DNA of 64,000 bases from NCBI GenBank assembly GCA_947359465.1, contig OX375874.1, positions 102,489,441-102,553,440 on the forward strand, in the 5' to 3' direction. Shown piece by piece: positions 1 to 64,000 of the stretch (within the stretch, counting starts at the first letter, position 1; the number at the start of each line of letters is the position of its first letter). Source of the stretch: Metellina segmentata (Eukaryota > Arthropoda > Arachnida > Araneae > Tetragnathidae). The translations under genes were made by a program, and so were the position numbers. The notes beneath the pieces were generated by a model. That model had not been told where the DNA came from and did no database searches. It saw only the letters and a list, made by a program, of their open reading frames with translations.

Positions 1-120
1 GCTATCATGTTGCGAATTTGTGGGATTCTTTCTGGTAATGCCATCTACCGTCGTGCAGAACAAACAATCGTTTCCTGAAAATATAAAGATTCTACACGCT
101 CTTTTATCCACTGTCCTCAA

Positions 121-366
121 ATGAGGACGCTGGACGTTAATGGGTTAACGCCGAGGCCTATTGCTCTATTTTGGATGACTGTGTGCTTCCATCGTTGTGG
201 CAGTTTTACGGGATGTACCCATGTTACTTCCATGACGACATCGTCAGCTATCATGTTGCGAATTTGTGGTATTCTTTCTGGTAATACCATCTACCGTCGT
301 GCAGAACAAACAATTGTTTTCTGAAAATATAAAGATTCTACACGCTCTTTTATCCACTGTCCTCAA
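121..366 (+). repeat. Representative satellite monomer and its anatomy
   Basis: In this representative unit, positions 147-259 (unit positions 27-139) correspond to a Tc1-family transposase segment. Read in the frame of ttg-gat-gac it gives NAEAYCSILDDCVLPSLW, then a YGM.PCYFHDD stretch ending HVA. The second D of HDD (unit positions 117-119) sits where the second catalytic aspartate of the DD34E triad lies. Just after HVA the same frame reads LWYSFW (LWDSFW in other units), which resembles the VWGCFS motif that normally lies upstream of this region. The native monomer may therefore run from VWGCFS to HVA, about 173 bp in the minus-strand relic at 58 kb, plus about 70 bp of unexplained sequence around unit positions 165-245. 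The unit also contains TGACGA-CA-TCGTCA, a short perfect dyad at unit positions 113-126. Confidence 0.8.
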
Positions 367-1596
367 ATGAGGACGCTGGACGTTAATGGGTTAACGCCGA
401 GGCCTATTGCTCTATTATGGATGACTGTGTGCTTCCATCGTTGTGGCAGTTTTACGGGATGTACCCATGTTACTTCCATGACGACATCGTCAGCTATCAT
501 GTTGCGAATTTGTGGTATTCTTTCTGGTAATACCATCTACCGTCGTGCAGAACAAACAATCGTTTCCTGAAAATATAAAGATTCTACACGCTCTTTTATC
601 CACTGTCCTCAAATGAGGACGCTGGACGTTAATGGGTAAACGCCGAGGCCTATTGCTCTACTTTGGATGACTGTGTGCTTCCATCGTTGTGGCAGTTTTA
701 CGGGATGTACCCATGTTACTTCCATGACGACATCGTCATCTATCATGTTGCGAATTTGTGGGATTCTTTCTGGTAATGCCATCTACCGTCATGCAGAACA
801 AACAATCGTTTCCTGAAAATATAAAGATTCTACACGCTCTTTTATCCACTGTCCTCAAATGAGGACGCTGGACGTTAATGGGTTAACGCCGAGGCCTATT
901 GCTCTACTTTGGATGACTGTGTGCTTCCATCGTTGTGGCAGTTTTACGGGATGTACCCATGTTACTTCCATGACGACATCGTCAGCTATCATGTTGCGAA
1001 TTTGTGGTATTCTTTCTGGTAATACCATCTACCGTCGTGCAGAACAAACAATTGTTTTCTGAAAATATAAAGATTCTACACGCTCTTTTATCCACTGTCC
1101 TCAAATGAGGACGCTGGACGTTAATGGGTTAACGCCGAGGCCTATTGCTCTATTTTGGATGACTGTGTGCTTCCATCGTTGTGGCAGTTTTACGGGATGT
1201 ACCCATGTTACTTCCATGACGACATCGTCAGCTATCATGTTGCGAATTTGTGGGATTCTTTCTGGTAATGCCATCTACCGTCGTGCAGAACAAACAATCG
1301 TTTCCTGAAAATATAAAGATTCTACACGCTCTTTTATCCACTGTCCTCAAATGAGGACGCTGGACGTTAATGGGTTAACGCCGAGGCCTATTGCTCTATT
1401 TTGGATGACTGTGTGCTTCCATCGTTGTGGCAGTTTTACGGGATGTACCCATGTTACTTCCATGACGACATCGTCAGCTATCATGTTGCGAATTTGTGGT
1501 ATTCTTTCTGGTAATACCATCTACCGTCGTGCAGAACAAACAATTGTTTTCTGAAAATATAAAGATTCTACACGCTCTTTTATCCACTGTCCTCAA

Positions 1597-1842
1597 ATGA
1601 GGACGCTGGACGTTAATGGGTTAACGCCGAGGCCTATTGCTCTATTATGGATGACTGTGTGCTTCCATCGTTGTGGCAGTTTTACGGGATGTACCCATGT
1701 TACTTCCATGACGACATCGTCAGCTATCATGTTGCGAATTTGTGGTATTCTTTCTGGTAATACCATCTACCGTCGTGCAGAACAAACAATCGTTTACTGA
1801 AAATATAAAGATTCTACACGCTCTTTTATCCACTGTCCTCAA
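1597..1842 (+). repeat. Chimeric monomer (recombinant between two monomer types)
   Basis: The 5' half carries the rare ctattatgg variant seen at 367, 2,827 and 6,271. The 3' end carries the rare atcgtttactg variant seen at 3,319 and 6,763. Elsewhere in this part of the array these two markers lie two monomers apart, separated by a unit with the gggtaaacg stop variant. The unit here joins them, and the monomer that follows (1,843) matches the one that follows the second marker elsewhere (3,565 and 7,009). This is what an in-register unequal exchange that removed 492 bp would leave. The unit is still 246 bp long. Confidence 0.6.
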
Positions 1843-2580
1843 ATGAGGACGCTGGACGTTAATGGGTTAACGCCGAGGCCTATTGCTCTACTTTGGATGA
1901 CTGTGTGCTTCCATCGTTGTGGCAGTTTTACGGGATGTACCCATGTTACTTCCATGACGACATCGTCAGCTATCATGTTGCGAATTTGTGGGATTCTTTC
2001 TGGTAATGCCATCTACCGTCGTGCAGAACAAACAATTGTTTTCTGAAAATATAAAGATTCTACACGCTCTTTTATCCACTGTCCTCAAATGAGGACGCTG
2101 GACGTTAATGGGTTAACGCCGAGGCCTATTGCTCTATTTTGGATGACTGTGTGCTTCCATCGTTGTGGCAGTTTTACGGGATGTACCCATGTTACTTCCA
2201 TGACGACATCGTCAGCTATCATGTTGCGAATTTGTGGTATTCTTTCTGGTAATACCATCTACCGTCGTGCAGAACAAACAATTGTTTTCTGAAAATATAA
2301 AGATTCTACACGCTCTTTTATCCACTGTCCTCAAATGAGGACGCTGGACGTTAATGGGTTAACGCCGAGGCCTATTGCTCTATTTTGGATGACTGTGTGC
2401 TTCCATCGTTGTGGCAGTTTTACGGGATGTACCCATGTTACTTCCATGACGACATCGTCAGCTATCATGTTGCGAATTTGTGGGATTCTTTCTGGTAATG
2501 CCATCTACCGTCGTGCAGAACAAACAATCGTTTCCTGAAAATATAAAGATTCTACACGCTCTTTTATCCACTGTCCTCAA

Positions 2581-5500
2581 ATGAGGACGCTGGACGTTAA
2601 TGGGTTAACGCCGAGGCCTATTGCTCTATTTTGGATGACTGTGTGCTTCCATCGTTGTGGCAGTTTTACGGGATGTACCCATGTTACTTCCATGACGACA
2701 TCGTCAGCTATCATGTTGCGAATTTGTGGTATTCTTTCTGGTAATACCATCTACCGTCGTGCAGAACAAACAATTGTTTTCTGAAAATATAAAGATTCTA
2801 CACGCTCTTTTATCCACTGTCCTCAAATGAGGACGCTGGACGTTAATGGGTTAACGCCGAGGCCTATTGCTCTATTATGGATGACTGTGTGCTTCCATCG
2901 TTGTGGCAGTTTTACGGGATGTACCCATGTTACTTCCATGACGACATCGTCAGCTATCATGTTGCGAATTTGTGGTATTCTTTCTGGTAATACCATCTAC
3001 CGTCGTGCAGAACAAACAATCGTTTCCTGAAAATATAAAGATTCTACACGCTCTTTTATCCACTGTCCTCAAATGAGGACGCTGGACGTTAATGGGTAAA
3101 CGCCGAGGCCTATTGCTCTACTTTGGATGACTGTGTGCTTCCATCGTTGTGGCAGTTTTACGGGATGTACCCATGTTACTTCCATGACGACATCGTCATC
3201 TATCATGTTGCGAATTTGTGGGATTCTTTCTGGTAATGCCATCTACCGTCATGCAGAACAAACAATCGTTTCCTGAAAATATAAAGATTCTACACGCTCT
3301 TTTATCCACTGTCCTCAAATGAGGACGCTGGACGTTAATGGGTTAACGCCGAGGCCTATTGCTCTACTTTGGATGACTGTGTGCTTCCATCGTTGTGGCA
3401 GTTTTACGGGATGTACCCATGTTACTTCCATGACGACATCGTCAGCTATCATGTTGCGAATTTGTGGTATTCTTTCTGGTAATACCATCTACCGTCGTGC
3501 AGAACAAACAATCGTTTACTGAAAATATAAAGATTCTACACGCTCTTTTATCCACTGTCCTCAAATGAGGACGCTGGACGTTAATGGGTTAACGCCGAGG
3601 CCTATTGCTCTACTTTGGATGACTGTGTGCTTCCATCGTTGTGGCAGTTTTACGGGATGTACCCATGTTACTTCCATGACGACATCGTCAGCTATCATGT
3701 TGCGAATTTGTGGGATTCTTTCTGGTAATGCCATCTACCGTCGTGCAGAACAAACAATTGTTTTCTGAAAATATAAAGATTCTACACGCTCTTTTATCCA
3801 CTGTCCTCAAATGAGGACGCTGGACGTTAATGGGTTAACGCCGAGGCCTATTGCTCTATTTTGGATGACTGTGTGCTTCCATCGTTGTGGCAGTTTTACG
3901 GGATGTACCCATGTTACTTCCATGACGACATCGTCAGCTATCATGTTGCGAATTTGTGGTATTCTTTCTGGTAATACCATCTACCGTCGTGCAGAACAAA
4001 CAATTGTTTTCTGAAAATATAAAGATTCTACACGCTCTTTTATCCACTGTCCTCAAATGAGGACGCTGGACGTTAATGGGTTAACGCCGAGGCCTATTGC
4101 TCTATTTTGGATGACTGTGTGCTTCCATCGTTGTGGCAGTTTTACGGGATGTACCCATGTTACTTCCATGACGACATCGTCAGCTATCATGTTGCGAATT
4201 TGTGGGATTCTTTCTGGTAATGCCATCTACCGTCGTGCAGAACAAACAATTGTTTTCTGAAAATATAAAGATTCTACACGCTCTTTTATCCACTGTCCTC
4301 AAATGAGGACGCTGGTCGTTAATGGGTTAACGCCGAGGCCTATTGCTCTATTTTGGATGACTGTGTGCTTCCATCGTTGTGGCAGTTTTACGGGATGTAC
4401 CCATGTTACTTCCATGACGACATCGTCAGCTATCATGTTGCGAATTTGTGGGATTCTTTCTGGTAATGCCATCTACCGTCGTGCAGAACAAACAATTGTT
4501 TTCTGAAAATATAAAGATTCTACACGCTCTTTTATCCACTGTCCTCAAATGAGGACGCTGGACGTTAATGGGTTAACGCCGAGGCCTATTGCTCTACTTT
4601 GGATGACTGTGTGCTTCCATCGTTGTGGCAGTTTTACGGGATGTACCCATGTTACTTCCATGACGACATCGTCATCTATCATGTTGCGAATTTGTGGGAT
4701 TCTTTCTGGTAATGCCATCTACCGTCATGCAGAACAAACAATCGTTTCCTGAAAATATAAAGATTCTACACGCTCTTTTATCCACTGTCCTCAAATGAGG
4801 ACGCTGGACGTTAATGGGTTAACGCCGAGGCCTATTGCTCTACTTTGGATGACTGTGTGCTTCCATCGTTGTGGCAGTTTTACGGGATGTACCCATGTTA
4901 CTTCCATGACGACATCGTCAGCTATCATGTTGCGAATTTGTGGTATTCTTTCTGGTAATACCATCTACCGTCGTGCAGAACAAACAATCGTTTCCTGAAA
5001 ATATAAAGATTCTACACGCTCTTTTATCCACTGTCCTCAAATGAGGACGCTGGACGTTAATGGGTTAACGCCGAGGCCTATTGCTCTACTTTGGATGACT
5101 GTGTGCTTCCATCGTTGTGGCAGTTTTACGCGATGTACCCATGTTACTTCCATGACGACATCGTCAGCTATCATGTTGCGAATTTGTGGGATTCTTTCTG
5201 GTAATACCATCTACCGTCGTGCAGAACAAACAATCGTTTCCTGAAAATATAAAGATTCTACACGCTCTTTTATCCACTGTCCTCAAATGAGGACGCTGGG
5301 CGTTAATGGGTTAACGCCGAGGCCTATTGCACTACTTTGGATGACTGTGTGCTTCCATCGTTGTAGCAATTTTACGAGATGTACCCATGTTACTTCCATG
5401 ACGACATCGTCAGCTATCATGTTGCGAATTTGTGGTATTCTTTCTGGTAATACCATCTACCGTCGTGCAGAACAAACAATCGCTTCCTGAAAATATAAAG

Positions 5501-6024
5501 ATTCTACACGCTCTTTTATCCACTGTCCTCAAATGAGGACGCTGGACGTTAATGGGTTAACGTCGAGGCCTATTGCTCTACTTTGGATGACTGTGTGCTT
5601 CCATCGTTGTGGCAGTTTTACGGGATGTACCCATGTTACTTCCATGACGACATCGTCAGCTATCATGTTGCGAATTTGTGGGATTCTTTCTGGTAATGCC
5701 ATCTACCGTCGTGCAGAACAAACAATCGTTTCCTGAAAATATAAAGATTCTACACGCTCTTTTATCCACTGTCCTCAAATGAGGACGCTGGACGTTAATG
5801 GGTTGACGCCGAGGCCTATTGCTCTACTTTGGATGACTGTGTGCTTCCATCGTTGTGGCAGTTTTACGGGATGTACCCATGTTACTTCCATGACGACATC
5901 GTCAGCTATCATGTTGCGAATTTGTGGGATTCTTTCTGGTAATGCCATCTACCGTCGTGCAGAACAAACAATCGTTTCCTGAAAATATAAAGATTCTACA
6001 CGCTCTTTTATCCACTGTCCTCAA
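2581..6024 (+). repeat. Higher-order repeat A, copy 1 (14 monomers, 3,444 bp)
   Basis: Fourteen monomers form an ordered set that is repeated directly downstream at 6,025. Rare private variants set the register: ctattatgg at 2,827, the gggtaaacg stop variant at 3,073, atcgtttactg at 3,319, gctggtcgtt at 4,303, tttacgcgatg at 5,041, the multiply substituted unit at 5,287 (gctgggcgtt, gcactactttgg, gtagcaattttacgag, atcgcttcc), acgtcgagg at 5,533 and gggttgacg at 5,779. The first three units of the order also occur at 121-858, so an older partial copy lies to the left. Confidence 0.85.
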
Positions 6025-9000
6025 ATGAGGACGCTGGACGTTAATGGGTTAACGCCGAGGCCTATTGCTCTATTTTGGATGACTGTGTGCTTCCATCGTT
6101 GTGGCAGTTTTACGGGATGTACCCATGTTACTTCCATGACGACATCGTCAGCTATCATGTTGCGAATTTGTGGTATTCTTTCTGGTAATACCATCTACCG
6201 TCGTGCAGAACAAACAATTGTTTTCTGAAAATATAAAGATTCTACACGCTCTTTTATCCACTGTCCTCAAATGAGGACGCTGGACGTTAATGGGTTAACG
6301 CCGAGGCCTATTGCTCTATTATGGATGACTGTGTGCTTCCATCGTTGTGGCAGTTTTACGGGATGTACCCATGTTACTTCCATGACGACATCGTCAGCTA
6401 TCATGTTGCGAATTTGTGGTATTCTTTCTGGTAATACCATCTACCGTCGTGCAGAACAAACAATCGTTTCCTGAAAATATAAAGATTCTACACGCTCTTT
6501 TATCCACTGTCCTCAAATGAGGACGCTGGACGTTAATGGGTAAACGCCGAGGCCTATTGCTCTACTTTGGATGACTGTGTGCTTCCATCGTTGTGGCAGT
6601 TTTACGGGATGTACCCATGTTACTTCCATGACGACATCGTCATCTATCATGTTGCGAATTTGTGGGATTCTTTCTGGTAATGCCATCTACCGTCATGCAG
6701 AACAAACAATCGTTTCCTGAAAATATAAAGATTCTACACGCTCTTTTATCCACTGTCCTCAAATGAGGACGCTGGACGTTAATGGGTTAACGCCGAGGCC
6801 TATTGCTCTACTTTGGATGACTGTGTGCTTCCATCGTTGTGGCAGTTTTACGGGATGTACCCATGTTACTTCCATGACGACATCGTCAGCTATCATGTTG
6901 CGAATTTGTGGTATTCTTTCTGGTAATACCATCTACCGTCGTGCAGAACAAACAATCGTTTACTGAAAATATAAAGATTCTACACGCTCTTTTATCCACT
7001 GTCCTCAAATGAGGACGCTGGACGTTAATGGGTTAACGCCGAGGCCTATTGCTCTACTTTGGATGACTGTGTGCTTCCATCGTTGTGGCAGTTTTACGGG
7101 ATGTACCCATGTTACTTCCATGACGACATCGTCAGCTATCATGTTGCGAATTTGTGGGATTCTTTCTGGTAATGCCATCTACCGTCGTGCAGAACAAACA
7201 ATTGTTTTCTGAAAATATAAAGATTCTACACGCTCTTTTATCCACTGTCCTCAAATGAGGACGCTGGACGTTAATGGGTTAACGCCGAGGCCTATTGCTC
7301 TATTTTGGATGACTGTGTGCTTCCATCGTTGTGGCAGTTTTACGGGATGTACCCATGTTACTTCCATGACGACATCGTCAGCTATCATGTTGCGAATTTG
7401 TGGTATTCTTTCTGGTAATACCATCTACCGTCGTGCAGAACAAACAATTGTTTTCTGAAAATATAAAGATTCTACACGCTCTTTTATCCACTGTCCTCAA
7501 ATGAGGACGCTGGACGTTAATGGGTTAACGCCGAGGCCTATTGCTCTATTTTGGATGACTGTGTGCTTCCATCGTTGTGGCAGTTTTACGGGATGTACCC
7601 ATGTTACTTCCATGACGACATCGTCAGCTATCATGTTGCGAATTTGTGGGATTCTTTCTGGTAATGCCATCTACCGTCGTGCAGAACAAACAATTGTTTT
7701 CTGAAAATATAAAGATTCTACACGCTCTTTTATCCACTGTCCTCAAATGAGGACGCTGGTCGTTAATGGGTTAACGCCGAGGCCTATTGCTCTATTTTGG
7801 ATGACTGTGTGCTTCCATCGTTGTGGCAGTTTTACGGGATGTACCCATGTTACTTCCATGACGACATCGTCAGCTATCATGTTGCGAATTTGTGGGATTC
7901 TTTCTGGTAATGCCATCTACCGTCGTGCAGAACAAACAATTGTTTTCTGAAAATATAAAGATTCTACACGCTCTTTTATCCACTGTCCTCAAATGAGGAC
8001 GCTGGACGTTAATGGGTTAACGCCGAGGCCTATTGCTCTACTTTGGATGACTGTGTGCTTCCATCGTTGTGGCAGTTTTACGGGATGTACCCATGTTACT
8101 TCCATGACGACATCGTCATCTATCATGTTGCGAATTTGTGGGATTCTTTCTGGTAATGCCATCTACCGTCATGCAGAACAAACAATCGTTTCCTGAAAAT
8201 ATAAAGATTCTACACGCTCTTTTATCCACTGTCCTCAAATGAGGACGCTGGACGTTAATGGGTTAACGCCGAGGCCTATTGCTCTACTTTGGATGACTGT
8301 GTGCTTCCATCGTTGTGGCAGTTTTACGGGATGTACCCATGTTACTTCCATGACGACATCGTCAGCTATCATGTTGCGAATTTGTGGTATTCTTTCTGGT
8401 AATACCATCTACCGTCGTGCAGAACAAACAATCGTTTCCTGAAAATATAAAGATTCTACACGCTCTTTTATCCACTGTCCTCAAATGAGGACGCTGGACG
8501 TTAATGGGTTAACGCCGAGGCCTATTGCTCTACTTTGGATGACTGTGTGCTTCCATCGTTGTGGCAGTTTTACGCGATGTACCCATGTTACTTCCATGAC
8601 GACATCGTCAGCTATCATGTTGCGAATTTGTGGGATTCTTTCTGGTAATACCATCTACCGTCGTGCAGAACAAACAATCGTTTCCTGAAAATATAAAGAT
8701 TCTACACGCTCTTTTATCCACTGTCCTCAAATGAGGACGCTGGGCGTTAATGGGTTAACGCCGAGGCCTATTGCACTACTTTGGATGACTGTGTGCTTCC
8801 ATCGTTGTAGCAATTTTACGAGATGTACCCATGTTACTTCCATGACGACATCGTCAGCTATCATGTTGCGAATTTGTGGTATTCTTTCTGGTAATACCAT
8901 CTACCGTCGTGCAGAACAAACAATCGCTTCCTGAAAATATAAAGATTCTACACGCTCTTTTATCCACTGTCCTCAAATGAGGACGCTGGACGTTAATGGG

Positions 9001-9222
9001 TTAACGTCGAGGCCTATTGCTCTACTTTGGATGACTGTGTGCTTCCATCGTTGTGGCAGTTTTACGGGATGTACCCATGTTACTTCCATGACGACATCGT
9101 CAGCTATCATGTTGCGAATTTGTGGGATTCTTTCTGGTAATGCCATCTACCGTCGTGCAGAACAAACAATCGTTTCCTGAAAATATAAAGATTCTACACG
9201 CTCTTTTATCCACTGTCCTCAA
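6025..9222 (+). repeat. Higher-order repeat A, copy 2 (13 units plus a shared start of the 14th)
   Basis: Monomer for monomer this repeats the previous block at an offset of 3,444 bp. The same private variants appear at 6,271, 6,517, 6,763, 7,747, 8,485, 8,731 and 8,977. The multiply substituted unit at 8,731 looks identical to that at 5,287. The next unit (9,223) still begins with the gggttgacg variant but then carries acaacgtcagc and a ttaaaat end typical of the following domain, so HOR A passes into domain B within or near that monomer. Confidence 0.85.
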
Positions 9223-10206
9223 ATGAGGACGCTGGACGTTAATGGGTTGACGCCGAGGCCTATTGCTCTACTTTGGATGACTGTGTGCTTCCATCGTTGT
9301 GGCAGTTTTACGGGATGTACCCATGTTACTTCCATGACGACAACGTCAGCTATCATGTTGCGAATTTGTGGTATTCTTTCTGGTAATACCATCTACCGTC
9401 ATGCAGAACAAACAATCGTTTCCTTAAAATATAAAGATTCTACACGCTCTTTTATCCACTGTCCACAAATGAGAACGCTGGACGTTAATGGGTTAACGCC
9501 GAGGCCTATTGCTCTACTTTGGATGACTGTGTGCTTCCATCGTTGTGGCAGTTTTACGGGATGTACCCATGTTACTTCCATGACGACATCGTCAGCTATC
9601 ATGTTGCGAATTTGTGGGATTCTTTCTGGTAATGCCATCTACCGTCGTGCAGAACAAACAATAGTTTCCTGAAAATATAAAGATTCTACACGCTCTTTTA
9701 TCCACTGTCCTCAAATGAGGACGCTGGACGTTAATGGGTTAACGCCGAGGCCTATTGCTCTATTTTGGATGACTGTGTGCTTCCATCGTTGTGGCAGTTT
9801 TACGGGATGTACCCATGTTACTTCCATGACGACATCGTCAGCTATCATGTTGCGAATTTGTGGTATTCTTTCTGGTAATACCATCTACCGTCGTGCAGAA
9901 CAAACAATCGTTTCCTGAAAATATAAAGATTCTACACGCTCTTTTATTCACTGTCCTCAAATGAGGACGCTGGACGTTAATGGGTAAACGCCGAGGCCTA
10001 TTGCTCTACTTTGGATGACTGTGTGCTTCCATCGTTGTGGCAGTTTTACGGGATGTACCCATGTTACTTCCATGACGACATCGTCATCTATCATGTTGCG
10101 AATTTGTGGGATTCTTTCTGGTAATACCATCTACCGTCATGCAGAACAAACAATCGTTTCCTTAAAATATAAAGATTCTACACGCTCTTTTATCCACTGT
10201 CCTCAA

Positions 10207-13200
10207 ATGAGAACGCTGGACGTTAATGGGTTAACGCCGAGGCCTATTGCTCTACTTTGGATGACTGTGTGCTTCCATCGTTGTGGCAGTTTTACGGGAT
10301 GTACCCATGTTACTTCCATGACGACATCGTCAGCTATCATGTTGCGAATTTGTGGGATTCTTTCTGGTAATGCCATCTACCGTCGTGCAGAACAAACAAT
10401 AGTTACCTGAAAATATAAAGATTCTACACGCTCTTTTATCCACTGTCCTCAAATGAGGACGCTGGACGTTAATGGGTTAACGCCGAGGCCTATTGCTCTA
10501 TTTTGGATGACTGTGTGCTTCCATCGTTGTGGCAGTTTTACGGGATGTACCCATGTTACTTCCATGACGACATCGTCAGCTATCATGTTGCGAATTTGTG
10601 GTATTCTTTCTGGTAATACCATCTACCGTCGTGCAGAACAAACAATCGTTTCCTGAAAATATAAAGATTCTACACGCTCTTTTATCCACTGTCCTCAAAT
10701 GAGGACAATGGACGTTAATGGGTAAACGCCGAGGCCTATTGCTCTACTTTGGATGACTGTGTGCTTCCATCGTTGTGGCAGTTTTACGGGATATACCCAT
10801 GTTACTTCCATGACGACATCGTCATCTATCATGTTGCGAATTTGTGGGATTCTTTCTGGTAATGCCATCTACCGTCATGCAGTACAAACAATCGTTTCCT
10901 GAAAATATAAAGATTCTACACGCTCTTTTATCCACTGTCCTCAAATGAGGACGCTGGACGTTAATGGGTTAACGCCGAGGCCTATTGCTCTACTTTGGAT
11001 GACTGTGTGCTTCCATCGTTGTGGCAGTTTTACGGGATGTACCCATGTTACTTCCATGACGACATCGTCAGCTATCATGTTGCGAATTTGTGGGATTCTT
11101 TCTGGTAATGCCATCTACCGTCGTGCAGAACAAACAATCGTTTCCTGAAAATATAAAGATTCTACACGCTCTTTTATCCACTGTCCTCAAATGAGGACGC
11201 TGGACGTTAATGGGTTGACGCCGAGGCCTATTGCTCTACTTTGGATGACTGTGTGCTTCCATCGTTGTGGCAGTTTTACGGGATGTACCCATGTTACTTC
11301 CATGACGACAACGTCAGCTATCATGTTGCGAATTTGTGGTATTCTTTCTGGTAATACCATCTACCGTCATGCAGAACAAACAATCGTTTCCTTAAATTAT
11401 AAAGATTCTACACGCTCTTTTATCCACTGTCCACAAATGAGAACGCTGGACGTTAATGGGTTAACGCCGAGGCCTATTGCTCTACTTTGGATGACTGTGT
11501 GCTTCCATCGTTGTGGCAGTTTTACGGGATGTACCCATGTTACTTCCATGACGACATCGTCAGCTATCATGTTGCGAATTTGTGGGATTCTTTCTGGTAA
11601 TGCCATCTACCGTCGTGCAGAACAAACAATAGTTTCCTGAAAATATAAAGATTCTACACGCTCTTTTATCCACTGTCCTCAAATGAGGACGCTGGACGTT
11701 AATGGGTTAACGCCGAGGCCTATTGCTCTATTTTGGATGACTGTGTGCTTCCATCGTTGTGGCAGTTTTACGGGATGTACCCATGTTACTTCCATGACGA
11801 CATCGTCAGCTATCATGTTGCGAATTTGTGGTATTCTTTCTGGTAATACCATCTACCGTCGTGCAGAACAAACAATCGTTTCCTGAAAATATAAAGATTC
11901 TACACGCTCTTTTATCCACTGTCCTCAAATGAGGACGCTGGACGTTAATGGGTAAACGCCGAGGCCTATTGCTCTACTTTGGATGACTGTGTGCTTCCAT
12001 CGTTGTGGCAGTTTTACGGGATGTACCCATGTTACTTCCATGACGACATCGTCATCTATCATGTTGCGAATTTGTGGGATTCTTTCTGGTAATACCATCT
12101 ACCGTCATGCAGAACAAACAATCGTTTCCTTAAAATATAAAGATTCTACACGCTCTTTTATCCACTGTCCTCAAATGAGAACGCTGGACGTTAATGGGTT
12201 AACGCCGAGGCCTATTGCTCTACTTTGGATGACTGTGTGCTTCCATCGTTGTGGCAGTTTTACGGGATGTACCCATGTTACTTCCATGACGACATCGTCA
12301 GCTATCATGTTGCGAATTTGTGGGATTCTTTCTGGTAATGCCATCTACCGTCGTGCAGAACAAACAATAGTTTCCTGAAAATATAAAGATTCTACACGCT
12401 CTTTTATCCACTGTCCTCAAATGAGGACGCTGGACGTTAATGGGTTAACGCCGAGGCCTATTGCTCTATTTTGGATGACTGTGTGCTTCCATCGTTGTGG
12501 CAGTTTTACGGGATGTACCCATGTTACTTCCATGACGACATCGTCAGCTATCATGTTGCGAATTTGTGGTATTCTTTCTGGTAATACCATCTACCGTCGT
12601 GCAGAACAAACAATCGTTTCCTGAAAATATAAAGATTCTACACGCTCTTTTATCCACTGTCCTCAAATGAGGACGCTGGACGTTAATGGGTAAACGCCGA
12701 GGCCTATTGCTCTACTTTGGATGACTGTGTGCTTCCATCGTTGTGGCAGTTTTACGGGATGTACCCATGTTACTTCCATGACGACATCGTCATCTATCAT
12801 GTTGCGAATTTGTGGGATTCTTTCTGGTAATGCCATCTACCGTCATGCAGTACAAACAATCGTTTCCTGAAAATATAAAGATTCTACACGCTCTTTTATC
12901 CACTGTCCTCAAATGAGGACGCTGGACGTTAATGGGTTAACGCCGAGGCCTATTGCTCTACTTTGGATGACTGTGTGCTTCCATCGTTGTGGCAGTTTTA
13001 CGGGATGTACCCATGTTACTTCCATGACGACATCGTCAGCTATCATGTTGCGAATTTGTGGTATTCTTTCTGGTAATACCATCTACCGTCGTGCAGAACA
13101 AACAATCGTTTCCTGAAAATATAAAGATTCTACACGCTCTTTTATCCACTGTCCTCAAATGAGGACGCTGGACGTTAATGGGTTAACGCCGAGGCCTATT

Positions 13201-13650
13201 GCTCTACTTTGGATAACTGTGTGCTTCCATCGTTGTGGCAGTTTTACGGGATGTACCCATGTTACTTCCATGACGACATCGTCAGCTATCATGTTGCGAA
13301 TTTGTGGTATTCTTTCTGGTAATGCCATCTACCGACGTGCAGAACAAACAATTGTTTCCTGAAAATATAAAGATTCTACACGCTCTTTTATCCACTGTCC
13401 TCAAATGAGGACGCTGGACGTTAATGGGTTAACGCCGAGGCCTATTGCTCTATTTTGGATGACTGTGTGCTTCCATCGTTGTGGCAGTTTTACGGGATGT
13501 ACCCATGTTACTTCCATGACGACATCGTCAGCTATCATGTTGCGAATTTGTGGTATTCTTTCTGGTAATACCATCTACCGTCGTGCAGAACAAACAATCG
13601 TTTCCTTAAAATATAAAGATTCTACACGCTCTTTTATCCACTGTCCTCAA
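10207..13650 (+). repeat. Higher-order repeat B, clearest copy 1 (14 monomers)
   Basis: This block starts with the unit ending agttacctg and runs through units with aatggacgtt (10,699), the fused pair (11,191-11,640), a second fused pair (11,983-12,378), a gggtaaacg unit with catgcagtac (12,667) and a ggataactg unit (13,159). The same order begins again 3,444 bp downstream. Confidence 0.7.
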
Positions 13651-16600
13651 ATGAGAACGCTGGACGTTAATGGGTTAACGCCGAGGCCTATTGCTCTACT
13701 TTGGATGACTGTGTGCTTCCATCGTTGTGGCAGTTTTACGGGATGTACCCATGTTACTTCCATGACGACATCGTCAGCTATCATGTTGCGAATTTGTGGG
13801 ATTCTTTCTGGTAATGCCATCTACCGTCGTGCAGAACAAACAATAGTTACCTGAAAATATAAAGATTCTACACGCTCTTTTATCCACTGTCCTCAAATGA
13901 GGACGCTGGACGTTAATGGGTTAACGCCGAGGCCTATTGCTCTATTTTGGATGACTGTGTGCTTCCATCGTTGTGGCAGTTTTACGGGATGTACCCATGT
14001 TACTTCCATGACGACATCGTCAGCTATCATGTTGCGAATTTGTGGTATTCTTTCTGGTAATACCATCTACCGTCGTGCAGAACAAACAATCGTTTCCTGA
14101 AAATATAAAGATTCTACACGCTCTTTTATCCACTGTCCTCAAATGAGGACAATGGACGTTAATGGGTAAACGCCGAGGCCTATTGCTCTACTTTGGATGA
14201 CTGTGTGCTTCCATCGTTGTGGCAGTTTTACGGGATATACCCATGTTACTTCCATGACGACATCGTCATCTATCATGTTGCGAATTTGTGGGATTCTTTC
14301 TGGTAATGCCATCTACCGTCATGCAGTACAAACAATCGTTTCCTGAAAATATAAAGATTCTACACGCTCTTTTATCCACTGTCCTCAAATGAGGACGCTG
14401 GACGTTAATGGGTTAACGCCGAGGCCTATTGCTCTACTTTGGATGACTGTGTGCTTCCATCGTTGTGGCAGTTTTACGGGATGTACCCATGTTACTTCCA
14501 TGACGACATCGTCAGCTATCATGTTGCGAATTTGTGGGATTCTTTCTGGTAATGCCATCTACCGTCGTGCAGAACAAACAATCGTTTCCTGAAAATATAA
14601 AGATTCTACACGCTCTTTTATCCACTGTCCTCAAATGAGGACGCTGGACGTTAATGGGTTGACGCCGAGGCCTATTGCTCTACTTTGGATGACTGTGTGC
14701 TTCCATCGTTGTGGCAGTTTTACGGGATGTACCCATGTTACTTCCATGACGACAACGTCAGCTATCATGTTGCGAATTTGTGGTATTCTTTCTGGTAATA
14801 CCATCTACCGTCATGCAGAACAAACAATCGTTTCCTTAAATTATAAAGATTCTACACGCTCTTTTATCCACTGTCCACAAATGAGAACGCTGGACGTTAA
14901 TGGGTTAACGCCGAGGCCTATTGCTCTACTTTGGATGACTGTGTGCTTCCATCGTTGTGGCAGTTTTACGGGATGTACCCATGTTACTTCCATGACGACA
15001 TCGTCAGCTATCATGTTGCGAATTTGTGGGATTCTTTCTGGTAATGCCATCTACCGTCGTGCAGAACAAACAATAGTTTCCTGAAAATATAAAGATTCTA
15101 CACGCTCTTTTATCCACTGTCCTCAAATGAGGACGCTGGACGTTAATGGGTTAACGCCGAGGCCTATTGCTCTATTTTGGATGACTGTGTGCTTCCATCG
15201 TTGTGGCAGTTTTACGGGATGTACCCATGTTACTTCCATGACGACATCGTCAGCTATCATGTTGCGAATTTGTGGTATTCTTTCTGGTAATACCATCTAC
15301 CGTCGTGCAGAACAAACAATCGTTTCCTGAAAATATAAAGATTCTACACGCTCTTTTATCCACTGTCCTCAAATGAGGACGCTGGACGTTAATGGGTAAA
15401 CGCCGAGGCCTATTGCTCTACTTTGGATGACTGTGTGCTTCCATCGTTGTGGCAGTTTTACGGGATGTACCCATGTTACTTCCATGACGACATCGTCATC
15501 TATCATGTTGCGAATTTGTGGGATTCTTTCTGGTAATACCATCTACCGTCATGCAGAACAAACAATCGTTTCCTTAAAATATAAAGATTCTACACGCTCT
15601 TTTATCCACTGTCCTCAAATGAGAACGCTGGACGTTAATGGGTTAACGCCGAGGCCTATTGCTCTACTTTGGATGACTGTGTGCTTCCATCGTTGTGGCA
15701 GTTTTACGGGATGTACCCATGTTACTTCCATGACGACATCGTCAGCTATCATGTTGCGAATTTGTGGGATTCTTTCTGGTAATGCCATCTACCGTCGTGC
15801 AGAACAAACAATAGTTTCCTGAAAATATAAAGATTCTACACGCTCTTTTATCCACTGTCCTCAAATGAGGACGCTGGACGTTAATGGGTTAACGCCGAGG
15901 CCTATTGCTCTATTTTGGATGACTGTGTGCTTCCATCGTTGTGGCAGTTTTACGGGATGTACCCATGTTACTTCCATGACGACATCGTCAGCTATCATGT
16001 TGCGAATTTGTGGTATTCTTTCTGGTAATACCATCTACCGTCGTGCAGAACAAACAATCGTTTCCTGAAAATATAAAGATTCTACACGCTCTTTTATCCA
16101 CTGTCCTCAAATGAGGACGCTGGACGTTAATGGGTAAACGCCGAGGCCTATTGCTCTACTTTGGATGACTGTGTGCTTCCATCGTTGTGGCAGTTTTACG
16201 GGATGTACCCATGTTACTTCCATGACGACATCGTCATCTATCATGTTGCGAATTTGTGGGATTCTTTCTGGTAATGCCATCTACCGTCATGCAGTACAAA
16301 CAATCGTTTCCTGAAAATATAAAGATTCTACACGCTCTTTTATCCACTGTCCTCAAATGAGGACGCTGGACGTTAATGGGTTAACGCCGAGGCCTATTGC
16401 TCTACTTTGGATGACTGTGTGCTTCCATCGTTGTGGCAGTTTTACGGGATGTACCCATGTTACTTCCATGACGACATCGTCAGCTATCATGTTGCGAATT
16501 TGTGGTATTCTTTCTGGTAATACCATCTACCGTCGTGCAGAACAAACAATCGTTTCCTGAAAATATAAAGATTCTACACGCTCTTTTATCCACTGTCCTC

Positions 16601-17094
16601 AAATGAGGACGCTGGACGTTAATGGGTTAACGCCGAGGCCTATTGCTCTACTTTGGATAACTGTGTGCTTCCATCGTTGTGGCAGTTTTACGGGATGTAC
16701 CCATGTTACTTCCATGACGACATCGTCAGCTATCATGTTGCGAATTTGTGGTATTCTTTCTGGTAATGCCATCTACCGACGTGCAGAACAAACAATTGTT
16801 TCCTGAAAATATAAAGATTCTACACGCTCTTTTATCCACTGTCCTCAAATGAGGACGCTGGACGTTAATGGGTTAACGCCGAGGCCTATTGCTCTATTTT
16901 GGATGACTGTGTGCTTCCATCGTTGTGGCAGTTTTACGGGATGTACCCATGTTACTTCCATGACGACATCGTCAGCTATCATGTTGCGAATTTGTTATAT
17001 TCTTTCTGGTAATACCATCAACCGTCGTGCAGAACAAACAATCGTTTCCTGAAAATATAAAGATTCTACACGCTCTTTTATCCACTGTCCTCAA
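13651..17094 (+). repeat. Higher-order repeat B, clearest copy 2
   Basis: The order of marker units matches the preceding block: the agttacctg end at 13,842, aatggacgtt at 14,143, fused pairs at 14,635-15,084 and 15,427-15,822, the gggtaaacg/catgcagtac unit at 16,111 and ggataactg at 16,603. It departs at 16,849, where the unit carries tttgttatattc and atcaaccg instead of the plain end seen at 13,405. A third, partial round follows from about 18,571 (fused pair at 18,871, ggataactg at 20,047, tttgttatattc at 20,293). Confidence 0.7.
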
Positions 17095-20000
17095 ATGAGG
17101 ACGCTGGACGTTAATGGGTAAACGCCGAGGCCTATTGCTCTACTTTGGATGACTGTGTGCTTCCATCGTTGTGGCAGTTTTACGGGATGTACCCATGTTA
17201 CTTCCATGACGACATCGTCAGCTATCATGTTGCGAATTTGTGGTATTCTTTCTGGTAATACTATCTACCGTCGTGCAGAACAAACAATCGTTTCCTGAAA
17301 ATATAAAGATTCTACACGCTCTTTTATCCACTGTCCTCAAATGAGGACGCTGGACGTTAATGGGTTAACGCCGAGGCCTATTGCTCTACTTTGGATGACT
17401 GTGTGCTTCCATCGTTGTGGCAGTTTTACGAGATGTACCCATGTTACTTCCATGACGACATCGTCAGCTATCATGTTGCGAATTTGTGGTATTCTTTCTG
17501 GTAATGCCATCTACCGTCGTGCAGAACAAACAATAGTTACCTGAAAATATAAAGATTCTACACGCTCTTTTATCCACTGTCCTCAAATGAGGACGCTGGA
17601 CGTTAATGGGTAAACGCCGAGGCCTATTGCTCTACTTTGGATGACTGTGTGCTTCCATCGTTGTGGCAGTTTTACGGGATGTACCCATGTTACTTCCATG
17701 ACGACATCGTCAGCTATCATGTTGCGAATTTGTGGTATTCTTTCTGGTAATACCATCTACCGTCGTGCAGAACAAACAATCGTTTCCTGAAAATATAAAG
17801 ATTCTACACGCTCTTTTATCCACTGTCCTCAAATGAGGACGCTGGACGTTAATGGGTTAACGCCGAGGCCTATTGCTCTATTTTGGATGACTGTGTGCTT
17901 CCATCGTTGTGGCAGTTTTACGGGATGTACCCATGTTACTTCCATGACGACATCGTCAGCTATCATGTTGCGAATTTGTGGTATTCTTTCTGGTAATACC
18001 ATCTACCGTCGTGCAGAACAAACAATCGTTTCCTGAAAATATAAAGATTCTACACGCTCTTTTATCCACTGTCCTCAAATGAGGACGCTGGACGTTAATG
18101 GGTAAACGCCGAGGCCTATTGCTCTACTTTGGATGACTGTGTGCTTCCATCGTTGTGGCAGTTTTACGGGATGTACCCATGTTACTTCCATGACGACATC
18201 GTCATCTATCATGTTGCGAATTTGTGGGATTCTTTCTGGTAATACCATCTACCGTCATGCAGAACAAACAATCGTTTCCTTAAAATATAAAGATTCTACA
18301 CGCTCTTTTATCCACTGTCCTCAAATGAGAACGCTGGACGTTAATGGGTTAACGCCGAGGCCTATTGCTCTACTTTGGATGACTGTGTGCTTCCATCGTT
18401 GTGGCAGTTTTACGGGATGTACCCATGTTACTTCCATGACGACATCGTCAGCTATCATGTTGCGAATTTGTGGGATTCTTTCTGGTAATGCCATCTACCG
18501 TCGTGCAGAACAAACAATAGTTTCCTGAAAATATAAAGATTCTACACGCTCTTTTATCCACTGTCCTCAAATGAGGACGCTGGACGTTAATGGGTTAACG
18601 CCGAGGCCTATTGCTCTATTTTGGATGACTGTGTGCTTCCATCGTTGTGGCAGTTTTACGGGATGTACCCATGTTACTTCCATGACGACATCGTCAGCTA
18701 TCATGTTGCGAATTTGTGGTATTCTTTCTGGTAATACCATCTACCGTCGTGCAGAACAAACAATCGTTTCCTGAAAATATAAAGATTCTACACGCTCTTT
18801 TATCCACTGTCCTCAAATGAGGACGCTGGACGTTAATGGGTAAACGCCGAGGCCTATTGCTCTACTTTGGATGACTGTGTGCTTCCATCGTTGTGGCAGT
18901 TTTACGGGATGTACCCATGTTACTTCCATGACGACATCGTCATCTATCATGTTGCGAATTTGTGGGATTCTTTCTGGTAATACCATCTACCGTCATGCAG
19001 AACAAACAATCGTTTCCTTAAAATATAAAGATTCTACACGCTCTTTTATGCACTGTCCTCAAATGAGAACGCTGGACGTTAATGGGTTAACGCCGAGGCC
19101 TATTGCTCTACTTTGGATGACTGTGTGCTTCCATCGTTGTGGCAGTTTTACGGGATGTACCCATGTTACTTCCATGACGACATCGTCAGCTATCATGTTG
19201 CGAATTTGTGGGATTCTTTCTGGTAATGCCATCTACCGTCGTGCAGAACAAACAATAGTTTCCTGAAAATATAAAGATTCTACACGCTCTTTTATCCACT
19301 GTCCTCAAATGAGGACGCTGGACGTTAATGGGTTAACGCCGAGGCCTATTGCTCTATTTTGGATGACTGTGTGCTTCCATCGTTGTGGCAGTTTTACGGG
19401 ATGTACCCATGTTACTTCCATGACGACATCGTCAGCTATCATGTTGCGAATTTGTGGTATTCTTTCTGGTAATACCATCTACCGTCGTGCAGAACAAACA
19501 ATCGTTTCCTGAAAATATAAAGATTCTACACGCTCTTTTATCCACTGTCCTCAAATGAGGACGCTGGACGTTAATGGGTAAACGCCGAGGCCTATTGCTC
19601 TACTTTGGATGACTGTGTGCTTCCATCGTTGTGGCAGTTTTACGGGATGTACCCATGTTACTTCCATGACGACATCGTCATCTATCATGTTGCGAATTTG
19701 TGGGATTCTTTCTGGTAATGCCATCTACCGTCATGCAGTACAAACAATCGTTTCCTGAAAATATAAAGATTCTACACGCTCTTTTATCCACTGTCCTCAA
19801 ATGAGGACGCTGGACGTTAATGGGTTAACGCCGAGGCCTATTGCTCTACTTTGGATGACTGTGTGCTTCCATCGTTGTGGCAGTTTTACGGGATGTACCC
19901 ATGTTACTTCCATGACGACATCGTCAGCTATCATGTTGCGAATTTGTGGTATTCTTTCTGGTAATACCATCTACCGTCGTGCAGAACAAACAATCGTTTC

Positions 20001-22998
20001 CTGAAAATATAAAGATTCTACACGCTCTTTTATCCACTGTCCTCAAATGAGGACGCTGGACGTTAATGGGTTAACGCCGAGGCCTATTGCTCTACTTTGG
20101 ATAACTGTGTGCTTCCATCGTTGTGGCAGTTTTACGGGATGTACCCATGTTACTTCCATGACGACATCGTCAGCTATCATGTTGCGAATTTGTGGTATTC
20201 TTTCTGGTAATGCCATCTACCGACGTGCAGAACAAACAATTGTTTCCTGAAAATATAAAGATTCTACACGCTCTTTTATCCACTGTCCTCAAATGAGGAC
20301 GCTGGACGTTAATGGGTTAACGCCGAGGCCTATTGCTCTATTTTGGATGACTGTGTGCTTCCATCGTTGTGGCAGTTTTACGGGATGTACCCATTGTACT
20401 TCCATGACGACATCGTCAGCTATCATGTTGCGAATTTGTTATATTCTTTCTGGTAATACCATCAACCGTCGTGCAGAACAAACAATCGTTTCCTGAAAAT
20501 ATAAAGATTCTACACGCTCTTTTATCCACTGTCCTCAAATGAGGACGCTGGACGTTAATGGGTAAACGCCGAGGCCTATTGCTCTACTTTGGATGACTGT
20601 GTGCTTCCATCGTTGTGGCAGTTTTACGGGATGTACCCATGTTACTTCCATGACGACATCGTCAGCTATCATGTTGCGAATTTGTGGTATTCTTTCTGGT
20701 AATACCATCTACCGTCGTGCAGAACAAACAATCGTTTCCTGAAAATATAAAGATTCTACACGCTCTTTTATCCACTGTCCTCAAATGAGGACGCTGGACG
20801 TTAATGGGTTAACGCCGAGGCCTATTGCTCTACTTTGGATGACTGTGTGCTTCCATCGTTGTGGCAGTTTTACGAGATGTACCCATGTTACTTCCATGAC
20901 GACATCGTCAGCTATCATGTTGCGAATTTGTGGTATTCTTTCTGGTAATACCATCTACCGACGTGCAGAACAAACAATTGTTTCCTGAAAATATAAAGAT
21001 TCTACAGGCTCTTTTATCCACTGTCCTCAAATGAGGACGCTGGACGTTAATGGGTTAACGCCGAGGCCTATTGCTCTACTTTGGATGACTGTGTGCTTCC
21101 ATCGTTGTGGCAGTTTTACGGGATGTACCCATGTTACTTCCATGACGACATCGTCAGCTATCATGTTGCGAATTTGTGGTATTCTTTCTGGTAATACCAT
21201 CTACCGTCGTGCAGAACAAACAATCGTTTCCTGAAAATATAAAGATTTTACACGCTCTTTTATCCACTGTCCTCAAATGAGGACGCTGGACGTTAATGGG
21301 TTAACGCCGAGGCCTATTGCTCTACTTTGGATGACTGTGTGCTTCCATCGTTGTGGCAGTTTTACGGGATGTACCCATGTTACTTCCATGACGACATCGT
21401 CAGCTATCATGTTGCGAATTTGTGGGATTCTTTCTGGTAATGCCATCTACCGTCGTGCAGAACAAACAATTGTTTTCTGAAAATATAAAGATTCTACACG
21501 CTCTTTTATCCACTGTCCTCAAATGAGGACGCTGGACGTTAATGGGTTAACGCCGAGGCCTATTGCTCTATTTTGGATGACTGTGTGCTTCCATCGTTGT
21601 GGCAGTTTTACGGGATGTACCCATGTTACTTCCATGACGACATCGTCAGCTATCATGTTGCGAATTTGTGGTATTCTTTCTGGTAATACCATCTACCGTC
21701 GTGCAGAACAAACAATCGTTTCCTGAAAATATAAAGATTCTACACGCTCTTTTATCCACTGTCCTCAAATGAGGACGCTGGACGTTAATGGGTAAACGCC
21801 GAGGCCTATTGCTCTACTTTGGATGACTGTGTGCTTCCATCGTTGTGGCAGTTTTACGGGATGTACCCATGTTACTTCCATGACGACATCGTCAGCTATC
21901 ATGTTGCGAATTTGTGGTATTCTTTCTGGTAATACCATCTACCGTCGTGCAGAACAAACAATCGTTTCCTGAAAATATAAAGATTCTACACGCTCTTTTA
22001 TCCACTGTCCTCAAATGAGGACGCTGGACGTTAATGGGTTAACGCCGAGGCCTATTGCTCTACTTTGGATGACTGTGTGCTTCCATCGTTGTGGCAGTTT
22101 TACCTGATGTACCCATGTTACTTCCATGACGACATCGTCAGCTATCATGTTGCGAATTTGTGGTATTCTTTCTGGTAATGCCATTTACCGACGTGCAGAA
22201 CAAACAATTGTTTCCTGAAAATATAAAGATTCTACACGCTCTTTTATCCACTGTCCTCAAATGAGGACGCTGGACGTTAATGGGTTAACGCCGAGGCCTA
22301 TTGCTCTATTTTGGATGACTGTGTGCTTCCATCGTTGTGGCAGTTTTACGGGATGTACCCATGTTACTTCCATGACGACATCGTCAGCTATCATGTTGCG
22401 AATTTGTGGTATTCTTTCTGGTAATACCATCTACCGTCGTGCAGTACAAACAATCGTTTCCTGAAAATATAAAGATTCTACACGCTCTTTTATCCACTGT
22501 CCTCAAATGAGGACGCTGGACGTTAATGGGTTACCGCCGAGGCCTATTGCTCTACTTTGGATGACTGTGTGCTTCCATCGTTGTGGCAGTTTTACGGGAT
22601 GTACCCATGTTACTTCCATGACGACATCGTCAGCTATCATGTTGCGAATTTGTGGGATTCTTTCTGGTAATACCATCCACCGTCATGCAGAACAAACAAT
22701 CGTTTCCTTAAAATATAAAGATTCTACACGCTCTTTTATCCACTGTCCTCAAATGAGAACGCTGGACGTTAATGGGTTAACGCCGAGGCCTATTGCTCTA
22801 CTTTGGATGACTGTGTGCTTCCATCGTTGTGGCAGTTTTACGGGATGTACCCATGTTACTTCCATGACGACATCGTCAGCTATCATGTTGCGAATTTGTG
22901 GGATTCTTTCTGGTAATGCCATCTACCGTCGTGCAGAACAAACAATAGTTTCCTGAAAATATAAAGATTCTACACGCTCTTTTATCCACTGTCCTCAA

Positions 22999-25900
22999 AT
23001 GAGGACGCTGGACGTTAATGGGTTAACGCCGAGGCCTATTGCTCTACTTTGGATGACTGTGTGCTTCCATCGTTGTGGCAGTTTTACGGGATGTACCCAT
23101 GTTACTTCCATGACGACATCGTCAGCTATCATGTTGCGAATTTGTGGTATTCTTTCTGGTAATACCATCTACCGTCGTGCAGAACAAACAATCGTTTCCT
23201 GAAAATATAAAGATACTACACGCTCTTTTATCCACTGTCCTCAAATGAGGACGCTGGACGTTAATGGGTTAACGCCGAGGCCTATTGCTCTACTTTGGAT
23301 AACTGTGTGCTTCCATCGTTGTGGCAGTTTTACGGGATGTACCCATGTTACTTCCATGACGACATCGTCAGCTATCATGTTGCGAATTTGTGGTATTCTT
23401 TCTGGTAATGCCATCTACCGACGTGCAGAACAAACAATTGTTTCCTGAAAATATAAAGATTCTACACGCTCTTTTATCCACTGTCCTCAAATGAGGACGC
23501 TGGACGTTAATGGGTTAACGCCGAGGCCTATTGCTCTATTTTGGATGACTGTGTGCTTCCATCGTTGTGGCAGTTTTACGGGATGTACCCATGTTACTTC
23601 CATGACGACATCGTCAGCTATCATGTTGCGAATTTGTGGTATTCTTTCTGGTAATACCATCAACCGTCGTGCAGAACAAACAATCGTTTCCTGAAAATAT
23701 AAAGATTCTACACGCTCTTTTATCCACTGTCCTCAAATGAGGACGCTGGACGTTAATGGGTAAACGCCGAGGCCTATTGCTCTACTTTGGATGACTGTGT
23801 GCTTCCATCGTTGTGGCAGTTTTACGGGATGTACCCATGTTACTTCCATGACGACATCGTCAGCTATCATGTTGCGAATTTGTGGTATTCTTTCTGGTAA
23901 TACCATCTACCGTCGTGCAGAACAAACAATCGTTTCCTGAAAATATAAAGATTCTACACGCTCTTTTATCCACTGTCCTCAAATGAGGACGCTGGACGTT
24001 AATGGGTAAACGCCGAGGCCTATTGCTCTACTTTGGATGACTGTGTGCTTCCATCGTTGTGGCAGTTTTACGGGATGTACCCATGTTACTTCCATGACGA
24101 CATCGTCATCTATCATGTTGCGAATTTGTGGGATTCTTTCTGGTAATGCCATCTACCGTCATGCAGTACAAACAATCGTTTCCTGAAAATATAAAGATTC
24201 TACACGCTCTTTTATCCACTGTCCTCAAATGAGGACGCTGGACGTTAATGGGTTAACGCCGAGGCCTATTGCTCTACTTTGGATGACTGTGTGCTTCCAT
24301 CGTTGTGGCAGTTTTACGGGATGTACCCATGTTACTTCCATGACGACATCGTCAGCTATCATGTTGCGAATTTGTGGTATTCTTTCTGGTAATACCATCT
24401 ACCGTCGTGCAGAACAAACAATCGTTTCCTGAAAATATAAAGATTCTACACGCTCTTTTATCCACTGTCCTCAAATGAGGACGCTGGACGTTAATGGGTT
24501 AACGCCGAGGCCTATTGCTCTACTTTGGATAACTGTGTGCTTCCATCGTTGTGGCAGTTTTACCTGATGTACCCATGTTACTTCCATGACGACATCGTCA
24601 GCTATCATGTTGCGAATTTGTGGTATTCTTTCTGGTAATGCCATTTACCGACGTGCAGAACAAACAATTGTTTCCTGAAAATATAAAGATTCTACACGCT
24701 CTTTTATCCACTGTCCTCAAATGAGGACGCTGGACGTTAATGGGTTAACGCCGAGGCCTATTGCTCTATTTTGGATGACTGTGTGCTTCCATCGTTGTGG
24801 CAGTTTTACGGGATGTACCCATGTTACTTCCATGACGACATCGTCAGCTATCATGTTGCGAATTTGTGGTATTCTTTCTGGTAATACCATCAACCGTCGT
24901 GCAGAACAAACAATCGTTTCCTGAAAATATAAAGATTCTACACGCTCTTTTATCCACTGTCCTCAAATGAGGACGCTGGACGTTAATGGGTAAACGCCGA
25001 GGCCTATTGCTCTACTTTGGATGACTGTGTGCTTCCATCGTTGTGGCAGTTTTACGGGATGTACCCATGTTACTTCCATGACGACATCGTCAGCTATCAT
25101 GTTGCGAATTTGTGGGATTCTTTCTGGTAATGCCATCTACCGTCGTGCAGAACAAACAATAGTTTCCTGAAAATATAAAGATTCTACACGCTCTTTTATC
25201 CACTGTCCTCAAATGAGGACGCTGGACGTTAATGGGTTAACGCCGAGGCCTATTGCTCTACTTTGGATGACTGTGTGCTTCCATCGTTGTGGCAGTTTTA
25301 CGGGATGTACCCATGTTACTTCCATGACGACATCGTCAGCTATCATGTTGCGAATTTGTGGTATTCTTTCTGGTAATACCATCTACCGTCGTGCAGAACA
25401 AACAATCGTTTCCTGAAAATATAAAGATACTACACGCTCTTTTATCCACTGTCCTCAAATGAGGACGCTGGACGTTAATGGGTTAACGCCGAGGCCTATT
25501 GCTCTACTTTGGATAACTGTGTGCTTCCATCGTTGTGGCAGTTTTACGGGATGTACCCATGTTACTTCCATGACGACATCGTCAGCTATCATGTTGCGAA
25601 TTTGTGGTATTCTTTCTGGTAATGCCATCTACCGACGTGCAGAACAAACAATTGTTTCCTGAAAATATAAAGATTCTACACGCTCTTTTATCCACTGTCC
25701 TCAAATGAGGACGCTGGACGTTAATGGGTTAACGCCGAGGCCTATTGCTCTATTTTGGATGACTGTGTGCTTCCATCGTTGTGGCAGTTTTACGGGATGT
25801 ACCCATGTTACTTCCATGACGACATCGTCAGCTATCATGTTGCGAATTTGTGGTATTCTTTCTGGTAATACCATCAACCGTCGTGCAGAACAAACAATCG

Positions 25901-28164
25901 TTTCCTGAAAATATAAAGATTCTACACGCTCTTTTATCCACTGTCCTCAAATGAGGACGCTGGACGTTAATGGGTAAACGCCGAGGCCTATTGCTCTACT
26001 TTGGATGACTGTGTGCTTCCATCGTTGTGGCAGTTTTACGGGATGTACCCATGTTACTTCCATGACGACATCGTCAGCTATCATGTTGCGAATTTGTGGT
26101 ATTCTTTCTGGTAATACCATCTACCGTCGTGCAGAACAAACAATCGTTTCCTGAAAATATAAAGATTCTACACGCTCTTTTATCCACTGTCCTCAAATGA
26201 GGACGCTGGACGTTAATGGGTAAACGCCGAGGCCTATTGCTCTACTTTGGATGACTGTGTGCTTCCATCGTTGTGGCAGTTTTACGGGATGTACCCATGT
26301 TACTTCCATGACGACATCGTCATCTATCATGTTGCGAATTTGTGGGATTCTTTCTGGTAATGCCATCTACCGTCATGCAGTACAAACAATCGTTTCCTGA
26401 AAATATAAAGATTCTACACGCTCTTTTATCCACTGTCCTCAAATGAGGACGCTGGACGTTAATGGGTTAACGCCGAGGCCTATTGCTCTACTTTGGATGA
26501 CTGTGTGCTTCCATCGTTGTGGCAGTTTTACGGGATGTACCCATGTTACTTCCATGACGACATCGTCAGCTATCATGTTGCGAATTTGTGGTATTCTTTC
26601 TGGTAATACCATCTACCGTCGTGCAGAACAAACAATCGTTTCCTGAAAATATAAAGATTCTACACGCTCTTTTATCCACTGTCCTCAAATGAGGACGCTG
26701 GACGTTAATGGGTTAACGCCGAGGCCTATTGCTCTACTTTGGATAACTGTGTGCTTCCATCGTTGTGGCAGTTTTACCTGATGTACCCATGTTACTTCCA
26801 TGACGACATCGTCAGCTATCATGTTGCGAATTTGTGGTATTCTTTCTGGTAATGCCATTTACCGACGTGCAGAACAAACAATTGTTTCCTGAAAATATAA
26901 AGATTCTACACGCTCTTTTATCCACTGTCCTCAAATGAGGACGCTGGACGTTAATGGGTTAACGCCGAGGCCTATTGCTCTATTTTGGATGACTGTGTGC
27001 TTCCATCGTTGTGGCAGTTTTACGGGATGTACCCATGTTACTTCCATGACGACATCGTCAGCTATCATGTTGCGAATTTGTGGTATTCTTTCTGGTAATA
27101 CCATCAACCGTCGTGCAGAACAAACAATCGTTTCCTGAAAATATAAAGATTCTACACGCTCTTTTATCCACTGTCCTCAAATGAGGACGCTGGACGTTAA
27201 TGGGTAAACGCCGAGGCCTATTGCTCTACTTTGGATGACTGTGTGCTTCCATCGTTGTGGCAGTTTTACGGGATGTACCCATGTTACTTCCATGACGACA
27301 TCGTCAGCTATCATGTTGCGAATTTGTGGTATTCTTTCTGGTAATACCATCTACCGTCGTGCAGAACAAACAATCGTTTCCTGAAAATATAAAGATTCTA
27401 CACGCTCTTTTATCCACTGTCCTCAAATGAGGACGCTGGACGTTAATGGGTAAACGCCGAGGCCTATTGCTCTACTTTGGATGACTGTGTGCTTCCATCG
27501 TTGTGGCAGTTTTACGGGATGTACCCATGTTACTTCCATGACGACATCGTCATCTATCATGTTGCGAATTTGTGGGATTCTTTCTGGTAATGCCATCTAC
27601 CGTCATGCAGTACAAACAATCGTTTCCTGAAAATATAAAGATTCTACACGCTCTTTTATCCACTGTCCTCAAATGAGGACGCTGGACGTTAATGGGTTAA
27701 CGCCGAGGCCTATTGCTCTACTTTGGATGACTGTGTGCTTCCATCGTTGTGGCAGTTTTACGGGATGTACCCATGTTACTTCCATGACGACATCGTCAGC
27801 TATCATGTTGCGAATTTGTGGTATTCTTTCTGGTAATACCATCTACCGTCGTGCAGAACAAACAATCGTTTCCTGAAAATATAAAGATTCTACACGCTCT
27901 TTTATCCACTGTCCTCAAATGAGGACGCTGGACGTTAATGGGTTAACGCCGAGGCCTATTGCTCTACTTTGGATAACTGTGTGCTTCCATCGTTGTGGCA
28001 GTTTTACCTGATGTACCCATGTTACTTCCATGACGACATCGTCAGCTATCATGTTGCGAATTTGTGGTATTCTTTCTGGTAATGCCATTTACCGACGTGC
28101 AGAACAAACAATTGTTTCCTGAAAATATAAAGATTCTACACGCTCTTTTATCCACTGTCCTCAA
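22999..28164 (+). repeat. Satellite domain C, nested 9- and 5-monomer higher-order repeats
   Basis: Units with agatactaca at their 3' flank occur at 22,999 and 25,213, 2,214 bp (9 monomers) apart, and the units between them repeat in order (ggataactg, atcaaccg, gggtaaacg, gggtaaacg with catgcagtac, and so on). Inside this a 5-monomer block recurs. The gggtaaacg/catgcagtac unit appears at 23,983, 26,197 and 27,427. The acctgatg unit appears at 24,475, 26,689 and 27,919; the last two are 1,230 bp (5 monomers) apart. This points to a recent tandem duplication of five monomers inside an older 9-monomer period. Confidence 0.7.
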
Positions 28165-28902
28165 ATGAGGACGCTGGACGTTAATGGGTTAACGCCGAGG
28201 CCTATTGCTCTATTTTGGATGACTGTGTGCTTCCATCGTTGTGGCAGTTTTACGGGATGTACCCATGTTACTTCCATGACGACATCGTCAGCTATCATGT
28301 TGCGAATTTGTGGTATTCTTTCTGGTAATACCATCTACCGTCATGCAGTACAAACAATCGTTTCCTGAAAATATAAAGATTCTACACGCTCTTTTATCCA
28401 CTGTCCTCAAATGAGGACGCTGGACGTTAATGGGTTAACGCCGAGGCCTATTGCTCTACTTTGGATGACTGTGTGCTTCCATCGTTGTGGCAGTTTTACG
28501 GGATGTACCCATGTTACTTCCATGACGACATCGTCAGCTATCATGTTGCGAATTTGTGGGATTCTTTCTGGTAATGCCATCTACCGTCGTGCAGAACAAA
28601 CAATAGTTTCCTGAAAATATAAAGATTCTACACGCTCTTTTATCCACTGTCCTCAAATGAGGACGCTGGACGTTAATGGGTTAACGCCGAGGCCTATTGC
28701 TCTATTTTGGATGACTGTGTGCTTCCATCGTTGTGGCAGTTTTACGGGATGTACCCATGTTACTTCCATGACGACATCGTCAGCTATCATGTTGCGAATT
28801 TGTGGTATTCTTTCTGGTAATGCCATCTACCGTCATGCAGTACAAACAATCGTTTCCTGAAAATATAAAGATTCTACACGCTCTTTTATCCACTGTCCTC
28901 AA

Positions 28903-31900
28903 ATGAGGACGCTGGACGTTAATGGGTTAACGCCGAGGCCTATTGCTCTACTTTGGATGACTGTGTGCTTCCATCGTTGTGGCAGTTTTACGGGATGTAC
29001 CCATGTTACTTCCATGACGACATCGTCAGCTATCATGTTGCGAATTTGTGGTATTCTTTCTGGTAATACCATCAACCGTCGTGCAGAACAAACAATTGTT
29101 TTCTGAAAATATAAAGATTCTACACGCTCTTTTATCCACTGTCCTCAAATGAGGACGCTGGACGTTAATGGGTTAACGCCGAGGCCTATTGCTCTATTTT
29201 GGATGACTGTGTGCTTCCATCGTTGTGGCAGTTTTACGGGATGTACCCATGTTACTTCCATGTCGACATCGTCAGCTATCATGTTGCGAATTTGTGGTAT
29301 TCTTTCTGGTAATACCATCAACCGTCGTGCAGAACAAACAATTGTTTTCTGAAAATATAAAGATTCTACACGCTCTTTTATCCACTGTCCTCAAATGAGG
29401 ACGCTGGACGTTAATGGGTTAACGCCGAGGCCTATTGCTCTACTTTGGATGACTGTGTGCTTCCATCGTTGTGGCAGTTTTACGGGATGTACCCATGTTA
29501 CTTCCATGACGACATCGTCAGCTATCATGTTGCGAATTTGTGGTATTCTTTCTGGTAATACCATCTACCGTCGTGCAGAACAAACAATCGTTTCCTGAAA
29601 ATATAAAGATTCTACAGGCTCTTTTATCCACTGTCCTCAAATGAGGACGCTGGACGTTAATGGGTTAACGCCGAGGCCTATTGCTCTACTTTGGATGACT
29701 GTGTGCTTCCATCGTTGTGGCAGTTTTACGGGATGTACCCATGTTACTTCCATGACGACATCGTCAGCTATCATGTTGCGAATTTGTGGTATTCTTTCTG
29801 GTAATACCATCTACCGACGTGCAGAACAAACAATTGTTTCCTGAAAATATAAAGATTCTACAGGCTCTTTTATCCACTGTCCTCAAATGAGGACGCTGGA
29901 CGTTAATGGGTTAACGCCGAGGCCTATTGCTCTACTTTGGATGACTGTGTGCTTCCATCGTTGTGGCAGTTTTACGGGATGTACCCATGTTACTTCCATG
30001 ACGACATCGTCAGCTATCATGTTGCGAATTTGTGGGATTCTTTCTGGTAATGCCATCTACCGTCGTGCAGAACAAATAATTGTTTTCTGAAAATATAAAG
30101 ATTCTACACGCTCTTTTATCCACTATCCTCAAATGAGGACGCTGGACGTTAATGGGTTAACGCCGAGGCCTATTGCTCTATTTTGGATGACTGTGTGCTT
30201 CCATCGTTGTGGCAGTTTTACGGGATGTACCCATGTTACTTCCATGACGACATCGTCAGCTATCATGTTGCGAATTTGTGGTATTCTTTCTGGTAATACC
30301 ATCTACCGTCGTGCAGAACAAACAATTGTTTTCTGAAAATATAAAGATTCTACACGCTCTTTTATCCACTGTCCTCAAATGAGGACGCTGGACGTTAATG
30401 GGTTAACGCCGAGGCCTATTGCTCTATTTTGGATGACTGTGTGCTTCCATCGTTGTGGCAGTTTTACGGGATGTACCCATGTTACTTCCATGACGACATC
30501 GTCAGCTATCATGTTGCGAATTTGTGGGATTCTTTCTGGTAATGCCATCTACCGTCGTGCAGAACAAACAATTGTTTTCTGAAAATATAAAGATTCTACA
30601 CGCTCTTTTATCCACTGTCCTCAAATGAGGACGCTGGACGTTAATGGGTTAACGCCGAGGCCTATTGCTCTATTTTGGATGACTGTGTGCTTCCATCGTT
30701 GTGGCAGTTTTACGGGATGTACCCATGTTACTTCCATGACGACATCGTCAGCTATCATGTTGCGAATTTGTGGGATTCTTTCTGGTAATGCCATCTACCG
30801 TCGTGCAGAACAAACAATTGTTTTCTGAAAATATAAAGATTCTACACGCTCTTTTATCCACTGTCCTCAAATGAGGACGCTGGACGTTAATGGGTTAACG
30901 CCGAGGCCTATTGCTCTATTTTGGATGACTGTGTGCTTCCATCGTTGTGGCAGTTTTACGGGATGTACCCATGTTACTTCCATGACGACATCGTCAGCTA
31001 TCATGTTGCGAATTTGTGGTATTCTTTCTGGTAATACCATCTACCGTCGTGCAGAACAAACAATCGTTTCCTGAAAATATAAAGATTCTACACGCTCTTT
31101 TATCCACTGTCCTCAAATGAGGACGCTGGACGTTAATGGGTTAACGCCGAGGCCTATTGCTCTACTTTGGATGACTGTGTGCTTCCATCGTTGTGGCAGT
31201 TTTACGGGATGTACCCATGTTACTTCCATGACGACATCGTCAGCTATCATGTTGCGAATTTGTGGTATTCTTTCTGGTAATACCATCTACCGACGTGCAG
31301 AACAAACAATTGTTTCCTGAAAATATAAAGATTCTACACGCTCTTTTATCCACTGTCCTCAAATGAGGACGCTGGACGTTAATGGGTTAACGCCGAGGCC
31401 TATTGCTCTACTTTGGATGACTGTGTGCTTCCATCGTTGTGGCAGTTTTACGGGATGTACCCATGTTACTTCCATGACGACATCGTCAGCTATCATGTTG
31501 CGAATTTGTGGTATTCTTTCTGGTAATACCATCTACCGTCGTGCAGAACAAACAATCGTTTCCTGAAAATATAAAGATTCTACACGCTCTTTTATCCACT
31601 GTCCTCAAATGAGAACGCTGGACGTTAATGGGTTAACGCCGAGGCCTATTGCTCTACTTTGGATGACTGTGTGCTTCCATCGTTGTGGCAGTTTTACGGG
31701 ATGTACCCATGTTACTTCCATGACGACATCGTCAGCTATCATGTTGCGAATTTGTGGGATTCTTTCTGGTAATGCCATCTACAGTCGTGCAGAACAAACA
31801 ATAGTTTCCTGAAAATATAAAGATTCTACACGCTCTTTTATCCACTGTCCTCAAATGAGGACGCTGGACGTTAATGGGTTAACGCCGAGGCCTATTGCTC

Positions 31901-34900
31901 TATTTTGGATGACTGTGTGCTTCCATCGTTGTGGCAGTTTTACGGGATGTACCCATGTTACTTCCATGACGACATCGTCAGCTATCATGTTGCGAATTTG
32001 TGGTATTCTTTCTGGTAATACCATCTACCGTCGTGCAGAACAAACAATCGTTTCCTGAAAATATAAAGATTCTACACGCTCTTTTATCCACTGTCCTCAA
32101 ATGAGGACGCTGGACGTTAATGGGTTAACGCCGAGGCCTATTGCTCTACTTTGGATGACTGTGTGCTTCCATCGTTGTGGCAGTTTTACGGGATGTACCC
32201 ATGTTACTTCCATGACGACATCGTCAGCTATCATGTTGCGAATTTGTGGTATTCTTTCTGGTAATACCATCTACCGACGTGCAGAACAAACAATTGTTTC
32301 CTGAAAATATAAAGATTCTACACGCTCTTTTATCCACTGTCCTCAAATGAGGACGCTGGACGTTAATGGGTTAACGCCGAGGCCTATTGCTCTACTTTGG
32401 ATGACTGTGTGCTTCCATCGTTGTGGCAGTTTTACGGGATGTACCCATGTTACTTCCATGACGACATCGTCAGCTATCATGTTGCGAATTTGTGGTATTC
32501 TTTCTGGTAATACCATCTACCGTCGTGCAGAACAAACAATCGTTTCCTGAAAATATAAAGATTCTACACGCTCTTTTATCCACTGTCCTCAAATGAGAAC
32601 GCTGGACGTTAATGGGTTAACGCCGAGGCCTATTGCTCTACTTTGGATGACTGTGTGCTTCCATCGTTGTGGCAGTTTTACGGGATGTACCCATGTTACT
32701 TCCATGACGACATCGTCAGCTATCATGTTGCGAATTTGTGGGATTCTTTCTGGTAATGCCATCTACAGTCGTGCAGAACAAACAATAGTTTCCTGAAAAT
32801 ATAAAGATTCTACACGCTCTTTTATCCACTGTCCTCAAATGAGGACGCTGGACGTTAATGGGTTAACGCCGAGGCCTATTGCTCTACTTTGGACGACTGT
32901 GTGCTTCCATCGTTGTGGCAGTTTTACGGGATGTACCCATGTTACTTCCATGACGACATCGTCAGCTATCATGTTGCGAATTTGTGGTATTCTTTCTGGT
33001 AATACCATCAACCGTCGTGCAGAACAAACAATCGTTTCCTGAAAATATAAAGATTCTACACGCTCTTTTATCCACTGTCCTCAAATGAGGACGCTGGACG
33101 TTAAAGGGTAAACGCCGAGGCCTATTGCTCTACTTTGGATGACTGTGTGCTTCCATCGTTGTGGCAGTTTTACGGGATGTACCCATGTTACTTCCATGAC
33201 GACATCGTCAGCTATCATGTTGCGAATTTGTGGGATTCTTTCTGGTAATGCCATCTACCGTCGTGCAGAACAAACAATTGTTTTCTGAAAATATAAAGAT
33301 TCTACACGCTCTTTTATCCACTGTCCTCAAATGAGGACGCTGGACGTTAATGGGTTAACGCCGAGGCCTATTGCTCTATTTTGGATGACTGTGTGCTTCC
33401 ATCGTTGTGGCAGTTTTACGGGATGTACCCATGTTACTTCCATGTCGACATCGTCAGCTATCATGTTGCGAATTTGTGGTATTCTTTCTGGTAATACCAT
33501 CAACCGTCGTGCAGAACAAACAATCGTTTCCTGAAAATATAAAGATTCTACACGCTCTTTTATCCACTGTCCTCAAATGAGGACGCTGGACGTTAATGGG
33601 TAAACGCCGAGGCCTATTGCTCTACTTTGGATGACTGTGTGCTTCCATCGTTGTGGCAGTTTTACGGGATGTACCCATGTTACTTCCATGACGACATCGT
33701 CAGCTATCATGTTGCGAATTTGTGGTATTCTTTCTGGTAATACCATCTACCGTCGTGCAGAACAAACAATCGTTTCCTGAAAATATAAAGATTCTACAGG
33801 CTCTTTTATCCACTGTCCTCAAATGAGGACGCTGGACGTTAATGGGTTAACGCCGAGGCCTATTGCTCTACTTTGGATGACTGTGTGCTTCCATCGTTGT
33901 GGCAGTTTTACGGGATGTACCCATGTTACTTCCATGACGACATCGTCAGCTATCATGTTGCGAATTTGTGGTATTCTTTCTGGTAATACCATCTACCGAC
34001 GTGCAGAACAAACAATTGTTTCCTGAAAATATAAAGATTCTACAGGCTCTTTTATCCACTGTCCTCAAATGAGGACGCTGGACGTTAATGGGTTAACGCC
34101 GAGGCCTATTGCTCTACTTTGGATGACTGTGTGCTTCCATCGTTGTGGCAGTTTTACGGGATGTACCCATGTTACTTCCATGACGACATCGTCAGCTATC
34201 ATGTTGCGAATTTGTGGGATTCTTTCTGGTAATGCCATCTACCGTCGTGCAGAACAAATAATTGTTTTCTGAAAATATAAAGATTCTACACGCTCTTTTA
34301 TCCACTGTCCTCAAATGAGGACGCTGGACGTTAATGGGTTAACGCCGAGGCCTATTGCTCTATTTTGGATGACTGTGTGCTTCCATCGTTGTGGCAGTTT
34401 TACGGGATGTACCCATGTTACTTCCATGACGACATCGTCAGCTATCATGTTGCGAATTTGTGGTATTCTTTCTGGTAATGCCATCTACCGTCGTGCAGAA
34501 CAAACAATTGTTTTCTGAAAATATAAAGATTCTACACGCTCTTTTATCCACTGTCCTCAAATGAGGACGCTGGACGTTAATGGGTTAACGCCGAGGCCTA
34601 TTGCTCTATTTTGGATGACTGTGTGCTTCCATCGTTGTGGCAGTTTTACGGGATGTACCCATGTTACTTCCATGACGACATCGTCAGCTATCATGTTGCG
34701 AATTTGTGGGATTCTTTCTGGTAATGCCATCTACCGTCGTGCAGAACAAACAATTGTTTTCTGAAAATATAAAGATTCTACACGCTCTTTTATCCACTGT
34801 CCTCAAATGAGGACGCTGGACGTTAATGGGTTAACGCCGAGGCCTATTGCTCTATTTTGGATGACTGTGTGCTTCCATCGTTGTGGCAGTTTTACGGGAT

Positions 34901-37900
34901 GTACCCATGTTACTTCCATGACGACATCGTCAGCTATCATGTTGCGAATTTGTGGTATTCTTTCTGGTAATACCATCTACCGTCGTGCAGAACAAACAAT
35001 CGTTTCCTGAAAATATAAAGATTCTACACGCTCTTTTATCCACTGTCCTCAAATGAGGACGCTGGACGTTAATGGGTTAACGCCGAGGCCTATTGCTCTA
35101 CTTTGGATGACTGTGTGCTTCCATCGTTGTGGCAGTTTTACGGGATGTACCCATGTTACTTCCATGACGACATCGTCAGCTATCATGTTGCGAATTTGTG
35201 GTATTCTTTCTGGTAATACCATCTACCGACGTGCAGAACAAACAATTGTTTCCTGAAAATATAAAGATTCTACACGCTCTTTTATCCACTGTCCTCAAAT
35301 GAGGACGCTGGACGTTAATGGGTTAACGCCGAGGCCTATTGCTCTACTTTGGATGACTGTGTGCTTCCATCGTTGTGGCAGTTTTACGGGATGTACCCAT
35401 GTTACTTCCATGACGACATCGTCAGCTATCATGTTGCGAATTTGTGGTATTCTTTCTGGTAATACCATCTACCGTCGTGCAGAACAAACAATCGTTTCCT
35501 GAAAATATAAAGATTCTACACGCTCTTTTATCCACTGTCCTCAAATGAGAACGCTGGACGTTAATGGGTTAACGCCGAGGCCTATTGCTCTACTTTGGAT
35601 GACTGTGTGCTTCCATCGTTGTGGCAGTTTTACGGGATGTACCCATGTTACTTCCATGACGACATCGTCAGCTATCATGTTGCGAATTTGTGGGATTCTT
35701 TCTGGTAATGCCATCTACCGTCGTGCAGAACAAACAATAGTTTCCTGAAAATATAAAGATTCTACACGCTCTTTTATCCACTGTCCTCAAATGAGGACGC
35801 TGGACGTTAATGGGTTAACGCCGAGGCCTATTGCTCTATTTTGGATGACTGTGTGCTTCCATCGTTGTGGCAGTTTTACGGGATGTTCCCATGTTACTTC
35901 CATGACGACATCGTCAGCTATCATGTTGCGAATTTGTGGTATTCTTTCTGGTAATGCCATCTACCGTCATGCAGTACAAACAATCGTTTCCTGAAAATAT
36001 AAAGATTCTACACGCTCTTTTATCCACTGTCCTCAAATGAGGACGCTGGACGTTAATGGGTTAACGCCGAGGCCTATTGCTCTACTTTGGATGACTGTGT
36101 GCTTCCATCGTTGTGGCAGTTTTACGGGATGTACCCATGTTACTTCCATGACGACATCGTCAGCTATCATGTTGCGAATTTGTGGTATTCTTTCTGGTAA
36201 TACCATCAACCGTCGTGCAGAACAAACAATCGTTTCCTGAAAATATAAAGATTCTACACGCTCTTTTATCCACTGTCCTCAAATGAGGACGCTGGACGTT
36301 AAAGGGTAAACGCCGAGGCCTATTGCTCTACTTTGGATGACTGTGTGCTTCCATCGTTGTGGCAGTTTTACGGGATGTACCCATGTTACTTCCATGACGA
36401 CATCGTCAGCTATCATGTTGCGAATTTGTGGGATTCTTTCTGGTAATGCCATCTACCGTCGTGCAGAACAAACAATTGTTTTCTGAAAATATAAAGATTC
36501 TACACGCTCTTTTATCCACTGTCCTCAAATGAGGACGCTGGACGTTAATGGTTTAACGCCGAGGCCTATTGCTCTATTTTGGATGACTGTGTGCTTCCAT
36601 CGTTGTGGCAGTTTTACGGGATGTACCCATGTTACTTCCATGTCGACATCGTCAGCTATCATGTTGCGAATTTGTGGTATTCTTTCTGGTAATACCATCA
36701 ACCGTCGTGCAGAACAAACAATCGTTTCCTGAAAATATAAAGATTCTACACGCTCTTTTATCCACTGTCCTCAAATGAGGACGCTGGACGTTAATGGGTA
36801 AACGCCGAGGCCTATTGCTCTACTTTGGATGACTGTGTGCTTCCATCGTTGTGGCAGTTTTACGGGATGTACCCATGTTACTTCCATGACGACATCGTCA
36901 GCTATCATGTTGCGAATTTGTGGTATTCTTTCTGGTAATACCATCTACCGTCGTGCAGAACAAACAATCGTTTCCTGAAAATATAAAGATTCTACAGGCT
37001 CTTTTATCCACTGTCCTCAAATGAGGACGCTGGACGTTAATGGGTTAACGCCGAGGCCTATTGCTCTACTTTGGATGACTGTGTGCTTCCATCGTTGTGG
37101 CAGTTTTACGGGATGTACCCATGTTACTTCCATGACGACATCGTCAGCTATCATGTTGCGAATTTGTGGTATTCTTTCTGGTAATACCATCTACCGACGT
37201 GCAGAACAAACAATTGTTTCCTGAAAATATAAAGATTCTACAGGCTCTTTTATCCACTGTCCTCAAATGAGGACGCTGGACGTTAATGGGTTAACGCCGA
37301 GGCCTATTGCTCTACTTTGGATGACTGTGTGCTTCCATCGTTGTGGCAGTTTTACGGGATGTACCCATGTTACTTCCATGACGACATCGTCAGCTATCAT
37401 GTTGCGAATTTGTGGGATTCTTTCTGGTAATGCCATCTACCGTCGTGCAGAACAAATAATTGTTTTCTGAAAATATAAAGATTCTACACGCTCTTTTATC
37501 CACTGTCCTCAAATGAGGACGCTGGACGTTAATGGGTTAACGCCGAGGCCTATTGCTCTATTTTGGATGACTGTGTGCTTCCATCGTTGTGGCAGTTTTA
37601 CGGGATGTACCCATGTTACTTCCATGACGACATCGTCAGCTATCATGTTGCGAATTTGTGGTATTCTTTCTGGTAATACCATCTACCGTCGTGCAGAACA
37701 AACAATTGTTTTCTGAAAATATAAAGATTCTACACGCTCTTTTATCCACTGTCCTCAAATGAGGACGCTGGACGTTAATGGGTTAACGCCGAGGCCTATT
37801 GCTCTATTTTGGATGACTGTGTGCTTCCATCGTTGTGGCAGTTTTACGGGATGTACCCATGTTACTTCCATGACGACATCGTCAGCTATCATGTTGCGAA

Positions 37901-40900
37901 TTTGTGGGATTCTTTCTGGTAATGCCATCTACCGTCGTGCAGAACAAACAATTGTTTTCTGAAAATATAAAGATTCTACACGCTCTTTTATCCACTGTCC
38001 TCAAATGAGAACGCTGGACGTTAATGGGTTAACGCCGAGGCCTATTGCTCTACTTTGGATGACTGTGTGCTTCCATCGTTGTGGCAGTTTTACGGGATGT
38101 ACCCATGTTACTTCCATGACGACATCGTCAGCTATCATGTTGCGAATTTGTGGGATTCTTTCTGGTAATGCCATCTACCGTCGTGCAGAACAAACAATAG
38201 TTTCCTGAAAATATAAAGATTCTACACGCTCTTTTATCCACTGTCCTCAAATGAGGACGCTGGACGTTAATGGGTTAACGCCGAGGCCTATTGCTCTATT
38301 TTGGATGACTGTGTGCTTCCATCGTTGTGGCAGTTTTACGGGATGTTCCCATGTTACTTCCATGACGACATCGTCAGCTATCATGTTGCGAATTTGTGGT
38401 ATTCTTTCTGGTAATGCCATCTACCGTCATGCAGTACAAACAATCGTTTCCTGAAAATATAAAGATTCTACACGCTCTTTTATCCACTGTCCTCAAATGA
38501 GGACGCTGGACGTTAATGGGTTAACGCCGAGGCCTATTGCTCTACTTTGGATGACTGTGTGCTTCCATCGTTGTGGCAGTTTTACGGGATGTACCCATGT
38601 TACTTCCATGACGACATCGTCAGCTATCATGTTGCGAATTTGTGGTATTCTTTCTGGTAATACCATCAACCGTCGTGCAGAACAAACAATCGTTTCCTGA
38701 AAATATAAAGATTCTACACGCTCTTTTATCCACTGTCCTCAAATGAGGACGCTGGACGTTAAAGGGTAAACGCCGAGGCCTATTGCTCTACTTTGGATGA
38801 CTGTGTGCTTCCATCGTTGTGGCAGTTTTACGGGATGTACCCATGTTACTTCCATGACGACATCGTCAGCTATCATGTTGCGAATTTGTGGGATTCTTTC
38901 TGGTAATGCCATCTACCGTCGTGCAGAACAAACAATTGTTTTCTGAAAATATAAAGATTCTACACGCTCTTTTATCCACTGTCCTCAAATGAGGACGCTG
39001 GACGTTAATGGGTTAACGCCGAGGCCTATTGCTCTATTTTGGATGACTGTGTGCTTCCATCGTTGTGGCAGTTTTACGGGATGTACCCATGTTACTTCCA
39101 TGTCGACATCGTCAGCTATCATGTTGCGAATTTGTGGTATTCTTTCTGGTAATACCATCAACCGTCGTGCAGAACAAACAATCGTTTCCTGAAAATATAA
39201 AGATTCTACACGCTCTTTTATCCACTGTCCTCAAATGAGGACGCTGGACGTTAATGGGTAAACGCCGAGGCCTATTGCTCTACTTTGGATGACTGTGTGC
39301 TTCCATCGTTGTGGCAGTTTTACGGGATGTACCCATGTTACTTCCATGACGACATCGTCAGCTATCATGTTGCGAATTTGTGGTATTCTTTCTGGTAATA
39401 CCATCTACCGTCGTGCAGAACAAACAATCGTTTCCTGAAAATATAAAGATTCTACAGGCTCTTTTATCCACTGTCCTCAAATGAGGACGCTGGACGTTAA
39501 TGGGTTAACGCCGAGGCCTATTGCTCTACTTTGGATGACTGTGTGCTTCCATCGTTGTGGCAGTTTTACGGGATGTACCCATGTTACTTCCATGACGACA
39601 TCGTCAGCTATCATGTTGCGAATTTGTGGGATTCTTTCTGGTAATGCCATCTACCGTCGTGCAGAACAAATAATTGTTTTCTGAAAATATAAAGATTCTA
39701 CACGCTCTTTTATCCACTGTCCTCAAATGAGGACGCTGGACGTTAATGGGTTAACGCCGAGGCCTATTGCTCTATTTTGGATGACTGTGTGCTTCCATCG
39801 TTGTGGCAGTTTTACGGGATGTACCCATGTTACTTCCATGACGACATCGTCAGCTATCATGTTGCGAATTTGTGGTATTCTTTCTGGTAATACCATCTAC
39901 CGTCGTGCAGAACAAACAATTGTTTTCTGAAAATATAAAGATTCTACACGCTCTTTTATCCACTGTCCTCAAATGAGGACGCTGGACGTTAATGGGTTAA
40001 CGCCGAGGCCTATTGCTCTATTTTGGATGACTGTGTGCTTCCATCGTTGTGGCAGTTTTACGGGATGTACCCATGTTACTTCCATGACGACATCGTCAGC
40101 TATCATGTTGCGAATTTGTGGGATTCTTTCTGGTAATGCCATCTACCGTCGTGCAGAACAAACAATTGTTTTCTGAAAATATAAAGATTCTACACGCTCT
40201 TTTATCCACTGTCCTCAAATGAGGACGCTGGACGTTAATGGGTTAACGCCGAGGCCTATTGCTCTATTTTGGATGACTGTGTGCTTCCATCGTTGTGGCA
40301 GTTTTACGGGATGTACCCATGTTACTTCCATGACGACATCGTCAGCTATCATGTTGCGAATTTGTGGGATTCTTTCTGGTAATGCCATCTACCGTCGTGC
40401 AGAACAAACAATTGTTTTCTGAAAATATAAAGATTCTACACGCTCTTTTATCCACTGTCCTCAAATGAGGACGCTGGACGTTAATGGGTTAACGCCGAGG
40501 CCTATTGCTCTATTTTGGATGACTGTGTGCTTCCATCGTTGTGGCAGTTTTACGGGATGTACCCATGTTACTTCCATGACGACATCGTCAGCTATCATGT
40601 TGCGAATTTGTGGTATTCTTTCTGGTAATACCATCTACCGTCGTGCAGAACAAACAATCGTTTCCTGAAAATATAAAGATTCTACACGCTCTTTTATCCA
40701 CTGTCCTCAAATGAGGACGCTGGACGTTAATGGGTTAACGCCGAGGCCTATTGCTCTACTTTGGATGACTGTGTGCTTCCATCGTTGTGGCAGTTTTACG
40801 GGATGTACCCATGTTACTTCCATGACGACATCGTCAGCTATCATGTTGCGAATTTGTGGTATTCTTTCTGGTAATACCATCTACCGACGTGCAGAACAAA

Positions 40901-43900
40901 CAATTGTTTCCTGAAAATATAAAGATTCTACACGCTCTTTTATCCACTGTCCTCAAATGAGGACGCTGGACGTTAATGGGTTAACGCCGAGGCCTATTGC
41001 TCTACTTTGGATGACTGTGTGCTTCCATCGTTGTGGCAGTTTTACGGGATGTACCCATGTTACTTCCATGACGACATCGTCAGCTATCATGTTGCGAATT
41101 TGTGGGATTCTTTCTGGTAATGCCATCTACCGTCGTGCAGAACAAACAATAGTTTCCTGAAAATATAAAGATTCTACACGCTCTTTTATCCACTGTCCTC
41201 AAATGAGGACGCTGGACGTTAATGGGTTAACGCCGAGGCCTATTGCTCTATTTTGGATGACTGTGTGCTTCCATCTTTGTGGCAGTTTTACGGGATGTAC
41301 CCATGTTACTTCCATGACGACATCGTCAGCTATCATGTTGCGAATTTGTGGTATTCTTTCTGGTAATGCCATCTACCGTCATGCAGTACAAACAATCGTT
41401 TCCTGAAAATATAAAGATTCTACACGCTCTTTTATCCACTGTCCTCAAATGAGGACGCTGGACGTTAATGGGTTAACGCCGAGGCCTATTGCTCTACTTT
41501 GGATGACTGTGTGCTTCCATCGTTGTGGCAGTTTTACGGGATGTACCCATGTTACTTCCATGACGACATCGTCAGCTATCATGTTGCGAATTTGTGGTAT
41601 TCTTTCTGGTAATACCATCAACCGTCGTGCAGAACAAACAATCGTTTCCTGAAAATATAAAGATTCTACACGCTCTTTTATCCACTATCCTCAAATGAGG
41701 ACGCTGGACGTTAAAGGGTAAACGCCGAGGCCTATTGCTCTACTTTGGATGACTGTGTGCTTCCATCGTTGTGGCAGTTTTACGGGATGTACCCATGTTA
41801 CTTCCATGACGACATCGTCAGCTATCATGTTGCGAATTTGTGGGATTCTTTCTGGTAATGCCATCTACCGTCGTGCAGAACAAACAATTGTTTTCTGAAA
41901 ATATAAAGATTCTACACGCTCTTTTATCCACTGTCCTCAAATGAGGACGCTGGACGTTAATGGGTTAACGCCGAGGCCTATTGCTCTATTTTGGATGACT
42001 GTGTGCTTCCATCGTTGTGGCAGTTTTACGGGATGTACCCATGTTACTTCCATGTCGACATCGTCAGCTATCATGTTGCGAATTTGTGGTATTCTTTCTG
42101 GTAATACCATCAACCGTCGTGCAGAACAAACAATCGTTTCCTGAAAATATAAAGATTCTACACGCTCTTTTATCCACTGTCCTCAAATGAGGACGCTGGA
42201 CGTTAATGGGTAAACGCCGAGGCCTATTGCTCTACTTTGGATGACTGTGTGCTTCCATCGTTGTGGCAGTTTTACGGGATGTACCCATGTTACTTCCATG
42301 ACGACATCGTCAGCTATCATGTTGCGAATTTGTGGTATTCTTTCTGGTAATACCATCTACCGTCGTGCAGAACAAACAATCGTTTCCTGAAAATATAAAG
42401 ATTCTACAGGCTCTTTTATCCACTGTCCTCAAATGAGGACGCTGGACGTTAATGGGTTAACGCCGAGGCCTATTGCTCTACTTTGGATGACTGTGTGCTT
42501 CCATCGTTGTGGCAGTTTTACGGGATGTACCCATGTTACTTCCATGACGACATCGTCAGCTATCATGTTGCGAATTTGTGGTATTCTTTCTGGTAATACC
42601 ATCTACCGACGTGCAGAACAAACAATTGTTTCCTGAAAATATAAAGATTCTACAGGCTCTTTTATCCACTGTCCTCAAATGAGGACGCTGGACGTTAATG
42701 GGTTAACGCCGAGGCCTATTGCTCTACTTTGGATGACTGTGTGCTTCCATCGTTGTGGCAGTTTTACGGGATGTACCCATGTTACTTCCATGACGACATC
42801 GTCAGCTATCATGTTGCGAATTTGTGGGATTCTTTCTGGTAATGCCATCTACCGTCGTGCAGAACAAATAATTGTTTTCTGAAAATATAAAGATTCTACA
42901 CGCTCTTTTATCCACTGTCCTCAAATGAGGACGCTGGACGTTAATGGGTTAACGCCGAGGCCTATTGCTCTATTTTGGATGACTGTGTGCTTCCATCGTT
43001 GTGGCAGTTTTACGGGATGTACCCATGTTACTTCCATGACGACATCGTCAGCTATCATGTTGCGAATTTGTGGTATTCTTTCTGGTAATGCCATCTACCG
43101 TCGTGCAGAACAAACAATTGTTTTCTGAAAATATAAAGATTCTACACGCTCTTTTATCCACTGTCCTCAAATGAGGACGCTGGACGTTAATGGGTTAACG
43201 CCGAGGCCTATTGCTCTATTTTGGATGACTGTGTGCTTCCATCGTTGTGGCAGTTTTACGGGATGTACCCATGTTACTTCCATGACGACATCGTCAGCTA
43301 TCATGTTGCGAATTTGTGGGATTCTTTCTGGTAATGCCATCTACCGTCGTGCAGAACAAACAATTGTTTTCTGAAAATATAAAGATTCTACACGCTCTTT
43401 TATCCACTGTCCTCAAATGAGGACGCTGGACGTTAATGGGTTAACGCCGAGGCCTATTGCTCTATTTTGGATGACTGTGTGCTTCCATCGTTGTGGCAGT
43501 TTTACGGGATGTACCCATGTTACTTCCATGACGACATCGTCAGCTATCATGTTGCGAATTTGTGGTATTCTTTCTGGTAATACCATCTACCGTCGTGCAG
43601 AACAAACAATCGTTTCCTGAAAATATAAAGATTCTACACGCTCTTTTATCCACTGTCCTCAAATGAGGACGCTGGACGTTAATGGGTTAACGCCGAGGCC
43701 TATTGCTCTACTTTGGATGACTGTGTGCTTCCATCGTTGTGGCAGTTTTACGGGATGTACCCATGTTACTTCCATGACGACATCGTCAGCTATCATGTTG
43801 CGAATTTGTGGTATTCTTTCTGGTAATACCATCTACCGACGTGCAGAACAAACAATTGTTTCCTGAAAATATAAAGATTCTACACGCTCTTTTATCCACT

Positions 43901-46614
43901 GTCCTCAAATGAGGACGCTGGACGTTAATGGGTTAACGCCGAGGCCTATTGCTCTACTTTGGATGACTGTGTGCTTCCATCGTTGTGGCAGTTTTACGGG
44001 ATGTACCCATGTTACTTCCATGACGACATCGTCAGCTATCATGTTGCGAATTTGTGGTATTCTTTCTGGTAATACCATCTACCGTCGTGCAGAACAAACA
44101 ATCGTTTCCTGAAAATATAAAGATTCTACACGCTCTTTTATCCACTGTCCTCAAATGAGAACGCTGGACGTTAATGGGTTAACGCCGAGGCCTATTGCTC
44201 TACTTTGGATGACTGTGTGCTTCCATCGTTGTGGCAGTTTTACGGGATGTACCCATGTTACTTCCATGACGACATCGTCAGCTATCATGTTGCGAATTTG
44301 TGGGATTCTTTCTGGTAATGCCATCTACCGTCGTGCAGAACAAACAATAGTTTCCTGAAAATATAAAGATTCTACACGCTCTTTTATCCACTGTCCTCAA
44401 ATGAGGACGCTGGACGTTAATGGGTTAACGCCGAGGCCTATTGCTCTATTTTGGATGACTGTGTGCTTCCATCGTTGTGGCAGTTTTACGGGATGTTCCC
44501 ATGTTACTTCCATGACGACATCGTCAGCTATCATGTTGCGAATTTGTGGTATTCTTTCTGGTAATGCCATCTACCGTCATGCAGTACAAACAATCGTTTC
44601 CTGAAAATATAAAGATTCTACACGCTCTTTTATCCACTGTCCTCAAATGAGGACGCTGGACGTTAATGGGTTAACGCCGAGGCCTATTGCTCTACTTTGG
44701 ATGACTGTGTGCTTCCATCGTTGTGGCAGTTTTACGGGATGTACCCATGTTACTTCCATGACGACATCGTCAGCTATCATGTTGCGAATTTGTGGTATTC
44801 TTTCTGGTAATACCATCAACCGTCGTGCAGAACAAACAATCGTTTCCTGAAAATATAAAGATTCTACACGCTCTTTTATCCACTGTCCTCAAATGAGGAC
44901 GCTGGACGTTAAAGGGTAAACGCCGAGGCCTATTGCTCTACTTTGGATGACTGTGTGCTTCCATCGTTGTGGCAGTTTTACGGGATGTACCCATGTTACT
45001 TCCATGACGACATCGTCAGCTATCATGTTGCGAATTTGTGGGATTCTTTCTGGTAATGCCATCTACCGTCGTGCAGAACAAACAATTGTTTTCTGAAAAT
45101 ATAAAGATTCTACACGCTCTTTTATCCACTGTCCTCAAATGAGGACGCTGGACGTTAATGGGTTAACGCCGAGGCCTATTGCTCTATTTTGGATGACTGT
45201 GTGCTTCCATCGTTGTGGCAGTTTTACGGGATGTACCCATGTTACTTCCATGTCGACATCGTCAGCTATCATGTTGCGAATTTGTGGTATTCTTTCTGGT
45301 AATACCATCAACCGTCGTGCAGAACAAACAATCGTTTCCTGAAAATATAAAGATTCTACACGCTCTTTTATCCACTGTCCTCAAATGAGGACGCTGGACG
45401 TTAATGGGTAAACGCCGAGGCCTATTGCTCTACTTTGGATGACTGTGTGCTTCCATCGTTGTGGCAGTTTTACGGGATGTACCCATGTTACTTCCATGAC
45501 GACATCGTCAGCTATCATGTTGCGAATTTGTGGTATTCTTTCTGGTAATACCATCTACCGTCGTGCAGAACAAACAATCGTTTCCTGAAAATATAAAGAT
45601 TCTACAGGCTCTTTTATCCACTGTCCTCAAATGAGGACGCTGGACGTTAATGGGTTAACGCCGAGGCCTATTGCTCTACTTTGGATGACTGTGTGCTTCC
45701 ATCGTTGTGGCAGTTTTACGGGATGTACCCATGTTACTTCCATGACGACATCGTCAGCTATCATGTTGCGAATTTGTGGTATTCTTTCTGGTAATACCAT
45801 CTACCGACGTGCAGAACAAACAATTGTTTCCTGAAAATATAAAGATTCTACAGGCTCTTTTATCCACTGTCCTCAAATGAGGACGCTGGACGTTAATGGG
45901 TTAACGCCGAGGCCTATTGCTCTACTTTGGATGACTGTGTGCTTCCATCGTTGTGGCAGTTTTACGGGATGTACCCATGTTACTTCCATGACGACATCGT
46001 CAGCTATCATGTTGCGAATTTGTGGGATTCTTTCTGGTAATGCCATCTACCGTCGTGCAGAACAAATAATTGTTTTCTGAAAATATAAAGATTCTACACG
46101 CTCTTTTATCCACTGTCCTCAAATGAGGACGCTGGACGTTAATGGGTTAACGCCGAGGCCTATTGCTCTATTTTGGATGACTGTGTGCTTCCATCGTTGT
46201 GGCAGTTTTACGGGATGTACCCATGTTACTTCCATGACGACATCGTCAGCTATCATGTTGCGAATTTGTGGTATTCTTTCTGGTAATACCATCTACCGTC
46301 GTGCAGAACAAACAATTGTTTTCTGAAAATATAAAGATTCTACACGCTCTTTTATCCACTGTCCTCAAATGAGGACGCTGGACGTTAATGGGTTAACGCC
46401 GAGGCCTATTGCTCTATTTTGGATGACTGTGTGCTTCCATCGTTGTGGCAGTTTTACGGGATGTACCCATGTTACTTCCATGACGACATCGTCAGCTATC
46501 ATGTTGCGAATTTGTGGGATTCTTTCTGGTAATGCCATCTACCGTCGTGCAGAACAAACAATTGTTTCTTGAAAATATAAAGATTCTACACGCTCTTTTA
46601 TCCACTGTCCTCAA
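28903..46614 (+). repeat. Satellite domain D, higher-order repeat of variable monomer number
   Basis: A private substitution in one monomer type turns catgacgac into catgtcgac, creating GTCGAC. It occurs at about 29,261, 33,443, 36,641, 39,101, 42,053 and 45,251. The spacings are 4,182, 3,198, 2,460, 2,952 and 3,198 bp, that is 17, 13, 10, 12 and 13 monomers. Other units keep a fixed order around it: an aaagggtaaacg unit directly before it (except before the first one at 29,261), a gggtaaacg unit after it in all later copies, then units with caggctctt, acaaataattg and finally gagaacg and gatgttccc. The 17-monomer copy contains a 4-monomer duplication (30,871-31,854 repeated at 31,855-32,838). 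The 10-monomer copy lacks about four central monomers. Confidence 0.8.
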
Positions 46615-47091
46615 ATGAGGACGCTGGACGTTAATGGGTTAACGCCGAGGCCTATTGCTCTACTTTGGATGACTGTGTGCTTCCATCGTTGTGGCAGTTT
46701 TACCTGATGTACCCATGTTACTTTCATGACGACATAGTCAGCTATCATGTTGCGAAGTTCACTATAGATTGGTATGGTGACAATGGGGTTAACCGAATGT
46801 ACTGGCCTGCCCAGAGCCTACACCTGAAACATATTGAGAAGCTCTGGGACGAGTTTGATCTCCGAACTAATGGGTGCAACAACCGTCCAAAATCGGCAAA
46901 GGAACTTACATGTCTTCTCCAAGACGAGTGGAAGCAAATACTACTAGCCGTCATGCAGACTTGTGGAAAGCATACACCGGAGGGTTCATTCTGCAATTGC
47001 CTCTCGTACAAGCTCTACCAACTATTATATATGTATAAATTTTGTTTTACTTTTCGATCACATTTGTCCAAATACTTATTGGTAAATAGTG
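46615..47091 (+). pseudogene. 3' part of a Tc1-family (DD34E) transposase gene, fused to the last satellite monomer
   Basis: The last, partial monomer (46,615-46,756) reads on in frame into non-satellite sequence, giving an open frame from 46,665 to 47,108. It has no ATG start; the first codon of the open stretch is TTG. Motifs in order are LDDCVLPSLW, CYFHDD, HVAKFTIDWYGDNGVNRMYW, PAQS, HIEKLWDEFD, RPKSAKELTCLLQDEWKQI. The aspartate at 46,731-46,733 and the glutamate at 46,836-46,838 are separated by 34 residues, the spacing that defines Tc1-type DD34E transposases, which cut and paste DNA. After about 46,940 the homology moves to the +1 frame (LVESIHRRVHSAIASR from 46,960), so there is a frameshift. 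SPDLNPIE, usual in the family, is degraded to SLHLKHIE. The N-terminal DNA-binding half and first aspartate are absent here. It is not functional. Confidence 0.88.
47060..47091 (-). repeat. Right terminal inverted repeat of the Tc1-like element, with TA
   Basis: The stretch containing gtccaaatactta and ending aaatagtg is followed at once by TA (47,092-47,093), the target site duplicated by Tc1/mariner elements. It resembles the right end of the small Tc1-like element at 62,162-62,193, which reads gtcccaaatacttt...atatagtg. The open frame from the transposase runs through this repeat and stops only at 47,106-47,108, showing that the natural stop has been lost. Confidence 0.7.
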
Positions 47092-47093
47092 TA

Positions 47094-48080
47094 TTACTAG
47101 TGCTGTAAATCACCAAAAGTGAATATTACTCTTTCCTGCTTATAGATTTACGAGTCTATATTGTTGTTTCTTATCAGTTCATTTGTCTGATGAAATTCTC
47201 TATGATGTACAGTGATTTAGTTGTCTCTGAGTCTTTACGCTATTCGCTTTTGCTTGTATGTGTTGCGATGTCTCTTTATAATTAAGGCGTTGACGGAGGG
47301 TAAGATCCAAATTGGTTATTTCATTGAAGTGACTTTATGTTCCAATGCCAGTAACACTGAAAAGGAGGCAAAGTCGTAACTCATTAAGTCAAGTTTCGAA
47401 AAAACCTACAAAATGGAACTAACAGAAACTTAATTACTCTTGTGTCTATTAAAAGGGTAAAAGAAACCTTCAACTTGGTATTCCTGTAAAATTTAGTTTT
47501 GATCACTTGCCTCTTTTTAAACTTGAACACATCAATTATTAAATGTCTTGTTGGATTTGGAATTACACTCTTATTTCAGTATTACAAGACATAGCATGTA
47601 GTTTATGAAGCATCGAAGGATTGCGATTATTCATCAAAACCTGTTATTGAAAGTTCATTTAATCGATGAAAGCAATTTTGGACTGTTGGAAGTATTGCTT
47701 TTAATAGCATGCCATTTTAAGCATTATTAAATGTTTAAAGAAAAATAGCATTCGTGTAATTTAATACTGGGAAATGTATTTGCATAGAACTTATAATTTC
47801 TGCGTGTTTTTTTTTATTTTTTATTTTTAACCTATCTCATTTTCCCCTTTATGTTATACTTTACCCAGCTACTAGACACAGACTAGTACTTGATGGTATG
47901 CAAGAAAAAATTTGTTTCATCAAAATTAAATTATATTTAATTGAAATTTTTTTTAAACTTTGAATGACAAGAATTTTCTGAGTAGTCTAGTATTACTTTT
48001 ACCCCATCACACACACTTAATGGCTTATTAACCATTTCTATTAGATGACAGATCCGAGGATTCTGCTAATCATTAGAAGA
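47094..48080. other. AT-rich intergenic stretch, nothing recognised
   Basis: There is no supported ORF and no recognised transposon motif. A T-rich low-complexity run lies near 47,804-47,830. Confidence 0.6.
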
Positions 48081-48454
48081 TTCTATTGTTCCTTTACTTT
48101 GAATAAAATTCTTTGGAAATATTCTATTTGATCTTTACTCAGAAATGAATACTTTAGAAATATTATATTAATATTTCCACAAAATTTAATCCTTTGAAAA
48201 TATTCTATTTGATATTTCTTCAAAATGGAATCCTTTGGGAAGATTTCATCGATGGTTTCCTTAAAGTAGAATGCTTTTGAAATATTCTACTTTTGCTTTG
48301 TTTAAGATAGAATCATTTCAAAAAATTAATTGATGCTTCATTGAATATGATCCTTTGGAAAGAGTATATTGGTTATTTCATCCGAATATTGTTTATTGGA
48401 TATGTTATATTGGTACTCCACTTAGTATACATTCCATTGAAAAGATTATATTTG
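48081..48454 (+). repeat. Degenerate minisatellite, about nine ~41-bp units
   Basis: Units end in variants of cctttggaaata and begin with variants of ttctatttgat. Successive starts lie about 41 bp apart. Copies are strongly diverged from each other, so the array is old. Confidence 0.75.
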
Positions 48455-49334
48455 ACAAGAAGGTGAAAATTGGCTAGAAATTTTACAATGGAACATAGCA
48501 ATTGCAAGACAGAAATTTGCGTGTTAACTCCTCAGATAGTTAACACTTTTCTATACGAAATAAAAATATTTTTAAAAGTTAACAAAAACCAGAGTACAAT
48601 TAGTTCTAAGCTCATATATACTTTTAAACACTACGCGAGTTATTTACTTGGTCCAAACAAATACAAAACTTCATCAGTTCGTTCCATGAAAAGAGGGGAA
48701 AAGAGAAAATAGTAAACTGAGGAATTCCATCTCTTGTTTGAAAGAAATAAAGTGACAATTCACACCTCCATTTCCGAAGTGAATTATGTTTCGCCCCATC
48801 TTTCAGAAATATTTTCAGTGACAGTCTACGAAAGGGAATTATAAAAATGCGACCAAACGGATTCGATATTTCTATATTCTCTATTCCTTTGTTGTACCAA
48901 AGTGATACATCAAAATCTTTTGCCATGGAGTGCATCATATACAGCCTTCTGCACATCAAAATTGTATCTTCGTCTAGCTACTCCAATTCCAAGAAAAAAA
49001 CATCACATTTAATTTTGAAAAGTAAGTTGCACCACATACCATCCAAATATTTCCTGTCTGTCCTCGGACGGAATCTCGTGAAATAACTATAAATATCAAT
49101 ATTACTTAGATATACATTTTAAAGTACCCTACAACGTTTGGACTCGTGGATTTACACCCATGAGGTAGAAACACTTTTTTTCCGAACGTACACGTTTTCT
49201 GACGCTTTTTCTGTCAAGTAAAATGAAGGTAGCGGTAGTAAGAAATTTGAAACATTCTATTTGCACATTTTATTCTGAACGTGAAGTCCCTTTCGAATAC
49301 GATTTCATCACGCTGCAAATAGAACATTACGTTA
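48455..49334. other. Intergenic stretch with unsupported short ORFs
   Basis: Overlapping ORFs occur on both strands (80 residues on + at 48,470; 111 residues on - ending at 48,959). Neither shows a domain or compositional sign I recognise, and they overlap each other antisense. I do not call them genes. Confidence 0.5.
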
Positions 49335-49421
49335 ATCATCCTGGTTGTTGTCTTGACGATGTATATCGTAATTAGCAAAATTGACTAGATCTTGATTGAC
49401 GAAATATCTCGTCATTAGAAA
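49335..49421 (+). repeat. Fragment of a dispersed repeat with a TCGTC palindromic core
   Basis: It contains cctggttgttgtcttgacga, then gactagatcttgat and gacgaaatatctcgtcatta. The same string of motifs occurs at 53,612-54,345, 54,686-54,810, 61,729-61,929 and as the core of the 89-bp array at 62,345. The ancestral core looks like GACGAGATATCTCGTC. Confidence 0.65.
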
Positions 49422-51394
49422 AACTCTTCAGATATTTATGGATAGTTAAAATAGTTATGTTAAAAATAGTTATTAATTTAAAAATTTACATTTTCCTTTA
49501 AGGTATCCAAACACGCTGAAAATGTCGTTTTCGACCAAATATTCAAAAAGCAGTTTTTGATTTTATTTGATGGAGTATTTATTTTACTTTCCAAAGTATA
49601 TTTGATTTTTTCTCTAAGTTAATTAGTTGAAGAGATAATACGATTTTAATCAAGGCGAGAAAACAGGAAGTAGGTTTGGAAACCATCGGAAATTGCCATT
49701 AAAGACCAAAAACCTTCAAAATTTAAATTGAAAACTTACTTTTATTTTTGCAAATATAATTTTAGTAAAGTTTCTCAAATGTTTAAATGGTTTCTCTTTT
49801 GGAAATAGTGTGAACATTTTTAAAGATAAGTGAAAAACGAAATTATTTACACAAACAGTAAAAGCAAGAAAGAGCAAACGATACACTTCAAACTGCTTTT
49901 ACTTTAAATTAAAATTTTTGTATTGTTTCTTCATTTCAAATGTTATAACACAAAACGTTATTGATGGATTCTTGTAAAACTTTGAGAACTTGTTCATTAT
50001 AATGTTGTCTAGTGAATGAAATATTATAATTATGATGAGTTGAAGAGTTTTAAAATTATGGTTATTTATTTAAGAAATCTGACTGTAAAACTATCAAAAA
50101 TCGTGCATTCATTTTTAGATCACTTGTCAAAAATGTTTTTTTTTTTAATTTTGTTTTGGTTGAAAATATTTTTCTATAGCACATTCGAAGTTTTTGTCAA
50201 ATTTCCTTAAATTTTCATACATACTCGTATTTATTAGTTTTACAAAATTATTAATATAAATTATTTTATAAAAAAAATATAAATATTTATTCCCCCAATG
50301 CTATTTTTTAATAACACTAAACATAAAATCTCATTAATATGTTCCTATATCACATTAAAAAAAAAGGTCAACATACCCGATATATATACTTTAATAAGTT
50401 CCAAACATAACTAATACATACTTAACAAAGGGTTGATTTATAAAGTAGGGGCATTAATCCGCTAACTAAAATTGGATTATCCGTGCATATAGGGTTTGAT
50501 CACCCAGAAGACAAACCAAATAATATGTCAGTCCATTGGTATTTTTCGGAAAAATATTAACCCGATGATTGCACGAAATCACATACATTTAAAAAGCGAA
50601 TAAATTAAATTCGTGGTTGATATAAAGATTTGAAAAACATCTGAGATTCATCTCTTAATTATTTTTTAGTTACATGGTAATACATTACTTACCTTTGAAT
50701 TGAAAAATGTTTTCATACGAGTATTTGGGATAAAAGGATAAATACTTGAAAGTAATTCAAAGGAGATGAAAAAAATAACGATAACTATTCGGAAAAAAAT
50801 TGGAATGAAAATTAAAAAGATTGACTTCCGAATGGATATCACTGGTTGACGCTAATAAGAGTCAGCACATCCATTGCTAAAATGGTTAAAAACTACATCT
50901 AAAGGTGACCCCAATGCATATCGTAACATCATTTGTTAACAGGAAGTAAAATTCCAACCTTCAGTCTGATTTGTTTGTTTCCACTGAAAATCCCTTTCAT
51001 ATGAAAAGAAGGTATATTTGCATCCTCTGCGCTGTTTGTGGGAAACGCTCTTGGAGTTTTTAGGCGCACTTTTAGTAGCGAGTCATGGCAGGTGACGGCA
51101 ACCCGCCTTTATTAGGATTATTCTAGTTTTTATGGGAACTTCGGAAGCGGAATATTTAAATTTTCATTTTTGATAGTCTAGAAAAAAAAATTTTCATATG
51201 CGTTAAAATGTCTTTTTACTTCATTGGTTCTTTTATAAATAATTTTTTCTTTTGATTACCCCCCCCCCCATTGCTTAAACTAAATTTTTATAAAATTAAA
51301 TTCTTATACTTCTGTCTGAACTCTTTATTTTTCATATTTAGGTTTTAGCGTATTAGGTTTAGCGTGTTGTGTTTCATTTTATAATCTTGCATAA
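49422..51394. other. AT-rich intergenic stretch, nothing recognised
   Basis: No coding signal or transposon motif is visible. An 11-nucleotide C run lies at 51,259-51,269. The 64-residue ORF at 50,016 has the composition of random AT-rich DNA. Confidence 0.6.
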
Positions 51395-51577
51395 GGCCCC
51401 GTTCACATGAGGCGCGTCTAACGTGCGTTTGACGGTACTTTCCGGGCCCACTTTCCAATGATCGCAAAGATAGAAACTTGAATTAGAGGAATAAAAAACA
51501 TAATTTAATGCTTACGGAAAGCGGGGCCTCGCGAGCCTCGCTAAACGCGCGTTGATATGCCTCATGCGAACGTAGCC
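51395..51577. mobile_element. PIF/Harbinger-like MITE, 183 bp
   Basis: The ends are inverted repeats of about 38 bp. The left begins ggccccgttcacatgaggcg. The right, read on the minus strand, begins ggctacgttcgcatgaggca; both continue to a ...aacg(t/c)gcgttt(g/a) segment. The flanks are TAA on the left (51,392-51,394) and TAT on the right, close to the 3-bp TWA target of PIF/Harbinger elements. There is no ORF inside. The superfamily assignment rests on the GGCC..GTTCAC-type ends and the target site. Confidence 0.7.
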
Positions 51578-51867
51578 TATGGCGCAGTTTATCCCGCAAA
51601 TGGACATGAAATTTGACATACATGATTATTTATGAAACATAAGTAGACTAAGCATTGATATTGAGAGGAGTTTCAAAAATTTCAACCAAAATGTCAACTA
51701 GTAGTCAAGTGATTGCTCTGTGAAAATTGACTGGTTTGGCCGATTTCGTATGTTATTGCTTATTTTCGCGGTGTAACATCTTATGGCTAGGCAGGTGTGT
51801 GAATAGGCATAACTAGATTGAAGCAGTGAAACTGCCAAAGTTACTACTACCAGATGATCTATCAATA
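51578..51867. other. Intergenic stretch, nothing recognised
   Basis: No ORF, repeat unit or transposon end is visible in this interval. Confidence 0.5.
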
Positions 51868-52647
51868 GACCAATCAGATGATTAATAAATGAATTGGACG
51901 TCTTCTATCGTCCCATGGACCTATTAGATGAGTAATGTTGCCCAGCAGGCGAAAGCATTCTAAGGCCCGGTGCACACATCCGATTTTTCAACGTGCGGCA
52001 CCGAAGCCCAACTATGCACACATAACCGTGAAATGACGCAAAATCTTATTTCGTGCCATTTGCGATAAATATTCTTTCGAAGAAAACGTGTTTACTTCGT
52101 TTTCTTGGTGCAAAAAAAGTATATTTTGAAACAAAATAGGCGTTACTAGATACAACCATTTATTAATTATTATTTATTAGCCATTTATTTATGAAAAGAA
52201 GGTAATTCAGATTGGAGAAGCGTGTGTGGAGATGCGACACCCTGGGGAACTACAGTACAAATTGTGCGCAAGTTGGACGTGCGTCGCCGCAGCGCCGCCG
52301 GAGGCATGGGTGCACTACTCCATTGGATCTAATGTATCTCAGACTGCACTTGCATTGCGGCAGCGGCGCCGCACATGGAAAAACCGGATGTGTGTACCGG
52401 GCCTAAGGGTCATATTACTACTAATTTCGGTCACATGATTCAAGCAAATAACGGTTACCATTGGTTACTCTATTTTAATATTTCTTCTGTAGTCCTGCCT
52501 AGAATTTTGCGCCAATAGGATTCATTGTGATTATTGCATCATACTTCGGCGTAATTTTTAAGTTATGAAAGAATATAGACTAGTGTACCCATTTGTATGC
52601 AGTGAAGTCAAAATTGCAATTTTAGACGCAACGCCATTTTTCTTCGA
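51868..52647 (+). repeat. Segmental duplication, copy A (interrupted by a MITE)
   Basis: This copy starts at gaccaatcagatgatta and ends near the gccatttttcttc motif at 52,633-52,645. Its partner is 52,679-52,979. Shared stretches include atgttgcccag, gattaccattggttactcta (ggttaccattgg here), atttctt.gtagtcctg and ttagacgcaacgccattttt. Copy A differs by a roughly 50-bp internal duplication near 51,888-51,937 and by the 440-bp MITE at 51,964. Confidence 0.8.
51964..52403. mobile_element. PIF/Harbinger-like MITE, 440 bp, with TAA target duplication
   Basis: The inverted repeats are about 40 bp. The left begins ggcccggtgcacacatccga. The right, on the minus strand, begins ggcccggtacacacatccgg. 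TAA lies directly outside both ends (51,961-51,963 and 52,404-52,406). The uninterrupted paralogous site at 52,722-52,724 has a single TAA in the same context (gtcTAAgggtcac), which confirms both the borders and the 3-bp target duplication. The two short overlapping ORFs inside (52,212-52,438) show no transposase motif, so the element is non-autonomous. Confidence 0.88.
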
Positions 52648-52678
52648 TGTTAGATGGTTAATATGATATGTGTGCTTC

Positions 52679-52979
52679 GACCAATCAGATGATTAATGTT
52701 GCCCAGAAGACGAAAGCAGTCTAAGGGTCACGTTTTACTAGTTGAGTTCACATGATCCAAACACATAAAGATTACCATTGGTTACTCTACTTTTATATTT
52801 CTTCAGTAGTCCTGTCCAGGAGTTTGCGCAAATAAGATTAAAAATATCATCAGCGCAGTAATTATCGCCTCATACTTCGCCGTAAGTATTAAGTTAGGAA
52901 AGAATAAATGCAACTAACCTCATGTTCATGCAGCGAAGCAAAAATCGCATTTTTAGACGCAGCGCCATTTTTCTTCCAA
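52679..52979 (+). repeat. Segmental duplication, copy B (uninterrupted)
   Basis: This copy is parallel to copy A and lies about 30 bp after its end. It preserves the empty insertion site of the 440-bp MITE at 52,722. The two copies are clearly diverged, with many substitutions and small indels, so the duplication is old. Confidence 0.8.
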
Positions 52980-53611
52980 GTGCCAACTGAAAAAACGCCA
53001 CAACAAATCATTCCCCAAGAACCCTCCATCCAAAAAACAGTATACACTTACATCACCTTAGAAATGCAAAGATTACTTAAAGATAAATTAAATAAACGGC
53101 ACTTTGATTTGATTACTGATACACGAAAGAAAAAAAGAAGGAAACTTCCCCTCCTGTCTCATAAAATAAGGTTTCCCGTGGCTAATTACTTTCGATCTAA
53201 AACTGGCTACAAAATCCGCGCTATTCCTTGTGACGCGGAAGATGTATCGCAACGCGGTTGGGAAGAATAGGAGCTCATTTATATGCAAATTAGTTAGGCC
53301 TTCCGCGAGAATTCTGAAAGAATATTCGAGGGGCTGAGAACAGTTAGTTGAGTTGGTGATGGGTACAGACTAAATGCGTGTTAAAGTGACGGTGAGGTTA
53401 AATAATTACAAAGGTCAGGGGTGAATAATGAATAATTATATTTCACTTGCGGTATAGGATGCAATTTTTTGGAGTGATGCGGTAGTTTGTTTCCCTACTG
53501 TATGTTGTCCATAATCCTACTAGTAGCTTATATTCGATTCAAAATCTTCTTTGTACTAGCCAGCATGTGATACAAACTTTTCCTGTTTGGATCTCCATTT
53601 CCATTGGAATA
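52980..53611. other. Unclassified stretch with overlapping ORFs on both strands
   Basis: A 120-residue ORF on the plus strand (52,908-53,270) starts in duplicate copy B and ends with a lysine/arginine-rich tail. A 66-residue ORF on the minus strand (53,088-53,288) overlaps it. I recognise no domain in either. The segment 53,200-53,290 is less AT-rich than its surroundings and could be part of another dispersed repeat. I do not call a gene. Confidence 0.4.
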
Positions 53612-54345
53612 ATAAAGCAGTTTTGTCTTGACCATGTATATGATCATTAACAAAAATGACCAGATATTGATGGACAAAATTAAAACTCTTGCTGGACGAA
53701 ATTAAACTTTTGATGCACGACATTAACTCTAGATGCCCTAAATGAAACGCTTGAATGAGGAAATTAAAAAAAAAACCTGACCAGATATTGAAGGACGAAA
53801 TTAAAACTTTTGATGTACTAAATTAAAACTCTTGATGGTCGAAATGAAAATTTTTGATGGACGAAATTAAAACTCATGAAGGACGAAATTTAAACTCATG
53901 AAGGACGAAATTGAGACTCATGAAGGACGAAATTAAAATGCCTTGAAGGAGGACATTAAAAAACTGACCAGATGGACGAAATTAAAAGAAAATTTATCAG
54001 AACTTGATGAATAAAATTAACTGACATGAAAAGAAAACATGAAAAGAAAACTGACCTGATCTTGAGAAATGAAATTAAAAGAAAACTGACTATGTCTTGC
54101 TGGATGAAATTAAAATAAAACTTACCAGATTGTGATGGATGAAATTAAAACAAAACTGACCAGGTCTTGAAGGACAAAATTAGAAAACTGTCCAGATCTT
54201 GAGAAATGAAATTAAAAGAAAACTGACCATGCCTTGAAGGACGAAGTTACAAGACTGACCAGTTCTTGATCTCGGCATAATAAAAAAAATGTTGCAATAT
54301 ATTGATCGACGAGTTACCTCGTCATTGACAAACTTGACCAGACCG
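53612..54345 (+). repeat. Degenerate minisatellite with ~22-bp and ~43-bp units
   Basis: Short units of the type gatggacgaaattaaaactct alternate with longer ones that add ctgaccagatcttga before gaaattaaaagaaaa. The block opens with gttttgtcttgaccatgtat and closes with gacgagttacctcgtcattg, both parts of the dispersed TCGTC-core repeat. The array therefore seems to be an expansion inside a copy of that repeat. Confidence 0.75.
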
Positions 54346-54685
54346 TCTTGGACTAGGTATATAGTCGAAACCACTTGGGGGTTTAATATTAGCTTAAACA
54401 TGATTACTACATCTTTGGGACGATTGTTCCCTTTTTTACATCACAAGTATATATGAAGGATTCAAATTGTGAAAAAATTATATGCATAATTTTCACCCAA
54501 ACTCAGAACGTTAAAATTACACTGCTTGGAACTTAATTTTAATGAAATTTAATTTTTTAGTTAAAATTTGTTAAGAATTAAAGTCACCGTTATTGAAGGA
54601 ACATGTTTTACTTACATTCGACGAAGGTTTACATTCCACGAAGGAATGAATTTCAATTCGAATCAAATTGAGCTTTTTATAGTTT
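54346..54685. other. Intergenic stretch, nothing recognised
   Basis: No supported ORF, tandem unit or transposon end is visible. Confidence 0.5.
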
Positions 54686-54810
54686 AACCCTCTCCTGGTT
54701 GTTGGCTCGTTAACGAGAAACCTGACAAGTTCGTGACTTCATCGTCATCACAAAATCGACAATGTATTGATAACGAGATCTCATCATTGGCAAAATTAGT
54801 CAGATCACGG
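54686..54810 (+). repeat. Fragment of the dispersed TCGTC-core repeat
   Basis: It contains ctctcctggttgttggctcg, a cgacaatgtattgataacga segment and gagatctcatcattggcaaa, in the same order as at 49,335 and 61,729 but more diverged. Confidence 0.6.
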
Positions 54811-55104
54811 TGTATGTGGTATACTTCGTAGATTCTATATATATTTATAATAATCTACAAATATGAGCTAACGTTAAATTAGTAAAAATAACAGCATCCT
54901 ATGTTTTGTTATGAACATAGAGCTACATTTGAATATCATGAATGCAATCAAAATACTAATTTTAAGACATTCGTCACTTTCATTTTGTTTTTATTCCTGT
55001 GAAAAATAGTTGTTTCCCCTCTACATATATTATTCGTAAGCGGAATAAGATAATACTTGATCTGGTAATGTTGCTATGTAGCAAATACATATAAGAGGAT
55101 TGGG
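54811..55104. other. Intergenic stretch, nothing recognised
   Basis: AT-rich DNA with no supported feature. The minus-strand ORF at 54,980-55,180 overlaps the adjacent SINE-like repeat and is not called. Confidence 0.5.
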
Positions 55105-55232
55105 TTTTATGCAACAATGGCCATATTTGTCCAAGCTGTGTCAAACGCAAGACAGACAACATCAAGTAATGGACACACAAACAAGAAACGTTTTCTCGTA
55201 CAGGAGAGAGAAATGCACACTGGTAATTCGAA
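55105..55232 (-). repeat. SINE-like dispersed repeat, family 2, copy 1
   Basis: It shares an ordered set of motifs with 63,451-63,634: tttatg.caa, (t)ggccatat or tatctggcca, gtcaaacgcaagac, atcaagtaatggacac, aagaaacg and agaaatgcacac. In the better copy, the minus strand carries a B-box-like GATTCGATTCC. Here the matching place reads attcgaattacc on the minus strand. A tRNA-derived origin is an inference. Confidence 0.55.
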
Positions 55233-55296
55233 TAATTTACATGAATCGAATTTCATCACCTACATTTTACACATATCAAATAGAGCACCACTGTCC

Positions 55297-55910
55297 AAGT
55301 TTCAAAAATGCTTTTGGTATTTAAAATAGTGAATTTAACAATGCTCCATGAAGTTGGGGCCGAATGATTATTTTGGACCAAGTTTAACTGTGGTCATATA
55401 TAATATATTCCTTTCGTTTAAATTATCCAAAAGGATTCAAGAATGATCTCACATTGAATGGTTATTAATTAATTCCGGTTACTAATTAATTATAACAGCT
55501 AAAAATAAAGAATGTCTAGATTGAAAAAGCGATTTTAGTATTCGAAGCAGTGAGTTTAACAATGTTCTTAAAGCTGGGGTCAAATTATATGTTAGAACAA
55601 ATTTAATATCGTCCTTGTATAATATTTACCATTCCTTTGAAATATCCTAAAGGATTCAAGAATAATCCTATATTAGTTATTAATTAATGATAACAGCAAC
55701 GAATTAAGAATCTCCAAGTTGAAAATTGCTTTTTGGAATTTGAAACAGTGAGTTTTGTAATGATCTTTGAAGCTGGAGTCAAATTATGTTTGAGCAGATT
55801 TAATTGCATCCTAAAATGATAATTTCTGTTCGTTTAAAATCTCTTAAAGGATTCAAGAATCACATTTTATTCATTAATTATTGATGACAGCGAAGAATTA
55901 AGATAACTTG
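55297..55910 (+). repeat. Degenerate tandem triplication, units of about 195-220 bp
   Basis: Three successive copies start at about 55,297, 55,517 and 55,715. Each runs from a tgaaaa.tgc-like start through cagtgagttt, aagctggggtcaaatta, aaaggattcaagaat, ttattaattaa and taacagc to gaattaaga. A weaker fourth start is visible at about 55,906 (acttgaaaatatac ... aaagcagtgacttt). Confidence 0.75.
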
Positions 55911-57532
55911 AAAATATACATTTGAGGCGAACATGAGGTGATTTGAGAGAAAGCAGTGACTTTAAGTAGCTAAGTGATTTTAATAATAACATTTTAATTA
56001 AGGTGGGGCGAGAATGTACTCTGAATACAAAAGGAGTCTGTGATTAGAGTAGGGTCTGCTACCTGCTAGACATGCTTGAAGGATTCCTGCAGATTAGTTT
56101 CATCGTAACGGTTTCGGCAGTGAAGCTTCAAAAACCAAAGAATATCAATGGAATGATATCGTCGACGCACATCAGAAGCGCAAAAACCTACATTTTCAAG
56201 ACACCCTAAAGATCATATTCAGGTTGATGAAAAATGCATGGTCATATTTTAATCTTTATGAAGAACCTTAATAATGTTATCAAAATGCTTATGTTTCATT
56301 TTTTGACCTAAAAATTGATAGTTAGTCTTAGATAGTTATCTTCCAAGTCGTTTGAACGAGATATATCACCTATCAAGAGGTGCCTATGGGTGTAGAGAGG
56401 TCTATCGTCATAGTATCTAAATTCCGACTTTAATTCAACTACCTACCACAAACTTCCAAAGCAATTAATCAATACGTTTTGAGTTAGAGATCAAAGTAAT
56501 ATAGAGCAACGTGAGAAAAGCAGCATACTTGCCTATTTAATACAATGAGAAGTTTTAAATAAATTTCAATAAGTAAAACCCTGGTTTATAGGAAGTGCTT
56601 TGAGTGTTTATAAATAAATATTTTGAAATTAACCATCTCATTAATTAAACATTTTTCATCATTTTGTATTTCTAAATAAACATTTACATTGTTCTTAAGT
56701 ACAAATATAATTTTTTTTGGTATTTCAAGTGACCCTAGAAAACGAAATTTAATTCCGAATCTACTTTTTTAAATGAAATAAAATTTTACTTGTCTGTTGT
56801 TTGACAGTAACGAAACGTTGAAACAATAAAGCCGAAATTCTAACATACAGAAGCAATTTTTTATTGAGAAGTAAATGGGGAACGTGGATAAAGTAGATTT
56901 ACAAAAAGGTTACCCTAATTTTCGTCTAAAACAATACGATCTTTACTTCTTTAGAAATTTTTAGAAAAACAAAGTTTAGAAAAACGTGCTGTTAGCTGGT
57001 TTATTTTGAAGAAAATGCATTTTATTGATTGGTTGGGAAGGCAAGTAGGAGGAGGAAGTAAAACATGTTTCGGCTAATGACAAATAATAATAGAAACATT
57101 GTTTCTCTTTTTCGATAAAAAGTACTCTGTATTTCTGAGCATATCCATCTCCTTTGGGTAATAACTTCTTTTTAACTTTTTATACTTTATGTATCGTAAT
57201 CCGTTGTTTGACAAAAACTTCCGTGTTTTGTTTTCAGGGAAATGTTCGAAACTGAAATTGAAGGTTTAGATTCAAAAATTTAAGAATTATTCGGAAAACC
57301 GAGTTTTATGTTTTCAAGTAATTTCCAGAAGCAAAAGTAAATTTTAAATTTTTTTTCTTAGAGCTTACCTTTGATGCTTTTTGTCACCAAGTTTTCTTCG
57401 AGTTATTTATGTTATGAATAAGTAATAAAAAAATACAGTGCTGATTAACTACTGAACTTTATTCTATACAAACTTTTTATCCACTTTTTTGTTGCACTTG
57501 CTTAATTTCAAAATGTAAAACTATTATTTGTC
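55911..57532. other. AT-rich intergenic stretch, nothing recognised
   Basis: I see no coding region, transposon end or clear tandem unit over this 1.6 kb. Homopolymer A and T runs are frequent. Confidence 0.55.
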
Positions 57533-57665
57533 TGTCTAAAACAGAAGCTTAGTAAAAATGTGTGTTCTGCTCACGTAATATGAATTTTACGACAAATAAA
57601 TGCTATAATATAAATTAGTTAAATGCTCTGGTCTTTTTGAATACATTTAACACAATTTCAATATA

Positions 57666-58233
57666 CACTACCCTACAATAATGTACCGGACTACAAGATG
57701 TGATGGCATAAGAAATAATACATGCTTCCATACGGAGATGGTCCCCCACGTGCTGCAATTACACTAGCAACCCTTCTGGGCATGCTTTCAACAAGATTTT
57801 GATACACAACTATGGTTATTTGTGTCCATTCCTGCTGCAAGAATGTCGCCAGCTCCGCTGTAGATTTCGGTCTTGGTTATCTGGTCCGTAAGCGTCGCTC
57901 TAACGTGTACAAAAAATCTTCTATGGGGCTTAGGTCGGGACTCTGAGCATGCCAGGGAAGACGTTTTTCATCCTTATCTTGATACCACTACTTCATTGAG
58001 ACTGCAACATGACATGGAGTGTTGTCGTCCTGGAAGTAACATTCATCCATTCCATAAAATTCCTGGTGTGCAGGGAGAACCTGATTTTCCAAAATGTTCT
58101 TGTAGTCGTCGGCGTTCAATTAATGAGGAACAATATGCCAAGATCCCATGCCATACACCGAAAAACACCCCCAAACGAGTATGCAAGTTTTATACAAATC
58201 CGATGGTGTCCGGTCCATTAGTGGAGGGAAGTG
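57666..58233 (-). mobile_element. Internally deleted Tc1/mariner-type element, 568 bp, with TIRs and TA duplication
   Basis: The left end on the plus strand begins cactaccctacaataatgta. The right end on the minus strand begins cacttccctccactaatgga. These are terminal inverted repeats of about 26 bp with a few mismatches, both continuing ccggac. TA lies directly outside each end (57,664-57,665 and 58,234-58,235). The paralogous sequences at about 58,447-58,462 and 58,725-58,740 contain aatttaaatatatgctt without an insert, which confirms the target site. The element carries only the C-terminal half of a transposase on the minus strand; a full Tc1-type transposase is about 340 residues. It is non-autonomous. 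Confidence 0.9.
57691..58176 (-). pseudogene. Tc1-family (DD34E) transposase, C-terminal half, with in-frame stops
   Basis: On the minus strand the frame starts with VWGCFSVYGMGS at about 58,176, then LNADDYKNILENQVLP, EFYGMDECYFQDD, HVAVSMK, LPWHAQSPDLSPIED, RPKSTAELATFLQQEW and LVESMPRRVASVIAARGG, ending at 57,691. The second aspartate of QDD (58,024-58,026) and the glutamate of SPIE (57,919-57,921) are 34 residues apart, as in Tc1-type enzymes. Stop codons interrupt the frame before LNADD, after VSMK and shortly before RPKST. The helix-turn-helix region and first catalytic aspartate are deleted. Positions 58,004-58,116 align without gaps to the satellite monomer with 71 of 113 identical bases by hand count. 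Confidence 0.92.
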
Positions 58234-58760
58234 TATGCTTATACTAGTAAAATATAAAACTATAACATGTCTTAAAAATAGAAGCTTTATAAATATTCAA
58301 GTGCTCCTCACGCAATATTAATTTTTAAGATCAATAAACTTAATATAATACGTTATAGAGTATGTGTGGGAAGTGTAGCATACGAGTATTACAAGTTTAA
58401 TTATACATTTTTTAAATATTTTTTAGTCTTTGAATACATGTAATATAATTTAAATATATGCTTATATAAGTGCAATGTAGAAACTGCCTGTAAAACAGAA
58501 GCCTAATAAATATCCGTGTGATACTCGCGTAATATGAATTTTAAGAAGAATAAACTTAGGCTTTAGAAATATTCACATGATACTTACGTAACACTATTTT
58601 TACCAACGAATAAACATAGTAATGTATATAAATAAGTTTTTGAGCCTGAGAAGCATTTAACAGTACTAAAGCATAAACTCAAAATGATTTTTAAATGCTT
58701 TGATATTTAAATATATTTAATACAATTTAAATATATGCTTCAATAAGTTAAAATCGTATA

Positions 58761-59160
58761 TACTTTACGTTTAGATGAATAAATAAACTATCTTAAGAGT
58801 TAACATGTTCGCAATCAACAAATCAAAATTTATGTGCATTGGTTCTTGTTTACATTAATCAGATGCATAAAAGTAATGAATATCATTTAATTGACTTATT
58901 TTCCTTCATTTGTCTTAGTAATAGATCAGGATCCGAGATTATAATAGTGATCTTCTCTTGGGTTAGATGTAGTATACGAGGCAACGGCGATTTAACGATA
59001 AACATGGTAACCTTGTTGTTTTCATCGAATTTAAGGAAAACCTAGGTCGGAAATGTTTGTTTAGATTCAAACCATCATTAACCCGGCATTTTTTTCAGTT
59101 TTCCATACTTTTTACTGTTTACTAGCTGAATAACCCGACGTTTCTCAGTTTTAAATTATG
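58761..59160. other. Intergenic stretch, nothing recognised
   Basis: A 68-residue ORF (58,839-59,045) shows no motif and is not called. Confidence 0.5.
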
Positions 59161-59312
59161 ACCGCGACAGCTAAAATATGACCACGCATTTCACTGTGTT
59201 AACTCAAATACACACACTCTGTAGAACCTGTTTCCTACCGCGTCAGCTAAAATATGACCACGACATTTCCCTGTGTTAACTCATATACACAAACTCTATA
59301 GAACATTTTCCC
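59161..59312 (+). repeat. Tandem duplication of a 76-bp unit
   Basis: Two copies, at 59,161-59,236 and 59,237-59,312, each run accgcg.cagctaaaatatga, ccacg, gtgttaactca, acacactct (acaaactct) and agaac. They differ at several positions. Confidence 0.8.
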
Positions 59313-59452
59313 TTATCCATGTCCATTTACTGCAGAAAAACAAACTTTAGATTTTGAAATTGTTTCTTCGATGGGCACTTTTAGACCAAGTGCCAATTTT
59401 CATGGCTACTTGTTCTGAAAATAAGAAAGTATAAGAGTGCCAAATTTGGTGT

Positions 59453-59455
<3 letters not shown>

Positions 59456-59491
<36 letters not shown>
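59456..59491. repeat. (AT)18 microsatellite
   Basis: A pure AT dinucleotide run of 36 bp. Confidence 0.95.
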
Positions 59492-59494
<3 letters not shown>

Positions 59495-59744
59495 TACACA
59501 TTCCTCTTTTTCACACTTCCATATTTAATAAATTGAATCGCGAAAATGGGCGCCATTTCATCGGTCGAGATAAATTACTTGAAGACAAAAACGACAAGAA
59601 TGCTACATTTTAACCCTTGACTTGTCCCATGGGTTTTAGTGTCTAGTAAATACAGGGTTCTCGCTCGTAGGATACCAAGATAAATCAATCACACCTTCTA
59701 TATCCGTGGTATTGCAATGTACTAAAACCACATTGTCATCCATA

Positions 59745-60035
59745 AAACCTCTACAGCTTGAAAGAGTAACGGATCAACAACCGGTTGTTGCAAGTTCGAA
59801 TACAACCAAAGACCGTCGTGTTGAAAAGGGGCTGGTACACGTTAAATTTACCATCTCCTCAAATGTCCTCACATTGGCCTGGTGTGGAAGTTTAGAGGGA
59901 GGGGTGTCAGCTCATGAAATATCGTCACCTGCCATGATTAAAAATTACTTTGTGTTTTTCTTCTCTCTCTCTCTCTTCAAGTTTGATAGCGGACCGTCGC
60001 CAAGAGCCCGTTGTGTTACTCTAGTGCTACGTTAA
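59745..60035 (+). mobile_element. tRNA-derived SINE, family 1, plus-strand copy
   Basis: A tRNA-like head contains a B-box-like agttcgaatac (59,793-59,803). The body shares motifs in order with the minus-strand copy at 60,926-61,252: ggctggtacac, gttaaattta, cctggtgtggaagtttagag, ggggtgtcagctca, gattaaaaatta, ggaccgtcgccaagagcccg, ttgtgttactctagt. A CT-rich tract (59,960-59,976) interrupts the body. The 5' border is uncertain because the head differs from that of the other copy. ORFs reading through it are by-products. Confidence 0.75.
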
Positions 60036-60925
60036 TTGCAACCTGATATATTAATTAAACTAATCAAGGTAGGTAGGTGTACAGTCAAATGAAGTAAGCA
60101 GGCATCATGCTAATCACAAGTTTTGGAAACTGGATGTTTCGGTGTGAAATCCTAACTTAACTCGCTCACTTTTATCATTTTCAGCGAATAAACCCGAACG
60201 TGTAACACATTTCTTTCCTTCGTGTATTTTCACCATTTCCATGACAATTTTAAAGATAAGGCATCTTCTAAATCTAGTACCGTTATGCACTAAATCCATA
60301 TTGAAGTTTGCTAGATATAACGGTGCCTATTGACAGGTCTTGATTGCTGCTACTCTAACTCTTCGAACTAGTCGATATCACCGCTGTCCTTGTTATTGAT
60401 CGCCGCTGGAGGGATCTTCAGGACTGCCAGTCAGGATAACGTCAAAAGGACGCAGATTTAAGGTTGGATTTGTTGTCAATCAATAGCAAGCTGTTCCAGA
60501 CGCTTATATATTAATATTAAATGATGGAGTATGTGTAAATAACTTTGTAAATTAGGTTAATAGTGAATGGCAAATATAAATTTATTGTACCTTGGAATTG
60601 CTGTCTAATTTTCTATATTAAAATAATTCAAGGACACATATGTACACAAATGAAGGTTCTACATTAAAACTAGACCTTTTCAAGGGGCTGAGGAGTAATA
60701 TGTTTAGATATAATACTTAGCTATCCAAATTAGCTTATTGCCCTTTAAATGGTTATGGTAATAATAAATTATCGATTGTATTAAGGACAGCGTATTATAT
60801 ATAATAGTCTATATTTACTTATATATTTATGTCCCCTGTTTTTTTGAAGGATATTAAAATATTTATTTTCCGTATTTTGCTAATTTTTTCTGTTTATGAA
60901 TATCTGAAATGTTTATAACTTTTGA
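60036..60925. other. Intergenic stretch, nothing recognised
   Basis: A 61-residue minus-strand ORF (60,114-60,299) is the only reading frame of note. It shows no domain I recognise and may belong to an undescribed dispersed repeat. Confidence 0.45.
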
Positions 60926-61252
60926 TAATTGGTAATTTTGGTTACCGTTTTACTAGAGCAACACAACGGGCTATTGACGACGGTCCGGGATCAGTCCCTT
61001 AAGGGAAAGATCCGAGGACAACACCTCGTAATTTTTAACCACGGTCAGATGACGAAGCAACACCTGAGCTGGCACCCCACTCTCTAAACGTCCACACCAG
61101 CCCAACGTGATGACTTTCGGCTATGACAGATTTAAGGTACACCAGCCGCCTCTACACCATACGATTACAAACATCCATGCCCGGACCGGATTCGAACCAG
61201 TAACCTTCCTATCTAGAGGCTAACATCTTAACCACTATACCGGTTGGTCGGC
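60926..61252 (-). mobile_element. tRNA-derived SINE, family 1, minus-strand copy with target duplication
   Basis: On the minus strand the element begins GCCGACCAACCGG at 61,252. It has an A-box-like CGGTATAGTGG (61,232-61,242) and a perfect B box GGTTCGAATCC (61,188-61,198), with a five-pair T-stem around it (ACTGG/CCGGT). These are the internal promoter boxes used by RNA polymerase III. The body ends near 60,941. The flanks read tataacttttga (60,914-60,925) and tataactgttga (61,253-61,264), a 12-bp target duplication with one mismatch that abuts the tRNA-like start exactly. It has no coding capacity and depends on a LINE for movement. Confidence 0.88.
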
Positions 61253-61728
61253 TATAACTGTTGAATTTTGTCAAAGTTTGGAGTGTCTTTCTACGGTTAG
61301 ATCACAATTTTGGACAGGAAGGTGACACAAATTAGAAAATAACCGATTTTTGAAATTTGGTTAATGTTAATCTGACCCTCACAACATGTACCTCGCCATT
61401 ACGTTAAATCATAAGTAGTCACGTTTATGCGTATGTTAGAAATATATTAAAATTGGAGCACTAGTTTTGAATTGTAACTCTACAACCATTATTTACTGTG
61501 AGTTGGCTGATTAGGAGGACACCAATTTTATAAACTGGATTCCCAACCACAACAAAAATTCAAAATCACAACTGGATAAGAACCCAACGCCGGTTGTATC
61601 CGATGCCAAGAAGATAGTCATTCACCGTCAACTTGCCGGTTTTCAAACACTTCGTATACCAACTTGTTTTTTTGCGCTACACGCTCGACTCACAAGTTCA
61701 TTCGTAGAGAAATGAAGAGATTATTTAA
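61253..61728. other. Intergenic stretch, nothing recognised
   Basis: No ORF, repeat unit or transposon end is visible. Confidence 0.5.
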
Positions 61729-61929
61729 TCCTCCCGGTAGTTGTCTCGACGAGGTATCTGGTCACGAGTAAAAGTGACCAGATCTTGATGAATAAAAAAC
61801 CATTAAAAGAAAACTGACCAGATCTAAATGAACGAGATATCTCGTCATCAGAGAAAAGCTGACCAGATCTTGATGAACGAAAAGCCTCGTCCTCAGAAGA
61901 AAACGGACCAGATCTTGATCAAAGATTTA
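61729..61929 (+). repeat. Dispersed TCGTC-core repeat with three to four internal units
   Basis: The block opens with cctcccggtagttgtctcga and repeats gaccagatcttgatgaa.gaaa about every 45-60 bp. One unit keeps the nearly perfect palindrome aacgagatatctcgtc. It is the best link between the scattered fragments at 49.3 and 54.7 kb, the minisatellite at 53.6 kb and the 89-bp array that follows. Confidence 0.7.
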
Positions 61930-62193
61930 CATGTATGAACAAAGGAATTTGGACACTGCAGGTATTCGAAGGAGGATCCATCTTAGTGTGGTTTTTTTCC
62001 TGGGTAGGACAAGGCCCATTGCTTCATATACCTGGTACCATGAACTCTGACGTGTACCTCGACGTTCTGGATGATTCGACGTGTTGCAACTGTAATATAA
62101 GCAAAAGAAGGGCCAACCCTTTACTAAAGATAATATCAAAACATTTTTTCCTGAAAAACATGCAGTGTCCCAAATACTTTGGTCCATATAGTG
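61930..62193 (+). mobile_element. Tc1-like MITE with a transposase fragment, about 264 bp
   Basis: The right end (62,162-62,193) is a Tc1-like terminal repeat: gcagtgtcccaaatacttt then ggtccatatagtg. The left end (about 61,930-61,960) contains aaaggaatttggacactgca, the inverted counterpart, in degraded form. Between them a plus-strand frame from about 61,971 reads GGSILVWFFSWVGQGPLLHI, PGTMNSDVYLDVLDDST, which is the transposase segment around VWGCFSW and LDD. The frame then passes into the right end. The catalytic D and E region is deleted. The right end resembles that of the satellite-linked element at 47,060-47,091. Confidence 0.78.
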
Positions 62194-62261
62194 TTTCTAG
62201 CAATCAGAAGATAATTGAACACATCATGAACTTATCATCATCATTGACAACATTTTCATGA

Positions 62262-62344
62262 CGACTTCCTTTATCATTAACAAAATCAGTCATACCTTGA
62301 TGGACGACATATCTCGCCAGTAGAAATAAACTGACTCTTTTTAT
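62262..62344 (+). repeat. Diverged unit of the TCGTC-core repeat ahead of the 89-bp array
   Basis: It contains tcattaacaaaatcagtcat, cttgatggacgacatatctc and gccagtagaaataaactgac, related to the units at 61,729. It probably represents the starting sequence from which the array expanded. Confidence 0.55.
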
Positions 62345-63395
62345 AGTCATCATCAAAATACTGAATCAAACTCATCATTTCCTAGAAATTAGCGATAATT
62401 TGTTGACGATATATCTCGTCATTAGTCTTTATCTAGTCATCATAAAAAACTGAATCAAACTCATCATTACCTAGAAATTAGCAACACTTTGTTGACGATA
62501 TATCTCGTCATTAGTCTTTATCTAGTCATCATAAAAAACTGAATCAAACGCATCATTTCCAAGAAATTAGCAACACTTTGTTGACGATATATCTCGTCAT
62601 TAGTCTTTATCTAGTCATCATAAAAAACTGAATCAAACTCATAATTACCTAGAAATTAGCAACACTTTGTTGACGATGTATCTCGTGATTAGTCTTTATC
62701 TAGTCATCATAAAAAACTGAATCAAACTCATCATTTCCTAAAAATTAGCAACACTTTGTTGACGATATATGTCGTCATTAGTCTTTATCTAGTCATCATA
62801 AAAAACTGAATCAAACTCATAATTACCTAGAAATTATCAACACTTTGTTGACGATATATCTCGTCATTAGTCTTTATCTAGTCATCATAAAAAACTGAAT
62901 CAAACTCATCATTACCTAGAAATTAGCAACACTTTGTTGACGATATATCTCGTCATTAGTCTTTATCTAGTCATAAAAAACTGAATCAAACTCATCATTT
63001 CCTAGAAATTAGCAACACTTTGTTGACGATATATCTCGTCATTAGTCTTTATCTAGTCATCATAAAAAACTGAATCAAACTCATCATTACCTAGAAATTA
63101 GCAACACTTTGTTGACGATATATCTCGTCATTAGTCTTTATCTAGTCATCATAAAAAACTGAATCAAACTCATCATTTCCTAGAAATTAGCAACACTTTG
63201 TTGACGATATATATCGTCATTAGTCGTTATCTAGTCATCATAAAAAACTGAATCAAACTCATAATTACCTAGAAATTAGCAACACTTTGTTGACGATATA
63301 TCTCGTCATTAGTCTTTATCTAGTCATCATAAAAAACTGAATCAAACTCATCATTTCCTAGAAATTAGCAAAAGTTGACGAGATATCTCGTCATT
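62345..63395 (+). repeat. 89-bp tandem array, 12 copies, palindromic core
   Basis: Copies start at 62,345, 62,435, 62,524, 62,613, 62,702, 62,791, 62,880, 62,969, 63,055, 63,144, 63,233 and 63,322. Spacing is 89 bp except 90 after the first and 86 after the eighth, which lacks three bases (agtcataaaa). Each unit runs agtcatcataaaaaactg, aatcaaactcatcatt, cctagaaattagcaacactt, tgttgacgatatatctcgtc. Odd and even copies alternate at one site (catttcc versus attacc), apart from a doubled even type at copies 6 and 7, so the real period is a dimer of about 178 bp. The last copy is shortened and ends in the perfect palindrome at 63,376. Confidence 0.92.
63376..63393. repeat. Perfect 18-bp palindrome TGACGAGATATCTCGTCA
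   Basis: This is the uncorrupted form of the core found as gacgatatatctcgtc in the 89-bp units and in several scattered fragments. It can form a hairpin or bind a dimeric protein. No function is shown. Confidence 0.85.
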
Positions 63396-63450
63396 AACAA
63401 ATCTGGTTTGATACTAGTAGACGACACACGTCGTCAAAACCACTTTAAGT

Positions 63451-63634
63451 ATTTATGTGCAAAGGCAATATCTGGCCAAACTGCGCCAAGCGCAAGACGT
63501 GAACGTCAAGTAATGGGCATATATCTACCTACAAGAAAGGTTTACGGTCACAGACGAAAGAAATGCATGCAGGGAGGAATCGAATCCATGCTGCTTACCA
63601 CTCGCATGTTGTTAGTGTAGTAGGTAAGCCCACT
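63451..63634 (-). repeat. SINE-like dispersed repeat, family 2, copy 2
   Basis: It is homologous to 55,105-55,232 over its left part. On the minus strand its right part starts near gtgggcttacctactacact and contains a B-box-like GATTCGATTCC (about 63,576-63,586). I see no convincing A box. The tRNA-derived head is therefore plausible, not proven. Confidence 0.6.
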
Positions 63635-63762
63635 CAATTAAAAAGTGCCTCCTGAAGTTTGTAAAAACCTTAAATATTTAAATTATGGCATTTGATTTGA
63701 ATGAAACATACATTGATATGAATGTTTATAAATATTTCAGCCCCTAATTTATAGGCTAAATA

Positions 63763-64000
63763 CAGTAGAGCTCCAATTAACCGAAGTTCAGTTATACGGA
63801 TGACTTTTAGAAATAAAGAACCCAGTAAAATCAGCATTTTAAAAGTTTATTATCGTTGATTGATAAAAACGAAGATGACGAAATGTCAGTTGAAGATATA
63901 GGAAGCCTTATAGTGAAAATTCCTGGTTGTTCCGAGTGCAGCAAAGTGGGTGATGTGTGATTCTTCGGACCCTGGATTCCAAATCTAACTTGTCCAGACA
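63763..64000 (+). mobile_element. pogo/Tigger-type element, left end, cut by the window edge
   Basis: A TA (63,761-63,762) precedes cagtagagctccaattaacc, which matches the general form of pogo/Tigger terminal repeats (cagtaga..ctc.atta.ccgaa). A C-terminal transposase fragment follows closely, so most of the gene is deleted. The right end lies outside the window. Confidence 0.75.
63858..63985 (+). pseudogene. pogo/Tigger (jerky-like) transposase C-terminal fragment
   Basis: The frame reads DKNEDDEMSVEDIGSLIVKI, PGCSECSKVGDV, then a stop (63,958-63,960). After a frame change it reads SDPGFQI and another stop. The combination of a VEDI...(I)PG.. segment and DPGFQI is typical of the acidic C-terminal tail of Tigger/jerky transposases. 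The DNA-binding domains and DDE catalytic core are absent. It is a degraded relic. Confidence 0.7.

Follow-up and report, generated by a model that had tools for sequence, protein, structure and literature searches.

The DNA analyzed here is a 64,000-bp window of Metellina segmentata chromosome 2 (positions 102,489,441-102,553,440; chromosome coordinates outside the window are prefixed with C2). Tandem Repeats Finder, applied to the 64-kb window, reports an array with a period of 246 at positions 1-46,756, which corresponds to 190.1 copies. When 200 kb to the left was added, the whole array was found to comprise 211 monomers of exactly 246 bp each, giving 51,906 bp in the one HiFi assembly on which this length rests. 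The copy number of ~190 originally predicted is thus correct for the window, and the array continues 5.15 kb further left. No insertions or deletions were found among the 211 monomers over the 51,906 bp. Array-wide, the mean divergence between monomers is 2.1% in pairwise comparisons and 1.4% relative to the consensus. On its right side, the array passes into the remainder of a Tc1 transposon. The features discussed below are as follows (positions are those of the window unless marked otherwise):

C2:102484291, i.e., 5,150 bp left of the window: left end of the whole array of 211 monomers.
1..46756, plus strand: satellite array of 246-bp monomers; 190 complete monomers lie within the window, the first starting at 17.
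46511..46638, plus strand: nested-element part of the last monomer, 128 bp of the 3′ end of a TTAA-target (piggyBac-like) element with the terminus ...GTTAATGGG, aligned with six dispersed copies.
46639..46642, no strand: TTAA, 3′ target-site duplication of the nested element; its 5′ partner is at C2:102482973-102482976, outside the window.
46643..46756, plus strand: Tc1 part of the last monomer, 114 bp of transposase sequence (NAEAY...HVA) found in all monomers.
46755..46757, no strand: right edge of the array; AA at 46,755-46,756 is a 2-bp microhomology common to both sides of the break.
46757..47091, plus strand: unamplified remainder of Tc1, with the transposase C terminus and the 3′ terminal inverted repeat (TIR) at about 47,065-47,091.
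47092..47093, no strand: TA target-site duplication of Tc1; the partner TA is at C2:102482198-102482199, left of the window.

The original prediction held that the last monomer continues in frame into a DD34E transposase that is followed by a TIR and a TA. This was borne out: an open frame passes through the last monomer from 46,635 to 47,108, the TIR ends at 47,091, and TA comes next. The protein encoded in this frame matches the Sleeping Beauty transposase (5cr4, E 7.4e-08, phmmer), and 76 of 114 residues of the same right-flank protein match a full-length Tc1 protein. The Pfam DDE_3 model matched the same stretch weakly, with an E value of 0.074 that falls short of its cut-off; a model unrelated to it did slightly better (E 0.027) without reaching its own cut-off either. 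The further claim that the monomer itself shares the frame of the downstream sequence holds for the last monomer only, since inside the array there are three stops per monomer in that frame.

The search for the other half of this transposon at the far end of the array was likewise successful. The left flank carries the 5′ part of a same-family Tc1 copy, which has a TIR and a TA and stops at TTAA; transposase residues 36-215 are encoded there, and residues 214-328 are encoded on the right. With the flanks joined (the shared AA being kept twice), they align end to end with seven of the eight dispersed copies compared; the alignment with the eighth starts at position 128. When the flanks were entered as two separate rows, they overlapped by the AA only, and all eight copies were contiguous across the joint. 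The two flanks are halves of one Tc1 transposon from which no base was lost, as had been predicted.

As expected for a Tc1 element, TA is found at both outer ends of the locus, and TIR pairing is seen between the ends within dispersed copies as well as between the left flank and these copies. The evidence for a Tc1-related transposase with DD34E spacing comes partly through the dispersed copies: in one of them (L008), DDE_3 is just above the cut-off and HTH_Tnp_Tc3_2 is below it, and in another (L003), 34 residues, counted by hand, separate the second D from the E. Related proteins in Stegodyphus and Caerostris carry the name Tc1 transposase. A separate transposase relic predicted at 58,004-58,116 is real and aligns without gaps (70 of 113 bases, whereas 300 shuffles averaged 44 matches and never exceeded 52); it lies on the minus strand and belongs to a relic of another Tc1 family at 57,730-58,182.

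Dispersed Tc1 copies gave the first sign that the monomer is only partly Tc1. Out of 1,610 candidates, 37 were scored, and the matches of all 37 begin at query position 270 or 272, that is, at monomer base 129 or 131, inside the monomer rather than at its edge. The monomer is composed of 128 bp of the 3′ end of a nested element, TTAA, and 114 bp of Tc1. In the alignment with fetched copies of the nested element, monomer bases 1-128 match its 3′ end in all six. The TTAA is intact in 170 of 211 monomers and lost in the other 41. The original prediction derived the satellite from a single DNA transposon, through amplification of an internal part of its coding sequence. What remains of it is the Tc1 segment of 114 bp plus the shared TTAA, along with the fact that the right flank completes the same Tc1 copy. 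Both the common start of the Tc1 matches within the monomer and the origin of the other 128 bp from a different element refute amplification of Tc1 alone, to which we assign practically no probability; the amplified unit straddles the 3′ joint of the nested element.

The nested element is bounded by two TTAA copies at the locus, and the monomer contains the second one. In the left flank, the first TTAA is followed by CCCATTAACGCC and then by a different sequence of 1.3 kb, which reaches monomer 1 without interruption. Dispersed copies of the element run past the left boundary of the array, typically reading ...CTTGGTAA/TTTGTGGG, where the slash marks the boundary. Outside the locus, 41 scored matches belong to this family. 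Of these, 31 cover nearly the full length of 1,343, starting no later than 23 and ending no earlier than 1,337, with 89-94% identity. Among the six fetched copies, TTAA is present on 9 of 12 flanks and on both flanks in three copies, and CCCATTAACGCC is found at the left end in five. Within the nested-element part of the last monomer (46511..46638), there is a subterminal hairpin, GTCCTCA/TGAGGAC.

Elements of the piggyBac superfamily duplicate a TTAA target and have short TIRs starting with CCC. The nested element at the locus has TTAA on both sides and appears to be a piggyBac-like, non-autonomous element of ~1.44 kb, a label that is based on the TTAA target and the CCC ends. A six-frame search of the element revealed no Pfam domain, and no protein match was obtained for its coding remnants of 40 and 79 residues. 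The protein remnant presumably resembles the piggyBac N terminus.

All eight Tc1 sister copies compared read TCAA where the copy at the locus reads TTAA, so that the target of the nested element was created either by a C-to-T substitution or by a rare variant. The order of the two insertions can also be followed from divergence. The locus differs from the Tc1 family majority by 9.1% in the 5′ part and 12.0% in the 3′ part and from the nested-element majority by 3.6%; these values give rough ages, the majorities being those of the eight best-matching Tc1 copies and of six nested-element copies. Tc1 is more diverged than the nested element, which in turn is more diverged than the monomers are from their own consensus (1.4% on average), and the ages agree with the nesting order.

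We next consider how the first duplication of the 246-bp unit is recorded at the locus. At the joints inside the array, Tc1 sequence ending in ...CATGTTGCGAA (...GCGAA) gives way to TTTGTGG of the nested element. At the right edge, this AA leads into GTTCACT of Tc1, and at the left edge, it comes directly after CTTGGT of the nested element. The AA is thus common to both parents at the break, which indicates that the segment was duplicated in tandem through a 2-bp microhomology, although a microhomology of this length points only weakly to any particular repair route.

The junction was then searched for in the assembled genome (1,665,100,106 bases, 173 contigs). The exact 18-mer spanning it occurs 207 times genome-wide, on the forward strand only, and all 207 occurrences are in the array. 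With up to two mismatches allowed, the genome gave 229 forward and 18 reverse occurrences, of which 210 forward and no reverse ones lie in the 264 kb around the array; the others fall at 37 places. A reversed-pattern control gave 26, and the 37 mismatch-tolerant places were provisionally taken as background. The other joint of the monomer, from the nested element to Tc1, occurs 211 times in the locus with up to three mismatches. Apart from this array, the exact junction search of the assembled genome revealed no other array of the monomer. The array has the long head-to-tail arrangement and near-identical non-coding monomers of a satellite and occupies one locus by exact junction search instead of the many loci of a typical satellite, for which reason it is best described as a single-locus satellite-like array.

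Satellites and transposons frequently adjoin, and an older satellite could have been hit by a Tc1 copy or could have recombined beside one. At this locus, the edges of the array pass into both parents exactly at the breakpoints of the monomer itself, the flanks rebuild one Tc1 with no base missing, and the exact junction search revealed no other array. We consider a contact of this kind to have almost no chance of being the correct explanation.

The history of array growth was examined through variation among the monomers. The 211 monomers represent 70 distinct haplotypes. Six runs, of 13, 13, 13, 10, 10, and 9 monomers, are repeated without any change at lags of 35, 14, 14, 37, 23, and 9, respectively, as are two further runs of 6 monomers at lags of 25 and 48; in 200 shuffles of the monomer order, the longest run was 3. 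The longest exact repeat in the array is 3,515 bp. Regular higher-order repeats were also considered and rejected: across lags, the profile is nearly level and dips only slightly at 14 monomers, and local block duplications describe the array instead.

The same data bear on the quality of the assembly. HiFi reads are typically shorter than 52 kb, and the array, known from a single assembly, exceeds the length of such reads, so that a short array could have been expanded by the assembler or a longer one collapsed. An exact repeat length that does not exceed 3,515 bp, the 70 haplotypes, and the complete lack of gap letters (N) across the 264 kb around the array make such an artefact very improbable. 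Both edge joints would hold even if the copy number were wrong.

The two edge monomers differ from the interior. With 9 differences from the consensus, the first monomer diverges more than any other of the 211, and the last one, with 8, is among the top 3. Three private variants are present in the first monomer, three in the last, and 15 in the remaining 209 together. The first monomer alone keeps the family G at site 60. Its states at sites 149, 183, 187, and 195 are common to monomers 2, 19, 42, and 56 (counted from 0), and of these four sites, only 149 has the family state in the first monomer. The last monomer has two states in common with interior monomers 110, 120, 129, and 134. At sites 118 and 225, the family state is found in four interior monomers each and in neither edge monomer. 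Thus, the edges are not simply ancestral, and a contribution from conversion or from repeated mutation is required as well. Overall, divergent edges and a block-copied interior are what unequal exchange predicts, and the data point to this process or to replication-based block duplication, which would leave a similar pattern.

The equal length of all 211 monomers would also be expected if a circle had served as the template. An extrachromosomal circle of 246 bp or longer, derived from the nested locus, could have been copied by a rolling-circle mechanism to a concatemer that re-entered at the same site. Such a mechanism was proposed for Bari1, a Tc1-type element with about 80 head-to-tail copies (PMC8834629, PMC9659126). 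However, a circle is not needed here, because the block repeats at lags of 14, 35, 37, 23, and 9 and the divergent edges fit unequal exchange. The lack of indels is also only mildly unusual. Over the bases of the monomer, sister copies of the parents have 72 substitutions and 3 indels (33:2 and 39:1), and at this ratio, the 69 variant states in the array would be accompanied by ~3 indels, so that finding none is not striking. We therefore regard the rolling-circle origin as unlikely and prefer nested insertion followed by tandem duplication and expansion within the chromosome.

The array gives no indication of a product. In the consensus monomer, all six frames are interrupted by one or more stops per unit. 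One forward frame has a single stop per unit, and its open stretch of 81 codons is the longest; no sign that this stretch is used was found. Variable sites in the Tc1 part are distributed over codon positions as 5/39, 10/39, and 8/38, without preference for the third position. The stops in all six frames and the absent codon-position pattern rule out a coding array. No Rfam family reached the gathering score in 46,500-64,000, and the folding of the last-monomer DNA is not unusual (z −1.08). Most likely, the array is neutral and still evolving.

Two roles for the array can nevertheless be imagined from its sequence. Every monomer carries one end (TIR) of the nested element, and a putative transposase of this element, supplied in trans, might have repeatedly cut or nicked single ends at the locus, with break repair driving the expansion. 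If true, one-ended transposition would be an engine that makes satellites. The TIR in the array differs from that of the nested family by one near-fixed base; together with the loss of TTAA in 41 of 211 monomers, this means that no constraint on the ends is seen, and we consider the scenario improbable. In a weaker version, putative small RNAs made from the array might act against both parent families.

Taken together, the results make it very likely that the array is a composite single-locus satellite that arose in four steps, by nested insertion and then tandem duplication and expansion. The first two steps and the product of the third are read from the sequence. First, a Tc1 (DD34E) element inserted at a TA and decayed; at one site, it has TTAA in place of the TCAA of all eight sister copies compared. 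Second, the ~1.44-kb non-autonomous piggyBac-like element inserted at this TTAA of Tc1. Third, a 246-bp segment, from the 128 bp of the nested 3′ end to the 114 bp of Tc1, was tandemly duplicated at the 2-bp AA microhomology; we infer that a break or a fork-restart event was the enzymatic route. Fourth, the duplication would have grown to 211 head-to-tail copies by a process that we infer to be unequal exchange between sister chromatids, block duplication during replication, or both; this would have homogenized the interior, whereas the copies at the two edges stayed divergent.

Satellites derived from transposable elements (TEs) are well documented (PMC9659126, PMC12628747). In the latter work (DNA Research 2025, PMC12628747), composite monomers are presented, in the text available, as an open question, and nested, degraded loci (“TE graveyards”) are proposed as their source. 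The Metellina locus resembles that hypothesis, as far as the available text sets it out, in that the monomer comes from different TEs, the source contains nested insertions, and the locus was tandemized. The monomers described there consist of multiple short stretches with no specific TE assignable, and their origin is a proposal; in Metellina, with one nesting step, the source, both parents, the target duplications, and the break that founded the array can all be seen. The monomer joins different TE types that met by nested insertion, and its source is not a heavily shuffled, degraded TE graveyard but one recognizable two-element nest with its ends present. The available text also retells a Xenopus model in which two nearby elements yield a construct with segments of both (PMC12628747).

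Several known systems share individual features with the locus, judging from the portions of their descriptions that are accessible. CficCl-61-40 of Chenopodium, derived from CACTA tnp2 (PMC7320549), also started from a transposase fragment as the monomer, with the element still attached; it has one parent, a fragment of about 40 bp, and a distribution over several species, unlike the two parents, 246 bp, and one locus in Metellina. The Bari1 cluster of Drosophila melanogaster h39 (PMC8834629, PMC9659126) is also a long head-to-tail array of a Tc1-type element, and one review has the circle re-entering within another transposon, Stalker. In the text available, its unit is the whole element minus two nucleotides, heterochromatic and without a second element, which distinguishes it from the Metellina unit. 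In Tetris/TIR-220 of Drosophila virilis (PMC4079207), a DNA transposon likewise supplied a unit of about 220 bp; that unit is described as an internal tandem repeat of the element’s own TIR, whereas the Metellina unit crosses the insertion joint of two elements.

Among the papers listed, no title or abstract describing a satellite monomer that crosses the joint of two nested transposons was found, a weak negative result, with most subscription journals outside the coverage of the search. McGurk and Barbash are said to have considered double TE insertion as a source of satellites in 2018. The origins of new satellites are usually deduced from finished families with many loci, whose parents are lost. 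Here, the stages are kept in order on one chromosome: the Tc1 with its TA, the later element with its TTAA, the breakpoint, the edges, and the blocks. The locus provides a direct test of the 2025 hypothesis on composite monomers, and its value is that of a readable test case and not of a new system. For annotation, it carries the warning that a monomer matching two transposons is not necessarily a classification error. More generally, the locus shows that the insertion joint of two unrelated transposons can itself turn into the unit of a satellite.

Inside the older Tc1 copy, to the left of the window, the nested piggyBac-like element (L009:3537-4850 in the left-flank sequence, L009) carries a broken 40-residue coding remnant on its minus strand. 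In five of the six sister copies viewed, the frame of this remnant is open for 45 to 79 codons. A protein search with the minus-strand remnant found no match.

To the right of the array, the window contains the following features, with tandem repeats called by Tandem Repeats Finder:

48073-48289: AT-rich tandem repeat with a 41-bp unit, imperfect
53667-54269 and 61770-61919: short tandem repeats that have diverged, with unit lengths between 21 and 67 bp
57730-58182, minus strand: C-terminal relic from a second Tc1 family, matching the Tc1 protein P0008 at 77% across 151 residues
61965-62075, plus strand: short relic resembling Tc1, at 50% across 38 residues
62336-63396: tandem array of 12 copies of an 89-bp unit

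The AT-rich repeat lies ~1 kb beyond the right end of Tc1. The repeats at 54,042-54,269 and 61,770-61,919, ~7.5 kb from each other, have AAAACTGACCAGATCTTGA in common. The short Tc1-like relic is followed, after a gap of ~260 bp, by the 89-bp array.

P0008 also has matches at five places within 200 kb to the left of the satellite array, and their aligned parts always start at residue 193-201. This common start suggests that the second Tc1 family seemingly spread in a truncated form.
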